A stretch of DNA of 60,371 nt. It comes from an uncultured Alphaproteobacteria bacterium. Lineage in GTDB: Bacteria > Pseudomonadota > Alphaproteobacteria > Rhodobacterales > Rhodobacteraceae. The notes below the pieces were generated by a model. That model had not been told where the DNA came from and ran no database searches. It saw nothing but the letters and a program-made list of their open reading frames with translations. Shown here in pieces: positions 1-60,371 of this stretch (positions are counted from its first letter, which is position 1; each line of letters begins with the position of its first letter). Where the stretch lies: positions 1 through 60,371 of the forward strand of contig CABZEW010000009.1 in NCBI GenBank assembly GCA_902524845.1, read 5' to 3'. A program made the position numbers and the translations under genes.

Positions 1-1
1 A

Positions 2-85
2 GAGCACACAACTGATATACTTAATTCTATAGGTTTAACCGAAAGCGATATAAAGCAATTGAGGAAAAGTAACATCGTAAATTAG
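2..85 (+). CDS. CaiB/BaiF family CoA-transferase, C-terminal end only
   Basis: The first 27 codons read as the last residues of a family III (CaiB/BaiF) CoA-transferase: a His-Thr followed by a helix ending in an Ile-Gly, then an acidic turn and the helix DIKQLRKSNIV before a TAG stop. This arrangement is typical of the family's C-terminus, where these enzymes move CoA between carboxylic acids. The start lies outside the window. The gene points the same way as the TctC-type binding protein about 80 bases downstream, so the two may be co-transcribed. The assignment rests on a short tail only. Confidence 0.55.
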   Translation, partial: EHTTDILNSIGLTESDIKQLRKSNIVN

Positions 86-165
86 CAAAAAATAAAAATT
101 TGACCTTTTAAAAGCATCTTTTTATCATTTTTAATAAATTGAATTAATAAAAAGGGGAGAAATTT

Positions 166-1107
166 ATGAAAATCAGAAACTTATATTCAATTATTGTTTT
201 GTCTATTGCATTAGTTTTGGGGTTTTGCAAAGCTTATGCAGAGTACCCAGAAAAACCGATCAATCTTTATATTGGTTTTAAAGCTGGGGGTGGCACTGAT
301 ACTGTTGGAAGAGTACTTGCTAAGGTTTTGGGAGAAGAGCTCGGACAGCAAGTAAATATTATAAACAAGCCGGGTTCCGGAGGTTGTGTCGCCGCAATGC
401 AAGTCGCAAGAATGGCTGCAGACGGTTACAATTTAGTTATGGATCCTTCGTCCTCTATCAGTTGGGAGCGCCATACTAATGAAAAATGTGCTATAGAGAT
501 TAGTGACCTTGATTATTTGGGTATGATTGCTCAATTTAACTTTGGTCTGGTTGCTAACAAGGATGCACCATACAACAATATTGAGGAATTTTTCAATTGG
601 GCGGAAGGTAAAAAAGTCAGTTATGTAATGATGGGTTCCGGCACAAAGGCTTTAATGAAGTACGTTGCAGCTGAAAAAAATGTTGACGTTAATTATGTTC
701 CGGCCAAGGGCGGCGCAGACATGATCTCACTCGTTTTAGGTAATCAAGTTGATCTTAGTTGGTCTGGTGGTATACATACGCGATATCCCGATAAAATCAA
801 ACTGATCGCATCTGTTGCTGATTATAGGCATCAATCTGCTCCTCAAATAAAAACGTTGAAGGAAAGTGGTATTAATATTACAGCGGGCGCATTTCATACT
901 GTGGCTGGTCCCAAAGGTTTACCGTCAGATGTAATTTCAAAGATTGAAAGCGCTATGAAGAAAGCATATGACCATCCTACGATGAAAGATATATCTTCTA
1001 AAACAAAGTTTCCTCTGGTTTATAAGAATAGTGCAGAGGCAACAGCAGAAATGATTGCTCAGAATAAGAGTTACGAAGTATTAACCAAAGTCACAAGCGA
1101 CATGTGA
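166..1107 (+). CDS. TctC/Bug family tricarboxylate-type substrate-binding protein
   Basis: A 313-residue periplasmic binding protein of the Bug/TctC family, the extracytoplasmic component of tripartite tricarboxylate transporters. A signal peptide covers about residues 1-25, with cleavage likely after AYA. The mature protein opens with YPEKPINLYIGFKAGGGTD, the typical family N-terminus and ligand loop, and NKPGSGG near residue 67 is also conserved. AGGGGAG lies about 8 bases before the ATG. No TctA or TctB membrane gene is in the window, as is common for orphan Bug proteins. The ligand is probably a carboxylate, but the sequence does not say which; the CoA-transferase tail upstream fits a carboxylic-acid theme. 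A strong terminator follows. Confidence 0.9.
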   Translation: MKIRNLYSIIVLSIALVLGFCKAYAEYPEKPINLYIGFKAGGGTDTVGRVLAKVLGEELGQQVNIINKPGSGGCVAAMQVARMAADGYNLVMDPSSSISWERHTNEKCAIEISDLDYLGMIAQFNFGLVANKDAPYNNIEEFFNWAEGKKVSYVMMGSGTKALMKYVAAEKNVDVNYVPAKGGADMISLVLGNQVDLSWSGGIHTRYPDKIKLIASVADYRHQSAPQIKTLKESGINITAGAFHTVAGPKGLPSDVISKIESAMKKAYDHPTMKDISSKTKFPLVYKNSAEATAEMIAQNKSYEVLTKVTSDM

Positions 1108-1119
1108 TTTAGGAGGCTT

Positions 1120-1163
1120 CTTGGGGCCGTATCGACTGACGGCCCCAAGCATTAATTTTTTTC
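1120..1163 (+). terminator. Rho-independent terminator after the TctC-type gene
   Basis: A perfect 11-bp stem (CTTGGGGCCGT with ACGGCCCCAAG) closes an 8-base loop at 1120-1149, and a T-rich run follows at 1156-1163. The GC-rich stem stands out in this AT-rich region. It begins 12 bases after the stop codon of the binding-protein gene. Confidence 0.88.
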
Positions 1164-1820
1164 TTATCAAGGACGTATCCAATAGCATGGTTTAACTAAT
1201 TAAAGTTGATTGGGTACGTAAAAAATAACATAATATATATTATGCGCCGACTTCAGATATTAAACTTATGTAAGCGTGGTTTATATTATATAAGGAAATC
1301 AAAAGGTTACAGAGATTACCTCACCCCAAAACTTCACTACTCTCTACTCTGCTCAATGAAAAAGAATTCTTCTTCAAGTATTGGCAAGCGATTTTTATCA
1401 TTACATTAATTATCAATGTAACTTGCGCCTGTACACGTTCAATGTGCATACACGTCCAATCTATAAGATGAATACATAATTATATCAATGTGTTCTCCTA
1501 AAACTGACCTCTGGAGCGTTGGGTAGCTGAATACAGTAGTCTGCTGCCTCTTTTAAGCTCTTAGAGAAGGTATCCATAATAGAGTCTTCCATAAGTTTCG
1601 TCATACGCACATCGTTGATATCACTCTGGCCGAAATCCTTCAATCCATCGACTAAAGACGCAGATACAACTATCTGCATTTTCAGATGGTTTGTGGTAAA
1701 TAGAGGCCAAATGGTAGCCCCGCTAAGGTATCTGTTCATGGTGATTTGTGTGTTTTTTAGTAATACTCCAATTAGCGAACGACTAATCGGAGCAAAACTA
1801 AAGAAGATCTATAGGGTTAG
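1164..1820. other. Gene-poor stretch with no recognisable gene
   Basis: No convincing gene is visible between the TctC terminator and the next minus-strand gene. An open frame of 84 codons on the minus strand (1485-1739) encodes a helical peptide with no family I recognise. It has no ribosome-binding site and could be a relic. A plus-strand frame at 1206-1409 is rich in basic and aromatic residues and looks like chance. The 14-mer ATATATTATGCGCC at 1235-1248 recurs with one mismatch near 4047-4060. Confidence 0.4.
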
Positions 1821-2441
1821 TTAAATTATTTTTATCATGCGACTCCATTTTAACGTCCCGATTTCATTACCTTTTGTTACAAGGCTTTGAAAATTGCTGC
1901 TGGAAGACATTTTGTCTACGGCAGTCCCCCAATGTTCTAAGGAGGAGAACCTATAATTAATAAACATCAGTTCATGATCTTCAGACATTACTGGAACCAC
2001 AGCGCTTGTAGTTACATCTAAATCTTTTACTAGAGCGTCTAAATCAGGAGCTAGTGCTAACATCTCTTGCTGCTTTCCCCTTGGAACATGATATACTCTG
2101 TTTACCATAATAGATGTTGGGCTTTTTGGGATATCTCCGTATACTGATCTATAAATGTCGGGTCCGGACATATTTCCAGATGGGTTTATAGCTCTTTCCA
2201 TAAAAAGTTTTTTATATTCGGGATCATTACCATATTTTTGAAATGCAACAGATCCATCAGAAAACGAGTTATATAGGTTAATGAGTAGATAATTTCCAGC
2301 ACCCGTACCGGCTATTGTGAGATATATCCTTGAGGCGGCTCCATGCCTCGACATAACTCCAGCAGCCCTTCTGAGCCGTTCTTCCATTAGGGTTTCTTTG
2401 CCAATTATCGGTGTCATTTCTCTGACTGTAATAATATTCAT
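1821..2441 (-). CDS. Conserved hypothetical protein with duplicated ferredoxin-like (ABM/NIPSNAP-type) halves
   Basis: A 206-residue soluble protein with no signal peptide or membrane segment. It appears to contain two alpha/beta halves of about 95 residues, each with a beta-strand pattern resembling dimeric alpha-beta barrel proteins (NIITVREMTP..., then MVNRVYHVPRG near residue 113). That fold is an inference from residue pattern, not a confident match, and no catalytic residues are apparent. I chose the second ATG (start at 2441) because GAAAGGA lies just upstream of it, whereas an in-frame ATG five codons earlier overlaps that site. A perfect inverted repeat sits directly upstream and may control it. 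Confidence 0.55.
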   Translation of the reverse strand: MNIITVREMTPIIGKETLMEERLRRAAGVMSRHGAASRIYLTIAGTGAGNYLLINLYNSFSDGSVAFQKYGNDPEYKKLFMERAINPSGNMSGPDIYRSVYGDIPKSPTSIMVNRVYHVPRGKQQEMLALAPDLDALVKDLDVTTSAVVPVMSEDHELMFINYRFSSLEHWGTAVDKMSSSSNFQSLVTKGNEIGTLKWSRMIKII

Positions 2442-2454
2442 AAATTTTCCTTTC

Positions 2455-2481
2455 ATATTAGTTCACTTTGTGAACTAATAT
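2455..2481. promoter_or_regulatory. Perfect 12-bp inverted repeat, operator-like
   Basis: ATATTAGTTCAC and GTGAACTAATAT flank the three bases TTT. The repeat starts 14 bases upstream of the minus-strand start codon at 2441. A short spacer, an AT-rich outer arm and a GTTCAC/GTGAAC core resemble sites bound by dimeric winged-helix repressors such as MarR-type proteins. It has no T-tract, so a terminator is unlikely. No candidate regulator gene is in the window. Confidence 0.5.
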
Positions 2482-2618
2482 CGCTTAGGTTGTTGATGTC
2501 TCCTATGCGACAAAAGGTTGCGCTCTATAAAAAGGAGATTTTAATCTGCTTATGAGGTTGACGATTTTAATAACGTGAGAGCAAAAATTCTCTTGAGATG
2601 ACTTAAAATTTAACTTAA

Positions 2619-3767
2619 TTAAATGACAACTTTTTTGTAGAAGTTTTGTATGTCTTTTATTAAAGAAGAGGGTTGCTCTAGAGCGGCAAAGTGACCACCC
2701 TCATTCATTTCAGTCCAATGCACTAGGTTAAAAAGCCTTTCTACATAAGACTTAGGAGGCCATGTTAAAAACTCTTTTGGATAAATAGCACATCCAGTTG
2801 GGACCTCTACCCTTCTTCCTTCCTTAGAGAGTATTCGTCCTCCTTCCTTAACTCTTCCATAATAAATCCAGGATGATGTATTAAAGGATTTTGTTAGGAT
2901 ATAGATCATAATATTAGTTAATAAATCATCCTTTTTGTATGTTAGCTCTAGACTTCCCTCTTTTAAATCGGACCAATGGTAAAATTTTTCTAAGATCCAC
3001 GCAGCTACTCCTACAGGACTGTCCATCATAGCGTAACTAAGTGTTTGAGGTTTGGTGCTTTGTATGGCAAAATATCCGCTTTGAGAGACGTAATCTTTAC
3101 TGAATTGCTTATCCCAACTTTTTTCCTCCTCTGTTTTTGGCCCATCTATATGTCTCGAGGGGAGCATGTTAATATGAATTCCTTTACAATTTTTAGAGTG
3201 ATCAAAACCAAGCCATGTGGAAATTGCACTTCCCCAATCGCCTCCTTGAGCAACATATTTTTGATAACCAAGCTTTTCGGTCATAAGTTTATTAAAAATA
3301 GCAGCAATTCTTTTTGGTCCAATCGGATTCTCTGGTTTCCCAGAAAATGCAAAACCTGGAATAGAGGGAGCAATAATATCAAAAGAAACTTGATCTTTAT
3401 TTCCATATTTTTCCGGTTCACAAAGTGGATCAATGATCTCTAGAAATTCAACTATTGAGCCAGGCCATCCATGAATTAAAATTAACGGAATAGCCTTTGA
3501 AGAAGATGATTTTTTAAAAATGAAATGAATATCAATATCATCTACTTTTGTTTTGTAATTAGGGAACCGATTTAATCTGACTTCTTGGGATTTCCAGTCA
3601 TATTTCTTGGTCCAATAATCAGCTAAATTTTTTATATAATCAATATTTGTTCCGAAAGACCATCCTCCATCTTTAGGCATTTCATGCCATGGAAAAGCCT
3701 GAACTTTTTCTTTGATTTTCAGTATTGTTTGCTCCGGAAAGGATATTTGAAAAGGATCTATTTGCAT
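2619..3767 (-). CDS. Epoxide hydrolase (microsomal-type, EHN domain plus alpha/beta hydrolase)
   Basis: A 382-residue enzyme of the epoxide hydrolase family, which opens epoxides to diols through an aspartyl-ester intermediate. Residues 1-90 match the EHN N-terminal extension of microsomal-type epoxide hydrolases. HGWPGS near 99-104 is the oxyanion-hole motif, GGDWGS near 175-180 gives nucleophile Asp177, and GGHFAALEQP gives the catalytic His at about 359. All key parts are present and the length is normal. No signal peptide is seen, so it is probably cytosolic. It has no strong Shine-Dalgarno site. The substrate is unknown. Confidence 0.88.
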   Translation of the reverse strand: MQIDPFQISFPEQTILKIKEKVQAFPWHEMPKDGGWSFGTNIDYIKNLADYWTKKYDWKSQEVRLNRFPNYKTKVDDIDIHFIFKKSSSSKAIPLILIHGWPGSIVEFLEIIDPLCEPEKYGNKDQVSFDIIAPSIPGFAFSGKPENPIGPKRIAAIFNKLMTEKLGYQKYVAQGGDWGSAISTWLGFDHSKNCKGIHINMLPSRHIDGPKTEEEKSWDKQFSKDYVSQSGYFAIQSTKPQTLSYAMMDSPVGVAAWILEKFYHWSDLKEGSLELTYKKDDLLTNIMIYILTKSFNTSSWIYYGRVKEGGRILSKEGRRVEVPTGCAIYPKEFLTWPPKSYVERLFNLVHWTEMNEGGHFAALEQPSSLIKDIQNFYKKVVI

Positions 3768-4287
3768 ATTCTAAAAAATCTAAGCCTATGAAAACGTAAA
3801 TAATAAATGAAGTTTAGAATAAAACAGAAATTTAAAGTGGTCTAATTAATTTTGATTAGATTATATTTATAAAGCGAAGAAAGTGATCGATTTAAAAAAT
3901 TTTGGATATCTTTATCGGCTTTAGATATAAATACTAACTTACAAAAATATACAATCATAACTAACCTCATCTGGTTAGTTACATTAGGTTAATCTATCTA
4001 GTCAGGCTGACCAGGTTAATTAGAATCTAAATCTGTCACAATATATACTATGCGCCAAATAGACAATACGCTAATATCTAGCTTTAGTAAATTTATCTCA
4101 GTTAATTATACATTTATACCGATTTTCTAAACTATGACTCTCTTACCTGCAATATTCACTCAATTTACCTACAAGGAGCGTAACTGAAGCCGTTGTTACG
4201 TGGCGTATCTTCTGGAAGTCACCTTGTTGATAATTGTGTAATGTAGCTAAATAAAATACACAAAATATTAAAATTCTAACGCTGAAG
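3768..4287. other. Intergenic region with inverted repeats
   Basis: This 520-base gap separates the amidase gene from the epoxide hydrolase gene, both on the minus strand, so it should hold the epoxide hydrolase promoter. It contains a 9-bp inverted repeat (TAACTAACC with GGTTAGTTA, loop of six) at 3958-3981, the palindrome GTCAGGCTGAC near 4001-4011, and repeated GGTTAAT words. A near copy of the 14-mer seen near 1235 lies about 4047-4060. On the minus strand about 45 codons after the amidase stop stay open, ending near 4150; this could be a gene relic, but I do not recognise it. Confidence 0.4.
3958..3981. repeat. Inverted repeat with 9-bp arms
   Basis: TAACTAACC and GGTTAGTTA are separated by TCATCT. 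The repeat lies about 190 bases upstream of the epoxide hydrolase start and is followed by further GGTTAAT words. It could be an operator or a small hairpin. It has no adjacent T-run. Confidence 0.45.
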
Positions 4288-5784
4288 TTATAGTGTCGGA
4301 ATTCTGTGTTTCCAAGAAGCAATTTCTTCTATTTGGCTTGAAAGACCAATCAAGGTAGCCTCATCCCCTATCTTAGAAACAAATTGCGTCCCCAACGGCA
4401 TTCCCTGGTCTGTCCAATATGAAGGAACGTTAATTGCTGGTTGCCCTGTAGCATTTTGCAATAAAGTATCGGGGGAATACCAAAGATTTTCGGGAGCAAG
4501 CTTTTGTAAAATAGCGTCTCTAATCATAGGCACTCTAAAAATCCAACCTAACTTAAGGGTCATTACTATTGAATTAAGAAGTTCATCAGTAAATTTGGGC
4601 CTTAAACTACCTATTGATGCTGGTGGTTTTGACGTTACAGGTGACAAAACTACGTCATAGCTTTCTATCTGTTCTACAACTCCTCTAGCAATTACTTGTA
4701 ACGTATGACGGGCAAGAGCGTAATCATAGCCAGAAAAACTCTTTCCTACATAATCCAACATTCTAGTGGTATTTTCTAACTCAGAATTTTTATATTTTTT
4801 TCCTTTCAATACCCTTAATTCCTCTAATAGCTGTGATGTATGGCATGCAATTACAATTAAAAAAGCTTTTGCAAGATCCATTGCTTGAAAGTTTATTTCT
4901 ATTTCTTCTACCTTATGCCCTAGTTCAGAGCAAAGTTTTGCATTGTATAAGACTGCGTTTTTAACTTCTTCTGATAGCTCTACCGGCAGAAAAACCTTAG
5001 CTAAGAAGCCTACTTTTAGAGTTTTTTTAAATTTTAGTGCTTTTATTAAGCTACCTTTTTCATAAGGAAGAGTGTAAGGATCCCCTATTTCTGAGCCAAA
5101 AATATTATCGTAAATGTAGGCCGTATCTCTAACTGATCTAGATAAAACACCCGGCGTTGCCAAACCTCCCCAAAGTTCTCCATGGCTTGGAGAAAACGAA
5201 ATTCTTCCTCTAGAGGGCTTTAAACCGATAAGCCCACAGGACGCTGCAGGTACTCTTATAGAGCCTCCTCCATCACTAGCATGAGCAATAGGTACAATCC
5301 GTGAAGCTACAGCTGAAGCCGCACCCCCACTAGAGCCGCCAGTCGTTGTAGTGAGATCCCAGGGATTTCTTGTTGGACCAAATGCCTTCGGCTCTGTTGT
5401 AAACATTAGTCCTAACTCGGGCGTAGCGGATTTCCCAACCACCTTTAGACCCAATTTTAAAAATCTCTCTGCTAATCTGCTATTGTAGGGCATCTTAAAA
5501 TTTTTTAAGTATTCGCTGCCCATCGTATTAGGAATACCTGCTATGGGACTATCTAAATCCTTCATTAAAAAAGGTACCCCATAGAAAAAACCATTAGAGA
5601 ATTTCTGCATATTATTCTTCGCAAAGTCGTAAAGCTTATGATGCACTGCATTAATTTTTGGATTATAAAGTTCAACCAATTCTATACAACTCTCCAAGAC
5701 TTCTAAAGGAGATACTTGCTTATTCTTAATAAGTTCGGCGAGTTGAACAGCATCAAACTCTTTATATTCTGAGGTAAAATTCAT
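4288..5784 (-). CDS. Amidase signature family hydrolase
   Basis: A 498-residue amidase of the GatA/FAAH superfamily, which hydrolyses carboxamides. The Ser-cisSer-Lys triad is complete: Lys75 (PFLMKD), Ser151 in GGSSGG and nucleophile Ser175 in DGGGSIRVPA. The spacings match those in fatty-acid amide hydrolase. Length is normal for stand-alone amidases. No gatB or gatC is nearby, so a role in tRNA amidation is unlikely. No signal peptide is seen. The start lacks a clear ribosome-binding site, but the next Met is well inside the domain. Substrate unknown. Confidence 0.88.
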   Translation of the reverse strand: MNFTSEYKEFDAVQLAELIKNKQVSPLEVLESCIELVELYNPKINAVHHKLYDFAKNNMQKFSNGFFYGVPFLMKDLDSPIAGIPNTMGSEYLKNFKMPYNSRLAERFLKLGLKVVGKSATPELGLMFTTEPKAFGPTRNPWDLTTTTGGSSGGAASAVASRIVPIAHASDGGGSIRVPAASCGLIGLKPSRGRISFSPSHGELWGGLATPGVLSRSVRDTAYIYDNIFGSEIGDPYTLPYEKGSLIKALKFKKTLKVGFLAKVFLPVELSEEVKNAVLYNAKLCSELGHKVEEIEINFQAMDLAKAFLIVIACHTSQLLEELRVLKGKKYKNSELENTTRMLDYVGKSFSGYDYALARHTLQVIARGVVEQIESYDVVLSPVTSKPPASIGSLRPKFTDELLNSIVMTLKLGWIFRVPMIRDAILQKLAPENLWYSPDTLLQNATGQPAINVPSYWTDQGMPLGTQFVSKIGDEATLIGLSSQIEEIASWKHRIPTL

Positions 5785-6050
5785 AAGGTTTTAAGACTTA
5801 GATTTTTTTAGTATGCTTGGAACATTGAGTGGCCTAACTTCTAGAGTCAAGAAGTTGAGAAAAATTTTTTTAATAAATAAAAACACAAATCAACTTTAGT
5901 TGGAAATATAGTATTCAGCTACCCTTGTTACCTTTCTTATACTTTACATTTAATTAGCAAATATTTAAGAATGAGACATAAAACTGTTTTAATTTTAGTT
6001 AAAGTTTGTTATACCTTAGGTTCGTAAATTGAACTTTTAAGGCAAAAATT

Positions 6051-6308
6051 ATGAAAATATTTCTTTTTGTACCACTTCTACTTACTTTAGTTAGTTCGCA
6101 AGTATTTGCTGGAGGAGACTGTGCTGCAAAAGCATCCGCGTTCACTAACAAGATAAGCAGGGGCTTGGAACTAGCATCTTTGGATACCGAGACTATTAAG
6201 AGAGTCAATAAGCTGACAAGTGATTGTCACTTTGAATATAATGTTGGTATGTCAACTTATCAGACGAACTCTTGCAAAGAAGCTCTTGATCTGTTGGGTA
6301 TAAATTAA
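6051..6308 (+). CDS. Small exported protein with three cysteines
   Basis: An 85-residue protein with a clear signal peptide: MKIFLF, a hydrophobic core, and cleavage likely after VFA at residue 20. The mature part of about 65 residues is helical and carries three cysteines near positions 24, 59 and 74. I do not recognise a family. AAGG lies about 8 bases before the ATG. It stands alone, pointing away from the amidase gene and towards the broken acyl-CoA synthetase gene. The periplasmic location is inferred from the signal peptide, and the function is unknown. Confidence 0.6.
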   Translation: MKIFLFVPLLLTLVSSQVFAGGDCAAKASAFTNKISRGLELASLDTETIKRVNKLTSDCHFEYNVGMSTYQTNSCKEALDLLGIN

Positions 6309-6594
6309 ACCAAGCGTGATCCAACAATTGATTATTTTAAGATGGTTGGCTGACATGCGAAGAACAAACAGAGTAAATGGTTCCTTATTATAGGCTTGCA
6401 AATTTAACCGAGTTGCCATAGGGGATCCTCACCTCTTATATTTTTTAGTGCCAAAAAAAATAACGCAGACTTAAGTGTTCCCCTTTTTTACCTAACTACT
6501 AAACGTTAGAATGCATAGAGGGCTGCATTAAACCTGCGCTAGCTTTTCAGTCTCCGATGTTACAAAAAAAATTTCTTGTTACTTAAGACTTAAC

Positions 6595-8229
6595 TCAATC
6601 ATTACCTTTTCTGCCATCTCTAAGTATATATCTCTGAATCTTTCCACTGGGATTTTTGGGAAGATTATTTACATAGTGTATGGCTCTTGGATACGCATGG
6701 GCTGCAAATTTAGCTTTTACCCATTCTTGAAGTGATTTTGTTAACTCTTCAGATGCCACATAATTTGGTTTTAATACCACGAATGCCTCAATAACCTCTC
6801 CTCTTACGTTATCAGGTACGGCTATTACAGCACACTCATTTACAGCAGGATTTGTTATTAGGGCAGCCTCAACTTCAAAAGGGCCAATGCGATAACCGGC
6901 CATTATTATCACATCATCATCACGAGAAATAAAATAGAAATAACCATCTTTATCTGTTTTTCCTGTATCACCTGTTAAATAGAATTCGCCATTTTTAGAA
7001 AACTTTTCAGCACTTTTTTCTTTATTACCTGTGTACCGATCGAACTAGGCAAATGGACTTGAACTTATATTAACTGCTATTCTACCCACCTCTCCTACTT
7101 GACAAGGAATATCTTCATTAAACTTGAGGACAACAACATGCCAACCAGGCATCGCTATTCCCATCGACCCAAGCCTTAACTTTCTTCGCAAGTTAGAATT
7201 ATGGGAATTATTTACTATCATACTGTCCTCCGTTTGCCCGTAATGATCATGTACTGGAATGCCAAAAAGTTTTAATGCCCACTGATTTACATCATGCGTC
7301 AAGGGTTCATCTGCACTCGACATACATCTTATTGAAAACTTTTTAGAAAAAATATTAGTAGAAGACTTAATTGCTCTATAGACAGTTGGAGCAGCCGTGA
7401 AGTTTGTAACTCTATGATTTTTTAGAACAGATATAGTTAAGTCAGGATCAAAACTACCCTTAAGCAAAATACTAGGTATACCCGTAGCTAGAGATACAAT
7501 TATGCCGCAAAATAGTCCATATGCCCATCCGGGATCTGCAGCATTCCAAAATATATCATCTGATCTAAGATCGAGTCCAAATTCTGCGTAGGCGTGAAGA
7601 GTAGCTAGCGCCTTGACTGGAAGCACTACACCCTTAGGGTGGCCAGTGGTACCCGATGTAAAGATGTGGATAAATGGAGACTGCAAATTAAGCATAGGAT
7701 GTTTTTCTTGCTTTTTATTGTAGAGATATGAATTCCAAGCCGAACACCAAATGGGGATTTCTTTTTTTAGCGCAGTTACAACTATAACATTTAGGTTAGT
7801 TTTTGGATCTCTCGCAAAAGGCTCCAACTTAGGTAATTGTATATCGTCGCAAATAATATATTTTGTGTTACTCTCATTCAATCTCAACTCAATTGCTGGA
7901 GTAGCGAATGCTGTGAATAATGGCACATAGACACCGCCAACACGCCAAATAGCCACCAAGGAGATAATAAACTCCTTACTTTTACCCATGAGCATTGCTA
8001 TACGATCACCTGGCATCACACCATCTTCCATCAAACCAGACGCAAGTTTTTCAGACTCGTTTCTTAGCTCTTTATAAGAGATATCATTGTACGATTGATC
8101 TTGTTCAATTATACGAAAGGCTAGGTTATTTTCTGGATGTTTGTCACACAACAATTCCGCCAAACTTATGCTATCCATAGCATATTTTTCAATATAATAA
8201 TTAACTCGATCTAGGGTCTCTTTTTTCAT
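6595..8229 (-). pseudogene. AMP-forming acyl-CoA synthetase interrupted by one in-frame amber codon
   Basis: The frame encodes a normal-length (about 544-residue) ANL-superfamily acyl-CoA synthetase of the acetyl-CoA-synthetase/ACSM type, broken only by a TAG at 7045-7047. Before the stop lie the P-loop TSGTTGHPKGVV and the HDHYGQTE motif. After it the same frame continues with LTGDTG, a conserved hinge region, MAGYRIGPFEVE and the catalytic Lys in NPSGKIQR. Relatives usually carry Trp where the amber sits (SPF-x-W-F-D), so a TGG-to-TAG change is likely. The motif SSADEPL has Asp where Gly is usual, suggesting further drift. The separated C-terminal piece cannot be active alone. It is either a young pseudogene or depends on readthrough. 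Confidence 0.8.
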
Positions 8230-8375
8230 AACTGATTAAATCCTAATCTAGGTCATCATAAACGTTCCAAAGCTAGAGTACAAACGGCTACTTTAGATAG
8301 GGTTATAAACTAGAAAAATAATGAGAAAATTTTCTAAAGCTATAAAATCTAGTATGATCAATTTTAAGTTATAAT

Positions 8376-9356
8376 TCAGACGCTTTGTAACTTTATATCA
8401 TTTCGAACCATTATTTTGATAAGATCTTTTAAAGAAGTTTTAGGTTCCCAACCTAAGTCTTTTTTTGCTTTTGCAAAGTCACCTTTGGTTACAAAAGTTT
8501 CTGCAGGTCTCAACAACTTTTTATTTAGAGACACATATTTTCTCCAATCATCAATTCCAATTTCCTCAAAAGCAATGCGAACAATATCTTTGACACTGAA
8601 ATTTTTTCCAGTTGCTATCACATAATCTTTTGGTTTACTTTGCTGAAGCATGAGCCACATCGCCTCAACAAAATCGCCTGCAAATCCCCAGTCTCTTTTA
8701 ATTTCTAAATTGCCTAATTCTAAATTCTTGTTATGCCCCAAATAAATTTTTGCAACGCCATCAGTAATTTTTCGAGTGACAAAATCGATACCTCTGATAG
8801 GACTTTCGTGATTAAATAGTATGCCGCTGCAGGCAAAGAGCCCATATGCCTCTCTATAATTAGAAATTGAATTATGAGCAAAAAGTTTTGCTAATCCATT
8901 TGGAGATAAAGGCCTCATTTGTGTGTCCTCTCGCTGAAACCCATCGGGATCCACACTATTTCCAAAGATCTCGCTAGTGCTAGCCTGGTAGATCTTTGAT
9001 CCTGGCGAATAATTCTTTACCGCTTCCAACAAATTTAAAGCCCCCAGGCCACTAACCCTAGCGGTCAAAATCGGATCATTCCAACTTTTTCCTACCGAAC
9101 TAAAAGCTGCGAGATTATAAATTTCAAAGGGTCTAATTTTTTTTATTTCATTATTTAAGAATTTAATGTTTTCTAAGTTCCCCTTTACGAGCTTTATATT
9201 ATCCTGGATACCAAAATATGATAGGTTGTTAAGACTTTTTAAGTCTTGATTATCTTTTACTATCCCATAAACACTATAGCCTTTTTTTAGCAAAAGATTT
9301 GCAAGATAAGAACCATCTTGGCCATTAACCCCAGTAATTAGAGCAGTTTTAACCAC
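8376..9356 (-). CDS. GDP-mannose 4,6-dehydratase-like SDR protein lacking the catalytic Tyr
   Basis: A 326-residue extended SDR protein closely resembling GDP-mannose 4,6-dehydratase, which makes GDP-4-keto-6-deoxymannose for surface sugars. It has the NAD(P) motif GVNGQDGSYLA (9-19), STSEIFG with Thr127 and Glu129, the segment FNHESPIRG and the FVTRKI region. At the YxxxK motif the sequence is SPNGLAK (151-157): Lys157 is kept, but the catalytic Tyr is Asn153. This would normally abolish dehydratase activity, so it may be inactive, regulatory or changed in function. Start is GTG, with AGGAAG 7 bases upstream. It follows the FkbM-like gene on the same strand with a gap of about 60 bases. Confidence 0.82.
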   Translation of the reverse strand: MVKTALITGVNGQDGSYLANLLLKKGYSVYGIVKDNQDLKSLNNLSYFGIQDNIKLVKGNLENIKFLNNEIKKIRPFEIYNLAAFSSVGKSWNDPILTARVSGLGALNLLEAVKNYSPGSKIYQASTSEIFGNSVDPDGFQREDTQMRPLSPNGLAKLFAHNSISNYREAYGLFACSGILFNHESPIRGIDFVTRKITDGVAKIYLGHNKNLELGNLEIKRDWGFAGDFVEAMWLMLQQSKPKDYVIATGKNFSVKDIVRIAFEEIGIDDWRKYVSLNKKLLRPAETFVTKGDFAKAKKDLGWEPKTSLKDLIKIMVRNDIKLQSV

Positions 9357-9418
9357 CGTGCCGCTTCCTAAAAGGGTTTCTTACTCTATTAAACATTTAC
9401 TTAAGTCTCGCTCAATAA

Positions 9419-10276
9419 TTATATATTTTTGTTATTCATATGATTTAAAAGATTTCTCTTTGCTTCAATTAATACTTTATTCTCTTTTACTCCATCCATT
9501 TTTTTTCTTAACCATAAGGGTGCTGCGCAATAACTGTCAGTAAATAATTCTTCAATCGAAAATTTTTTAAAGTTGCTAGAGAATTCATGCTTTACTAAAT
9601 ATAGATCATGCAGAAAACATATGGCTGCATAGCCATTTTTTTCTGCAGTATTTACAATTTCTCTAAACGGATGATGATATACATTGCGAACATCAGGAGC
9701 TACCCTTCCCGAGACATTAGGATCAAAGTGTATTCCTCCCTCTAAAAGAATAACTTTTGGAGTTATACCTATTTCTTCAAAAACTTCTAGATCACAGCCA
9801 TCAATATCGATTGAAAGAAAATCGACCAACTCTGGATTTATCCCATTATCTTTCAGTACCCTTGAAAGGGAGTCGCCAGTTACTCCACCTTTTGGAGCAC
9901 CTACCATTGCTGAAATACAATGTATGCTCTTTGAGGCTTGATATTCAATTAGTAGATCAGAAAACTTTTTTTGATTTGCCTCAATAAAAACACCAGACCA
10001 ACCTTCTTCCACTAACTTTCTGCAATTTGAAAGATAAATACCATCCCAAGCCCCAAACTCACAAAAAAATCCCTGCCGCAAATCAAGATTGTTAAAAATT
10101 TCTTGAAGTATTCCATCTTGACCGATTTGGCTATGAACATTGCCATAATATTTCAACAAAGAGCCCTCTGAAATTCGTGCCATTAAATCGGGAGATCTGG
10201 CTTCCTCTAATGCCTTTTTCTTCAAATATATTTTCCCAAATTTTTTAAGAATTTTATTTAAGTTTTTTTGTAACAT
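9419..10276 (-). CDS. FkbM-like SAM-dependent methyltransferase
   Basis: A 285-residue protein with the FkbM methyltransferase layout. SQIGQDGILQEIF near residue 50 precedes the SAM-binding segment FFCEFGAWDGIYLSN (about 70-84), GVFIEAN follows, and VDFLSIDIDG near 150 is the conserved acidic strand. Such enzymes methylate sugar or polyketide hydroxyls, and in surface-polysaccharide loci they cap or decorate glycans. It lies just upstream of the GDP-mannose dehydratase-like gene on the same strand, and a glycosyltransferase is divergent to it, which supports a cell-surface role. The N-terminus is basic and not a signal peptide. Confidence 0.75.
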   Translation of the reverse strand: MLQKNLNKILKKFGKIYLKKKALEEARSPDLMARISEGSLLKYYGNVHSQIGQDGILQEIFNNLDLRQGFFCEFGAWDGIYLSNCRKLVEEGWSGVFIEANQKKFSDLLIEYQASKSIHCISAMVGAPKGGVTGDSLSRVLKDNGINPELVDFLSIDIDGCDLEVFEEIGITPKVILLEGGIHFDPNVSGRVAPDVRNVYHHPFREIVNTAEKNGYAAICFLHDLYLVKHEFSSNFKKFSIEELFTDSYCAAPLWLRKKMDGVKENKVLIEAKRNLLNHMNNKNI

Positions 10277-10379
10277 ATAATTTGAAATAGGTTATTAAAT
10301 TAAAAAGATTTGACTATAGAGCAAAGGTAAAAATTAGATATACTGAAAAAATAATTCATTTCTATAAAACTTCTGTCTA

Positions 10380-11183
10380 ATGAAAACTATAATTTCTTTA
10401 ACTTCCATACCATCTCGGTTTAAACACCTCGACAAAACTCTACAATCGTTATTAACACAAGATATTAAAATTGATAAAATAATTTTATATGTACCTAAAT
10501 ATTATAAGAGATTTGATATTAATCTCCACAAGCTACCTTCCGTTCCCATTGGAGTAACCGCAAAATTTTCTGATATCGATTACGGTCCTGCAACAAAAAT
10601 TCTTCCAGCGATCAAAGAGTTTTTTAATCAAGATGTTAGAATTATATTTTGCGATGATGATAGGGTCTACTCAAATAGCTTTGTGTCCACTCTTATTTCA
10701 GCTTCAAAAAGTCGTCCTAATGATGTGATAGCACTTGAAGGAAGGGATATAAAAGATATAAGTAAGTTTTACTGGCATGGTAAGGATTATCCAAGATCAA
10801 CAATAGTTAATAAAAATTTCCAGTATCGTTTTAAGCGAGCTTTATCTCTTGGTATTTGGAAGCCAAGAAAAAATTCGAAATCAGGCTATGCGGATACTTT
10901 TGCAGGCTTTGGCGGAGTATTAGTTTATCCTAAGTTTTTTAATAATAAGTTTTTCCAAATTCCAGAAGAGTGTTGGATGAATGATGATATTTGGATTTCG
11001 GGGCAATTAGAAATAAATGGAATTAAGATATGGGTTACTGAGGCAAAACTTGTCAGTGGGGCTTCACCAAACCAAGCAAAAAATGCTTTAGGAGCTGAAA
11101 CAGAGCATGATAAAACTAGAGTAAACGTAAACAATACTGCGATAAAATACTTTAGAGAAATTAACGGAATTTGGACAAATTAA
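10380..11183 (+). CDS. GT-A fold glycosyltransferase
   Basis: A 267-residue putative glycosyltransferase. The N-terminus (TIISLTSIPSRF, then LQSLLTQ and KIILYVP) is a typical nucleotide-sugar-binding beta-alpha-beta start. FCDDDRVY near residue 96 gives an acidic DxD-type metal site, and a second acidic cluster, WMNDDIW, lies near residue 200. No membrane segment is seen. The ATG follows TA directly and has no visible Shine-Dalgarno site, so translation may be weak or leaderless. It is divergent from the FkbM-like gene across about 100 bases. Donor and acceptor are unknown. Confidence 0.68.
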   Translation: MKTIISLTSIPSRFKHLDKTLQSLLTQDIKIDKIILYVPKYYKRFDINLHKLPSVPIGVTAKFSDIDYGPATKILPAIKEFFNQDVRIIFCDDDRVYSNSFVSTLISASKSRPNDVIALEGRDIKDISKFYWHGKDYPRSTIVNKNFQYRFKRALSLGIWKPRKNSKSGYADTFAGFGGVLVYPKFFNNKFFQIPEECWMNDDIWISGQLEINGIKIWVTEAKLVSGASPNQAKNALGAETEHDKTRVNVNNTAIKYFREINGIWTN

Positions 11184-11308
11184 AGAGTTATAAACCACGA
11201 CTACAATGTGATTAGACTAACGACTTTTGAGGGCAGCTTTTATGCTTAAATTACTTCCGCCAAGCAGCAATAAACTATAATTTCTATTTTATATAACCAC
11301 AGTGCTGT

Positions 11309-11383
11309 CTAAAGATCAGGATCAGCTCCTACTTCCATTTTGCCATCAATAATTTTTATTCCATAACCGCAGCGAAGCCAAAC
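11309..11383 (-). pseudogene. Relic of a gamma-glutamyltransferase C-terminus
   Basis: Directly after the cyclotransferase stop, the same frame reads VWLRCGYGIKIIDGKMEVGADPDL before a TAG at 11309-11311, matching the last strand and turn of gamma-glutamyltranspeptidase-type proteins (a GYG strand, then an I-D-G hairpin and GADP, usually followed by R-A-D-G). No ggt body is present upstream, so this appears to be a leftover tail. The cyclotransferase C-terminal residues (RVYMWVWLRT) may also be fusion sequence from that relic. Confidence 0.5.
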
Positions 11384-11905
11384 TCAAGTCCTGAGCCATA
11401 CCCACATATAGACTCTCACTGAGAAAATCTCAGACAATAAAGGGTAGTAAACATTTGGCCTTTTCTCTAACTTTTCAATATAGGAAGTCGATAGATTGTT
11501 TTCTTTTGCTGCATTGATTAAAATTTTTAAATATCGTTTTGATGGTGGAATATCTTTTGTTTCTTCAGTTATATATATTAATGTATATGCCGTTTTTCTT
11601 TTACCTTCCATGTAAACTGATAATTTTGCCAACTGATAATCTTCTCCTTCTGTATTGACTATTTTTTGCAAATCTTGTTTATCAATTTTGTGAATTACGC
11701 CTTCCACCGTACTTCCTTTAGACGGTCTTATATTTGCAAATGAGGGCTCTAAAAAATTAGGTCCACCCATATTCATAATAAGTTCATAATCTTTAAGAAG
11801 TGCCGTCTGACTATCTAGAGGAATAATTTTTCTTCTTTTAACAAGATACTGAGTTGACATATTTGACCCATATCCAAAATAAAAAATTGTTTTAGAGCTT
11901 TTCAT
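11384..11905 (-). CDS. Gamma-glutamylcyclotransferase-like protein
   Basis: A 173-residue protein of the gamma-glutamylcyclotransferase fold, which releases 5-oxoproline from gamma-glutamyl amines or peptides. YFGYGSNM (9-16) is the family's substrate-binding loop, and the Glu in NTEGEDY near residue 86 is the expected catalytic acid. Its ATG lies 2 bases after the stop of the upstream enoyl-CoA hydratase-family gene and has no evident Shine-Dalgarno site, so the two are probably coupled. The last ten residues look atypical and run into a gamma-glutamyltransferase relic, so the native C-terminus may have been replaced. Confidence 0.78.
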   Translation of the reverse strand: MKSSKTIFYFGYGSNMSTQYLVKRRKIIPLDSQTALLKDYELIMNMGGPNFLEPSFANIRPSKGSTVEGVIHKIDKQDLQKIVNTEGEDYQLAKLSVYMEGKRKTAYTLIYITEETKDIPPSKRYLKILINAAKENNLSTSYIEKLEKRPNVYYPLLSEIFSVRVYMWVWLRT

Positions 11906-11907
11906 GA

Positions 11908-12711
11908 TTAAATATTATCAAAGTCTCCGTGGCGCCCAGCTCCAGCAGAAAAACGAGCAGCGCCGGCAGCACCCTCTTTTGCATGCGCATCTACTCCATT
12001 TCTCCATTCTAACTTCATTCCCTCTCGCACGCTAAGCCCCCTACTCTCAATTATAGATCTCCTATCAGTCAAGACCGCACTCTGAGGAAATCTTGCAATT
12101 TCTAGGGCCATGTCTTCGGCTGCTTTTCGAGTATCACCAGACTTTACAATTTTTTCACAAAGTCCTATCTCATAGCACTCTTTTGCGGGCACTTTACGCC
12201 CAGTCATCGCAATCTCCAGAGCTTTCCCCTGACCAACAAGGCGAGGAAGTCTAACAGTTCCTCCATCAAGCAATGGTATGCCCCAACGACGGCAATAAAC
12301 CCCTAGGTATGCGTCTTCGGCCATAATTCTGACATCACACCACAGTGCAAGCTCCATCCCTCCAGCTACCGCAGGACCTTCTATTGCTCCTATAACAGGC
12401 TTATTAAGTTCTAATCTGGATGGTCCTAAAGGACCTCTTGGTGGTTCGGCAGAGCCTAGTGGAAAATCAAGCTTGTGGAGTTCATCACTGCTGCCTTCAC
12501 CCAATGTTTGAGCATATTTAAGGTCCCACCCAGCACAGAATGCTCCTCCTGCTCCATAAAACACCCCAACCTTTGCATTTTTACTCGCATTAAATTCCTT
12601 GAACGCATCTACGAGAGCGTCTGCTGATTCTGGATCCATTGCATTTCTTGCCTCTGGACGATTGTGTATAATGGTCCATATATCGTCGGTTTTAACTACT
12701 TCTACGGTCAT
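11908..12711 (-). CDS. Enoyl-CoA hydratase/isomerase family protein with one catalytic Glu
   Basis: A 267-residue crotonase-fold protein. The oxyanion-hole segment GAFCAGWDLKYA (about 56-67) and VAGGMELALWCDVRI (about 115-129) are clear. Glu120 matches the first catalytic Glu of enoyl-CoA hydratase, but the position of the second, 20 residues on, is Cys140 within GVYCRRWG. Hydratases need both Glu residues, so another crotonase reaction such as isomerisation or hydrolysis is more likely. AAAGG lies about 8 bases before the ATG. It is followed 2 bases later by the cyclotransferase gene. The CoA substrate is unknown. Confidence 0.82.
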   Translation of the reverse strand: MTVEVVKTDDIWTIIHNRPEARNAMDPESADALVDAFKEFNASKNAKVGVFYGAGGAFCAGWDLKYAQTLGEGSSDELHKLDFPLGSAEPPRGPLGPSRLELNKPVIGAIEGPAVAGGMELALWCDVRIMAEDAYLGVYCRRWGIPLLDGGTVRLPRLVGQGKALEIAMTGRKVPAKECYEIGLCEKIVKSGDTRKAAEDMALEIARFPQSAVLTDRRSIIESRGLSVREGMKLEWRNGVDAHAKEGAAGAARFSAGAGRHGDFDNI

Positions 12712-12833
12712 TTTTAAACCTTTCTAAATTTTCCCAAATTATTATAAAGCGAACATTTGAGGAAACTAAATAACGAATATTTTCTCTTTAATGATTATAA
12801 TTTAAACAAGATATCTCTTATAATTTTCTTTAT

Positions 12834-14129
12834 TCATACTATTAATTTGTGCAGTGTTATTTTTTTGTTCCTTCCTCTAACTTCAAAATTCTTTACTTCC
12901 TCGGTAGGTAAATTTTCACTTAGCCGTAACTTAACTTCATCAGAAATCAAAACATCAGACTTCACGTCTTTACATGCCTCACAGATTCTACTTGCTACAT
13001 TAACAGTATCTCCAATAACGGTAAACTCTACGCGATCCTCACTGCCCACATTTCCTACGAAGCACGAGCCATAGTGAACCCCAATCCGGTGTTTTATTAG
13101 AGGCATACTTTTATCAGAACGGTCCTTCTCCCATTCGCGCATAGAAATCTGCATCTGCCTTATACAATTAAGAGCATTTTGTGCATCATTACCCCTAGAC
13201 ACCGGTGTACCAAAGGTAGCCATCACGCTATCTCCTATAAACTTATCTACCGATCCACCATTCTGAAAAACTGCAGCAACCATTTTTGTTTGGTACTCCG
13301 AAAGTAAATTAAGGACCTCCTTGGGTTCCAAGCCCTCAGATAGCTTTGTAAAATCAGAAATATCTGTAAACATAACTGCGATGTTTTGCTCTTTTTCTGC
13401 AGTTTGATTAAAATCAAGTTTGCTGTTTTCTATTTCTTCTCTGACTTCCGGAGAAAAGTATCTACCTAATAAATTGTTAGATCTCTCTTGTAAGGTAGCT
13501 TCCTTAAGATTTCTATCAATTACCCATGCCAATGTTATTAGGCCGGCGGTTACTACCACGAGGTATGTTGAGTTATTAAATAAAATTTGACCATTAATTG
13601 CATTAATGTTAGTCGCTATTTCATTGTAATTAAATGAAAAAAATAAATCTGGCGTTGAAGAAATGGCAAATATTTGAAATATTGTCAATGCTAAGACATA
13701 AAATATTAGAAATAGCGAAAGATAAAACCTAGCAAACATTACAGACACGACCATGGGGCCTGCAGTACCAATAAATGCGTAGTCCATAATTCGACCACCC
13801 ATGAGATCGGGAAATTTAGCAAAGGTATACTCATAGTTTAGAATAAACAAAATTGCTATAGGAAAGCACATCTGCATAAGGACTGCCAAAAAAAGACAAA
13901 CACGATAGCGAGACTCATTTACAAAAACAGCAACGCTGCCATAAATCAATAAGCCACCTAAAAAAAGGAAAGTAAGGATCTGCCTTGTAAAAGGTGCTTC
14001 CAAACCTGGCAAGACTATCGCTGTTGATACTCCCATTAAATATAAGCCAAAAAGGGTAATTGAAGCAATTTTTAAGCCCTGCACATAGCGCCTGTTAATA
14101 GATCTTTCGTTGCTAATAGACAAACTCAT
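12834..14129 (-). CDS. Membrane-bound class III adenylate cyclase
   Basis: A 431-residue protein. The N-terminal half (about residues 15-210) holds about six hydrophobic helices, and the C-terminal half is a complete class III cyclase domain. FTDISDFT near residue 255 and GDSVMATFG near 300 supply the two metal-binding Asp residues. Lys in SVDKFIGD and Asp in VIGDTVNVASR are the usual adenine-selecting pair, and the final Asn/Arg segment NVASRI is intact. It should make cAMP at the inner membrane, perhaps in response to a membrane-sensed signal. It lies about 110 bases downstream of a decayed cyclase-TPR gene on the same strand. No cAMP receptor protein is in the window. Confidence 0.88.
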   Translation of the reverse strand: MSLSISNERSINRRYVQGLKIASITLFGLYLMGVSTAIVLPGLEAPFTRQILTFLFLGGLLIYGSVAVFVNESRYRVCLFLAVLMQMCFPIAILFILNYEYTFAKFPDLMGGRIMDYAFIGTAGPMVVSVMFARFYLSLFLIFYVLALTIFQIFAISSTPDLFFSFNYNEIATNINAINGQILFNNSTYLVVVTAGLITLAWVIDRNLKEATLQERSNNLLGRYFSPEVREEIENSKLDFNQTAEKEQNIAVMFTDISDFTKLSEGLEPKEVLNLLSEYQTKMVAAVFQNGGSVDKFIGDSVMATFGTPVSRGNDAQNALNCIRQMQISMREWEKDRSDKSMPLIKHRIGVHYGSCFVGNVGSEDRVEFTVIGDTVNVASRICEACKDVKSDVLISDEVKLRLSENLPTEEVKNFEVRGRNKKITLHKLIV

Positions 14130-14242
14130 ATTTAAATTAAGCCCTATTTTAAGGTTCTAAATATGAACTATGTTGATACAAAAATAATTAATGCGCAAGA
14201 ATTCAGTATCGATCTTGGACATAAATTTTACCAAATAAGGTT

Positions 14243-16140
14243 CTAAGAAGGTATTCCAGCTTTTTCAAGGGTAGTCGATAACTTGTCCATAAAGGATTTA
14301 TCTATAATTATATATGTTTTCATCGCCCTCCTTAACTTTTTAAAATTTACACTTCCATCGATTTTTAATATCCTCTTAGTTAGCTTCTTTGCATCACTCG
14401 ACCTATTTTCTTGCATATCAATAAAAGCCCTTATTCCAAGAGCTCCCATTTGTGAAACTCCAAAATATTGTTCATTCTCTGATAGTTCAGCTGCTAATTT
14501 ATAGGCCTTTTCATACTCACCCACATACGTTAACGCCAAGGCGTAATTTAACTTTACGTTACCTGGTGGATGGGAGCTACTCTCAAGGCTTTTTCATAAC
14601 TTTCAACCGCTATATCATGCAAGCCAACAATAAAAAGAGAATTTGCTGCTGATAAAATACTTATTATCCCCGTCGGATTTAAATCTGATGCCTTTTTTGC
14701 AAACTTTCTTGCAGTATCAAGCAATTCGTTCTCGGAGTACTCTGGAAACTCTTTAGGATTCTTAGCCATAAGGCCAGCAAAAAAGACTATTTGCGTATGA
14801 TAAATTAGGGCCGTATTGAACTGCTCGTCTAGCAGTTTCTATCATATCTTTTCCAACATTCCAATCGCGTAGCCCTACATTTGCTTCTGCTGTGAAATAC
14901 CAGGCATACATAGAAAGAACGGCAGGATTATTTGGCTCGGTATCAAAAATAGCATCAAATAGAATTCCTGCAACCTTTACACCTTCCAATGACATAGAAA
15001 GAAAAAGTGAATTAGCTTTCAAAAACCTTTGCCAATTTTCAGGATACTTAAAATATCTTCTATCATCGTCGAAGGACTCTCCGAGAGTTAACTTTATTTA
15101 AAGTTTTTCTAGTACTTTTTCAGAAATTGTATCTTGGATCTCAAATATATCATTAAGTTTAAAATCAAACTTTTCTGTCCAAACTATTTTATTCTTTACA
15201 ATATCCGAAAGCTCTACAGTGGTTCTAATTTTTCTTCCTGAAACTTGGTTATAACCTCGTAAGATGTAATTCACATAATATTCATTCTTGATTTCTTGAT
15301 CAGACATTCCTTTCTTCTTTATGAAATTACTAGTGCTACTTGATTGCTCTAAAAGTCTTGAATGACTGGCTAATGAAGAGATGATTATATCAGTCATGCC
15401 ACTACTTAGCTGATCATCTGATTTATTTCCTGATCTATTTTCAAATGGCATTACTAAAACCATTGGCCTATCGGATTCGGCAATAACCTGTTCAACATCC
15501 TTCAATTCAGTATCATCGCTTAAATAAAAGGAAAATACGCACATCACTAAGGCTAAAATGCCTACAGCCATGATCAATATAGGACTTTTGCTTGTTTAGG
15601 CTTAAGAGATCTTTTTTGAGAAGGGTCTAAGACAATATCAAATGCATGGAATTCGTTTTGCTTCACTTTTTGAATGCCAAGATCATTGAATTGATGGGTT
15701 GTTTTACCTTTCACATAGTCAAAAACACTCTTAGACACTGAAATACCACCCGCCAGTGCTAATGCCTCCAGTCGGGCAGCTATATTAACCCCCTCACCTA
15801 ATAAATTTCTTTTTTCCTTAATTACGTCTCCCGTATTAATACCAACACGAAACTTCAGCGCAACCGTTTTTGGTGATAATGGAACTGCTAGTTTTTATTG
15901 TTTTTGAAACTCGACAACATCCACCGCGCTAACGAATCCCGCCATAAAAGAGTCGCCTCCTGAATTAAATAGATTGTCATTCTATTTTTTAAATAAGCCT
16001 TTTAGCGTCTTTTCATAAAACCTAAGGCTTTTTACAGTCTCACTTTCATTGATTTCCATATGCTTACTGTAATTCACTACATCAGTAGCAAATACTTACA
16101 GCAATTTTTCGGTCAATTTCTTTTCGTGGGCATTTAATAC
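14243..16140 (-). pseudogene. Decayed class III adenylate cyclase-TPR protein
   Basis: Fragments in successive frames on the minus strand rebuild one protein. First comes a cyclase domain (ATDVVNYSKHM, GGDSFMAGF, RVGINTGDV, NIAARLEA), then a hydrophobic helix, a TolB-like region (MVLVMPFENRSG, ILRGY, TVELSDI), then TPR-like repeats (AVESYEKAL, EYEKAYKLAAEL). In-frame stops lie at 16096-16098, 15982-15984, 15895-15897 and about 15098, and frame changes occur near 15590, 14765 and 14545. This layout is common in alphaproteobacterial cyclases. With at least four stops and three frameshifts it is a clear pseudogene. The intact cyclase just downstream is a different, six-helix type. Confidence 0.88.
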
Positions 16141-16233
16141 TCGATTTAATAAAAGAAGGCGAGACTATCTAGTGAAATTTCAATTAACAATAGATCAATT
16201 TCAATTAAAAATTTATAACTATTTTTTTCATTT

Positions 16234-17910
16234 ATGTTACCCTTAACTATGGGCACACAAGAATATCCATCATTAAACGACAAAACCCTTGGATGGTTAA
16301 CTTTTTTACACCGCAAAGTTTCTATTAATGACGATTGGTCCGAAGATGGTGAACCGTTAGAATGGTGGGACAAAAAATCGAACCCTCCTGTATTGAATTT
16401 TGCCAGATTCGATCTTTCTGAGTCGAGCTATGCAATAGGTTTAATGGCTGACGTAACACCCGCATGGCGCGAAGCGTATGCTTATATTCTAAAAGGGCTG
16501 AGTGAACGACATCTAACATTTTGGGCCGCATATGATTGGTTAACGCAGATTGGACCTGACCCTAATAGAAACAAATACCCGAAAGAGTGGATCGATCTTT
16601 GGATCCCAGACCATTTGGTAGGAGAGTACGACACTCCCGGTTGGGTAGCAAATGGGGTAGAACCTTGGGGATTGCAGAAAGACCCTATAAGCGCAGATGG
16701 AAATTTATTTTTCAAAGGTTGGCTAAATTTAATTCAAAGCTTGCACGTTTACATGACTGGTGAAGACACTTGGGGAAATTCATTTCAAGTAGCGGGAGTT
16801 GACAGAACAAGATTTGATTGGACACAACACAGGCTAGTTGAACATTTGTCTTCCCAATGGACTAAAAACAGAATGGGTCCACATTGTGAAAACACAAAGA
16901 TATGGCCCTATTGTTTATCAGCAGCAGGTCTAGGGTTACAACTTTATGATGCAATTTTTCAAAAAAGCACTCATTCCGTTTACCCAGAATGGGTTGCACA
17001 TACAAAAAATAAGTATTACGGGTTTGATAGCTCTGGAGCGTTAGAATGGACACCCATATATTATGACCCATTGATAGATCACATTCATGCTGCTGGACCA
17101 TCAAATGGATTGACTATTGCCTTTTACATGATGCCTCAAGACCCAGCTTTCGCAGAGTATTTATATCGAACAGCAGTTAAAAAACTTGCTTGGGACAACA
17201 TTAATAAAGAAATAAAAATGAAGCCTGAACCACGCTTTATGGCGCTTGGATTAGCCTGTGCAAAAGAGTTTGGGGACACAACAGTAGAAATGCGTTTAAG
17301 AGCATTTGCTGAGGCAAACTTTGAACCACGGTGGTTTGGAGATAATAATAATAACTTCGGTTACTGGTTTAATTTAGATGAAAAATGGCCTAGAGGACAA
17401 TGGGCTGCGCTAGCAATGATGGCCGAAGTTGGGCAATCAGGATCATGGTCAAACTTATTTAGAAACCCTAATTTAGAAAAATTCGATGCTCCTACTCTTG
17501 AAGGAGTTGATTTTCCAAATATTTCAGTGAGCCAGGCGTTTAACGATCCAGATAAACAAACCTTAAATATTAAATTAAAATCAACAAATAAGGCTAAAGC
17601 AAATAGATCGTCCAAAATATCAATAAAGAAACTTCCAGACTTATCCTCTATCAGCATAAAAAGAGATGGCTACCTCTATGACATGTGGAGAGCAACTGGA
17701 AAAAGTTCAATTGAAATTGATATTTCTTATTCTGATGCTGAGCTTGAAATCTATACTGGCTGGTCCGGTGAGAAAAAAAGAGGTGAATTCAACGTGGTTA
17801 TTAATAAAGATAATTTTTCGGGGATTAGTTCAGGGATAATACAAAGACCGCAATCTCTTAAAATTATAAAGACATCATCATGCTCATGTTGTGCTTCTGT
17901 CGGCAATTAA
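16234..17910 (+). CDS. Linalool dehydratase/isomerase-fold protein
   Basis: A 558-residue protein whose middle (about 150-330) resembles linalool dehydratase/isomerase (LinD) of Castellaniella. FFKGWLNLIQSLHVYMTG parallels the LinD helix YKGHLNLMYGLYQLVTG. HCENTKIWPYC keeps two cysteines nine residues apart (Cys218 and Cys227), as in the LinD active site, and MMPQDPAFAEYLY parallels HGMDPAFSERYY. The LinD active-site His corresponds to Trp163 here, so the chemistry probably differs. A beta-rich C-terminal extension ends in the cysteine cluster SCSCC (about 550). There is no evident signal peptide and no Shine-Dalgarno site, so Met1 or Met6 may be the start. Substrate unknown; a small alkenol or terpenoid is a guess. 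Confidence 0.6.
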   Translation: MLPLTMGTQEYPSLNDKTLGWLTFLHRKVSINDDWSEDGEPLEWWDKKSNPPVLNFARFDLSESSYAIGLMADVTPAWREAYAYILKGLSERHLTFWAAYDWLTQIGPDPNRNKYPKEWIDLWIPDHLVGEYDTPGWVANGVEPWGLQKDPISADGNLFFKGWLNLIQSLHVYMTGEDTWGNSFQVAGVDRTRFDWTQHRLVEHLSSQWTKNRMGPHCENTKIWPYCLSAAGLGLQLYDAIFQKSTHSVYPEWVAHTKNKYYGFDSSGALEWTPIYYDPLIDHIHAAGPSNGLTIAFYMMPQDPAFAEYLYRTAVKKLAWDNINKEIKMKPEPRFMALGLACAKEFGDTTVEMRLRAFAEANFEPRWFGDNNNNFGYWFNLDEKWPRGQWAALAMMAEVGQSGSWSNLFRNPNLEKFDAPTLEGVDFPNISVSQAFNDPDKQTLNIKLKSTNKAKANRSSKISIKKLPDLSSISIKRDGYLYDMWRATGKSSIEIDISYSDAELEIYTGWSGEKKRGEFNVVINKDNFSGISSGIIQRPQSLKIIKTSSCSCCASVGN

Positions 17911-17928
17911 AGTTTTGATAGATAAGGC

Positions 17929-18597
17929 TTACTTTTTACACTCGATCCTGTAAACTCTGTCTTTTGTTAAGGGATAGATTTCGTATTCAGGCTTAAATAA
18001 CTTTTGTATTTCTAGTTTTTTTATAGATAACCCTCCAGTGAAATATCCATATGATGGCATCAATAACTTTTCTTTGTTTAAAATGAAGCAAGAAGTCCAA
18101 ATTCCTCTAGAATTAATTTTTAGCCTAACTTTTGGATGGTAATGACCAAAAACAGAGAACTTTTTATCACTCGTCGCATGATGACTGAAACAAATATCAT
18201 CAATGATAATATTTTTTGTTAAATTCAATCCAATATCTCTAAGAAAGCTTGCGTCATCATGGTTCCCCACGGTTAAAGTACAATTTATCTTTTTGATTAT
18301 ATAAAAAAAAAGTTCCTTTGCTTTTCCCGGCATCCTTTGAAAGGCTAACTTATCGTGGACTAAATCGCCTAAAAAAATAATCGACTCAACAGGATGATCA
18401 TCTATAAATTTAGTAAGCTGCCTAAGCGTCTCAATAGTGTCAAAAGGTGGTATAAATTGCCTAGTTTCAGAAAAAAAAGAACCTTTCTCAAAATGTAGGT
18501 CCGAAATTATTAAGGTCTTTTTTCTTTGCCAATAAAGTTCTCCATTTGGAAAAATGGAAAAATGCTGATCAGCAAAAAACACATCCTTATAGTGCAT
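17929..18597 (-). CDS. pdeM: Ligase-associated DNA-repair metallophosphoesterase PdeM
   Basis: A 222-residue calcineurin-type phosphoesterase with the full metal-site series: SDLHFEKGSFF near residue 33, GDLVHDKLAF near 87, GNHDDAS near 117 and FGHYHPK near 160. In this genomic setting it is the manganese-dependent DNA endonuclease component of the ligase-associated DNA-damage-response cluster. It overlaps the end of the helicase gene by 11 bases on the same strand, so the two are translationally coupled. Its 3' end converges on the LinD-like gene with an 18-base gap. Confidence 0.88.
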   Translation of the reverse strand: MHYKDVFFADQHFSIFPNGELYWQRKKTLIISDLHFEKGSFFSETRQFIPPFDTIETLRQLTKFIDDHPVESIIFLGDLVHDKLAFQRMPGKAKELFFYIIKKINCTLTVGNHDDASFLRDIGLNLTKNIIIDDICFSHHATSDKKFSVFGHYHPKVRLKINSRGIWTSCFILNKEKLLMPSYGYFTGGLSIKKLEIQKLFKPEYEIYPLTKDRVYRIECKK

Positions 18598-21019
18598 TGA
18601 CTTCTTCTAGTAATTCTTTTTCGAGTTTTTCTAAATAAAAATTGTCGAGTTCATTTTTATCAGGCGTCTCTTTGTGGTATTCAAAAAGTAATGAAAAGGC
18701 TAAAGCGGACGCCCTATTCAACTTATTTATCTTTATTTTGTTCTTTATCCTAAATAGAAAGTTTGAGAGTCTATCGAGATCAATAAGGTCTTTCTTCGCA
18801 TTTTCTGTTGTAATTTTCAATAAAATGTGGTGCGGATCATGCTTTCGTAATACTTCATAGATCAAATCAGTATTGAAAGTCACTTGTTTGCCTGTTTTTT
18901 GGTTGCCGGGAAGATTTTTATAGATTAGCCCTGAGATAATAGCGATTTCTCTGAATAATCTTTTTATTAATGGAGTTTCTTCTAGCCATTCATACAGATC
19001 CTCAACCAAAATATCTTGAGAAAAAAGGAAATCAATATCTTCAATTTCTTTAGAAAATGAAAACAAAATAGAATAATCATTCGCAACAAATCCAAATGGT
19101 TGTACGCCAAGCTTTTTAATTCGTCTTAGAATAAGAAATCCTATTGTTTGATGGGTATTTCGGCCCTCAAATGGATGAAGGGCCATATAATACTTTTCTT
19201 GATTACCAATCTTTCTCCTAAACGTTTCTACAAGAAGTTCATTTTCTTCTGGAAAGGAAGAAAATTTTGACTGTAGCGCGGACCATTTTTTTAAGCTATC
19301 AGGAAGATCAACTCCATCCAGTTGTTTGGAAAAAATCTTTCTAACTGATTTCGAGAGATGTGTTGAAAGAGGTAAATTACCTCCTTTAAAAGATGGTATT
19401 TTTTGATGATCCAACGCAGTTATTTTAGCATATGCAATATTACCAACTACCTTTTCAAACATTAATCTTTTCCCAGCAAATATAAACGTGTCCCCTGCCG
19501 AAAGCCCATTTATAAACCACTCCTCAATATTTCCTAAATATCTATTACTTACCCTTAAACGTAACATTTCAGCTTCAACAATCGTCCCAACATTCATTCT
19601 ATATTTTGCGATCAATGATTTATCCTTGATTTCAAAATACTCTCCATCACGCTTTAAGCGTGAGTACTCGTTATAGCCCTGAAGGGAATAGCCTCCATTT
19701 TCTACGAATGATAACGTTTTTTCAAAATCTTCTTTATTGAGGTTTCTGTAAGGCCACGCTTCTTTAGTTTGCTTGTACAAATCTTCTCTTTTGAATTTTT
19801 GGGAAATAGCAACTCCCACAATATGCTGGGCAAGAACATCTAAAGAGCCGTCAGAATATTGTTCATCTTCTAGAAGATTTAACTCAATACACTCTTTTGC
19901 AGCGATACATTCGACAAACTCAAAGCAATTAGTTGGAACTAAAATGGCTCGTGACGGCGTATTAATTGTGTGGTTTGCTCTACCAATTCTCTGTATTAAC
20001 CTTGCTACTCCTTTAGGCGCGCCTACTTGCATTACCAAGTCGATATTGCCCCAGTCGAGGCCCAAATCTAACGAACTTGTAGCAACTACACACTCTACAT
20101 GACCTTCCACTATTTCTTTTTCAACTTTTTTTCTGAGATCTTTTTCGAGGCTTCCATGATGAATTGCTATTTTCTTATTTTTATCATTTATCGCCCATAA
20201 GCTTTCAAACAAAATTTCTGCTTGAGCTCGTGTATTTACAAAAAGAATTGATGACTTAAATTTAAGTACTTCCAAATAAATATCTGAAAGAGCATATCTT
20301 GGGGAATGCCCTGACCAAGGAATTCTATTATCTGACTTTAATATGGTTATTTTGGGAGAAACCTTTGAATAAGTGCTGACCAGCTTTGTGTCCTTATTAT
20401 TTGATAAGTATTTTTTAGCAAGATCGGTATTCTTTAATGTCGCTGAAAGACCGATTATTTGAAACGGTTTTATTGATCTTAATCTTGCTAGATTTAAGCT
20501 TAATAAGTGACCTCTTTTTGAGTTAAAAAATGTATGAAGCTCATCAATAATGACAAATTTTAAATTTTTAAATAAATCGGTTACATCCGTTCTAGCCATC
20601 AATAGTGCAAATGACTCCGGCGTCGTCATCAGAAAATTAGGAGGCTTCTTGACTTGCTTTGCTTTATTATAGGCAGATGTATCACTTGTTCGAGTTTCTA
20701 CTTTTATATTTATTTGCAAGTCATTAATAGGATTAAGTAAATTCCTTTGAACATCCGCCGTTAAAGCCTTTAAAGGTGATATGTATAAGGTATGAAATAC
20801 CTCACTCTCATAGTTATTATTTATAAAATCGTTAATTGATGGCATGAATCCGCCAATCGTTTTACCTCCGCCCGTAGGGGCATGTAAGATAACGTCGCAT
20901 CCCTGTTTGATCAAGTTAAAGGTTTCAACTTGGTGGTCATATAAAAACCAACCTTTTTTCTTGAGCCACTTGTCAATTGGATTATCTTTATATTTCACTG
21001 TAATAACTAATATCCCCAA
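18587..21019 (-). CDS. Ligase-associated DEXH-box helicase (Lhr-Core)
   Basis: An 810-residue superfamily 2 helicase of the Lhr-Core type, a 3'-to-5' DNA-dependent ATPase and translocase. Motif I is APTGGGKT (about 46-53), motif II DELH near 139, motif III GLSAT near 178, and motif VI QRIGRANH near 325. The winged-helix and Lhr-specific domains follow to the C-terminus, and the length is normal. The ATG at 21019 lies only 2 bases from the divergent exonuclease ATG. A GTG at 20996-20998 is an alternative start. Promoters for both directions must therefore sit inside the opposing reading frames. It is coupled to pdeM downstream. Confidence 0.92.
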   Translation of the reverse strand: MGILVITVKYKDNPIDKWLKKKGWFLYDHQVETFNLIKQGCDVILHAPTGGGKTIGGFMPSINDFINNNYESEVFHTLYISPLKALTADVQRNLLNPINDLQINIKVETRTSDTSAYNKAKQVKKPPNFLMTTPESFALLMARTDVTDLFKNLKFVIIDELHTFFNSKRGHLLSLNLARLRSIKPFQIIGLSATLKNTDLAKKYLSNNKDTKLVSTYSKVSPKITILKSDNRIPWSGHSPRYALSDIYLEVLKFKSSILFVNTRAQAEILFESLWAINDKNKKIAIHHGSLEKDLRKKVEKEIVEGHVECVVATSSLDLGLDWGNIDLVMQVGAPKGVARLIQRIGRANHTINTPSRAILVPTNCFEFVECIAAKECIELNLLEDEQYSDGSLDVLAQHIVGVAISQKFKREDLYKQTKEAWPYRNLNKEDFEKTLSFVENGGYSLQGYNEYSRLKRDGEYFEIKDKSLIAKYRMNVGTIVEAEMLRLRVSNRYLGNIEEWFINGLSAGDTFIFAGKRLMFEKVVGNIAYAKITALDHQKIPSFKGGNLPLSTHLSKSVRKIFSKQLDGVDLPDSLKKWSALQSKFSSFPEENELLVETFRRKIGNQEKYYMALHPFEGRNTHQTIGFLILRRIKKLGVQPFGFVANDYSILFSFSKEIEDIDFLFSQDILVEDLYEWLEETPLIKRLFREIAIISGLIYKNLPGNQKTGKQVTFNTDLIYEVLRKHDPHHILLKITTENAKKDLIDLDRLSNFLFRIKNKIKINKLNRASALAFSLLFEYHKETPDKNELDNFYLEKLEKELLEEVNAL

Positions 21020-21021
21020 TT

Positions 21022-22011
21022 ATGATATCTATTGATAACAAACTTTATATTAAAGACATCGATACATATATAGACCCTTTTTTTCCTGTAGAAAGGGCGA
21101 TTATAACCCATGGACATGCTGATCACGCGAGAGCTGGTCACAAACATGTGCTGTGTACCCCTGAAACTTCAGAGATTATGAAAATTAGATATGGTGAAAA
21201 ATGTGCCAACACTTTTCAAACAATCAAATACGGGCATTCTGTAAAAATAGGAAAAATAAAGGTAACCTTGTTCCCCGCTGCACATATATTGGGAAGTGCG
21301 CAAGTTCTTCTCGAAACAAAAAAGCAAAGAATTGTAGTCACTGGGGACTATAAAACAACATTGGATCGACATTTAGATCCGTTTGAGGCCGTTCCTTGTG
21401 ACCTACTTATTACCGAGGCTACCTTTGGGTTGCCCATATTTAAATTTAATAAACCAGAACTGGAAATTGAGCGATTGTTAAACAATATTTCTAAGAATAA
21501 AGAAAATACATTTTTAATAGGGGCTTATTCCCTTGGAAAAGCACAAAGAATTATTTGGCTCCTTCGAGAAGTGGGTTTTTCAGATGACATTTTTATTCAT
21601 GGATCGATGGATAAGCTTTGTGACTTTTATCATAGCAAGGGAATAAAACTTGGAACACTTAGAAAGGCAACAATAGAAAATAAAAAAGACTTTAAAGGGA
21701 AAGTTATTGTTGCACCTCCATCAGCACTCAAGGATAGATGGTCAAGGCGTTTTGAAAACATCACTAGATGTTATGCTTCAGGATGGATGCAAGTAAAACA
21801 GCGGGCAAAGCAAAGCCAAATTGAAATTCCTCTTGTCATATCTGATCATTCCGACTGGAACGAGCTTACTAATACTATAAAACAAACTGGTGCAGAAAAA
21901 GTTTGGATAACACATGGAAGAGAGGATGCTCTGAAATATTGGTGCGAGAAAAATGGCATTGAAGCAGAACCTCTTTCTTTGCAACATAGAGATGAAACAA
22001 ACGAACAATAA
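21022..22011 (+). CDS. Ligase-associated MBL/beta-CASP exonuclease
   Basis: A 329-residue metallo-beta-lactamase fold nuclease of the beta-CASP/SNM1-like group that accompanies bacterial ATP-dependent ligases. HGHADHAR (about 30-37) is the metal site. Further ligands are likely in AAHILGSAQ and VTGDYK, and a C-terminal SDHSDW (about 275) and THGRED complete the beta-CASP pattern. It begins 2 bases from the divergent helicase and its TAA overlaps the ligase ATG by one base (TAATG), so it is tightly coupled to the ligase. Confidence 0.9.
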   Translation: MISIDNKLYIKDIDTYIDPFFPVERAIITHGHADHARAGHKHVLCTPETSEIMKIRYGEKCANTFQTIKYGHSVKIGKIKVTLFPAAHILGSAQVLLETKKQRIVVTGDYKTTLDRHLDPFEAVPCDLLITEATFGLPIFKFNKPELEIERLLNNISKNKENTFLIGAYSLGKAQRIIWLLREVGFSDDIFIHGSMDKLCDFYHSKGIKLGTLRKATIENKKDFKGKVIVAPPSALKDRWSRRFENITRCYASGWMQVKQRAKQSQIEIPLVISDHSDWNELTNTIKQTGAEKVWITHGREDALKYWCEKNGIEAEPLSLQHRDETNEQ

Positions 22012-23579
22012 TGAAAGCTTTTTCGAATTTACTATCTGATCTAATTTTGACTAGCTCAAGAAATAGAAAACTATCATTATTAGCAGAGTATTTTAGCTCA
22101 ACACCTGACCCTGACCGAGGCTATGCTTTAGCGGCACTTACTGGCTCGCTTAACTTTAAAAATATAAAAGCTTCATTCTTCAAGGAGTTAATAAAGGAAA
22201 AGAAAGACGAATACTTATTTGATCTATCTTACGACTATGTAGGTGATTTAGCTGAAACAATTTCCTTATTATGGGACCAAAAAAAAGATGCTAACATGCC
22301 TAGTCTTTCCTCTTTATTGGAAAGACTAACGAGGTCTAAAAATGAAGAACTTAAGAGCGATGTAATTGACATTCTAGACATGAGTACCTCAGATCAGAGA
22401 TGGGCCTTTATAAAACTTTTTACAGGAGGCTTACGCATTGGAGTTTCAAGCAGGATTGTAAAGCAAGCACTGGCTAATTATGGCGACGTTGATCTCGAAC
22501 AAATTGAAAAGATTTGGCATGGGTTGCAATTACCTTATATCGATTTGTTTGCATGGCTCGAGAAGAAAGGGCCCAAACCAAAGATTTCAGTCTATGATGT
22601 TTTTCATCCAATGATGCTTGCTCATCCTCTTGTTATGGAAAAGGATTTAACAGCAGCCAATCCAAAAGACTTTGTCGCAGAATATAAATGGGACGGAATT
22701 AGAGTTCAAATTGTAAGCCATAGTGAAGGATGCCGCCTTTATTCAAGGACAGGGGACGAGGTTTCCAAGTCTTTTCCAGAAATCATTAAGGCTATAAAAG
22801 GTAATTTTGTGCTAGATGGAGAATTACTTGCTGGCAATAATGCTGAACCCAAAACATTTAACGATCTTCAGCAAAGGTTAAACAAAAAAGCTCCTTCACA
22901 AAAGTTTATAGACACAAATCCATGTTTTATAAAGGTTTATGATGTATTGTTTTTTGACGGCATCGATTTAAGGGACAAACCACTAAGTGAGAGAAAAAAA
23001 GTTCTCAACTCTTATTTTAGCTCAAATAGATCTCCATTGTTCTTATCTGAAACAATTGAGTTTGAAACCTGGGAATTTTTAGACAAAATTAGAGATATAT
23101 CAGATAACCAAGTCCATGAAGGAGTAATGATCAAATCGACTCCAAGCCTTTATATTGCTGGAAGACCGCGCGGCAAATGGTTCAAATGGAAAAGAAATCC
23201 AAAGAATGTAGATGCAATAATAATGTATGCACAGAGAGGACATGGAAAGCGGAGTTCTTTTTATTCAGATTATACTTTTGGCGTATTTAATAAAGAAAGA
23301 GAGCTAGTGCCTATAGGAAAAGCTTACTCCGGTTTTACCGATGAAGAGTTAACTAGATTAGATAAGTTTGTAAGGACAAAATCAGTAAACCGATTTGGGC
23401 CGGTCAGAGAAGTTGAGAAAACATTAGTCGTTGAAATTGCTTTTGATGATGTGTCCTTCAGTAAAAGGCACAAATCTGGGATTGCTTTAAGGTTTCCTAG
23501 ATTCAAAAGAATTAGATGGGACAAGCCAACTAATGAAGTCGAAACTTTGGAGCAAATTAAAAAATCCTTTTTAGAATAA
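22011..23579 (+). CDS. ATP-dependent DNA ligase of the ligase-associated repair cluster
   Basis: A 522-residue ATP-dependent DNA ligase. The adenylation motif EYKWDGIR gives nucleophile Lys226. Other nucleotidyltransferase motifs follow: SRTGDEV, FVLDGELLA, KVYDVLFFDG, EGVMIKS, WFKWKR. The N-terminal 190 residues are the helical DNA-binding domain and the last 120 the OB-fold domain. With PdeM, Lhr-Core and the MBL exonuclease it makes the complete four-protein set known from Pseudomonas putida and others. Its TAA abuts the stop codon of the convergent GlxD-like gene with no intervening base. Confidence 0.93.
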   Translation: MKAFSNLLSDLILTSSRNRKLSLLAEYFSSTPDPDRGYALAALTGSLNFKNIKASFFKELIKEKKDEYLFDLSYDYVGDLAETISLLWDQKKDANMPSLSSLLERLTRSKNEELKSDVIDILDMSTSDQRWAFIKLFTGGLRIGVSSRIVKQALANYGDVDLEQIEKIWHGLQLPYIDLFAWLEKKGPKPKISVYDVFHPMMLAHPLVMEKDLTAANPKDFVAEYKWDGIRVQIVSHSEGCRLYSRTGDEVSKSFPEIIKAIKGNFVLDGELLAGNNAEPKTFNDLQQRLNKKAPSQKFIDTNPCFIKVYDVLFFDGIDLRDKPLSERKKVLNSYFSSNRSPLFLSETIEFETWEFLDKIRDISDNQVHEGVMIKSTPSLYIAGRPRGKWFKWKRNPKNVDAIIMYAQRGHGKRSSFYSDYTFGVFNKERELVPIGKAYSGFTDEELTRLDKFVRTKSVNRFGPVREVEKTLVVEIAFDDVSFSKRHKSGIALRFPRFKRIRWDKPTNEVETLEQIKKSFLE

Positions 23580-24896
23580 CTATGTGCCAGGGATCCAGTT
23601 GGTTCCAGCTAATGGAACTCCGGCCATTGCAGCGGACTCCACCGTTAGAGCGCACAGATCCTCAGGTTCTAGGTTTCTTAGATCATTTTTACCACAAGCT
23701 CTTGCAATAGTTTGCGCTTCCATTGTCATAACGTTCAGGTAATTGGCTAATCGCCTACCCCCAAGCTTAGGATCTAAACGCTTCGCTAGTTTTTTATCTT
23801 GAGTAGTAATTCCAGCTGGATCAAGCCCTTCATGCCAATCATCGAATGAGCCCGCTGTAGTACCTAATTTCTCGTAATCTTTCTGATATCTGGGATCATT
23901 ATCTCCCAATGCGATCAATGCAGCAGATCCGATCGATACTGCATCAGCACCTAAAGCCATTGCTTTTGCAACATCAGCACCATTCCTTATTCCCCCCGAA
24001 ATAATAAGTTGTACCTTCCTATGCAACCCTAATTCTTGCAATGCTTTAACTGCGGGTCTAACACATGCAAGCGTCGGTATCCCTACATTTTCGATAAAAA
24101 CCTCTTGCGTCGCTGCTGTACCTCCTTGCATTCCGTCAACAACAACAACATCCGCTCCTGATTTAGCGGCTAGGGCCACATCATAAAACGGTCTAGAACC
24201 GGCAACTTTTACAAAAATAGGAACCTTCCAGCCAGTAATTTCTCTTAACTCAAGGATCTTAATCTCCATATCATCTGGACCTGTCCAATCAGGATGCCTA
24301 CATGGAGACCTTTGATCAATTCCCTTCGGGAGTGTCCGCATCTCTGCAACTCTATCATTTATTTTTTGACCAAGTAACATTCCACCCCCACCCGGCTTTG
24401 CACCCTGACCTACAACAATTTCAATAGCATCAGCTTTTCTAAGGTCATCAGGGTTCATCCCGTATCTAGAGGGAAGAAGCTGATAGACTAACTGTTTCGA
24501 ATGACCTCTTTCCTCTTTTGTCATTCCACCATCACCCGTAGTTGTTGAAGTCCCAACTAGACTAGCACCTCTTCCTAAAGCCTCTTTTGCTTGAGCGGAG
24601 AGAGCTCCAAAGCTCATTCCTGCAATAGTAATTGGAATATCGAGTTTGAGAGGATTAGAACTAAATCTATCCCCAAGAGTTACCATCGTATTGCACGATT
24701 CTCTATATCCTTCCAGAGGATATCTAGAAATTGAGGCACCGAGAAACAATAGATCATCAAAGTTTGGCAAGTTTCTTTTGGATCCTCCTCCCCTTATGTC
24801 ATATATACCAGTCTCAGCTGCTCTTCTAATTTCAGAATTTGTATATGCATCAAAAGTATGCGAAGTTCTTGGTAGGGATATTGATCTTTTTTTCAC
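23580..24896 (-). CDS. FMN-binding glutamate synthase-like subunit (GlxD/MgsC type)
   Basis: A 438-residue protein matching the FMN-binding synthase domain of large-subunit glutamate synthase as a separate chain. TTTGDGGMTKEERG (about 118-131) is the start of the barrel's conserved region, GAKPGGGGMLLGQK near 165 is the FMN loop, and SGGIRNGADVAKAMALGADAVSIG near 298 is the phosphate-binding part. Separate FMN, GXGXG and amidotransferase chains are known as GlxBCD or as N-methylglutamate synthase MgsABC, and the sequence alone does not separate these. Start is GTG with AGGACAA upstream. It is the last gene of the three-gene operon, 9 bases after the GXGXG gene. Confidence 0.85.
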   Translation of the reverse strand: MKKRSISLPRTSHTFDAYTNSEIRRAAETGIYDIRGGGSKRNLPNFDDLLFLGASISRYPLEGYRESCNTMVTLGDRFSSNPLKLDIPITIAGMSFGALSAQAKEALGRGASLVGTSTTTGDGGMTKEERGHSKQLVYQLLPSRYGMNPDDLRKADAIEIVVGQGAKPGGGGMLLGQKINDRVAEMRTLPKGIDQRSPCRHPDWTGPDDMEIKILELREITGWKVPIFVKVAGSRPFYDVALAAKSGADVVVVDGMQGGTAATQEVFIENVGIPTLACVRPAVKALQELGLHRKVQLIISGGIRNGADVAKAMALGADAVSIGSAALIALGDNDPRYQKDYEKLGTTAGSFDDWHEGLDPAGITTQDKKLAKRLDPKLGGRRLANYLNVMTMEAQTIARACGKNDLRNLEPEDLCALTVESAAMAGVPLAGTNWIPGT

Positions 24897-24905
24897 GTAA
24901 TTGTC

Positions 24906-25583
24906 CTAATATATTTTGGCATTATCTACATTAAAGTTGTATAGCGATCGAGCAGATCCAAAGCGCTTAAAATTATCCAAATAATAATCAGAAACGTCGG
25001 CATTAGATAAAATATTTTCTAAATTACTACGATGCTTTTTTGTCATTTTTTTCTCGATACAATCTGTACCCAGTGAGGCAACCTCCCCTGCAACATATAT
25101 ATTGGCTTCGTATATGCTATCCCCTAAAGCATGTCCAGCGTTACCGAAAATAACCAAATTTCCTTTCTGCGCCATAAAGGCAGACATATGACCAACATTT
25201 CCTTTTATAATGATATCTATACCCTTCATTGAAATACCACATCTTGAAGAAGCATTTCCTTCAACAAGTATACTTCCTCCATGCCCTGAAGCTCCTGCAT
25301 ATTGGCTTACATCACCGGTAACATGTATATTCCCCGACATCATATTTTCTCCTAATCCTGGGCCAGCCGAGCCTTCAATTTTAATATCAGAAAATTTATT
25401 CATACCTGCGCAGTAATACCCAACACTACCAAGAACTTTCACATTTATATTTTTATTGATACCAACAGCTAAAGCATGAGCTCCTTTTGGATTTTTGATC
25501 GAAAAAGAGCTGTTATCATCAGAACCTTGTAAAGTATTATTAATCTCCCTTAAGGATAATTTATTAATATCAAGAATGCCCAT
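24906..25583 (-). CDS. GXGXG-domain glutamate synthase-like subunit (GlxC/MgsB type)
   Basis: A 225-residue protein built almost entirely of the right-handed beta-helix GXGXG domain from the C-terminus of GltB. Repeating turns such as GSVGYYCAGMNKF, GSAGPGLGENMM, GDVSQYAGASGHGG and GNAGHALGDSIYE cover residues 50-170. It is structural, linking the amidotransferase and FMN subunits. It starts 2 bases after the amidotransferase stop and ends 9 bases before the FMN subunit start, so the three chains are made from one message. Length agrees with stand-alone GlxC/MgsB proteins. Confidence 0.85.
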   Translation of the reverse strand: MGILDINKLSLREINNTLQGSDDNSSFSIKNPKGAHALAVGINKNINVKVLGSVGYYCAGMNKFSDIKIEGSAGPGLGENMMSGNIHVTGDVSQYAGASGHGGSILVEGNASSRCGISMKGIDIIIKGNVGHMSAFMAQKGNLVIFGNAGHALGDSIYEANIYVAGEVASLGTDCIEKKMTKKHRSNLENILSNADVSDYYLDNFKRFGSARSLYNFNVDNAKIY

Positions 25584-25585
25584 CC

Positions 25586-26482
25586 TTAATGTCCCCAGAA
25601 ATAGACTGTAGCCGGCTCAGGCTCCCAGATCTTTGCCCTCTCTATATAAGGTAGAGATGTTAACGCTCTATACTCGGACCCAAAAGCTACATAATCAGAT
25701 GTTTCTGCCAGCACAGCGGGCTTGCAGGCAATGGGATCTCTTAACACGCCAAAACCATTTTCCGTACCAACTAAGAACGTAAAAAACCCATCCAGCTCTA
25801 CTAGGGAGCTTTCCAGAGCCTCTTTGAGTGTTTGGCCTCCGTTCATTCTATATGTGATGAAACTGGCAGCTACCTCCGAGTCGTTTTCTGTTTCGAAGGT
25901 CATATCTTTCCTTATTAATTCTCGTCTAAGAGAATTATGATTTGATAGTGACCCATTGTGAACCAGACACTGATCCTCACCTGTAGAAAAAGGATGCGCA
26001 CCGAGTGTTGTTACGGCCGATTCTGTTGCCATTCGGGTATGGCCGATACCATGGGACCCTTTCATTTTATCTATCTCAAACCTTTCAATCACGTCATTTG
26101 GTTTGCCTACCTCTTTATAAATCTCCATTTTTTTTCCAACACTTAAAATTCTCAAATTAGGGAAAGCATCGCTTATGAGCTCAGTTACCAATTTTTTTTG
26201 TTTTACATCGAGCGTTATAACCGCATGAGAAGAATTAGTATCCAAACTGCAAGAAACTTCTTTTTTAGTAGATATAAACTTTTTTAATTTTGGAAATTCT
26301 ACCTCAGGGGATTGAGACTGAACCGTTATCTTGGTTTTCATTGCAATAGGCTTTGCATAAATCGCTATACCCGCGCTATCGGGACCTCTATCGCTCATAC
26401 TCACAAGCATTTTTGAGAGATGTAACCCAAGGTCTCTTTCTACCTGAGGGCTTTTTGCAAAAAGACCTACTATCCCACACAT
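25586..26482 (-). CDS. Class II glutamine amidotransferase (GlxB/MgsA type)
   Basis: A 298-residue class II (Ntn) amidotransferase. MCGIVGLF places the nucleophile Cys at position 2, exposed after Met removal. RGPDSAGIAIY near residue 33, GHTRMATES near 147, HNGSLSNH near 175 and NDSEVAASFI near 203 are the substrate and oxyanion motifs. It releases ammonia from glutamine for the FMN subunit. The insert at about 55-130 is typical of GlxB/MgsA. GAAGGAG sits about 10 bases before the ATG, the best ribosome-binding site of this operon. Confidence 0.87.
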   Translation of the reverse strand: MCGIVGLFAKSPQVERDLGLHLSKMLVSMSDRGPDSAGIAIYAKPIAMKTKITVQSQSPEVEFPKLKKFISTKKEVSCSLDTNSSHAVITLDVKQKKLVTELISDAFPNLRILSVGKKMEIYKEVGKPNDVIERFEIDKMKGSHGIGHTRMATESAVTTLGAHPFSTGEDQCLVHNGSLSNHNSLRRELIRKDMTFETENDSEVAASFITYRMNGGQTLKEALESSLVELDGFFTFLVGTENGFGVLRDPIACKPAVLAETSDYVAFGSEYRALTSLPYIERAKIWEPEPATVYFWGH

Positions 26483-26543
26483 TCAAACCACTCCTTCAGA
26501 GTATAAAAATCATCCAAATTCATTGTATGCTAATATTTAAACT

Positions 26544-27062
26544 TTATTTTGCTTTTTTTAACGCTTTTTCTAGTTTTTTATATTCAGTACAAGAGGTGCC
26601 ACAAATACTTTTGAGTAATGCAAGATTTTTTTCTGCCATATCTGTTTTATTAGTTTTTATAAACAGTTCTCCTTGGTACTCAAGTGCACCCTTATGTCGT
26701 GGGTCCAGCTGAAGTGCTTTTTTGTAAAACTGACCACTTTTGCCGTACTCACCCATTTTTCTATAGATAAAGCCATAATAATTATTGATGTCAGCATTAT
26801 CTGGGTACTTATTATCCAATAGCCTAACTTGAATCAAAGCTTCGTTGAACTGCTGGCTATAGAGCAATTTTTCAATGGAATTCAATCCATTCTTTAATTG
26901 CATCGTCTTTAACATATCACCTGAGGTAAAACTATTTCCGCCAGAACTAGTACTGGAAGAGTTCGAGCCGTAGGAAGATGATCCGCCGCCTCCGGCATTG
27001 ATATTAACAATAAATATTAGGCAGACTAAACCATAAAAGATTTCGTTCGACGTTTTTTTCAT
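26544..27062 (-). CDS. Secreted or periplasmic TPR protein
   Basis: A 172-residue protein. A signal peptide (MKKTSN... to about residue 23) is followed by a Gly/Ser-rich linker (about 24-50), then two or three TPR motifs: FNEALIQVRLLDNKYPDN, INNYYGFIYRKMGEYGKSGQF with YKKALQLDP, and EYQGELFIKTNKTDMAEKNL. Two cysteines (ICGTSC) lie near the C-terminus. I chose the ATG at 27062 because GGGGTG lies just upstream; an in-frame GTG four codons earlier falls inside that site. It lies 61 bases before the amidotransferase gene on the same strand. It is probably a scaffold; no enzyme motif is seen. Confidence 0.7.
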   Translation of the reverse strand: MKKTSNEIFYGLVCLIFIVNINAGGGGSSSYGSNSSSTSSGGNSFTSGDMLKTMQLKNGLNSIEKLLYSQQFNEALIQVRLLDNKYPDNADINNYYGFIYRKMGEYGKSGQFYKKALQLDPRHKGALEYQGELFIKTNKTDMAEKNLALLKSICGTSCTEYKKLEKALKKAK

Positions 27063-27137
27063 AGTACACCCCACACTTTCTTTGTTAGAGAATTAAAGCA
27101 TTCTTTCTAAATTTCAAACATAGTTTCCTAGTATATA

Positions 27138-28109
27138 TTAGGTAATCTCTGAAATAAGAGAAATCATTTCGAACATTATAGCCATTGCTGTGTGCGCGGT
27201 AATATTATTTGGAGAGTCTTTTGTTGGCATCATGCATACGATATCGCCACCGATAATGTTCATTCCTCTAACAGATCGAACAAGAGAAATTGCCTCATCA
27301 ATGTCAAATCCTTTAGAACCCGCTTCCAAGTTTGCTACGCCGGGAGCAATTGATGGATCAAGGCAATCTAAATCGAACGTTATATAAACCGGCTTGTCGC
27401 GCAACACCTCTTTTACTTGTTTGATTACAGATTGTAAGCCGCGTTGTCTATACTCTTTCATGGTAACTACATTATATCCGTAATCGTAACTTGGCTGTAG
27501 CCAGTCAAGAGTTCTTGGATTTCCTCTCAAGCCAATTTGCATCGATGATTTTGGATCAACATTTCCTTGATCAGCTAAATACGCACCCCAATGAGCAGCT
27601 GATTTTTTCGCGCCTAAGAAGTGATCAACGTTAGAAAAGACATCTGTATGTGCATCTAAATGCAGCAAACTAACAGAACTACCCTGTGATAAATTTCCTC
27701 TTCCTAAGGCCTGGATAATACCACCAGTAATTGAATGATCGCCCCCCACTGAAATGGGTTTTACACCTTCTTTATCAATTTCTTTAAAAAAATTGGAAAT
27801 TTGCTTAATACAATCTTCATTGTCATTAGCTTTAGGAAAAGGAACGTCTCCGACATCAACAACCTTTGATCTCTCCCATGGATTTATGCCAAATTCTAAA
27901 TTTACTCTCCTACCAATAGAAGAAATGTTTCTTAGAGCACGAGGACCCAAGTGTTGATCTCTTTCAGTCGTACCATTTCCTGTAGAATGAGGCACACCCA
28001 CCAATGCAATGTCATTGCCAGCGAGTGGTACATTTGGACATCTAAAAAACGTAGGAATTCCCCACCAATATAAGTTCTCCATCATTGCATTATCGTGTTC
28101 AAGTGCCAT
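27138..28109 (-). CDS. Ureohydrolase (agmatinase/guanidino-acid hydrolase family)
   Basis: A 323-residue arginase-superfamily enzyme that releases urea from a guanidino compound. All metal ligands are visible: His125 in GGDHS, Asp152, His154 and Asp156 in HLDAHTD, and Asp246 and Asp248 in FDLDCLDP. The substrate is not fixed by sequence: agmatine, guanidinobutyrate, guanidinopropionate or guanidine are all possible. GTGAGGA precedes the ATG. It points towards the TPR gene and the glutamate synthase-like operon on the same strand, which fits a nitrogen-acquisition theme, though co-transcription is not shown. Confidence 0.87.
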   Translation of the reverse strand: MALEHDNAMMENLYWWGIPTFFRCPNVPLAGNDIALVGVPHSTGNGTTERDQHLGPRALRNISSIGRRVNLEFGINPWERSKVVDVGDVPFPKANDNEDCIKQISNFFKEIDKEGVKPISVGGDHSITGGIIQALGRGNLSQGSSVSLLHLDAHTDVFSNVDHFLGAKKSAAHWGAYLADQGNVDPKSSMQIGLRGNPRTLDWLQPSYDYGYNVVTMKEYRQRGLQSVIKQVKEVLRDKPVYITFDLDCLDPSIAPGVANLEAGSKGFDIDEAISLVRSVRGMNIIGGDIVCMMPTKDSPNNITAHTAMAIMFEMISLISEIT

Positions 28110-28214
28110 ACAAAAGTCCTCACTTTAAAAATTATTAAATCTCTTGATCAAATTATAAGATAAACTAAACTGCAAAGCCAAGTTATTAGAAATTTGGATT
28201 AAAGGAAAAGTAAT

Positions 28215-29075
28215 ATGAGAATTATTTTACTAGCTTTTTTTTCTTTTTTCGCAGCAACTAGTAGCGCTGTTTCTGATCAAATTCCTTTAAAGTATCAAGG
28301 GTATTGGTCTGGTAAATCTTGTAAGTTTTCAATAGAGCAATATGCTCTCTTTGTTGGGACCAATGGTTATATTTATGAGGATGACTCTCAAGTTGAGTTT
28401 AATTTTGTGTTTCCAGAAAATATCGAAAATTGGACAGCTTTCAATACAAGTGATAATAATCCAGATTTTAGCTACTTTTATCAAATTGATAAAGGTCAAC
28501 TAGTAGAAAGATATCCTCCAGAGAACTGGGATAGATCTGATTACAGTTTCCTTAAAAATCAACAAACGCAAGACACAATATACTATAAATGCGAAAGTAA
28601 TGATCCATTAATAGAAAGCAAATATGGAGAATTACTTAGTTTGCTTAACAGCTCCGTAGTACAGTCTTGTAGAAACCCTGAACAGGATAAATGCCTCCAA
28701 GATTTATTTAAATTTTTAGACGTAAACAAAGACAAAAGACTTCACCGAGCTGAACTCAATAGAGGGCTACGTTCCCTAAGCTTGGTCTCTGTTCTTTTAG
28801 GCCAAAATGCTAACGACGACTTAGATAAGACTACTACCTTTGGAGTATATGTTGCAATTGTACCTTTCTTGCCACTAATTACTCAAACGTTAATGGCAAA
28901 CATCGACTATGATGGGTCTAATAGTCTCTCGATTGATGAAATATCCCAGGATCGAAATGATTTGTTTTCAGCAATCGTATCTGCAAAAGATGGGGTAATT
29001 GAAGATATAAGGTCGCTTCCTGGGATGCTTCAAAACTTTGCACCATTATTTCAGGGCTTAGGTAATTTTAACTGA
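28215..29075 (+). CDS. Exported protein with two EF-hand loops
   Basis: A 286-residue protein with a signal peptide (residues 1 to about 20, ending in SSA) and no further membrane segment. Two canonical EF-hand calcium loops lie in the C-terminal half: DVNKDKRLHRAE (about 170-181) and DYDGSNSLSIDE (about 236-247), both with acidic residues at positions 1, 3 and 12. The N-terminal half (about 25-140) has several cysteines and aromatic residues but no family I recognise. AAAGGAA lies just before the ATG. It is divergent from the ureohydrolase across about 105 bases and is likely a periplasmic calcium-binding protein. Confidence 0.72.
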   Translation: MRIILLAFFSFFAATSSAVSDQIPLKYQGYWSGKSCKFSIEQYALFVGTNGYIYEDDSQVEFNFVFPENIENWTAFNTSDNNPDFSYFYQIDKGQLVERYPPENWDRSDYSFLKNQQTQDTIYYKCESNDPLIESKYGELLSLLNSSVVQSCRNPEQDKCLQDLFKFLDVNKDKRLHRAELNRGLRSLSLVSVLLGQNANDDLDKTTTFGVYVAIVPFLPLITQTLMANIDYDGSNSLSIDEISQDRNDLFSAIVSAKDGVIEDIRSLPGMLQNFAPLFQGLGNFN

Positions 29076-29080
29076 GGTAA

Positions 29081-29695
29081 TCAATCGTTGTCTATATTTC
29101 CAGCCCCGGCTCCAGTGGCTCGAGATAGTTCGCTTTCAGGCACCAGCATATTAGATGCTAGACTAGTAAGTTCCTCAAATATATTTTCATCTAACAACAT
29201 TCTGGAACGTTTAGCTAAGAGATTGTCCAGCTCACCATAAGTTAAGCGTATCTCTATGTCAGAGCTACTTCTATAGTTCTCGGTTTTCCAATAAAGTTGA
29301 TCGTTAAAAAGTGCAGCATATATCCCTTTATTATTATAAAAACTAAAACTAAGACCATAATAGTTAGAAGCCAATCCAACCAAAAGCATCGAGGAGTCAA
29401 TATTTTTCAAAATTACACTTTCACAAGCCTCTGAAACAAGAAAATCGATCGCGCTGAGCCCTTCAAAAATTGCTCGTGCGTTGCTAAAAATTAGACTTAC
29501 ACCCTTCTTTTGAGGTGATACGGGTGGGTGGCGTACACATTTTAGAGAATTTAAAAGCTCCTTGCTACCAGGCAAAGATCGAGACTCTAGAAAGTTAATA
29601 CCAAATGATAAGTCTTCACAGGTTCCGGCAGAAAGATTGCTACCCATACTTGCGTTAAATACTAAGTCTTTAAGCTCAGAAAATGACAGATCCAT
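29081..29695 (-). CDS. DUF3726-like protein
   Basis: A 204-residue protein I assign with moderate confidence to DUF3726, a family of unknown function found in alphaproteobacteria. No membrane segment, signal peptide or catalytic motif is visible. The ATG at 29695 overlaps the stop of the upstream gene as TGATG. An earlier TTG ten codons upstream is possible but less likely. It is the last gene of the long minus-strand operon beginning near 34460, and its stop lies 5 bases from the stop of the convergent EF-hand gene. Confidence 0.6.
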   Translation of the reverse strand: MDLSFSELKDLVFNASMGSNLSAGTCEDLSFGINFLESRSLPGSKELLNSLKCVRHPPVSPQKKGVSLIFSNARAIFEGLSAIDFLVSEACESVILKNIDSSMLLVGLASNYYGLSFSFYNNKGIYAALFNDQLYWKTENYRSSSDIEIRLTYGELDNLLAKRSRMLLDENIFEELTSLASNMLVPESELSRATGAGAGNIDND

Positions 29696-31392
29696 CAGGA
29701 ATATTCGAGAGTAGGCATCCACCAATCATCTTTTTTTAAGTCATTAAGCTCATTTTTTAGGGGTGCTCCTTGAAACAAATTTACTCTTACCCACCTGTCT
29801 GATTTTGGATCAAATTTAGATGCGCCAAAAAAAGATAGTTTGCAACGAAGCATATCAATAGGTTTACAGTTTTTATCGATCAAATTGTCATGGATCTCAG
29901 AGTATGGAGCCCAAGCATTGGTTTGTATCCTGCGAATAATAAACCGATGCTCAGGGTGTTTAATTAAGAATTCTGCTGTTGTCATATAATCGTCAGCGAT
30001 TTTTAGATCAGCATTTAAGTAACATACTCGCCTAGCAATATCTAAAGGCCTTTCTAAATCCTGCCCTTCCTCTTTATACCTGTTCCCTAATCTTGGCTCC
30101 AATTTCTCTTCTGAAATGTACCAAAACCTTGATTGATTTTCCCTCAAAGAAAAATCTATTTTTATAGCCCAAGGGAAATTCTTTTTTATCAACCCAGCTA
30201 CCTCATGCACTTTCATCTTAGGATAAAGCATAGGCAATTTGGTGCTCTCTAAACATAGATCAAGCCCGTCAATCAGATCCCCACCGATTTCTAACAACAA
30301 TGAAACAATTAGCTCTTGACATTCAAAAGAATATTTTTTTGCGTCATTAAAAATATCTCTTAAAGCATTGATTTTTAACAATCTTTCGATATAAACTTCA
30401 TTTGAAAATGATGCCCACTCAGCATTCAACATATCAATTCTTTTCTTCTGTCTCTTATCTCCTGTATTCCAAGAGCTTAGGAAGGCTTTTACTCTAGTCA
30501 TAAGTTCAACTAATCTTTTAGCCTTTTTGTTAGAAAGCTTTATTATACCAAGCATTCGAGACAATGCGGTTTCCCGAACTTGGAACCAATTATTCAATAA
30601 GACCGGGTGTTTGACCAAAAATGGAGCCATCCCGAGCCCTGTTGCATTTCCAATTCCTATGTATCTTTGGATTTTTTTATCTAGGGGCACAAATTTTTTA
30701 GGGTTACGCGATTTTGCAACATGATTAACTAGGTCTAAGGAAAACCCTCTAATTAAATACACTGTAAGCATTTCAAGCTGAAACGGGACAGAGAAGTCAG
30801 AAAGTTCACGATGATTCTTCCTATCATCAATACCGAACTTGCCGTTTCCATACACCGCTGTAGTCCGCATTAAATATCCGATTTCATTTATAAGCTCTCT
30901 AGGAGGTTGCTTACCTTTGCTTAATGACTGCACTACTAACTCAAACATCCGGACAGATTTATTAGCCCTACTCAAAACCAGCTCGGTTTTATTGTACCGA
31001 CCAACCTCTTGAAGAGGTAATTGTGTTTTAAGTCTTTCAATGTCAGAAATCGACGGCACCCCATCGAACAATGCAAAAGAAGTATCCCATGATGATGCAA
31101 TAACTCTATCGGTTCTTTGGGAAGGGTCTAAGTGATTAGAAAATGCAATAAGTGCTAAGTCTTTACCTAATAAATTTAATTGATAAACGGCATTGCCGAA
31201 CCCATTTTTATCTATTTCCCATCGTGAACAATTAATTTTAGTCTTATTCTGGATCATTTTTCGGATCAATATTCTTGCAAAAGACAGTCTTGATGGGTGG
31301 AAAGATCCCATTCTCTCCAATTTCATAACTTCCGAAGGTTCCCTAACATTTAATTCAGGGCCACATTGCTGAAATTTTTTTGCTACTACCAA
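29695..31392 (-). CDS. Large conserved hypothetical protein (565 residues) in the DUF3726 operon
   Basis: A 565-residue soluble protein without signal peptide or transmembrane segments. I recognise no domain. Distinctive stretches are GIGNATGLGMAPFLVKHP (about residue 245), GNGKFGIDDRKNH (about 190), a helical middle (about 270-380) and a C-terminal region with DWWMPTLEYS. The start is uncertain. A TTG at 31390-31392 lies one base after the upstream stop codon and has the purine-rich AGAAAGAG before it. A second TTG is at 31410. The stop overlaps the DUF3726 start. Tight coupling on both sides says it acts with the dipeptidase-like and DUF3726 proteins. Confidence 0.65.
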   Translation of the reverse strand: MVVAKKFQQCGPELNVREPSEVMKLERMGSFHPSRLSFARILIRKMIQNKTKINCSRWEIDKNGFGNAVYQLNLLGKDLALIAFSNHLDPSQRTDRVIASSWDTSFALFDGVPSISDIERLKTQLPLQEVGRYNKTELVLSRANKSVRMFELVVQSLSKGKQPPRELINEIGYLMRTTAVYGNGKFGIDDRKNHRELSDFSVPFQLEMLTVYLIRGFSLDLVNHVAKSRNPKKFVPLDKKIQRYIGIGNATGLGMAPFLVKHPVLLNNWFQVRETALSRMLGIIKLSNKKAKRLVELMTRVKAFLSSWNTGDKRQKKRIDMLNAEWASFSNEVYIERLLKINALRDIFNDAKKYSFECQELIVSLLLEIGGDLIDGLDLCLESTKLPMLYPKMKVHEVAGLIKKNFPWAIKIDFSLRENQSRFWYISEEKLEPRLGNRYKEEGQDLERPLDIARRVCYLNADLKIADDYMTTAEFLIKHPEHRFIIRRIQTNAWAPYSEIHDNLIDKNCKPIDMLRCKLSFFGASKFDPKSDRWVRVNLFQGAPLKNELNDLKKDDWWMPTLEYS

Positions 31393-31393
31393 T

Positions 31394-32398
31394 TTATTTC
31401 TCTTTCTCAAAAGAATTTTTAAAGAAATTTATCCAGTTAAGCCCCATAATAGAATTAATTTCTGCATTATCAAATCCAATATGCCTTAATCCATTTTTAA
31501 TGTTGCCGAAATCCATATTTGATTTAAACCAATTAGGCTGAGGAGGAAACCCAGGATTTGAAGAAGTTCCTTCTCCAAAATCTCTAGTTTTTGTCCATCT
31601 TCCATTTCTCATCCACTCAACGATAGTATCAGGTTGATTTTGACAAAGGTCACTACCTATTCCAATGTTTTTTGAACCAAATTTTTCGGCAGTTTTCCCG
31701 ATCATTTCACAGAAATCTGTTACAGTGCATTTACTTCCATTATTCAAATGATAGGGATAAAGTGAAAATCCTAGCATGCCATTATTTTCAAACAAACATT
31801 CCAACACCTCATTAGACTTGTTTCTGAGCGCTGAATGCCAAAAAGTAGGGTTAGCATGGGTAATTGCAATTGGTCGAGATGAATAATTGATCGCTTCTAA
31901 CGTAGATCGATCGGAGGAATGGCTCATATCCACAACAATTCCAAGCCTATTCATTTCTTTAATGACTTCTTTCCCCATTCTTGTCAAACCTGGATCATTC
32001 TCTTCATAGCACCCTGTAGCAAGAAGCGATTGATTGTTGTAAGATAGTTGCATAAACCGAATGCCGAGCTTTTGCCAGACTTCTAACAAAGCAATATCGT
32101 CTTCTATTGGAGATGGATTTTGAAAACCAAAGATTATTGCGGTCTTTTTATCTTTCTTTGCAGATAATATTTCATCATAGCTACCCGCATGAACAATATA
32201 TTCAGAATAGGAATTAAAGTAATCATTCCACTGCTCCACGTTTAAAATAGTCTCCCGAAAGTTTTCATGATAGGCGATGGTTACGTGAACACAGTCAACC
32301 CTACCATTTCGCATCTGCTCAAATATTTCTTTCGACCAATTAGCATACTGCAAACAATCTACCGTAAAATTATTGCTCGACTCCAACTCAGTAGACAA
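31394..32398 (-). CDS. Membrane-dipeptidase family protein lacking canonical metal ligands
   Basis: A 334-residue amidohydrolase-fold protein of the renal (membrane) dipeptidase family, seen from VVDMSHSSDRSTLEAI (about 176), AITHANPTFWHSALRNKS (about 197) and IGIGSDL (about 261). The usual N-terminal metal pair in DGHND is here DCLQY, and the Glu in the conserved GxEG strand is here Gln (FGFQNPSP). Two of the normal zinc-site elements are therefore missing, so simple dipeptidase activity is doubtful. Start is TTG at 32398, five bases after an 11-base G run that occupies the ribosome-binding position. No signal peptide, so cytosolic. Confidence 0.75.
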   Translation of the reverse strand: MSTELESSNNFTVDCLQYANWSKEIFEQMRNGRVDCVHVTIAYHENFRETILNVEQWNDYFNSYSEYIVHAGSYDEILSAKKDKKTAIIFGFQNPSPIEDDIALLEVWQKLGIRFMQLSYNNQSLLATGCYEENDPGLTRMGKEVIKEMNRLGIVVDMSHSSDRSTLEAINYSSRPIAITHANPTFWHSALRNKSNEVLECLFENNGMLGFSLYPYHLNNGSKCTVTDFCEMIGKTAEKFGSKNIGIGSDLCQNQPDTIVEWMRNGRWTKTRDFGEGTSSNPGFPPQPNWFKSNMDFGNIKNGLRHIGFDNAEINSIMGLNWINFFKNSFEKEK

Positions 32399-32403
32399 AT
32401 CTA

Positions 32404-32414
32404 CCCCCCCCCCC
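32404..32414 (-). repeat. Poly-G tract (11 bases) at a ribosome-binding position
   Basis: Eleven consecutive C on the plus strand, read as G in the mRNA, lie between the aldehyde dehydrogenase stop and the TTG start of the dipeptidase-like gene, leaving a 5-base spacer. In an AT-rich genome such a run is rare and prone to slippage. It is the only purine-rich element in the usual Shine-Dalgarno position. It could also be a sequencing artefact in length. Confidence 0.85.
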
Positions 32415-32425
32415 GCTCAATGGCT

Positions 32426-33841
32426 CTATTCCATAATTGCTTTAGTCTCTAAAAATTCATCCAAACCCCATTCGGCTTTTTCCCGTCCATTGCCAGATTG
32501 CTTAAAGCCACCAAATGGAGCATTTGTTCCCCCACTACCATAATTAACATGTACTTGTCCTGCTCTTATCTGTCTAGCGACACTTTTTAATTTTTCTGAA
32601 TCGCTACCACATACATAAGCAGAGAGACCATAGCTCGTATCATTAGCAATTTGAACCGCATGATCCATGTCCTCGTATGGTATCACAGATAGAACGGGAC
32701 CAAATATTTCCTCTTGTGCAATATCCATAGAGTTGTCTACGCTCCCAAAAACAGTGGGTTTAACGAAGTAACCTGCATTAACCCCAATCGGTTTTCCTAA
32801 TCCCCCAGTTACTATTTTAGCACCAGCCTTAATACCAGATTCAATTAACCTTTGCACCTTATCAAATTGCGTTCGACTTACTAAGGGACCAATGTCAGTC
32901 TCCTCTTTTGTAGGGTCACCAGTTATTAACTTCTCAGCAACATTTTTAGCAATTTCCAAAGCTTCATCTTGCCGGGTTTTTGGTACTATCATGCGAGTTG
33001 GTGCATTACAAGACTGCCCGGTGTTCTCCATAATTTTTTGCACACCAATAGTGACGGATTGCTCAAACTTTTCATCATCAAAAATTATGTTTGGTGATTT
33101 TCCTCCAAGTTCCTGACTTACTCTCTTCACTGTTTTCGCAGCGGCTTGTGCTACTGCAACGCCTCCTCTAGTTGAACCTGTGAAAGACATCATATCTACA
33201 TCTTTATGGTTTGATAAGGCTTCTCCGACTACCGGGCCCAAACCATGTACCATATTAAATACTCCTTCTGGGACCTTTGCAGCGTCCATAATCTCAGCAA
33301 TTATATTAGCGGACAGCGGAGATATTTCACTTGGCTTTAAAACTGCTGTGCACCCTGAGGCAAGACACGGCCCAAGTTTTGAAATGGTTTGGTTTATTGG
33401 CCAATTCCAAGGTGTAATAAGTCCACAAACACCGATTGGTTCATGTCTAACAATGTAGCCATTGAAAGGGTATTCGAATTTATACTCTTCAAGTACTCTT
33501 ATCGCAGTCTTTAAATGGCCTAAGCCTACAGCTGCTTGCGCTCCACGAGAAAGTTTTAAAGGTGAACCCATTTCTTTTGTTATAGCTTCTACAAAATCCT
33601 CAAAGCGATTTTTAAACTGATGTCTTATCTCCTTTAATAGTTCTAAACGCTCAGCTACACTCGTCCGTCCATAATTTGAGAAAGCAGATTTTGCGGCCTC
33701 AACAGCCTTATCAATGTCTGCTTGGGAACCAACGTTTAGAGTTCCAACGACTGATTCATCCGATGGGTTGACAATATCAATCGTTTCATCTTTAGCGGGT
33801 AAAATCCATTCACCATTAATATAAAATTTATCCAGTTTCAT
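32426..33841 (-). CDS. NAD(P)-dependent aldehyde dehydrogenase
   Basis: A 471-residue aldehyde dehydrogenase. PWNWPINQ near 145 and FTGSTRGG near 222 are the cofactor segments, ELGGKSPN near 243 carries the general-base Glu, and GQSCNAPTRM near 278 carries the nucleophile Cys. PFGGFKQSG near the C-terminus is standard. I chose the ATG at 33841 because GGAGG lies directly upstream; an earlier in-frame ATG would add 13 residues. It lies 16 bases after the AA_synth gene and just before the poly-G tract. The aldehyde is unknown, but it is probably an intermediate of this operon's pathway. Confidence 0.88.
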   Translation of the reverse strand: MKLDKFYINGEWILPAKDETIDIVNPSDESVVGTLNVGSQADIDKAVEAAKSAFSNYGRTSVAERLELLKEIRHQFKNRFEDFVEAITKEMGSPLKLSRGAQAAVGLGHLKTAIRVLEEYKFEYPFNGYIVRHEPIGVCGLITPWNWPINQTISKLGPCLASGCTAVLKPSEISPLSANIIAEIMDAAKVPEGVFNMVHGLGPVVGEALSNHKDVDMMSFTGSTRGGVAVAQAAAKTVKRVSQELGGKSPNIIFDDEKFEQSVTIGVQKIMENTGQSCNAPTRMIVPKTRQDEALEIAKNVAEKLITGDPTKEETDIGPLVSRTQFDKVQRLIESGIKAGAKIVTGGLGKPIGVNAGYFVKPTVFGSVDNSMDIAQEEIFGPVLSVIPYEDMDHAVQIANDTSYGLSAYVCGSDSEKLKSVARQIRAGQVHVNYGSGGTNAPFGGFKQSGNGREKAEWGLDEFLETKAIME

Positions 33842-33857
33842 TAATTTACCTCCACAG

Positions 33858-34460
33858 TTATATACCTGCTGGGTTTTCAACAGATTTTCCTAAAGCTTTT
33901 AAATCAGAGTAGCGGTCCCCTATCCTATGATGAGGTCTCCCACTTGTCGCAGCACCCAGTGCACATATTATTTCATCAACGCCAGGAGCATCATATATAG
34001 AAAATTGGACAGTCAAATAATGTGAACGCCTGCCAGTGTCATGCTTGTCCATAAGTGGTATTTGAATTTGCGTATTTGCTGGTCCTCTAGTATTTGTGAA
34101 ACCTAGGTAGCTTTTGGCACCAACTGCTTCTCTGTAAAAGTTCCCAAATTGCAAAGTATGGATAATTGCTGAGGCATGCTCTATTTCACAGCTAGTACCA
34201 GCTATCGCTGCCTTCCCGTACGCTTCAATCTTTTCGCCACCACCTACCATAGAAATCAGACGGTCCGTAAGTAATTTGCCCATTACGGGAGCTATTCTTT
34301 TTATTTCTGGCTTCAAGTCTTCAACAAATCCTTTGCCCTTCCAAGGATTTTCTAAAACAGCGGCGACACCAATTATGCGAAGAATAGGTTCGGCTTCTTT
34401 TCCACCCTCACGGTATATATCCTCATCAAAAGTAACAATCTTTCTTAATTCTTGAAGCAT
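33858..34460 (-). CDS. AA_synth (amino acid synthesis) family protein
   Basis: A 200-residue protein that I assign to the AA_synth family (Pfam PF06684), whose biochemical role is not established. Recognisable parts are RIIGVAAVLENPWKG (about 28-42), GKAAIAGTSCEIEHASAIIH (about 82-101), and a C-terminal VCALGAATSGRPHHRIGDR-like segment. No membrane helix or signal peptide. AGGAA precedes the ATG. It is the first gene of the tightly packed series that runs to 29081, with the aldehyde dehydrogenase start 16 bases after its stop. Confidence 0.78.
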   Translation of the reverse strand: MLQELRKIVTFDEDIYREGGKEAEPILRIIGVAAVLENPWKGKGFVEDLKPEIKRIAPVMGKLLTDRLISMVGGGEKIEAYGKAAIAGTSCEIEHASAIIHTLQFGNFYREAVGAKSYLGFTNTRGPANTQIQIPLMDKHDTGRRSHYLTVQFSIYDAPGVDEIICALGAATSGRPHHRIGDRYSDLKALGKSVENPAGI

Positions 34461-34546
34461 TTAAAATTCCTATTCCAATACAAATTCGAATAAATGATTA
34501 CCTATAAACTATACTAAAACTTTTAGATAACCAAAAAGTATTAATA

Positions 34547-35335
34547 TCAACCTACAGTAGCAATAAACGAATCTATCTTTGAGAAAACCTTTTTATAATC
34601 TTCAACTAATGCCATGTGTCTTAAATCCTTAAGAATACAAACATCGCTTTTTGTGAAATTTTTTGCAATTTCTTTTGCGGCATCAGGGCCATTAGAAAAA
34701 TCTTGATCGCACGTTATTATAAGACTTGGCTTATTTTCATTTACTGATTTAAGATCAACAGATCCGTAATAGAGTATGGGATAGATTTTAGAATAAACTT
34801 CTTTTTTATTACTATTAACCCAGTTACGTACTAACTGAACGATATGAGAGTTTTTTTGCTGAAACTCGTTACTAAACCATCTTTTTATAGCTGCCTCTGT
34901 AGTAAACTCTGGACCTTTTTCCCTCAACAATTCTGCTCTTTCTAAAATTTCATCCCTTTCGTGATCTAATAGCCTATTTGGAGAATTAAGAAGCACCAAT
35001 GCTTCCACTTTACATGGATGAACAGACGCAAATTTTCGAGAAATCATTGATCCTAATGAAAACCCAACTAGTATTATTCGCTTCATATCAAGGTAATTTA
35101 ATATTTCTGAAAGTTGATCCACGAACAAAGTCAGTGAAATTTCATCATCAGGATCTTTGCTATCTCCGTGCCCAAGAAGATCATAAATAAGCACATTGCA
35201 ATTTTTAAATAAAGAAATTTGCCATGCCCAAACATCTTGGTTAAGTCCTAACCCATGGATTAAAACGAGTGTTTTAAGATTAGGTTCCTTAAAATAATAT
35301 TTATAGCAGTTTCCATTAAAATATTGTCTCTTCAT
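34547..35335 (-). CDS. Alpha/beta hydrolase
   Basis: A 262-residue alpha/beta hydrolase. LIHGLGLNQDVW (about 22-34) supplies the oxyanion hole, VGFSLGSM near 97 is the nucleophile elbow with Ser, ITCDQDFS near 208 gives the likely catalytic Asp, and LRHMALVED near 240 the His. Family members include esterases and C-C hydrolases, and the sequence does not select among them. It follows RidA by 6 bases and precedes the AA_synth gene by 86 bases on the same strand, so it probably belongs to the same pathway. Confidence 0.85.
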   Translation of the reverse strand: MKRQYFNGNCYKYYFKEPNLKTLVLIHGLGLNQDVWAWQISLFKNCNVLIYDLLGHGDSKDPDDEISLTLFVDQLSEILNYLDMKRIILVGFSLGSMISRKFASVHPCKVEALVLLNSPNRLLDHERDEILERAELLREKGPEFTTEAAIKRWFSNEFQQKNSHIVQLVRNWVNSNKKEVYSKIYPILYYGSVDLKSVNENKPSLIITCDQDFSNGPDAAKEIAKNFTKSDVCILKDLRHMALVEDYKKVFSKIDSFIATVG

Positions 35336-35341
35336 ATTTTT

Positions 35342-35725
35342 TTACTCTGGTTTATACGCCACCACCTCTATTTCGACTAGAACATCTACCAAAAAATTGC
35401 TCACAAGGGCAGATCTAGCTGGTGGCTCATGAGAAAAATACTCACCATAAATTGAGTTAAACCCAGGAAAGTCATCTCTATTCTTCAGCCAAACCATAGC
35501 TTTAACGACATCTTGCAATTGACATCCAGCTTCTGAGAGTGTGTTCTTAATTTCATCAAGAACTATTCTTGTTTGCTCTTCTATGGATCCCTCAGTTATA
35601 ATAACTCCATTTTTCATTGGAACTTGCCCTGTTAGAAATACGAAGTCACCTGCTCTAACAGCTTTGGATAATGAAAGCTTTCTTCCATTTATTATAAGTG
35701 ACTCACCGATTATTTCTTTAGCCAT
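35342..35725 (-). CDS. RidA/YjgF family protein
   Basis: A 127-residue RidA/YjgF/YER057c/UK114 protein. FLTGQVPMKNG, EQTRIVLDEIKNTL and the C-terminal PARSALVSNFLVDVLVEIEVVAY are family hallmarks. The Arg in PARSAL is the residue that in RidA binds the carboxylate of the imine substrate, and the final Glu in VEIE is also kept. RidA deaminates reactive 2-aminoacrylate-type imines. The start at the second Met is preferred because GGTGAAG precedes it. It heads the hydrolase/AA_synth gene series and hints at an enamine or imine intermediate there. Confidence 0.88.
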   Translation of the reverse strand: MAKEIIGESLIINGRKLSLSKAVRAGDFVFLTGQVPMKNGVIITEGSIEEQTRIVLDEIKNTLSEAGCQLQDVVKAMVWLKNRDDFPGFNSIYGEYFSHEPPARSALVSNFLVDVLVEIEVVAYKPE

Positions 35726-35876
35726 ATTCTTCACCCACATAAAATATTGAATTATCCGTTAAAATTGCAATTATGAAAATAGCTTTTTATTTATAACGCA
35801 ATAAATAGTTATTGTTTTTGATCATTTTTCTCTTGTAAACTTGATTAAGAATTATAAAGAAAGCGTGAAACAAAGA

Positions 35877-37358
35877 ATGGGCAGATTAGAAAATTTTAAA
35901 ATGTTAATTGATGGGGAATGGGTATTTTCTTCTGACAACAAAACCTTCAAAAGCTCAAACCCTACGACAGGAGAAAATTGGTGCACTGTACCAGAGGCAT
36001 CAGCAGCAGACGTCAATAAAGCAGTAGACTCAGCTTATAAGGCATTTGCAGAGGGGCCTTGGTCCAAAATGACGCCGACCGAAAGAGGAGAACATCTTCG
36101 AAAACTAGCCGACATATTAGCAAGTAAATCCGAGGAATTAGGGAAGATTGAAACCATAGATACCGGAAAGATGTTAAAGGAAACTAAATGGCAAGCAAAA
36201 TATATCTCACAATTCTTTAACTTTTTTGCTGGATGCGCAGACAAAGTTTCCGGTCAAACATTACCAATAGATAAACCGGATCTATTTGTGTTCACAAATA
36301 GAGAGCCTTTAGGCGTAGTAGCGGCAATTGTTCCATGGAATTCACAATTATTTCTCGTTGCAGTAAAAATCGGTCCCGCATTAGCTGCTGGAAACACAAT
36401 CGTTTTAAAGGCTTCGGAGCACGCATCAGCAGCTATGCTTGCTTTTGGTAAATGTGTTGAGGAAGCAGGCATACCTCCCGGAGTAGTGAATATAATAACT
36501 GGTCACGGAGATCCCTGTGGAAAAGCTTTAACAAGCCATCCTAAGATTGCTAGAATATCTTTTACTGGAGGACCAGCATCGGCACGGCACATAATAAAAA
36601 ATTCTGCTGAAAATTTTGCAGAAGTTTCTCTTGAATTAGGAGGAAAGTCACCGTTTATTGTTTTCGATGATGCGGATATTGAGAATGCAGTTAATTGCTC
36701 TATAGCCGGAATTTTTGGCGCAACAGGCCAAAGCTGCGTTGCTGGGTCAAGACTATACTTGCAAGAAAATATAGCAGACGAGTTTTTGAGTTTAATTGTT
36801 GAACGAGCAAAAGAAATTAAAATTGGTGACCCCTTACTTGATGAAACTCAAATGGGTCCTCTTTGTACCAAAGGGCAACTCGAAAATATAAAAACCGAAC
36901 TTTCTTTTGCTGTAGAAGAGGGCGCAACTTTACTTTGCGGAGGTAAATCACCGGAAGGTCTAGGCGAGCTATTTTTTGAACCTACAATTGTGTCATGCCC
37001 AAGTCAAAAGCTCAAAATAGTAGACACAGAATTATTTGGGCCCGTATTGTCCGTTATAAAATTTAAAACAGAGGAGGAGGTGATATCTCTTGCTAACGAT
37101 ACCAAACATGGCTTGGCAGCAGGTATTTTCTCAAAAAGTAATTCTAGATGTCTAAGATTAAGCAAAGCAGTTCATGCTGGGATAGTTTGGGTTAATACAT
37201 ATAGAGTGGTTTCTCCAATCGCAGAGTTTGGTGGTTTTAAGAATTCGGGGTACGGTAGGGAAAGTGGCTTTCAAGCTATTTACGACTACACTCGCCCTAA
37301 AACCATTTGGATGAATATGTCGGATGAGCCGGCCGCCAATCCATTTGTCATGAAATGA
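35877..37358 (+). CDS. Aldehyde dehydrogenase, possibly trimethylaminobutyraldehyde or betaine aldehyde dehydrogenase
   Basis: A 493-residue aldehyde dehydrogenase with PWNSQLFL near 143, FTGGPASAR near 224, ELGGKSPFI near 246 (general base Glu) and GQSCVAGSRLY near 281 (nucleophile Cys). It resembles the betaine-type branch. It heads the plus-strand operon of carnitine genes, so 4-trimethylaminobutyraldehyde to gamma-butyrobetaine is a reasonable guess, with betaine aldehyde an alternative. The ATG at 35877 is chosen; an earlier in-frame TTG at 35841 is less likely. The divergent RidA gene shares the upstream promoter region. Confidence 0.8.
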   Translation: MGRLENFKMLIDGEWVFSSDNKTFKSSNPTTGENWCTVPEASAADVNKAVDSAYKAFAEGPWSKMTPTERGEHLRKLADILASKSEELGKIETIDTGKMLKETKWQAKYISQFFNFFAGCADKVSGQTLPIDKPDLFVFTNREPLGVVAAIVPWNSQLFLVAVKIGPALAAGNTIVLKASEHASAAMLAFGKCVEEAGIPPGVVNIITGHGDPCGKALTSHPKIARISFTGGPASARHIIKNSAENFAEVSLELGGKSPFIVFDDADIENAVNCSIAGIFGATGQSCVAGSRLYLQENIADEFLSLIVERAKEIKIGDPLLDETQMGPLCTKGQLENIKTELSFAVEEGATLLCGGKSPEGLGELFFEPTIVSCPSQKLKIVDTELFGPVLSVIKFKTEEEVISLANDTKHGLAAGIFSKSNSRCLRLSKAVHAGIVWVNTYRVVSPIAEFGGFKNSGYGRESGFQAIYDYTRPKTIWMNMSDEPAANPFVMK

Positions 37359-37390
37359 AGCATTAAAAATTATCAAGGGGGATAAAGTGC

Positions 37391-38428
37391 ATGAAATTTG
37401 ATTTAGCAATAAATCTGGAACGAGCAGATAAATCTTTGTCAATGAAGGACGTAAAGAATCATACACTTGACATGGTGCAAATGGCTGATGACAGCGGTTT
37501 TAATATTATATGGGCTGCTGAGCATCACGCATTAGAAATGACAATTGCTCCAAACCCTTTTCAAATAATAACATGGTGGGCGGAAAATACAAATAGTGTA
37601 AGGCTTGGTACAGCAGTAGCAGCTGCAGCTTATTGGCACCCAATAAAATTGGCGGGAGAAGCAGCTTTTACCGACTTAATTACGGAAGGTCGTCTAGAAT
37701 TTGGAATAGGCTCAGGTGCATACCAAAGAGAATTTGACAGAATGCATCCAGGGCTAAAGCAATCTGATGCATGGAGATACATGCAGGAGAGCCTTCCTGC
37801 GGTCAAAAAACTTTGGGAAGGCGATTATGAGCATAGTGGGGAATTTTGGTCTTTTCCATTATCCACATCCGTTCCTAAGCCTGTCCAAAAAGGTGGGCCT
37901 CCAGTATGGGTAGCTGCTAGAGCACCGATAACCTATGATTACGCGATAAAAAATCATTGCAATATAATGTCTTGGCCTTTCACTAGACCATTTGCAGAAG
38001 CAGAACTTTATAAGCAACGGCTTGATGATGCCTTGGAAAGTGCATCCAATGGGTTTAAACCTATTTTTGCCATGATGAGGCATGCTGCTGTATATAGAAA
38101 CAAAGAAGAGGCAAGTGTCTACATAAAAGCAATTCAACGCATATTAGGTCAGTTTGAAAATCTATATAGAAATTTGGGCGACGTAAAAGACGGCTTCCCT
38201 AAGGAAATAGCTTTAAAGGAACTAGAGAATAGACAGGAATACGATCCAAACATGCTGGAAGAAAATCTAATGTTTGGAACCCCTGATGAGGTTATAAAAA
38301 AATTAAAACTTTACCAAGATCTCGGAGTTGATAATTTTATCTATTACGCATCCATGGGACTGGACCACGATTCACAGAAAAGATCGCTAAAGTTATTTTG
38401 TGAAGAGGTTCTTCCTGCTTTTCAATAA
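37391..38428 (+). CDS. LLM-class flavin-dependent oxidoreductase
   Basis: A 345-residue luciferase-like flavoprotein (bacterial luciferase fold). AEHHALEMTIAPNP near 42, RLGTAVAAAAYWHPIKLAGEA near 77, and GRLEFGIGSGAYQREFDRMHP near 100 are the flavin-binding pattern. GGPPVWVAARAP near 170 and GTPDEVIKKLKLY near 295 are also typical. It uses reduced flavin and oxygen, and the substrate is unknown. GGGGGA lies about 9 bases before the ATG. It sits second in the carnitine operon, 32 bases after the aldehyde dehydrogenase and 9 bases before the CaiD-like gene, so it probably oxidises or demethylates a carnitine-type compound or a precursor. Confidence 0.82.
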   Translation: MKFDLAINLERADKSLSMKDVKNHTLDMVQMADDSGFNIIWAAEHHALEMTIAPNPFQIITWWAENTNSVRLGTAVAAAAYWHPIKLAGEAAFTDLITEGRLEFGIGSGAYQREFDRMHPGLKQSDAWRYMQESLPAVKKLWEGDYEHSGEFWSFPLSTSVPKPVQKGGPPVWVAARAPITYDYAIKNHCNIMSWPFTRPFAEAELYKQRLDDALESASNGFKPIFAMMRHAAVYRNKEEASVYIKAIQRILGQFENLYRNLGDVKDGFPKEIALKELENRQEYDPNMLEENLMFGTPDEVIKKLKLYQDLGVDNFIYYASMGLDHDSQKRSLKLFCEEVLPAFQ

Positions 38429-38437
38429 GGACAAAAA

Positions 38438-39241
38438 ATGACGAGTGAGCTTGAGGTAGAAATTAAAGAAAGAATATTAGAAATTAAAATTAATAAACCA
38501 AAAGTAAACGCTATAGACCTAAAACTAAGTCAAGATTTAGGAAAAGCTTTTGCAGAGTTACGAGACAACCCTGACTTGAGAGTTGGTATAATTACTGGAG
38601 AAGGAGATAAGATTTTTTCGGCTGGGTGGGACCTCAAAGCCGTTAATTCTGGAGAAATGGAATTAGACAATTGGTGGGAAAAAGCAGATTACGGTGATGG
38701 AGGGTTTGCTGGGTTAACGGAAAACTGGAATTTAAATAAACCAGTAATTTGCGCTCTTAATGGTCATGCAATTGGAGGCGGTTTTGAATTAGCGATGTCG
38801 TGCGATTTAATAATAGCAGCAGAGCATGTAGAATTTGGGCTTCCTGAAATGCCGCTTGGGATCGTTCCCGATGCCGGCGCATTACAAAGATTGCCAAGAA
38901 GAATCCCCTACAATATCGCTATGGAAATGCTTTTCCTAGGCCGTAGAATGTCAGCTCAAGAGGCAAAAAGCTATGGACTAGTAAATAAAGTAGTTAATAA
39001 AACTTCACTTCTAGAGACCGCGCGCGAGTGGGCTGATAAGATGTCACAAACAGCTCCACTGGCAATGCAAAGTGTAAAGGAAGTCTTGCGAGCAATAGAA
39101 TGCTTGCCTTTGAAGAACGCTTTTTCTGAAATGAGATCGGGAAATTTAGAAACGTATTCAAACATGCTTAAGTCTGATGATGCAGCAGAGGGCGTGGCTG
39201 CATTTGTTGAAAAAAGAGACCCAAATTTTAAGGGAAAATAA
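38438..39241 (+). CDS. caiD: CaiD-like carnitinyl-CoA dehydratase (crotonobetainyl-CoA hydratase)
   Basis: A 267-residue crotonase close to CaiD, which hydrates crotonobetainyl-CoA to carnitinyl-CoA. SAGWDLKAVN (about 61-70) is the oxyanion-hole strand. GGFAGLTENWNLNKPVICALNG (about 88-109) is very like CaiD, and Glu117 and Glu137 match the two catalytic Glu residues with the correct 20-residue spacing. Length is normal. AAGGAC precedes the ATG directly after the LLM gene. The neighbouring carnitine dehydrogenase and BKACE support the carnitine role, but other beta-hydroxyacyl-CoA substrates are possible. Confidence 0.78.
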   Translation: MTSELEVEIKERILEIKINKPKVNAIDLKLSQDLGKAFAELRDNPDLRVGIITGEGDKIFSAGWDLKAVNSGEMELDNWWEKADYGDGGFAGLTENWNLNKPVICALNGHAIGGGFELAMSCDLIIAAEHVEFGLPEMPLGIVPDAGALQRLPRRIPYNIAMEMLFLGRRMSAQEAKSYGLVNKVVNKTSLLETAREWADKMSQTAPLAMQSVKEVLRAIECLPLKNAFSEMRSGNLETYSNMLKSDDAAEGVAAFVEKRDPNFKGK

Positions 39242-39242
39242 T

Positions 39243-40190
39243 TTGAAAAATTTAAATAAGGTCTCAACAGTAGCCAGCATTGGAGGTGGCCCTATAGGCG
39301 CCGGGTGGGCAGCTCACTTCTTAGCTAAAGGTCTAAATGTAAAGTGTTATCTTCATTCTGAAGATGAGATTGATGATTACAAATCCTTGATTAAAACAGC
39401 TTGGGAAACATTAGAAAAGTTAGGAATTAATAAAAATGCATCGATAGAAAATATGCATATTTATACTGACCTGAAAGATAGTTTAACAGACGTTGATTTT
39501 GTGCAAGAAAGTATCCCAGAGATATTGGAGATAAAGCAAGAGTTTTATTCTAAAATTGATTTGTTTTTAAGACCTGATGTTATAATAGCATCGTCAACAT
39601 CTGGATTGTTAATCTCAGAGATTGTAAAAAACTGTGATACAAGAGATAGAGCAATTGTTGGACATCCCTTCAATCCACCCTACCTCCTGCCGTTGGTAGA
39701 AGTTGTGGCTAGTAACTATACGGACAAAGTCATTGTTGATCAGGCTGTTAATTTTTACAGGGAATTTGACAAGGTCCCAATTTTACTTAAAAAAGAAATT
39801 CCAGGTTTTATTGCAACGCGTTTACAGGAAGCATTGTGGCGAGAGGCATTGCATATGGTTGCAAATGAAGAAGCAACCCCTGAGCAAATTGATCTTGCAC
39901 TTATTAATGGGCCAGCCCCCAGAATGGCTTATCAAGGTCAATGCATGGCATTTCACGTAGCTTGTGGCGAAGGGGGTATGTCAACAAATTTGGACCAGTT
40001 TGGTCCTGCCTTAAAATTACCATGGACTAGACTTAAGGCCCCGGAATTAACACAAGATTTACGAGATAAAATGGTCAATGGTTGTAAAGAAATGTCTAAG
40101 GGTAAGCACTTTCTAGAAATGGCTAAAGAAAGAGATAATGCCATTGCAGCAATTTTAAGTGCATTAAAAAATAACCATCCGAATAATTAG
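39243..40190 (+). CDS. cdhA: L-carnitine 3-dehydrogenase (3-hydroxyacyl-CoA dehydrogenase family)
   Basis: A 315-residue NAD-dependent dehydrogenase of the 3-hydroxyacyl-CoA dehydrogenase superfamily in the short form used for L-carnitine, giving 3-dehydrocarnitine. SIGGGPIGAGWAAHF near 12-26 is the NAD fold. ESIPEILEIKQEFY near 96 and GHPFNPPYLLPLVEV near 140 hold the catalytic and substrate segments. I chose the TTG at 39243 (one base after the CaiD stop, with AAGGGAAA upstream). An upstream in-frame ATG would lie inside caiD and would add an atypical tail. The BKACE gene follows after 9 bases, exactly as expected for carnitine breakdown. Confidence 0.82.
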   Translation: MKNLNKVSTVASIGGGPIGAGWAAHFLAKGLNVKCYLHSEDEIDDYKSLIKTAWETLEKLGINKNASIENMHIYTDLKDSLTDVDFVQESIPEILEIKQEFYSKIDLFLRPDVIIASSTSGLLISEIVKNCDTRDRAIVGHPFNPPYLLPLVEVVASNYTDKVIVDQAVNFYREFDKVPILLKKEIPGFIATRLQEALWREALHMVANEEATPEQIDLALINGPAPRMAYQGQCMAFHVACGEGGMSTNLDQFGPALKLPWTRLKAPELTQDLRDKMVNGCKEMSKGKHFLEMAKERDNAIAAILSALKNNHPNN

Positions 40191-40199
40191 GAGGCAATC

Positions 40200-41087
40200 A
40201 TGAACTTTGAAGTTATAGTGACATGCGCGATAACAGGCGCAGGTGAAACTGTTGATAAAAGCCCTCATGTTCCGGTAACTCCAAAAGAGGTAGCAGAGGC
40301 TGCCATCGAAGCGGCTAATGCAGGTGCATCAGCTGCTCATATTCATGTAAGAGATCCTGAAACAGGCAAAGGTTCCCGAGATGTGAGCTTATTTAAAGAG
40401 GCGGTCGATAGAATAAGAGATGATAAAACGGACGTAGTTCTAAACCTCACAGCAGGTATGGGAGGTGATTGGGTACCTGATGAAACTGATTTTTCAATGC
40501 CAGGCGCTGGTACTGATATGATAGGACCTGACGAAAGACTTGCTCATATAGAAATATGTAAACCAGAAATTTGTTCTCTGGATTGCGGAACTTTAAATTT
40601 TGGTGTTAACGACCATTCTATTTATATATCAACATTACCCATTCTAAGAAGAATGGCTGAATTAACTAAATCCTGGGGAGTAAAACCAGAATTAGAAGTT
40701 TTTGATTTAGGCCATATCAGATTAGCGAAACAGTTAATTGAGGAGGGTTTAATCAAGGAACCTCCCATGTTTCAAATTTGCTTAGGAATACCCTGGGGTG
40801 CCGACCAAAGTGTTGACACCATGAAGGTTATGAAAGATCACTTGCCATCAAACGCAACCTGGTCTGGATTTGGCATTTCGAGGATGCAGGTTCCGATGGC
40901 TGCTGCTGCAGTCGCGATGGGTGGGAATGTTCGGGTCGGTCTAGAAGATAACTTGTATCTATCAAAAGGCGTTCTCGCCACTAACGGCCAATTGGTTGAA
41001 AAAATTATAAAAATAATTAACCTTATGGGAGGTAGAGTTCTTACACCAGATGAAACAAGAAAAAAACTTTCATTAATAAAAAATTGA
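40200..41087 (+). CDS. cdhC: BKACE: 3-dehydrocarnitine cleavage enzyme (CdhC-like)
   Basis: A 295-residue BKACE (DUF849) enzyme. The N-terminus [24 protein letters not shown] and [15 protein letters not shown] (metal His pair near 47-49) are the signature of the carnitine branch. [10 protein letters not shown] near 80 is also typical. It condenses 3-dehydrocarnitine with acetyl-CoA to give acetoacetate and betainyl-CoA. AGGAGG sits 6 bases before the ATG, the best ribosome-binding site of the operon. Its position after carnitine dehydrogenase makes this role likely. No dedicated betainyl-CoA thioesterase (CdhB) is present. Confidence 0.82.
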
Positions 41088-41102
41088 TAATTGAGAAAAA
41101 CT

Positions 41103-42260
41103 ATGTATGACACTTCAAACGATTCAAAGATGCTTTTAGACACTGTTAAAAAATTTATGACGGATGAAATCTACCCACACGAAGATCGCGTTGATAAGCT
41201 TGGGTACGTCCCAGATGAAATTAGTAAACAAATAGAAGAAAAATCAAAAGAGGCTGGTCTCTTTGCCGCTAATTTACCAGAGAAATACGGTGGAGGAGGA
41301 TTAGATTATTCTTCAATGATGGTTGTTGAAAGAGAATATGGGAAAGCTTCTCATGCTTTGCATTCATGGATAGCACGCCCAACAGAAATACTTCTTGCTT
41401 GCAACGAAAATCAAATGGAAGAATATCTTTTCCCATGTGTTAAGGGCGATAAACGAGAGTTATTTGCATTAACAGAACCTGATGCTGGGTCAGACATAAT
41501 GAGCATGAAGTCAAATGCAAAAAAGGATGGTGCTGACTGGATCTTAAATGGTTCAAAACATTTTATTTCTGGACCGTGCATTCCAGATTTTGCGATTGTT
41601 TTTGCTGCTACTGGAGAAGATGAAACACCACGTGGAAAAAGAAAAAGAATTACAGCTTTTCTTGTCGATGTTGGAATTCCGGGGTTTGACATCCAAGAAG
41701 GCACTAAATGCATTAGCTATAGGGGCTATAAAAACTACCAATTGAGCTTCAATGACGTCAGGCTTTCTGATGATAAGATTTTAGGCAGTGAAGGAAATGG
41801 TCTTTCATTATCTGGGAAGTGGCTTGGCATGGGCCGTATATGGGTTGGAGCAACTTGTTGTGGAAAGGCAGAGCGAATACTTGATTTAGCTTTAGATTGG
41901 GCTGCTCAAAGAAAACAGTTTGGAAAGCCAATAGGAACTTTTCAAGCAACAGGATTTAAACTAGCAGACATGAAAATGAACTTAAGAGCCGCAGATCTTT
42001 TAGTAAAAGACGCTGTAGATAGGGCTTTGTCAGGAACGATGACAGATGAAGATGCCGCTATTGTTAAAATTTTCTGTTCAGAAATGCTTAACAAAGTAGC
42101 CGATGATACTGTGCAAATTTTTGGAGGAATGGGTTTAATGGAAGAGATGCCTATTGAAAGACTATGGCGAGACTCTAGATTAGAAAGAATTTGGGATGGC
42201 ACTTCAGAAATACAAAGACACATCGTTACTCGCTCAATGCTTAGACCTCTTGGGGCATGA
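41103..42260 (+). CDS. Acyl-CoA dehydrogenase, probably gamma-butyrobetainyl-CoA dehydrogenase
   Basis: A 385-residue flavin acyl-CoA dehydrogenase. FALTEPDAGSD near 120 and FISG.. near 150 are FAD-binding parts, AQRKQFGKPIGTFQATGF near 275 is the adenine-binding helix, and RIWDGTSEIQRHI near 368 is the C-terminal catalytic segment with Asp where many homologues have Glu. In an operon with a CaiD-like hydratase it most likely oxidises gamma-butyrobetainyl-CoA to crotonobetainyl-CoA. I chose the ATG at 41103; an upstream TTG has no better site. Its TGA overlaps the next gene's start as ATGA, so the CoA ligase is coupled to it. Confidence 0.8.
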   Translation: MYDTSNDSKMLLDTVKKFMTDEIYPHEDRVDKLGYVPDEISKQIEEKSKEAGLFAANLPEKYGGGGLDYSSMMVVEREYGKASHALHSWIARPTEILLACNENQMEEYLFPCVKGDKRELFALTEPDAGSDIMSMKSNAKKDGADWILNGSKHFISGPCIPDFAIVFAATGEDETPRGKRKRITAFLVDVGIPGFDIQEGTKCISYRGYKNYQLSFNDVRLSDDKILGSEGNGLSLSGKWLGMGRIWVGATCCGKAERILDLALDWAAQRKQFGKPIGTFQATGFKLADMKMNLRAADLLVKDAVDRALSGTMTDEDAAIVKIFCSEMLNKVADDTVQIFGGMGLMEEMPIERLWRDSRLERIWDGTSEIQRHIVTRSMLRPLGA

Positions 42261-44329
42261 GTTCTAATTCTTTTAAAAGCATCGATCGTTTTTTTAAAGC
42301 AAAGTCAGTCGTTTTTATTGGTGGCAAAGATTTATTTGTTCCTATTAGAGAATTAAAAAGACGAGGTTTTAAAGGAAAAATTTTTGTTGTTAACCCTAAA
42401 AGATTGAAAATAGGTAGCTACAAATGCTTACGAAAAGTTTCAGACCTTCCATTGAGCCCAGATGCTGCCTTTATCGCCGTCCCTGCCTCCGAGGTTATTT
42501 CTACGGTTAGAGAACTAAAAGCAGTCAAGTGTAAAGGAATAGTATGTTATTCTGCGGGATTTAAAGAAACTGGAAAAACGGGTAAATATCTTGAAAATAT
42601 GCTTATTAAAGAATGTGGAGATATTCCGTTAATAGGACCTAATTGCTATGGCTTTATAAACTTTTCTGACAACGTCGCACTATGGCCATTTTCCCACAAA
42701 GGCACACGTTGCAAAAAAGGTATTGCCCTGATCACTCAGAGCGGAATGCTATCGTCAGACATTATAATGGCAACGAGGTCACTACCCATAATCTTTATGG
42801 TGTCTGCAGGAAATCAAGCTGTGACAAAAGTTGAAGACTTAATTTGCTATTTCAGCAAAAAGGCCGACGTATCCTGTATTGCTATTCACATCGAAGGAAT
42901 TTCTAATTTAACCAGATTTGTGGAGGCCGCAAAATTTTCGTTTTATGCGGACAAACCCATTATTGTTTATAAAACGGGCAGATCACAAATTGGGAAAAGA
43001 ATTGCTAAAAGTCATACAGGATCTCTGTCTGGAAATAATGAAGCGTATTCAGCACTTTTTAAACAATTGGCTATAACTGAAGTACATGACCCAATTCAGC
43101 TACTTGAAACAGCTAAATTATTCAGCATTTCAAGCCCTATAAAAACAAATAGAATTCTAGCCTTAACTTGTTCTGGCGGTGGAGCAGCAATGGTCGCGGA
43201 TAATGCTGAAAAACTAAAGCTTAGATTACCAAATTTTAATAAAAGCCAAAAAATATCGCTGGCAAAAGTGTTGCCAAAAATAGCAACAATCTCTAACCCG
43301 TTGGATTACACAACTCCTATATGGGGGATTTCAGAAAAAACAGGCCCAGTTTTCAAAAATGCACTAAAACAAAAATATTCAACTGCAATTTTGGTACAAG
43401 ATTTTCCTAACGCGCAAATCAACGATACGGAGAAACTTTATTTAAATGATACCAAAGCTTTTATAAACGAATGCAAATTAACTGGGCTTACTCCTATTAT
43501 CTGTTCAACTCTACCAGAAAATATAAATGAAGACATAGGCAGTAAAATTTTGAAGTTAGGCGGGGTCCCTATGCAAGGCATATTTAACTGTTTAAACGCA
43601 GTGAAGCACCTTGTAGATTATTACAATTTCAACAATGAGGATGAGCTTCAGAGTTTTAAATTAGTCCACTACAAAAATTTTAAATCTAAATTCAAAGATG
43701 AGTATGGAGGAAAGGCTCAAATTAAAGCTAAAGGGATAAAAGTTCCTATTAGAACCATTCTTGACGACCCAAAAAAGTTAGGAAATAAAAAAATTCAATT
43801 TCCAGTAGTATTAAAGTTTACTAGCACCACTATTTTACACAAAACAGAATTGGGTGCTGTTGAATTAAATATCAATAACGTTGAAGAACTAACTAAAAAA
43901 TATATCAAAATGAAAAAAACAGTAGGTTCAAAAGAATTAAAAAAAGGCTCTTTTTTTATTGAGGAAATGCTTCCAAAGCCGATCGCTGAATTGTTTTTAA
44001 GCATACGACAAGATAAAACATTTGGCGATATATTAGTGCTAGGTATGGGCGGATCCTTGACTGAAATATATAGGGATACAAAAACATTTATATTACCGAT
44101 ATCGAAAAACTATATGTTGAAAGAGGTAAAGAAAATGAATTTCTTTTATTTAATCAATGGATTTCGAAATAGAAGTAAAGTAAATTTAGATATGATGACA
44201 CATGAGATATTTAAGATAATCGAATTTCACCAAGAAGAAGGCAACCGGTGCCACTATATAGAAATTAATCCAGCTTTCGTTTATGAGGACGCAATGATTG
44301 CAACTGACTGCGTTTTAAGCACTGGATAA
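42257..44329 (+). CDS. ADP-forming acyl-CoA synthetase (ACD family, fused alpha and beta parts)
   Basis: A 690-residue single-chain ADP-forming acyl-CoA synthetase, a reversible enzyme that interconverts acyl-CoA, ADP and phosphate with acid, CoA and ATP. The order is a CoA-binding Rossmann domain (1 to about 140, with GGKDLFVPI and LIGPNCYGF), a succinyl-CoA ligase-like region with the phosphohistidine loop AKSHTGSLSG near 255, and an ATP-grasp domain (about 480-690, with EEMLPKPIAEL and GMGGSLTEIY). In this operon it could activate gamma-butyrobetaine, or conserve ATP from betainyl-CoA or carnitinyl-CoA in place of a thioesterase. Its stop is 6 bases from the proV stop. Confidence 0.82.
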   Translation: MSSNSFKSIDRFFKAKSVVFIGGKDLFVPIRELKRRGFKGKIFVVNPKRLKIGSYKCLRKVSDLPLSPDAAFIAVPASEVISTVRELKAVKCKGIVCYSAGFKETGKTGKYLENMLIKECGDIPLIGPNCYGFINFSDNVALWPFSHKGTRCKKGIALITQSGMLSSDIIMATRSLPIIFMVSAGNQAVTKVEDLICYFSKKADVSCIAIHIEGISNLTRFVEAAKFSFYADKPIIVYKTGRSQIGKRIAKSHTGSLSGNNEAYSALFKQLAITEVHDPIQLLETAKLFSISSPIKTNRILALTCSGGGAAMVADNAEKLKLRLPNFNKSQKISLAKVLPKIATISNPLDYTTPIWGISEKTGPVFKNALKQKYSTAILVQDFPNAQINDTEKLYLNDTKAFINECKLTGLTPIICSTLPENINEDIGSKILKLGGVPMQGIFNCLNAVKHLVDYYNFNNEDELQSFKLVHYKNFKSKFKDEYGGKAQIKAKGIKVPIRTILDDPKKLGNKKIQFPVVLKFTSTTILHKTELGAVELNINNVEELTKKYIKMKKTVGSKELKKGSFFIEEMLPKPIAELFLSIRQDKTFGDILVLGMGGSLTEIYRDTKTFILPISKNYMLKEVKKMNFFYLINGFRNRSKVNLDMMTHEIFKIIEFHQEEGNRCHYIEINPAFVYEDAMIATDCVLSTG

Positions 44330-44335
44330 CAAAAA

Positions 44336-45379
44336 CTACTTATATTTTTCTGATTTTTTTAGTGATTTTTCACGAAAAAGTGCAGAAATAGCTGCGTCAA
44401 GGGTAACTTTGCCAATTTTTTTACCCTTATCATCGACTACACTACATTCATTATTTTTTTCATTATTTAAAATTTTTAGAGCATCTTCAAGTGGGCATGA
44501 ACTATCTAGCGAAACTCCCTTACTGCTACCTTTTTGCATAATAGATCTAACTTCTATAACTTTTCCACGATTTATATCTTTTATAAAATCAGAAATATAG
44601 TTGTCAGCAGGTTTCATGATTATTTCTTGAGGATTACCTTTTTGAATAATTTTACCATCCCTCAAGATTGCAATATTGTCTCCTATTCGAAGGGCTTCGT
44701 CTAAATCATGAGTAATAAAAACGATTGTCTTATGAAGGTCTTTCTGAAGATCAAGAAGAATATTTTGCATATCAGTTCTAATCAGAGGATCTAGAGCAGA
44801 AAAAGCTTCATCCATCAATAATATAGGTGCATCAGTTGCTAATGCTCTTGCTAGCCCTACTCTCTGCTGCATGCCTCCAGATAATTGAGATGGGTATCTC
44901 TCCTCAAAGCCTGACAACCCTACACTTTCAATCCACTTGTGACTTTTTTCTTTAGCCACTCCCTCGTGTTGGCCTTGAATGGTTAATCCATACGCAACAT
45001 TTTGTGCTACAGTTCTATGAGGCAAAAGAGCAAATTTTTGAAATACCATCGAAGTTTTTTTTCGCCTAAATTCACGTAGCTGTAATTGCGACATAGCCAG
45101 AATATCTTCATCATCTACAGTGATCTCACCAGAAGTTGGCTCGATAAGACGATTAATGTGCCTTATTAAGGTTGACTTTCCTGAACCTGATAACCCCATA
45201 ATCACTTGTATCCTCTGCTCAGGGATATCTAAATTAATATCGTTTAAACCTAAAACGTGACCGTGATTGTCCAAAAGCTCCTGCTTTGATATTCCATTTT
45301 TGACTGGATCGATAAAAGATTCTCCCTTAGGACCAAAAATCTTATAGAGATTTTTTATTTTGAGCTTAGGTTTATTCAT
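44336..45379 (-). CDS. proV: Glycine betaine/proline ABC transporter ATP-binding protein
   Basis: A 347-residue ABC ATPase of the ProV type. Walker A is GLSGSGKST (about 58-66), the signature is LSGGMQQRVGLARAL (about 165-179), and Walker B is PILLMDEAFSALD. A C-terminal CBS-like regulatory part covers about residues 265-335. I chose the ATG at 45379, where GGGAAAGAG lies just upstream; it overlaps the permease end by 8 bases. Earlier in-frame Met codons would lie deeper in proW. It powers uptake of glycine betaine or related compatible solutes such as carnitine, and its operon converges with the carnitine operon. Confidence 0.92.
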   Translation of the reverse strand: MNKPKLKIKNLYKIFGPKGESFIDPVKNGISKQELLDNHGHVLGLNDINLDIPEQRIQVIMGLSGSGKSTLIRHINRLIEPTSGEITVDDEDILAMSQLQLREFRRKKTSMVFQKFALLPHRTVAQNVAYGLTIQGQHEGVAKEKSHKWIESVGLSGFEERYPSQLSGGMQQRVGLARALATDAPILLMDEAFSALDPLIRTDMQNILLDLQKDLHKTIVFITHDLDEALRIGDNIAILRDGKIIQKGNPQEIIMKPADNYISDFIKDINRGKVIEVRSIMQKGSSKGVSLDSSCPLEDALKILNNEKNNECSVVDDKGKKIGKVTLDAAISALFREKSLKKSEKYK

Positions 45380-46262
45380 GCTCTTTCCCATATCGATGCG
45401 CTTGAAGTCTTTGACCATATCTCTGAGACACTCTATCAAAAATTATTGCCAAGGCCACGATCGCCAACCCATTCATTAAACCTAAGGTCAGGTATTGATT
45501 TTGGACCGCCTGAAGAACGGGCATCCCCAAACCTTTAACGCCAATCATAGAAGCAATGACAACCATCGCTAATGCCATCATTATAGTTTGATTAACGCCT
45601 GCAAAAATATTCGGCAGCGCTAAAGGGATTTGAACGGAAAATAGCTTTTGTCTGTAACTAGAGCCAAATGCATCCGCTGCCTCTAAGATTTCTTTATCAA
45701 CCAACCTTATACCCAGGTTAGTTAAACGAATTATCGGAGGCAAGGCGTAAACGCATACGGCAATCAAACCGGGTACTCTACCGATACCTAAAAGCATTAC
45801 AACAGGCAAAAGGTAAACGAATATTGGAATTGTTTGCATTAAATCTAAAATTGGTGTGATAGCGCTCTGAACACGATCATACCGCGACATCAATATACCA
45901 ATCGGTATGCCAACTGCTATGCAAATTAGTGTAGCAACGGATATGAGGGATATAGTTGCCATCATATCTTTCCACATACCGAAGTAACCTATCAACATAA
46001 AGGAAACAACCGAACCTAAAGCTAGTTGCCAGCTTCGTGAGCCAAGATAAGCAAAGGCAGCAACAAGGACCAAAATAATTGGCCAAGGAGTCGCAATTAG
46101 CAGTTTTTCTAACCAGACTAAAAAAAAATATAACGGATCAAAAAAAGCCTCAATAGCATCTCCATTTGATCTGGACCATTCCCTAAAAGATCCATCTATA
46201 CCTTTTTTTAAATCTCTTAAGTCTCTCTTACCTAAACTCGGAAATTCTGCCAACCAATCCAT
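45372..46262 (-). CDS. proW: Glycine betaine/proline ABC transporter permease
   Basis: A 296-residue inner-membrane permease of the ProW type with about six hydrophobic helices. The EAA-loop region EAADAFGSSYRQKLFSVQIPLALPNIFAG (about 198-226) contacts the ATPase. The N-terminal tail (about 1-45) is soluble and acidic/basic mixed, as usual for ProW. GAGGG lies about 8 bases before the ATG. A GC-rich hairpin separates it from proX. Its last codons overlap proV. Confidence 0.92.
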   Translation of the reverse strand: MDWLAEFPSLGKRDLRDLKKGIDGSFREWSRSNGDAIEAFFDPLYFFLVWLEKLLIATPWPIILVLVAAFAYLGSRSWQLALGSVVSFMLIGYFGMWKDMMATISLISVATLICIAVGIPIGILMSRYDRVQSAITPILDLMQTIPIFVYLLPVVMLLGIGRVPGLIAVCVYALPPIIRLTNLGIRLVDKEILEAADAFGSSYRQKLFSVQIPLALPNIFAGVNQTIMMALAMVVIASMIGVKGLGMPVLQAVQNQYLTLGLMNGLAIVALAIIFDRVSQRYGQRLQAHRYGKEHE

Positions 46263-46286
46263 AGTAAGCCCTCATAAAATTAGAAT

Positions 46287-46312
46287 GGCCGCCCCAGTTC
46301 CCTAGGGCGACC
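46287..46312 (-). terminator. GC-rich hairpin between proX and proW
   Basis: On the minus strand GGTCGCCC and GGGCGGCC pair as an 8-bp stem with one G-U pair around a 10-base loop. No strong U-run follows, so it is more likely an attenuator or mRNA-stabilising element that lets proX be expressed above proWV than a full terminator. It is unusually GC-rich for the region. Confidence 0.55.
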
Positions 46313-46330
46313 AATCACGAACAATTATTT

Positions 46331-47335
46331 TTAGAGTGATGCCTTAATCTTTTTGGCGATGTCTGCTGACACCCAAGGTGTCCAAACGTCTTCATATTCA
46401 ATTAGGAACTCTATAGCCGCATCAGGACCATTTGCTTGGTTATCTTCCATATATACCAACATTTTATTCATTATTGGTCCTGGAAAGATGCGCTTTCCGA
46501 AGTAACCCATAGCATCTGAACCAGCTGATTCTTTGAAGTTTGTGGTTACAATTGTGTGAACCTCAGACTTTGTCCATGCTGAAGGTTTTGGATCGGCACA
46601 ATCTTGCTCTGCCTTTGCGATACATCCATCCCAATTTTCAGCACCAGCAAACGGAACTCCAAAAGGAACAAGTTGCATATTAAATTTTCCGATCGGAGCT
46701 GTTGGGGCCCAGTAATAACCGAACCAGTTATCTCCCCTTTGAACGGCTTTTGCCATAGATGCATCAAGACCAGCTTGTGAACCTGGATCAATTAGTATCC
46801 AACCTTTATCTTCCATTTTAAACGCTCTGAAAAGGTTGATATTTGAAAGTTGGCATCCCCATCCCGCAGGACATCCTATGAATTCTCCTTTTGAAGGATC
46901 TTCTTTCGCAGGGAAAAGGTCTGGTCGTTCTAGAATATCCAACACTGTCTTAATATCAGGATTTTTAGTAAGTACATAATCTGGAACCCACCATCCTTCT
47001 CCGAGGTCAGTAATTGGCATTTCTCTAGCGGAGTGTAGCCTTCCGTCATCCATCGCTTTAAATAGCGGCTCTCTTACCGCGTTGATCCAAAGTTCTGCTG
47101 CAACATCTGGTTGCCCTTTTTCATTCATAGATGCAAAAGTTGTAGTAGTTGCACCAGCAACCATCTCTATTTCACAACCATAGCCTTCTTCTAGAATGAT
47201 CTTATCGACGTTTGCCATTAGTGTGGCTGATGGCCAGTTCATGTCAGCCATAGAAATTGATCCACATGCCGCATAAGCATTTGTGGCCAAAGCCATGGTG
47301 CCAGCAACGACAGTTGACATCAAAAATTTATACAT
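46331..47335 (-). CDS. proX: Glycine betaine-type substrate-binding protein
   Basis: A 334-residue periplasmic binding protein of the ProX/OpuAC family. A signal peptide (residues 1 to about 22, ending NAYA) precedes a mature start ACGSISMADMNWPSA. Several Trp residues (ADMNWPSA, GEGWWVPDY, GWGCQ, WAPTAP) suggest the aromatic cage for a quaternary ammonium. It binds glycine betaine, proline betaine or carnitine; the sequence cannot choose. GGAAAGAG is about 6 bases before the ATG. It heads a proX-proW-proV operon whose hairpin follows its stop. Confidence 0.9.
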   Translation of the reverse strand: MYKFLMSTVVAGTMALATNAYAACGSISMADMNWPSATLMANVDKIILEEGYGCEIEMVAGATTTTFASMNEKGQPDVAAELWINAVREPLFKAMDDGRLHSAREMPITDLGEGWWVPDYVLTKNPDIKTVLDILERPDLFPAKEDPSKGEFIGCPAGWGCQLSNINLFRAFKMEDKGWILIDPGSQAGLDASMAKAVQRGDNWFGYYWAPTAPIGKFNMQLVPFGVPFAGAENWDGCIAKAEQDCADPKPSAWTKSEVHTIVTTNFKESAGSDAMGYFGKRIFPGPIMNKMLVYMEDNQANGPDAAIEFLIEYEDVWTPWVSADIAKKIKASL

Positions 47336-47886
47336 ATCTCTTTCCTTCCGTTTGTGGCCTTAGTTTACTAGACCAAGATTTGTTTCCATAAGGCTACCCG
47401 TTTCATCAAGCTCTTGTCAATAGTGCACGAGTTTTTTATCTGCGTCGGTAAGGAGTTGCTTATGAAATTTTGCTGTAGAATACAAATATTAAAAAATTTG
47501 TTGAAATAATTTCCTTTTTTTGCAACGAAAAATAGACAGAGGTCGGTCACTAGCCCTCGTAAAAAAAAGGCCTTTATGATTTTTAAAGGCGAAAACGATA
47601 TTTTTAGATAAAATTTCCACAATATTTAATAAAAACAAGTCAACCTATAAGGTTGGGCAACGCCTTTACTCGAACAAAAAACGTAAAAGCCTTGTTCTAG
47701 AACGAGAAATTTTTGTAAACGATATAAAGCATTTTCGCGTTCGTATTGAAGGAATGACAATTAAAAAAGCCAAAATTTTAAGTGAAAATGCTATACTTCA
47801 AGATCATTTCAAGCATATAGAAGACACATCAGACAAAAAGATATTACTTTGATTTTTTATTGCCCTAAAATCGTTGACCGCTGAAA
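47336..47886. other. Intergenic region with an ATG-less open frame
   Basis: No clear gene is visible in this 550-base gap between proX and the CaiC-like ligase. The proX promoter should lie near 47340-47450. A plus-strand frame stays open for about 90 codons, ending with TGA at 47850-47852; it encodes a basic sequence (SLVLEREIFVNDIKHFRVRI) but has no upstream ATG, only an internal ATG at 47754 for a 32-codon peptide. It may be a relic or a short gene with a non-standard start. A minus-strand hairpin followed by a T-run lies at 47561-47590. Confidence 0.35.
47561..47590 (-). terminator. Possible Rho-independent terminator
   Basis: On the minus strand GCCTTTA and TAAAGGC form a 7-bp stem around a 7-base loop, followed by C and eight T. 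The stem is AT-rich and so modest. It lies about 300 bases downstream of the CaiC-like ligase stop and could end that transcript before it reaches the proX promoter. Confidence 0.45.
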
Positions 47887-49518
47887 TTAGCGATCAGGAA
47901 TTAATGTTATAACGTCCTCTGTTAAACCTTCTTTTCTCACGTCAACCTTGCTTAGCTTGCCTGATCCAGTTTTCCTAATACTATCAACGATCCGCATATA
48001 TTTTGGAACCGCAAATCTAGGAAGCTTTTCCTGACAAAAAGAAAGAAAGTGGTCTGCATTTATTCGGGTTTCTTTATTTTTTACAATACAAATAAGCACT
48101 TCATCTTCACCACCCGAATTCTGGGTTTTCACTCCAATCGCTGCACTCTCCTCAATTACAGGATACGCATTAATTACTTGCTCTAATTCAAAAGCAGATA
48201 TGTTCTCACCTCTACGTCTGATACAATCTTTTATCCTGTCAAAATAATACATCCTTCCCTTCTCATCAAAATAACATGCGTCGCCTGTATGAAACCATAA
48301 GTTTCGCCATGCCTCTATTGTCTTCTCGGGCATTTTATAATAACCAGCAGAGAAAATGCCGGGGTGCTTAGGTCTTATTAGCAACTCTCCGACTTTATTT
48401 GGGGGGAACGCTTCATCATTTTCAGGATTAGCAATCCTTACCTCGTATAACTCGCTTACAGGATAGCCTGCACGGCCTGGAATACATGTCTCTTCACTTA
48501 GTGCAGCCCAAAAGCTCATACCGCTCTCAGTCATTCCAAAACCTTGAAGAAATTTTACATTGAATCGCTTTTCAAACTCTTTTCCCCATTCTCCGACGGG
48601 AACCGCACTTACAAGTCTTAATAAATGATTTTTATCTTCCTTACTCTCCTTAGTTCCAAAGACAAACTCTGGCATAACACCGAGTAGATGTGTTGTTGTT
48701 GCCTTTGAGTTTTGCACGTCACTTAACCACCGATTGGGACTAAATCTTTCTACGCAATAAACATTCATACCGGCATACAAGGCTGCAAAGCATTGAATGC
48801 TAAGCGCGTTGATGTGGAATAAGGGCATGCAAATATATTGTGTATCTTTATTAGAAAAGTGCGCAGCCTCGGCACTAATAATAGCATAGGAGAAGAAGTG
48901 TCCATGAGGTAATAAAACCCCTTTTGAGGGACCAGTAGTACCAGATGTATACATTATTGCACAAATTTTATGAATTGAAGCACTCTTAAGCAATCTCAAA
49001 TCGCTAATATTAACAACATTCTCAAAGCAAGAATTAAAGCTTAAAGTTTCTTCTGAGTGAAGGGCTGTTGGTAGAGACTCATTATCAAATGTATCAGTTA
49101 TTATTGTTCCTTTAAGCCTCTTTTTTTGTGGCTTTATGTCATTAAAAATATCTAACAACGCATTGTCAATTATAGCTATTTTTGGTTCACAATTAAGATA
49201 CTGGTACTCCAAGAATTGCCCACGTAATTCCGTGTTTATTGGAACAAAAACAGCTCCTGTCTTCATCACAGCAAAAAGCGATACAAGGAACTCTGGGCTA
49301 TTTTTTAATAAACAAAAAACATTTTCATCTTCTTTAAGGCCAATATTTAGGAGTTTACAAGCCATTTTATCTGATAATTCATCGAGTGATTTGAAGGAAA
49401 GAGCGCTACCAGAGTCAAATTTAATAAACTCTCTGTTTCCGTATTCAGAAGCCCTGATCTTTAAAAGCTTTAAAACGTTCCAGTTAGATTTTTCTGTAAA
49501 AACGCCTCGTTTTATCAT
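47887..49518 (-). CDS. CaiC-like carnitine/crotonobetaine-CoA ligase (AMP-forming)
   Basis: A 543-residue ANL-superfamily CoA ligase. MYTSGTTGPSKGVLLPH near 192 is the P-loop, GFGMTESG near 330 and WFHTGDACYFDEKGRMYYFDR near 412 are adenylation motifs, and RIKDCIRRRGENISAFELE near 432 is typical of the crotonobetaine/carnitine-CoA ligase branch. The catalytic Lys lies in KTGSGKLSKVDVR near the end. GGAG precedes the ATG. Near the carnitine operon it may activate gamma-butyrobetaine or carnitine, though another carboxylate is possible. A DMT transporter lies upstream on the same strand. Confidence 0.72.
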   Translation of the reverse strand: MIKRGVFTEKSNWNVLKLLKIRASEYGNREFIKFDSGSALSFKSLDELSDKMACKLLNIGLKEDENVFCLLKNSPEFLVSLFAVMKTGAVFVPINTELRGQFLEYQYLNCEPKIAIIDNALLDIFNDIKPQKKRLKGTIITDTFDNESLPTALHSEETLSFNSCFENVVNISDLRLLKSASIHKICAIMYTSGTTGPSKGVLLPHGHFFSYAIISAEAAHFSNKDTQYICMPLFHINALSIQCFAALYAGMNVYCVERFSPNRWLSDVQNSKATTTHLLGVMPEFVFGTKESKEDKNHLLRLVSAVPVGEWGKEFEKRFNVKFLQGFGMTESGMSFWAALSEETCIPGRAGYPVSELYEVRIANPENDEAFPPNKVGELLIRPKHPGIFSAGYYKMPEKTIEAWRNLWFHTGDACYFDEKGRMYYFDRIKDCIRRRGENISAFELEQVINAYPVIEESAAIGVKTQNSGGEDEVLICIVKNKETRINADHFLSFCQEKLPRFAVPKYMRIVDSIRKTGSGKLSKVDVRKEGLTEDVITLIPDR

Positions 49519-49553
49519 AACAAAACTCCGTAAAAAAAATTAGCTTTGGACTA

Positions 49554-50426
49554 TCATTGCATTAAATTTCCAGTGTTAGAATATAACGCATTATAGAGCA
49601 CAGCAAAGCAAATTAACGATCCTCCCAGAATGGTATTATATAAAATCTCCTCCCCAATAAAAGCCCATACCCAAACAGGTCCCAAAAATACTTCTCCTAA
49701 CATCAGTAAAGTTAGTTGAGTGGCAGGTACAAATTTTGAGCCTAGAGTATATAAAACGAGACCACCTCCTACCTGGAAAACGCCTAAAATGAAAATAATA
49801 ATAAAATCTTTGTCAATAAGCTGAAAGCTAGAATTAGAAAACAAGATAATTAGGAAAGCAACGATGGACGCAATGATCCCAGACGAAAAAACAGATGGCA
49901 ACATTTGCAGATGTTTATTTATCCTTAGATTGATAGTAAAAAATGAAAAACCCATGGCTGAAATAATAGCTGATAAGTTTCCTTTCCAATCCCCGCCACC
50001 GAAATCACTCCAAACCATTATTAAAACACCTAAAAAGGCAATAAAAATGGACAGTAAAGTTCTTAGAGATATTATCTCCGTTAGGAATATTGGTGACAAA
50101 ATAGCTGTAAATATTGGAGCGCACGCAAATAATAGGAGAGCATTTGCTGCTGATGTAGTTAGTAAAGCGTAAATTCCTCCTATGTACGCAAAAAATAGTG
50201 CTGTACCTCCAAAAGTATAAGAAATCCAGTTCTTTAAAAGGTCCAAAAAGTTAAACCTAAAGAAAAAATGAAGTAGTAGCCCTATAAAAATGCAAATGAA
50301 AATCGAACGATAAAACAATATTTGAAAGACATTAGCCTGCTCAAGACTCTTAATACTCAATCCTATAGTCGACCAAAGTACTCCTGCAGCAACCGCTAAA
50401 AGAATCCCAAAACTCTTATCCGTCAT
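49554..50426 (-). CDS. EamA/DMT family transporter
   Basis: A 290-residue integral membrane protein with about ten hydrophobic segments in two internally repeated EamA halves. Typical features are GVLWSTIGLSIK near residue 15 in the first half and the final GEVFLGPVWVWAFIGEE. Members export or exchange amino acids, drugs or metabolites; direction and substrate are unknown. GGGAGA sits just before the ATG. It lies upstream of the CaiC-like ligase on the same strand, about 35 bases away, so they could share a transcript. It is divergent from glutamate dehydrogenase. Confidence 0.88.
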   Translation of the reverse strand: MTDKSFGILLAVAAGVLWSTIGLSIKSLEQANVFQILFYRSIFICIFIGLLLHFFFRFNFLDLLKNWISYTFGGTALFFAYIGGIYALLTTSAANALLLFACAPIFTAILSPIFLTEIISLRTLLSIFIAFLGVLIMVWSDFGGGDWKGNLSAIISAMGFSFFTINLRINKHLQMLPSVFSSGIIASIVAFLIILFSNSSFQLIDKDFIIIFILGVFQVGGGLVLYTLGSKFVPATQLTLLMLGEVFLGPVWVWAFIGEEILYNTILGGSLICFAVLYNALYSNTGNLMQ

Positions 50427-50540
50427 AGTCTCCCTACTCTTGCAATTATTCTTGTTACTTTTTTATCAAATAGTAAAGAAATACCTAATAGCTTTTAGTA
50501 GTAAAATATGTGTGTTAAACTTTCCGCAGGGGGAAATAAA

Positions 50541-51962
50541 ATGGCAGGGAAAGAATTCTTAAAGTCAATTGAACTCAATTTCAAACAAGCTGTAAAATTT
50601 TTAAACATTAACAAAACAGAGAACAATTTAACTGATGATCTTGCAGACCAAATTATGAAAGCAAATTCAACGTATTTAGTAAGATTCGGGGTTAGATTAA
50701 GAAACAAAGTTTTTACATTTCAAGGCTATAGATCAGTACACTCTGATCACTTTGAGCCTGTGAAAGGTGGCATCAGGTACGATTTAGATGTAAATCAAGA
50801 AGAGGTTGAAGCTCTTGCAGCTCTTATGACTTATAAGTGTTCGCTTGTTGAGGTACCTTTCGGGGGCTCAAAAGGAGGCCTAATCATTGATCCAAAAGAA
50901 TGGAGTGCCAAAGAGCTAGAAAAAATTACAAGACGGTTCACTCAGGAACTGGCTAAAAGAGATTTAATTCATCCATCGCAGAATGTACCAGCACCCGATG
51001 TGGGTACGGGAGAGAGAGAAATGGCCTGGATGGCAGACGAATATAGAAGATTATACCCTACGGATTTAAATGCATGGGCCTGTGTCACTGGAAAGCCTGT
51101 GAGCAAGGGAGGGATTGCTGGAAGAACTGAAGCTACTGGCCGTGGCATAAAATACGCACTCAACGCATTCTTTGACAGTAAAATAGATTTAGAAAAAACA
51201 GGTCTCTCACCGGGTTTAAATGGAAAGCGAGTTATAATACAGGGTCTCGGTAATGTTGGTTATCATGCTGCACTATTTTTATCTCAAGAGGATGGCGCTA
51301 AAATAACACATGTTTTGGAGCGAGGTGGAGCAATAATAAATGAGAAAGGGATTGATATACTTAGATTGCGAGACCATATCGTACAAAGTGGTTCAATAGA
51401 AGGATTTCCTGGGTTTATCGATAAAGGGCCAGAGCTACTGGAAGCTGATGCTGATATTCTCATTCCTGCTGCAATGGAGCTAGTAATAACTGACGAAAAT
51501 GCTGAAAGAATTAAGGCTCCTTTAATCATAGAGGCTGCTAACGGCCCGATTTCGTCTAATGCTGACAAGATATTAAATAAAAATAATAAGATCATTATTC
51601 CAGACTTATACGCTAATGCAGGTGGAGTTACAGTTAGCTACTTTGAATGGATAAAAAATTTAAGCAGAATAAGGTTTGGGAGACTACAAAGGCGCGCTCA
51701 AGAAAACCAACTATCTTCTTTAATCAATGGTATTGAGACTATTACTAAAGAAAAGTTTTCTGATGAGTTTAAAAAAGAGCTTGTTAAAGGAGACTCAGAG
51801 CTTGATTTAGTAAGATCAGGCCTCGAGGACACCATGCGAACTACCTACGATGTAATAAGTACTCGGTGGAACTCAGATAAAAATATTCCTGACTTACGAA
51901 CTGCTGCTATGATGGTTTCGATAACTAGAATAGCTAGTACCTATTCAACATTAGGTATTTAA
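50541..51962 (+). CDS. Glu/Leu/Phe/Val-type dehydrogenase, probably glutamate dehydrogenase
   Basis: A 473-residue dehydrogenase of the ELFV family. KGGIRYDLDVNQEEVEALAALMTYKCSL near 77, with VPFGGSKGG, carries the catalytic and substrate Lys residues. PAPDVGTGEREMAWMADEY near 146 gives the conserved Asp, and IQGLGNVGYHAALFL near 222 is the NAD fold. NGPISSNADKIL near 325 is also typical. The ATG at 50541 has GGGGGAAA upstream; an earlier in-frame ATG would overlap that site. It interconverts glutamate and 2-oxoglutarate, and would handle amino groups or ammonia from the nitrogen-rich substrates used nearby. Confidence 0.9.
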   Translation: MAGKEFLKSIELNFKQAVKFLNINKTENNLTDDLADQIMKANSTYLVRFGVRLRNKVFTFQGYRSVHSDHFEPVKGGIRYDLDVNQEEVEALAALMTYKCSLVEVPFGGSKGGLIIDPKEWSAKELEKITRRFTQELAKRDLIHPSQNVPAPDVGTGEREMAWMADEYRRLYPTDLNAWACVTGKPVSKGGIAGRTEATGRGIKYALNAFFDSKIDLEKTGLSPGLNGKRVIIQGLGNVGYHAALFLSQEDGAKITHVLERGGAIINEKGIDILRLRDHIVQSGSIEGFPGFIDKGPELLEADADILIPAAMELVITDENAERIKAPLIIEAANGPISSNADKILNKNNKIIIPDLYANAGGVTVSYFEWIKNLSRIRFGRLQRRAQENQLSSLINGIETITKEKFSDEFKKELVKGDSELDLVRSGLEDTMRTTYDVISTRWNSDKNIPDLRTAAMMVSITRIASTYSTLGI

Positions 51963-51992
51963 GGAGCTTTAATGTGTATGAAACCAAATTAC

Positions 51993-52764
51993 TTACATTC
52001 TACTTTCTCTAATATCAGAAATAATTAGTTCAAGCTCCTCTAAAGGTAAAAATCCTGGGAAAAATTTACTCTCTATAATGAATAAAGGCGTACCAGAAAA
52101 ACCAATTCGTCTTGCAAGAGCTGTTGACTTTGCTATGTGGTTAATAACAAATTCACTTTCCATGTTTTTTTTCAAGCTAGGTATATCAATTTGTAAACTT
52201 TTGGCTATTTCAAAAATTTTTTTATCAGATAGGCTGCCTTCCTTCATAAGCCTCCAATGAAATTCTTTGTACTTTCCTTGTACGATAGATGCAAGAGCCG
52301 CTTTTGCAGCAATAACACTATTATTGTTTAAAATAGGCCACTCGCGTGGAATAAATTTTATATTCTCATCAGTGCTAATTAAATCTTGAAGATCTTTAGC
52401 AGCAGTTTTGCAATAGGGACAGTTATAATCAAAGAATTCAACGATCGTAATATCTCCAGCGGGATTTCCAATAACAACCGTATCTTTAGTATCAGTCAAT
52501 TCTGAACTATATTCTCTAATTAGATTAGAGACACTATCGTTTCTTTTTTGTTCTTCCCTTGCTTGAAGAATTCTAGAAACCTCTCTTAATATTTCAGGAT
52601 TTTCTAGTAACGCCTCCAGCGCTAACTTTTTTTATCGTTGCTGTTTCACCTTCTGAAAAATTATTGTCGCTTTTACTTTGAGCAAACAAAGGCAAACTAA
52701 CAAAAACTGTGACTGCGAATAAGATGGCATATATATAGATGATTTTAGACTTCAAAAACATCAT
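51993..52764 (-). pseudogene. DsbA-like thioredoxin-fold oxidoreductase with a one-base frameshift
   Basis: Two frames together encode a normal exported DsbA/DsbG-like protein. The upstream frame starts at ATG 52764, coupled as ATGA to the M20 peptidase stop, and gives a signal peptide ending SLPLFAQS. After the seven-T run at 52627-52633 (seven A in mRNA) the reading shifts to the frame that holds LALEALLENPEILREVSRIL and then the thioredoxin domain with FFDYNCPYC near its middle and the cis-Pro segment FSGTPLF. Six A would restore one frame. It is either a recent mutation, transcriptional slippage or a sequencing error. The intact downstream part (51993-52499) lacks a signal peptide on its own. 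Confidence 0.82.
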
Positions 52765-54140
52765 GAACCAAGACTTCCTATTTTATGAAATAATTGCCTA
52801 TATGCCTCTTGCCCCTTATAGAAACTTGATAATCTGAAAAATTCGTTGGGGGCGTGCCAGTTTTCATCGTCTAGTTGAAAGGCAAACATAGTCGCGTGTA
52901 CTCCAAGATATTTATAAAATGCCGAAAGAATAGGGATAGACCCCCCTACTCTAATCATGTAAGGCTCTCTGCCATAAACATTACTCAATACATCTCTTGC
53001 AATGTCAGTTGATTTATGAATTTCTGGGATCAATAGAGGATCACCTTCATCCTGTAAGGGGATTACTTTACCAATAACTCCATTGGGCAAGAAGCGCCTA
53101 ACATGATTTTCTATTTTTTTTAGAATTTCCTTTGGCTTTTGATTAGCGACTAATCTACAAGTTATTTTTGCTTTTGCCTCTGAAGGTAGAACTGTTTTTG
53201 TCCCAACTCCTTGGTATCCGCCCCCAATACCGTTTAAATCTAGCGTAGGGCGTGCTCCTATTCTTTCTGGTGCAGTATACCCAGCTTCCCCATCTAAACC
53301 TATAGATCCTGTTAACTCCAAGTACTCTTTTTCATCAAAAGGCACTCTAGCGATTTCTGCTTTATCTTTATCATTTAAAGGAACAACCTCATCATAAAAC
53401 CCGTCTATTGTGATTTCACCATCTGCATTTTTCATAGAAGAAAGTAATTGTGTAAGCGCCATAATTGGATTTGCAATAGCCGCTCCAAATAGCCCTGAAT
53501 GTTTATCGGTTTCAGGACCAATGACCTCAATATCAAACCCTAATATGCCTTTGAAGCCAACTGCTAAATTTGGTTCATTTTCAGAAAATTGTCCTCCATC
53601 AGCAGAAAAAATCATATCGCACTTAAGTTTATCTGCATTATTTGAGACAAATTCTGGCATTTTTGGTGAAGCAATTTCTTCCTCTCCTTCAAAGAGGAAT
53701 TTTATATTAAAGGGGAAGGACCCGCTGCTTTTGTAAATGGCTTCGAATACGATTATAGGTATAAACATAGATCCTTTATCATCAGAGGCACCTCTTGCAA
53801 AAATTTTTTCTTCTTTTATCGTCGGCGTAAACGGATCATGATGCCATAATTCAACCGGGTCTACAGGTTGCACATCAAAATGCCCATATATCAGTGCCGT
53901 TGGCTTGCCATTTCCTGCATGCATCCAATCACCATAAACCGCAGGTTGTCCACCAGTATCCATTACCTCCACATTTTCAATCCCTGCTTCAGACATTCTT
54001 GCCCTTAACCAAGCTGCTGCCCTTTGAACATCTTTGGAGTGCTCTGGTAGAGCAGCAATCGAGGGTATAGCTATAAAATCTAATAATTCCTTATTAAACT
54101 TCTCTCTGTTATTTGAAAGATATTCTTGATCATTTTTCAT
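52761..54140 (-). CDS. M20-family dipeptidase
   Basis: A 459-residue M20 metallopeptidase. GHFDVQPVDPVELWHHDPF near 86 supplies the first metal His and Asp, RGASDDKGSM near 115 the bridging Asp, and EGEEEIASP near 150 the catalytic and metal Glu. HSGLFGAAIANP near 215 begins the dimerisation lid, and a final His region is HAPNE. No signal peptide is visible. It should cleave dipeptides or similar amides in the cytosol. It is coupled to the DsbA-like gene by ATGA overlap, an unusual pairing because that product is exported. Confidence 0.87.
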   Translation of the reverse strand: MKNDQEYLSNNREKFNKELLDFIAIPSIAALPEHSKDVQRAAAWLRARMSEAGIENVEVMDTGGQPAVYGDWMHAGNGKPTALIYGHFDVQPVDPVELWHHDPFTPTIKEEKIFARGASDDKGSMFIPIIVFEAIYKSSGSFPFNIKFLFEGEEEIASPKMPEFVSNNADKLKCDMIFSADGGQFSENEPNLAVGFKGILGFDIEVIGPETDKHSGLFGAAIANPIMALTQLLSSMKNADGEITIDGFYDEVVPLNDKDKAEIARVPFDEKEYLELTGSIGLDGEAGYTAPERIGARPTLDLNGIGGGYQGVGTKTVLPSEAKAKITCRLVANQKPKEILKKIENHVRRFLPNGVIGKVIPLQDEGDPLLIPEIHKSTDIARDVLSNVYGREPYMIRVGGSIPILSAFYKYLGVHATMFAFQLDDENWHAPNEFFRLSSFYKGQEAYRQLFHKIGSLGS

Positions 54141-54282
54141 TTCTTAAGCAACCTTTTCACTATATATCCTGAATATTTTAATATGTTACGAACAAATTAT
54201 ATTCAAAGTTATTTTTTGTTTAAGTTTTACCATATCTTAGCTAAACAAAAAAACTCTGCAAACCCTACATTGCGAAAGGTAT

Positions 54283-55155
54283 TCATTCGTAATAGAAACT
54301 AACCGAATGTTTGGCCTCAGCGAAAAATAACCATCTTGAAAAGTAAACTCCAACAAAATGAAAGAGGATCGCGAGGATACTAATGCTAAACTCACCAGGG
54401 AATACTAGAATTAGAGACATCGGGAAGACAAATGCCGTAAAGAATGATATGTATCTCAATTTTATGGAATGTTTCCTCCCAACTTTATAAACCATCTCAT
54501 TTAGCAAGTAATTTTGATTAGTATGCGCTGCATCAAAAGGTCTAATTTCTTCATTAGCATCAAAGCCTAAAGCAGTACCGACACTTGTTTCCTTATCCTT
54601 AAAGCCTCGATCAGCAGTATACCAAAACAAGATTTGAAGAGTGCCAAAAACAAGCAAAGTGACTAGACTAGCGTAACTTGTTAATAGAATTGCCCCACCT
54701 GATAAAGCAGCAAAAATAAAAATAGCAGGCGTAAAGATATTATTCCAAGAGGGAACGGTCTTAAGCTGCGCATAAATCATAGAAGTGGTGAAAATTGTAA
54801 ATAAGGCTAGAAAGAACAAAACTATACCGACTTCGTTTATATACATATTTTGTAAAAAAACCCACGCAATATTTGCCGAAACGAGCAATAAGCAGAAAAT
54901 TGAGGAAATTGCCTCCCTGCTTAACCAGCTTGTTTGCCACTGAGACATAGATTTTATTGCATTTTTTTTATTTGCAAGATGAAAAAAAGAAGATACCAAC
55001 CCAACGGTTGAGAAAATAATCCCTAGAATGGAAAAAGTAATAAGATCAAAAATACTGATCTGATTAAAAAATTGAAGGAGCCCTGTAATTGATATAAGCC
55101 CAAACCCGAAACCAGACAGAACAGTAAAAAGGATAATAGAGGGAGCAGGATGCAT
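54283..55155 (-). CDS. soeC: DmsC-type membrane anchor, SoeC-like
   Basis: A 290-residue membrane protein with about eight hydrophobic helices, like the DmsC anchor subunit that passes electrons between quinone and an iron-sulfur subunit. MHPAPSIILFTVLSGFGFGL opens the first helix, and the loop WQTSWLSREA near 80 is a family mark. Its ATG overlaps the soeB stop by one base (TAATG). With the cytoplasmic-type catalytic subunit encoded two genes upstream it fits SoeABC, a sulfite dehydrogenase feeding electrons to quinone. Confidence 0.8.
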   Translation of the reverse strand: MHPAPSIILFTVLSGFGFGLISITGLLQFFNQISIFDLITFSILGIIFSTVGLVSSFFHLANKKNAIKSMSQWQTSWLSREAISSIFCLLLVSANIAWVFLQNMYINEVGIVLFFLALFTIFTTSMIYAQLKTVPSWNNIFTPAIFIFAALSGGAILLTSYASLVTLLVFGTLQILFWYTADRGFKDKETSVGTALGFDANEEIRPFDAAHTNQNYLLNEMVYKVGRKHSIKLRYISFFTAFVFPMSLILVFPGEFSISILAILFHFVGVYFSRWLFFAEAKHSVSFYYE

Positions 55156-55898
55156 TACAATTTACTTAGAGCCCTATCTACCCAACCAAGAAGACCTTTG
55201 GCATTAGTCTCCTCCTCAACTCCCGACCCTGAAGAAACCGCTGAATTTTTGGACTTTATTCTGGGAAGCAAATACTTGTTGACTGGTTTCGTTTGCATTT
55301 CAGGCATAAGATCAACTCCACCTCTTTCTTTTACTTTTTTTGACACATCAGAATTCGGATCATTGAAATCGCCAAAAGCTCTTGCCCCTGTAGGACAACT
55401 CTTAACACACACAGGCACCCTATCCTCTGGCGGGAGCTCTTCGTTATAAATTCTATCTACACAAAGGGTGCACTTTTTCATAACACCACTTACCAAGTCC
55501 AACTCTCTTGCACCATATGGGCATGCCCAAGCACAAAGACCACAGCCCATACAGTCATCTTCGTTCACTAAAACTATACCATCTTCTTCTCTCTTATAGC
55601 TTGCCCCGGTTGGACAGACAGTAACGCAGGGTGCATCCTCGCAATGAAGGCATGATCTTGGAAAATAAAAAGGCTCTGTTTCATTCGTATTGCAGTTTTC
55701 TCTTTCATAAGAATGAACACGATTTAAAAAAGTGCCAACCGGGTCTCTTCTATGTGAATTAATATCACTTAACTGCTTATCGCTACCTGATGAATTCCAC
55801 TCCTTACAACTCACCACACATCCGTGGCACCCGACACAAGTGTCAAGATCAATTAAAAGCCCTAGCTTTTTTTCATCGCATTTAGGTAATTTTGTCAA
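55155..55898 (-). CDS. soeB: Four-[4Fe-4S] ferredoxin subunit, SoeB-like
   Basis: A 247-residue iron-sulfur subunit of the DmsB type. Its four cysteine groups are CVGCHGCVVSCKEW (about 17-30), CLHCEDAPCVTVCPTGAS near 78, CMGCGLCAWACPYGA near 111, and CTLCVDR with the final CVKSCPTGA near 138-165. They conduct electrons from the molybdopterin subunit to the membrane anchor. The start is a TTG at 55898, 7 bases after the soeA stop with GCGAGA upstream. The C-terminal tail beyond residue 190 is less conserved. Confidence 0.85.
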   Translation of the reverse strand: MTKLPKCDEKKLGLLIDLDTCVGCHGCVVSCKEWNSSGSDKQLSDINSHRRDPVGTFLNRVHSYERENCNTNETEPFYFPRSCLHCEDAPCVTVCPTGASYKREEDGIVLVNEDDCMGCGLCAWACPYGARELDLVSGVMKKCTLCVDRIYNEELPPEDRVPVCVKSCPTGARAFGDFNDPNSDVSKKVKERGGVDLMPEMQTKPVNKYLLPRIKSKNSAVSSGSGVEEETNAKGLLGWVDRALSKL

Positions 55899-55905
55899 TT
55901 CTCGC

Positions 55906-58704
55906 TCATTTTTTTTTATCTACCCCAACATCCAAAGGAGAACTTAACACAGGAAACTGTGGATGAGATACTTTACTAGGGTTGTTGACCTTTTCAACCT
56001 TAACCAATAGATCATACCATGCGGCCTGTCCAGTTATAGGATCGGAATTACTATATCTATAACCGTTCCCTTTCTTTGGCAAAAGATCAGAAATGAGATG
56101 ATTGATTATAAAACCTTCATTAGCCTCCTCTACATTTTCATCTAAAGCCCATGATCCTTTCCTTTTACCTATTGCATTCCATGTCCATACCGTATTTTCG
56201 TTCTGCCCCCTCATGAGCGCAACTGGAACTACTATTGATGAATTTTCTGATGTTAATCTTGCCCAATCGCCCACTTCAAATTTATTTGCTTTCCATAAAC
56301 TTTCTGACAGGAATAACTTATTCGAACCGTGTATTTGCCTCAACCATACATTCTGACTACCCCAACTATGGTACATCGCTGCTGGCCTTTGTGTAATTGC
56401 ATGAATTGGATATTGCTCTAATTTTTCCTGATCATGGTTAGGCCACCAAATTGGTAACGGATCCATTTTTTCTTCAATTCTTTCATGCAAGTACTTTTGA
56501 GGCTTTAAATTGTCTGGTAATCCTTGATGATTTTGCAGTTTTGCTAATGGCTCAAGATATATCTGAAAGACAAAAGGTTCTTCTTTATCAAAAAATCCCT
56601 TTTTCACGGCCCACTTTTGATAGGCTTGATTCCAGGGTTTATAATATTGGGCATTCTCAGGAATTTTCTCACTCCAAAATCCTCCATTTTTTATATATTT
56701 TTCGATTTGATTAGGGCTAGAGACCCCTCTACCGCTTTCTGAATTATTTTCTCCTCTAAACCCTGCAAGAGGCCCAACACCCGGTCGTCTCTGATGCTTC
56801 TGCATATAGTCAGAGTAATCTTCATATAAGGGCTTTTTTTTATCGTCTACCATTCCTGGCAATTCCAGCAAAGCTCCCAGTTGCAGCAAAACATCTTGGA
56901 AGCTTCTTACATCTCTGTCTGGTTTTACAACAGGCCAGCGTATGGCATCACTGACTTGATCAGGCTCACCGATAGGACGATCCAGTAAAGATATGCAATC
57001 ATATCTTTCCAAATAGGTGGTGTCTGGCAAAATGAGATCAGCAAAGGCAACAGTCTCTGAGTAATAACTATCTGAGTATATTATTTTAGGAATTTTGTAT
57101 TCGCCAGTGTCAGCGTCTTTTTCTGTTAGCTTCTTCATTGTCTCTTCCGTATTCATAGAAGAGTTCCATGCCATATTGGCCATATATAAGAACAATGTAT
57201 CTATCTTATAAGGATCACCACTATGACAGTTAGCAATTACGGTATGCATCAATCCATGAGAAGACATAGGGTTTTCCCAGGTGAACCCTTTGTCAATCCT
57301 TGCTGGCTTACCATTCTCATCATAAGCCAGATCTTCAGGCCCACCTATATATCCAAGATGAGGCCCATCTAATTCACTATCAGGACTAAATTTAAAATGT
57401 GGTTTTGGGTGTGCTCCAAACGGCTTCGGGTATGGAGGCTTAAATCGAAATCCACCAGGTACATCTACACTACCGATTATAATTTGAAGTAGGTGTATTG
57501 CTCGGCAAGTTTGAAATCCATTGGAGTGCGCTGAAATACCTCTCATGGCGTGAAAACTTACAGGCCTACCGACAAAACCAGACCTTCTTTCTCCCCTAAA
57601 GTCTATCCAATCTTGATCGATATGTATTACTTTATTAAAAGCAGTGGAAGCTATTTCTTCAGCTAAGCTTAATATTTGTTCTTCTTTTAATCCGCACTGT
57701 GGCGCAATCAGTTTTGGAGAATAAGAATCATCCAAATATTTTTCTGTTAACAAAGTAAATACAGTTTTAAAGGAACCATTTTTATTAGAATGAGACTTAG
57801 TCAAAGATGGTTTCACGCCATTATCTGAAAATCTCTTTAGCTCACCTGAGAAATGGTCAATAACAATAGGGAAGCCGTCTTTATCTTTTAAAAACAATCC
57901 TTTATTACTATCAGTTGAACTTATATTTACGAGGAATGGTGCATTTGTAAAACTTTGCAAATAGTCTAAATCAATTTTTTTTCTTTTAAGTAGTGTGTGT
58001 ACGAGTGAAAGGACTAAAAGACCATCTGTTCCTGGGCGTATCCCGATCCATTGATCTGCAATTGAATTATAGCCAGTCCTAACCGGGTTAATGGCTACCA
58101 CTCTTGCGCTTCTATCCTTTAACTTTCCTAACCCTCTCTTAATGGGATTGCTATCATGATCTTCTGCAACGCCGAAAAGGAGTAGTAGTTTTGTTTTTTC
58201 CCAATCTGGGGAACCAAATTCCCAAAATGAACCACCAATAGTATATATGCCTGCCGCCGCCATATTAACAGAACAGAATCCACCATGAGCTGCGTAATTT
58301 GGTGTGCCAAATTTTTGTGCCCACCACCCAGTAAAAGACTGACTCTGATCTCGGCCAGTGTAAAACACAAGTTTCTCTGGCGACTTTTTACGAATAGGAG
58401 ATAACCACTTGACTGCAAGCCCAAGAGCTTCTTCCCAGGAAATTTCTTTAAACTTTCCTTCTCCCCGTTCACCAACCCTAAGTAACGGCTTTTTGAGCCT
58501 TGACGCCGCTTTGTGTTGAAAAATCCCAGCCGCACCTTTTGCGCACAAAACACCCTTATTTACTGGATGATCTCTATTCCCCTCAATGTGAACAACTTCA
58601 TTATCTTTTAAATGAACATCAATCCCGCAGCGACATGCACACATATAACAAGTTGTTTTAGATACCCTTTCAGCGTTCTTAGTTGAATTAATTTCTGTAC
58701 CCAT
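55906..58704 (-). CDS. soeA: Molybdopterin oxidoreductase catalytic subunit, SoeA-like sulfite dehydrogenase
   Basis: A 932-residue DMSO-reductase-family catalytic subunit. The N-terminal [4Fe-4S] site is CYMCACRCGIDVH (about 19-31) with VLCAKGAAG near 54. HGGFCSVNMAAAGIYTIGGSFWEFG near 140, NPVRTGYNSIADQWIGIRPGTDG near 206, and the C-terminal QRPAAMYHSWGSQNVWLR are close to SoeA. No Tat signal is present, so it acts in the cytoplasm, as SoeA does. It should oxidise sulfite to sulfate. A polysulfide/tetrathionate-type role is the main alternative. The ribosome-binding site is weak (AGAAGAA). The biotinyl-carrier gene lies 14 bases upstream on the same strand. Confidence 0.78.
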   Translation of the reverse strand: MGTEINSTKNAERVSKTTCYMCACRCGIDVHLKDNEVVHIEGNRDHPVNKGVLCAKGAAGIFQHKAASRLKKPLLRVGERGEGKFKEISWEEALGLAVKWLSPIRKKSPEKLVFYTGRDQSQSFTGWWAQKFGTPNYAAHGGFCSVNMAAAGIYTIGGSFWEFGSPDWEKTKLLLLFGVAEDHDSNPIKRGLGKLKDRSARVVAINPVRTGYNSIADQWIGIRPGTDGLLVLSLVHTLLKRKKIDLDYLQSFTNAPFLVNISSTDSNKGLFLKDKDGFPIVIDHFSGELKRFSDNGVKPSLTKSHSNKNGSFKTVFTLLTEKYLDDSYSPKLIAPQCGLKEEQILSLAEEIASTAFNKVIHIDQDWIDFRGERRSGFVGRPVSFHAMRGISAHSNGFQTCRAIHLLQIIIGSVDVPGGFRFKPPYPKPFGAHPKPHFKFSPDSELDGPHLGYIGGPEDLAYDENGKPARIDKGFTWENPMSSHGLMHTVIANCHSGDPYKIDTLFLYMANMAWNSSMNTEETMKKLTEKDADTGEYKIPKIIYSDSYYSETVAFADLILPDTTYLERYDCISLLDRPIGEPDQVSDAIRWPVVKPDRDVRSFQDVLLQLGALLELPGMVDDKKKPLYEDYSDYMQKHQRRPGVGPLAGFRGENNSESGRGVSSPNQIEKYIKNGGFWSEKIPENAQYYKPWNQAYQKWAVKKGFFDKEEPFVFQIYLEPLAKLQNHQGLPDNLKPQKYLHERIEEKMDPLPIWWPNHDQEKLEQYPIHAITQRPAAMYHSWGSQNVWLRQIHGSNKLFLSESLWKANKFEVGDWARLTSENSSIVVPVALMRGQNENTVWTWNAIGKRKGSWALDENVEEANEGFIINHLISDLLPKKGNGYRYSNSDPITGQAAWYDLLVKVEKVNNPSKVSHPQFPVLSSPLDVGVDKKK

Positions 58705-58718
58705 GTTATTCTTCTAGA

Positions 58719-58946
58719 CTAATCCTTTTTATCTAACTCTATTAGTTTTTGGTCCTCATTGACCATTTCACCTTCATCTACAAAAATAGAAATAACCGTG
58801 CCAGAAACATTAGAGGTAACAGGAATTTCCATTTTCATCGACTCAATAATTAATACTTCCTGACCTGTTTCAATAACATCTCCAACTTTGCAATGTATTT
58901 TCCAAATTGATCCTGAAATTTCTGACAAAAGAATGACTTTATCCAC
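58719..58946 (-). CDS. Stand-alone biotinyl/lipoyl-attachment domain protein
   Basis: A 75-residue biotinyl/lipoyl domain consisting of little else: GSIWKIHCKVGDVIETGQEVLIIESMKMEIPV holds the attachment Lys in ESMKME, and SGTVISIFVDEGEMV completes the hammerhead fold. The Met-Lys-Met context favours biotin over lipoate. I chose GTG at 58946 because GGGGGA lies 7 bases upstream; an ATG 18 codons earlier would add a non-domain tail. No carboxylase subunit is in the window. It is the first gene of the soe operon, so any link to the sulfite dehydrogenase is unexplained. Confidence 0.82.
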   Translation of the reverse strand: MDKVILLSEISGSIWKIHCKVGDVIETGQEVLIIESMKMEIPVTSNVSGTVISIFVDEGEMVNEDQKLIELDKKD

Positions 58947-59046
58947 AATAAATCCCCCAACAAAAGTATTACAACCTAACGTAATTAAAAAGTATTTCAA
59001 ATATTAAAAAAAGATCATAGCATAAATATAGTTTAAGGAGACCTAA

Positions 59047-60345
59047 ATGCAGATACCTTCTTTTCAAAAAAAAATAACTCCTGAAAAATCTCCAGAAAAA
59101 ATATCTGTTTTTTCAGAGCCTACAGATCTAGCTTTAAAAGAATGGCAGGTTAAAGGATTAAAATTGCCAGATGTGTCTATAATAAATTCTTATAGAAAAG
59201 AAAGAGTTGTAAGGCAATTACAGAAAGACAAAGTTGATGCCGTTTTGCTTTTTGACCCTTTAAATATAAGGTACGCAACTGGTACATCTAATATGCTTTT
59301 ATGGAATACACATAATCCGTTTAGATCCTGTCTGGTTTTCGATGATGGGTACTGTATACTTTGGGACTATCAAGAAAGCACTCACTATGTAGAGTCAAAT
59401 TATCTATATATCGATGAAGTGAGAACCGGCGCATCTATGTTTTATTTTGCAAAAGGAGACAAAGTGAAATCTGCTGCAGAGAACTTCTCTGATCAAGTGT
59501 GTCAAGCTTTCAAAAAAAAGGGAAAAAATACCAAGAATCTAGCAATAGATAAAATAATGCTCGATGGATTTAAAAGCCTTGAAAATAGAGACTTTGAAAT
59601 TGAAAATGGAGAAAAAATTATGGAGCACGCTCGATCAATAAAGTCTGGAGAGGAAATAAAGGCTATGAGATGCTCTATTTCGGCGTGTGAAACCTCAATG
59701 CATATTATGGAGAATAAAACTAAACCAGGAATGGCTGAAAACGATATTTGGTCAGTTCTCCATTCAGAAAACATAAAAAGAGGTGGAGAATGGATTGAAA
59801 CTCGATTGCTTTCATCAGGTACCAAAACAAACCCGTGGTTTCAAGAATGTGGCTCTAGGGTGCTTCAGAACAATGAAATAGTGGCTTTTGACACTGATCT
59901 AGTTGGCTGTTACTCAATATGCACCGATATTTCTAGGACATGGTGGATAGGAGATCAAGAACCAACGAAAGAAATGAAACAAGATTACCGTATAGCATTG
60001 GATCATATTCAACAAAATGCTGAACTTGTTGCTCCTGGGGTTCACTTTAAAGATTTGACCTTCAAAGGACATCAGCTCGACAATATATATAAAAAACAGC
60101 AATACAGTTGCAGGTTTCATGGTGTTGGGTTGTGTGATGAGTTTCCGCTTATTACATACCCTGAGGACTATGAAGAAGGTGCTTTTGACTACGTCCTTCA
60201 GCCAGGAATGACACTATGCGTCGAGGCACTAATAAGCCGCGAGAACGGTGAATTTTCCATTAAACTGGAAGACCAATTACTCGTGACAGAAAATGGGTTC
60301 GAGAATCTTACCTCTTATCCTTTCGACGAAAAATTTTTAAGTTGA
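59047..60345 (+). CDS. dddP: DMSP lyase DddP
   Basis: A 432-residue M24-fold protein closely resembling DddP, which cleaves dimethylsulfoniopropionate to dimethyl sulfide and acrylate. The metal ligands of characterised DddP (Asp295, Asp297, Asp307, His371, Glu406, Glu421) have exact counterparts at Asp282, Asp284, Asp294, His358, Glu393 and Glu408, each offset by 13. The catalytic Asp377 corresponds to Asp364 in HGVGLCDEFP. RLLSSGTKTNPWFQECG and the N-terminal FDPLNIRYATGTSNM also match DddP rather than ordinary aminopeptidases. AAGGAG lies 7 bases before the ATG. It is divergent from the biotinyl/soe operon across about 100 bases. Confidence 0.93.
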   Translation: MQIPSFQKKITPEKSPEKISVFSEPTDLALKEWQVKGLKLPDVSIINSYRKERVVRQLQKDKVDAVLLFDPLNIRYATGTSNMLLWNTHNPFRSCLVFDDGYCILWDYQESTHYVESNYLYIDEVRTGASMFYFAKGDKVKSAAENFSDQVCQAFKKKGKNTKNLAIDKIMLDGFKSLENRDFEIENGEKIMEHARSIKSGEEIKAMRCSISACETSMHIMENKTKPGMAENDIWSVLHSENIKRGGEWIETRLLSSGTKTNPWFQECGSRVLQNNEIVAFDTDLVGCYSICTDISRTWWIGDQEPTKEMKQDYRIALDHIQQNAELVAPGVHFKDLTFKGHQLDNIYKKQQYSCRFHGVGLCDEFPLITYPEDYEEGAFDYVLQPGMTLCVEALISRENGEFSIKLEDQLLVTENGFENLTSYPFDEKFLS

Positions 60346-60371
60346 CCCCGTTTTAAACAGCACCCTCTGTT

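Follow-up and report, generated by a model that had tools for sequence, protein, structure and literature searches.

Why would genes apparently for the breakdown of a carnitine-like compound share an operon with an LLM flavin monooxygenase and an aldehyde dehydrogenase (ALDH)? The question is raised by a 60,371-nucleotide stretch of contig CABZEW010000009.1 from an uncultured member of the Rhodobacteraceae (the window), in which the original prediction saw a seven-gene route from trimethylaminobutyraldehyde to glycine betaine. The seven same-strand open reading frames lie where they had been placed (35901-44329), tightly packed, with spacings that range from a 32-base gap to a 4-base overlap, and a Pfam search assigned every one of them to the family originally named. 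They form a real operon that is kept across the genus. This operon seems to join two jobs, namely the breakdown of a carnitine-like compound (module B) and a separate oxygen-using module (module A), whose likely task is to cleave the ring of an N-methylated pyridine osmolyte, for example homarine. The genes of both modules and their neighbours are as follows.

32426-33844, minus strand: second aldehyde dehydrogenase, beside AA_synth; 30-33% to the succinate-semialdehyde dehydrogenases (SSADHs) of Tgn-like loci
33858-34460, minus strand: AA_synth (PF06684) protein, LLM module; 59-63% to the Acinetobacter and S. meliloti loci
34547-35335, minus strand: alpha/beta hydrolase, LLM module; PcaD-like family, below cut-offs
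35342-35740, minus strand: RidA family protein, LLM module
35901-37358, plus strand: ALDH, LLM module; 54% identical to its counterparts at the module loci of S. meliloti and Acinetobacter
37391-38428, plus strand: LLM flavin monooxygenase, presumably the oxygenase component; 38% to Tgn-like LLMs (S. meliloti, Acinetobacter), 44-47% to the Agrobacterium type
38438-39241, plus strand: crotonobetainyl-CoA hydratase-like enoyl-CoA hydratase, from Pfam, NCBIfam and homology
39243-40190, plus strand: carnitine-dehydrogenase-like 3-hydroxyacid dehydrogenase without a thioesterase domain; TTG start; under both equivalog cut-offs
40200-41087, plus strand: BKACE, from Pfam family and homology
41103-42260, plus strand: acyl-CoA dehydrogenase; ATG start at 41103, with an in-frame TTG ahead of it at 41091; 51% to the Rhizobium cluster enzyme
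42257-44329, plus strand: ADP-forming-type acyl-CoA ligase with His253, Trp356 and His528; substrate probably an onium acid
44336-45370, minus strand: ProV-like ATPase, betaine-type ABC transporter; a 68% relative adjoins the cluster of genome G492
45372-46262, minus strand: ProW-like permease; a 75% relative adjoins the G492 cluster
46331-47335, minus strand: OpuAC/ProX-like substrate-binding protein; a 70% relative adjoins the G492 cluster

The LLM gene was found in 16 of 22 genomes of the genus (15 of 21 without counting the window's own), and the hydratase and dehydrogenase genes come after it in all 16 genus loci, which indicates that the association did not arise by chance; the LLM gene as a random neighbour was rejected because of this conserved order. 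Among the best 80 of 124 confirmed homologous loci, the set used here, the second ALDH beside AA_synth is confined to the window's genus. In a survey of the family, window-clade LLMs occur in 16 of 149 genera at a cut of 56% identity, chosen after a gap between 56% and 43% was visible (LLM matches at E 1e-60 occur in 38 of the 149 genomes). The window-type dehydrogenase occurs in six of the 149 genera, all of which also have a window-clade LLM, and the LLM module and carnitine-type genes are linked in at least seven gene orders. For LLM loci without module B, 17 of 18 such genomes have some carnitine-type dehydrogenase elsewhere, compared with only one of eight genomes from other families of the class. 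Pseudooceanicola pacificus (draft genome L076) has module A, and its best match to the dehydrogenase reaches only E 1.9e-12.

Within the operon, the ALDH and the LLM are probably not carnitine steps, because the module that they form with the RidA, hydrolase and AA_synth genes (33858-35740) also occurs without neighbouring carnitine-type genes. Among 97 loci scanned, module A stands without such genes within 9 kb at nine Tgn-like and four Agrobacterium-type loci. The Tgn-like loci, all nine of which share a core of AA_synth, hydrolase, flavin reductase, LLM and ALDH, presumably have the gene content of trigonelline degradation, on which the Tgn label is based. The ALDH thus belongs to the LLM module, and its original assignment as a trimethylaminobutyraldehyde dehydrogenase is not supported; the LLM step, earlier left unaccounted for, is partly accounted for by a ring-opening module of the trigonelline type. 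The window's hydrolase is only 25-28% to its counterparts at the S. meliloti, Acinetobacter and Agrobacterium loci, and no flavin reductase was recognised in the window's cluster. In relatives' loci a flavin reductase lies beside the LLM or is fused, and many roseobacter-type loci fuse it to a CoA-transferase. The host genome (74% complete) holds one PF01613 (flavin reductase) match, on contig 37, at most a candidate partner for the LLM.

The substrate of module A is suggested by RidA standing in place of SSADH, which points to homarine. RidA occurs in 43 of 58 window-clade loci (those with 5 kb on both sides) and in none of the nine Tgn-like loci, three of which have SSADH; this is a tendency, since 11 of the 58 show SSADH-like matches at about 30%. 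By analogy with trigonelline degradation, module A would be a pathway built on a two-component flavin monooxygenase and would cleave the ring of an N-methylpyridinium carboxylate, with the flavin reductase presumably encoded elsewhere in the genome. Ring cleavage would yield an N-formyl aldehyde, to be oxidised by the ALDH and then deformylated by the hydrolase. If the substrate is homarine, RidA would hydrolyse N-methyl-2-iminoglutarate to 2-oxoglutarate and methylamine.

Our tree of 105 LLM sequences (the window's, 95 of the 96 from loci with an LLM, and nine more) omits L132, at 27% identity; length and stop filters removed none. The window LLM falls in a clade separate from the Tgn-like LLMs and differs from them at positions 81, 107, 108 and 195, while R11, E44, H45, H46, R117 and R177 are invariant throughout the three LLM clades. 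The 92 window-clade LLMs on the tree comprise 60 with carnitine-type genes, 24 without and eight with too little flank. Those with and without interleave, at 10 parsimony changes against a mean of 21 and a minimum of 16 in 200 shuffles. When positives (without L199, L202 and L203) were compared with the 11 RidA-bearing negatives, at majorities of >80% and 60%, column 125 (S/T) alone passed the filter for a differing majority residue, and none of the 29 listed pocket-like positions splits the positives from either kind of negative. That module A degrades trigonelline itself, and not homarine, would fit the shared LLM residues, the five-protein core and the likeness of the ALDH and AA_synth protein to those of loci with tgn-like gene content. 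We nonetheless give it little credence, given the separate LLM clade, the presence of RidA, and the finding that, among the 25 of 39 models listed, no SSADH model was over its cut-off for the ALDH at 32426-33844.

Module B seems to be a known type of route for a carnitine-like compound, and the reason for its joining to module A is the interesting part. One Rhizobium operon carries all five of its activities (ligase, acyl-CoA dehydrogenase, hydratase, dehydrogenase and BKACE), so the original carnitine/gamma-butyrobetaine reading is supported for the type of route, ADP-forming ligase included, and is not supported for the ALDH and for the thioesterase replacement considered below. The ligase would activate gamma-butyrobetaine or a close onium acid, which would be desaturated and hydrated; the 3-hydroxy acid would then be freed and oxidised by the dehydrogenase, and BKACE would cleave the keto acid to acetoacetate and, for gamma-butyrobetaine, betainyl-CoA.

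That gamma-butyrobetaine itself is the substrate of the five-gene set appears less sure than first held, because for BKACE, dehydrogenase and hydratase the genome encodes, outside the window, enzymes nearer to the Rhizobium ones. Identity to the Rhizobium cluster is 65% for the BKACE on contig 41 and 53% for the window copy, 49% for the contig-41 dehydrogenase/thioesterase and 37%, over part, for the window dehydrogenase, and 73% for the contig-2 hydratase and 45% for the window's. The window dehydrogenase scores 237.1 and 286.6 against the carnitine 3-dehydrogenase equivalogs NF005716 and NF005471 (cut-offs 592 and 414), and the window hydratase scores 316.9 bits against the crotonobetainyl-CoA hydratase equivalog NF002936 (cut-off 500), so that "CaiD" and "carnitine dehydrogenase" are family resemblances; the contig-41 dehydrogenase clears one carnitine cut-off (645 vs 592). 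The window set may therefore serve another onium acid, such as delta-valerobetaine, D-carnitine or a sulfonium acid. This is quite possible, if short of probable, and overlaps with our preferred reading, which leaves the acid open. Against it, NF002936 comes first of the 72 models that match the window hydratase, and the 74%-complete genome yielded no second full-length ligase of the window's kind, since the ligase match beside the contig-2 hydratase is only a C-terminal piece (about 126 residues).

The ligase combines a CoA-binding, a Succ_CoA_lig and an ATP-grasp domain and retains both catalytic histidines, as in the ACD superfamily. Nineteen loci were tried and gave 12 full-length ligases, among which both histidines and the onium-binding Trp position are invariant. 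In the alignment Trp356 takes the place of the cation-pi Trp391 in DddX, an ATP-dependent DMSP lyase in which (PMC8163506, PDB 7cm9) Trp391 binds the onium and Glu432 is the base of DMSP-CoA cleavage. The likeness to DddX extends to an ACD-superfamily ligase with a phospho-His and the Trp391 position, whereas the Glu432 position, Glu392 in the window ligase, is E, K, R, S or L among the 12, and a role as DMSP lyase was not favoured, given this variation. The ligase is most simply an activating enzyme, in keeping with the published S. meliloti gamma-butyrobetaine:CoA ligase, named BcoAB in PMC8364193.

The original prediction instead suggested that the ligase may replace a thioesterase and so save ATP, and named a dedicated thioesterase elsewhere as evidence to the contrary; the ligase would then run in reverse on betainyl-CoA or carnitinyl-CoA. 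ADP-forming ligases are in general reversible, the catalytic histidines are intact, and the Pfam search detected no 4HBT thioesterase fusion in the window dehydrogenase. However, as far as can be told from sequence, contig 41 of the same genome encodes a dehydrogenase with a fused 4HBT thioesterase. This fused enzyme is present in full in nine of 14 genus genomes searched, and one Rhizobium operon holds ligase and fused thioesterase together. On the contig-41 and genus enzymes, the ligase as sole thioesterase substitute was rejected; given a second BKACE, the thioesterase-fused dehydrogenase and the Rhizobium-closer hydratase on other contigs, the ligase need not replace a thioesterase, and we regard reverse operation in its stead as quite improbable. 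Release of CoA could fall to the fused thioesterase encoded elsewhere, to the ligase in reverse or to a type III CoA-transferase, a family present in relatives and in the host genome. The CoA-transferase as a CaiB ortholog was rejected: the host's own copy best matches succinyl-CoA:mesaconate CoA-transferase (376 of 700 bits) and reaches only 147 of 413 bits against the L-carnitine CoA-transferase model.

Is the cluster, then, one pathway or two? We favour, as somewhat more probably right than wrong, a single regulon made up of two modules that break down methylated osmolytes. Its basis is gene content, homology, the occurrence of module A without module B, and the other loci, from which we infer the substrates, the reactions and common regulation. 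The weak hydrolase, the flavin reductase missing from the window's cluster, the SSADH-like matches, a Tgn label based on gene content and the uncertain acid of module B count against this reading, and the linkage is tighter than two unrelated pathways need. In addition to the six genera, the gene orders and the dehydrogenases elsewhere in module-B-less genomes, a CoA-transferase::flavin-reductase fusion occurs in 25 of 48 carnitine-positive loci and one of 22 negative loci (Pfam searches confirmed it in two complete proteins and a third, shortened one; the remaining cases are adjoining tblastn matches). A hypergeometric figure obtained with the locus counts is not adjusted for relatedness. The observations on linkage also favour a single pathway, in which the LLM and ALDH would act upstream of gamma-butyrobetaine (for example on trimethyllysine or a different betaine, with trimethylaminobutyraldehyde as intermediate) and the remaining genes of the operon would complete the route: the window-type dehydrogenase is found in the family only alongside the LLM, the LLM's likely reductase is fused to a CoA-transferase, and a carnitine-type dehydrogenase elsewhere could take the product. 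We think a single pathway rather unlikely, as LLMs with and without module B barely differ, the ALDH and LLM belong to a core common to 13 loci without nearby carnitine-type genes, and P. pacificus has module A with no better dehydrogenase match. The fusion need not mean one pathway either, since in Mesorhizobium (L127) one annotated 600-aa gene, matched by both queries, occupies the hydrolase-plus-reductase position; the flavin reductase seems prone to fuse with its upstream neighbour. Unlikely in our view, but a broader possibility, is that all the genes of the cluster serve a single pathway, or a physically coupled machine, for a marine betaine not yet described, with flavin-dependent C-C cleavage and CoA-dependent beta-keto cleavage on the same molecule and a hand-over by the fusion in roseobacters. 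This would account for the absence of the window-type set without the LLM in the family sampled, and for its retention in a genome that also has a separate carnitine locus.

Plankton-associated bacteria encounter homarine, trigonelline, gamma-butyrobetaine and carnitine as methylated osmolytes or nutrients. If a conserved cluster couples the ring opening of one class of these compounds to the CoA-dependent breakdown of the other, across Rhodobacterales, other Alphaproteobacteria and some Gammaproteobacteria, such fluxes would be easier to infer from metagenomes. The two-module reading gives the widespread LLM/RidA/AA_synth module a testable role, and the fusion is a concrete lead on the reason for the linkage.

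Among known systems, trigonelline degradation by TgnA-E of Acinetobacter baylyi, reportedly described by Perchat and colleagues in 2018, appears to resemble module A, whose LLM, ALDH, AA_synth and, weakly, hydrolase have homologues in loci of that gene content, as well as in the flavin reductase of relatives and in shared LLM residues. The window differs in its LLM clade, in RidA, in having no SSADH over cut-off and no flavin reductase in the cluster, and in its linkage to carnitine-type genes. Module B is comparable to the aerobic pathway from gamma-butyrobetaine to glycine betaine of Sinorhizobium meliloti, said to have been worked out by Bazire and colleagues in 2019, where, as in Rhizobium sp. 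SU303, a single operon carries the window's five activities. It differs from this S. meliloti/Rhizobium type in a ligase of 32% identity, in the partly aligned dehydrogenase without a fused thioesterase, in its joining to the LLM module, and in that closer relatives of three enzymes lie elsewhere in the host genome. The S. meliloti dehydrogenase is described as dual-function in PMC12482172. Finally, homarine catabolism with an N-methylglutamate dehydrogenase (Ferrer-Gonzalez et al. 2026, as cited in PMC13390433) possibly shares a substrate with module A, which may be the same thing; if it is that published operon, the linkage alone would be a new finding, the LLM part having been described before.

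The original prediction of seven tightly spaced genes is borne out by seven same-strand ORFs of the stated Pfam families, whose spacing ranges from a 4-base overlap to a gap of 32 bases. They lie on contig 9 of a 1.95-Mb, 74%-complete genome (G000) and, with three adjoining genes, form an LLM half and a carnitine-type half:

33858-35740: RidA, hydrolase and AA_synth (LLM half)
35901-37358: ALDH (LLM half)
37391-38428: LLM flavoprotein (LLM half)
38438-44329: hydratase, dehydrogenase, BKACE, acyl-CoA dehydrogenase and ADP-forming ligase (carnitine-type half)

The LLM was found in 16 of 22 genomes of the genus; hydratase and dehydrogenase genes come after it in all 16 loci, and the ALDH is upstream in 15, the remaining contig beginning within the LLM. 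Among the best 80 of 124 loci, its closest named relatives are AG-numbered uncultured Alphaproteobacteria, presumably single-cell genomes, followed by many Rhodobacterales and some Acidimicrobiales and Gammaproteobacteria. A ProVWX-like betaine-type ABC transporter is oriented toward the operon; in G492, a genome from another alphaproteobacterial family, the cluster is likewise flanked by a relative of this transporter (68-75%). One MAG carries two cluster copies on two contigs (L039 and L040), each LLM 73% identical to that of the window, reflecting duplication or a mixed bin. Three other features of the window are as follows:

23580-26482 (-): three genes for glutamine amidotransferase, GXGXG and glutamate-synthase FMN domains
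29695-31410 (-): 571-aa ORF with no Pfam match, adjoining DUF3726 and M19 dipeptidase genes, its strand leading away from the cluster
47887-49518 (-): AMP-forming acyl-CoA ligase just past the ProX-like gene, weakly CaiC-like (266 bits, cut-off 651)

The trio, which we take to resemble N-methylglutamate synthase, would fit methylamine use, and the AMP-forming enzyme is another possible CoA ligase for betaines.

The main interest of the cluster is the conserved linkage of its two halves. In a family sample of 149 genomes, one per genus, the window-type dehydrogenase occurs in 6, and every one of these is among the 16 that carry an LLM of the window clade (identity of 56% or more); the hypergeometric value is 6e-7, without correction for relatedness. 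The LLM is immediately 5′ of the hydratase in five of the six, and in G156 it is about 6 kb off on the opposite strand. Ten dehydrogenase loci were taken from a class-level sample of 385 genomes, and an LLM is nearby in four (G492, G352, G526, G450), with shuffled gene orders; the gammaproteobacterial loci L091, L096 and L099 have yet another order. No LLM was near the dehydrogenase in the other six, two of which (G269, G224) end at contig ends. G348 and G338 each carry a 47-49% dehydrogenase alongside BKACE, with a match to a separate thioesterase in G348, while G400 has a dehydrogenase fused to thioesterase and G525 the dehydrogenase alone.

Many roseobacter-type loci encode a fusion of the flavin reductase with a type III CoA-transferase (~700 aa), and both Pfam domains are above cut-off in the two full fusion proteins scanned. 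Among loci with 5 kb or more of left flank, 25 of 48 carnitine-positive ones have the fusion versus 1 of 22 negative ones; in one locus (L053) the ORF has 506 aa and a truncated CoA-transferase part. Fusions and related genes include:

L105:10028-12151 (-): fusion
L060:4029-6140 (-): fusion
L121:12550-14085 (contig 37 of G000): 50% relative of the fusion
L127:6205-8004 (Mesorhizobium): 600-aa gene annotated hydrolase, occupying the hydrolase and flavin reductase position

Pfam finds only the CoA-transferase domain in the contig-37 protein, the match to the fusion extends into the reductase part, and its C-terminal tail resembles a degenerate flavin reductase domain. The Mesorhizobium gene is apparently another fusion of the same reductase. 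Given the co-occurrence, the kept linkage and the CoA-transferase fusion, the two modules are tied. In literature searches with most subscription papers outside coverage, no listed paper describes the joint cluster or the fusion, judged by titles and opening abstracts.

As the reason for this linkage we prefer a shared regulon for plankton osmolytes, the main rival being a single pathway in which the LLM is a step of the carnitine-type route. That the window-type dehydrogenase is always with an LLM in the family sample (6/6) speaks against the two-module reading, as do the linkage kept through shuffled gene orders and the CoA-transferase fusion. A single pathway could also use a carnitine-type dehydrogenase encoded elsewhere, as found in 17 of 18 genomes whose LLM locus is without carnitine-type genes (10 Rhodobacterales, six Acidimicrobiales, two others), against one of eight genomes from other families of the class. 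Eight of the 10 Rhodobacterales have the fused type only, L053 has this plus a 38% unfused one, and L076 neither. Against the single pathway, 29 listed pocket-like LLM positions are alike in carnitine-positive loci and both kinds of negative, and only one column (125, S/T) passed a differing-majority filter between positives and 11 RidA-bearing negatives. In a tree of 105 LLMs (window clade: 60 with carnitine-type genes, 24 without, 8 not classifiable), the two states interleave, with 10 changes versus a shuffled mean of 21 and minimum of 16 (200 shuffles). Since the states interleave and the pocket-like positions are alike, the simplest reading of the sequences is that the LLM acts on one and the same substrate whether or not carnitine-type genes adjoin it.

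Within 9 kb of the LLM, the 82 window-clade loci have ALDH (70), hydrolase (67), RidA (56), hydratase (55), dehydrogenase (54), AA_synth (53) and flavin reductase (40). The trigonelline pathway comprises a two-component oxygenase cleaving C5-C6, ALDH, hydrolase, SSADH and a conserved hypothetical protein. A second LLM clade (37-39% identical), which we term Tgn-like, may belong to it, judged by gene content. Its nine loci (S. meliloti, Rhizobium, Mesorhizobium, Leisingera, Ruegeria, Thioclava, Chimaeribacter, Acinetobacter) without exception contain ALDH, AA_synth, hydrolase and flavin reductase genes; SSADH is present in 3/9 and RidA in 0/9, and no carnitine-type genes were found near them. 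Four Agrobacterium-type loci share this core and also encode CMD proteins, and two adjoin ProXWV transporters. Window-clade LLMs differ from the Tgn-like clade at 81, 107, 108 and 195. Positions 107-108, presumably near the flavin phosphate site of luciferase, are Gly-Ser in the window clade (Ser in all but a few) versus Ala-Arg in the other two. Gene content suggests homarine as the LLM-half substrate, because its ring opening, as in the trigonelline route, would yield N-methyl-2-iminoglutarate, a RidA-type substrate, without need for SSADH. SSADH-like matches lie near 11 of 58 window-clade loci, so that RidA in place of SSADH is a tendency. R. pomeroyi is reported to draw down homarine quickly (PMC12817926), and the LLM module is present in a strain of this species (L060). 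The LLM half may correspond to the homarine operon that Ferrer-Gonzalez et al. published in 2026, as cited in PMC13390433.

Turning to the carnitine-type half, both catalytic histidines and the Trp aligned with DddX Trp391, reported to bind the sulfonium (PMC8163506), are invariant in 12/12 full-length ligases (19 loci tried), whereas the residue aligned with the DddX cleavage base varies. This pattern makes the window ligase most likely an activator of an onium acid. The proposal that it replaces a thioesterase is undercut by a predicted dedicated thioesterase elsewhere in the genome, named beforehand as a refuter; the ligase may still run in reverse. The relevant locus is:

contig 41 of G000 (L122, L213): second BKACE and 495-aa dehydrogenase

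This dehydrogenase is above the carnitine 3-dehydrogenase cut-off (645 vs 592) and carries a 4HBT_2 domain. Nearby are a DMSP-demethylase-type GcvT protein (463 vs cut-off 410) and two folate-C1-like ORFs, named from sequence starts, and the contig starts with a sarcosine-oxidase-alpha-like ORF below model cut-off. Together these genes make contig 41 a canonical-looking candidate for a second carnitine/glycine betaine locus. Of 14 genus genomes, 9 have the complete fused dehydrogenase/thioesterase and one more has a fragment of it.

The window dehydrogenase is below both carnitine equivalog cut-offs. Contig-41 proteins are closer to the Rhizobium cluster (BKACE 65% vs 53% for the window; dehydrogenase 49% vs 37% over part of its length), as is a contig-2 hydratase (L123:4973-6158, -; 73% vs 45% to carnitinyl-CoA dehydratase). 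The latter adjoins a match limited to the final ~126 ligase residues, and the two look like what is left of a Rhizobium-type cluster. Elsewhere in the genome there thus seems to be, in pieces, a more canonical set for gamma-butyrobetaine/carnitine, the window set being paralogous. Because the window has the only full-length ligase of its kind found in this 74%-complete genome, its set may act on gamma-butyrobetaine, or it may act on another onium acid.

The gamma-butyrobetaine/carnitine reading is supported for five activities shared with one operon of Rhizobium sp. SU303; the substrate is less certain, the ligase in place of a thioesterase is not supported, and the LLM is probably not a carnitine step. 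That operon encodes BKACE (53% identical to the window), a dehydrogenase fused to a 4HBT thioesterase (37%, part of length), acyl-CoA dehydrogenase (51%), a ligase annotated 'acetate--CoA ligase family' (32%) and carnitinyl-CoA dehydratase (45%). The window dehydrogenase has no such thioesterase domain. In S. meliloti, a gamma-butyrobetaine:CoA ligase is reported as BcoAB (PMC8364193) and a dehydrogenase as dual-function, oxidizing carnitine and converting betainyl-CoA to glycine betaine (PMC12482172). By cluster content, BcoAB is presumably of the ADP-forming type. An Arctic SAR11 island combines genes for betaine transport with those for carnitine dehydrogenase, BKACE and an acyl-CoA thioesterase but has a butyrobetaine dioxygenase, with no LLM among the genes named (PMC12421898). 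The carnitine-type half is a variant of a known pathway, and the LLM half, judged by its genes, is related to a known type of pathway.
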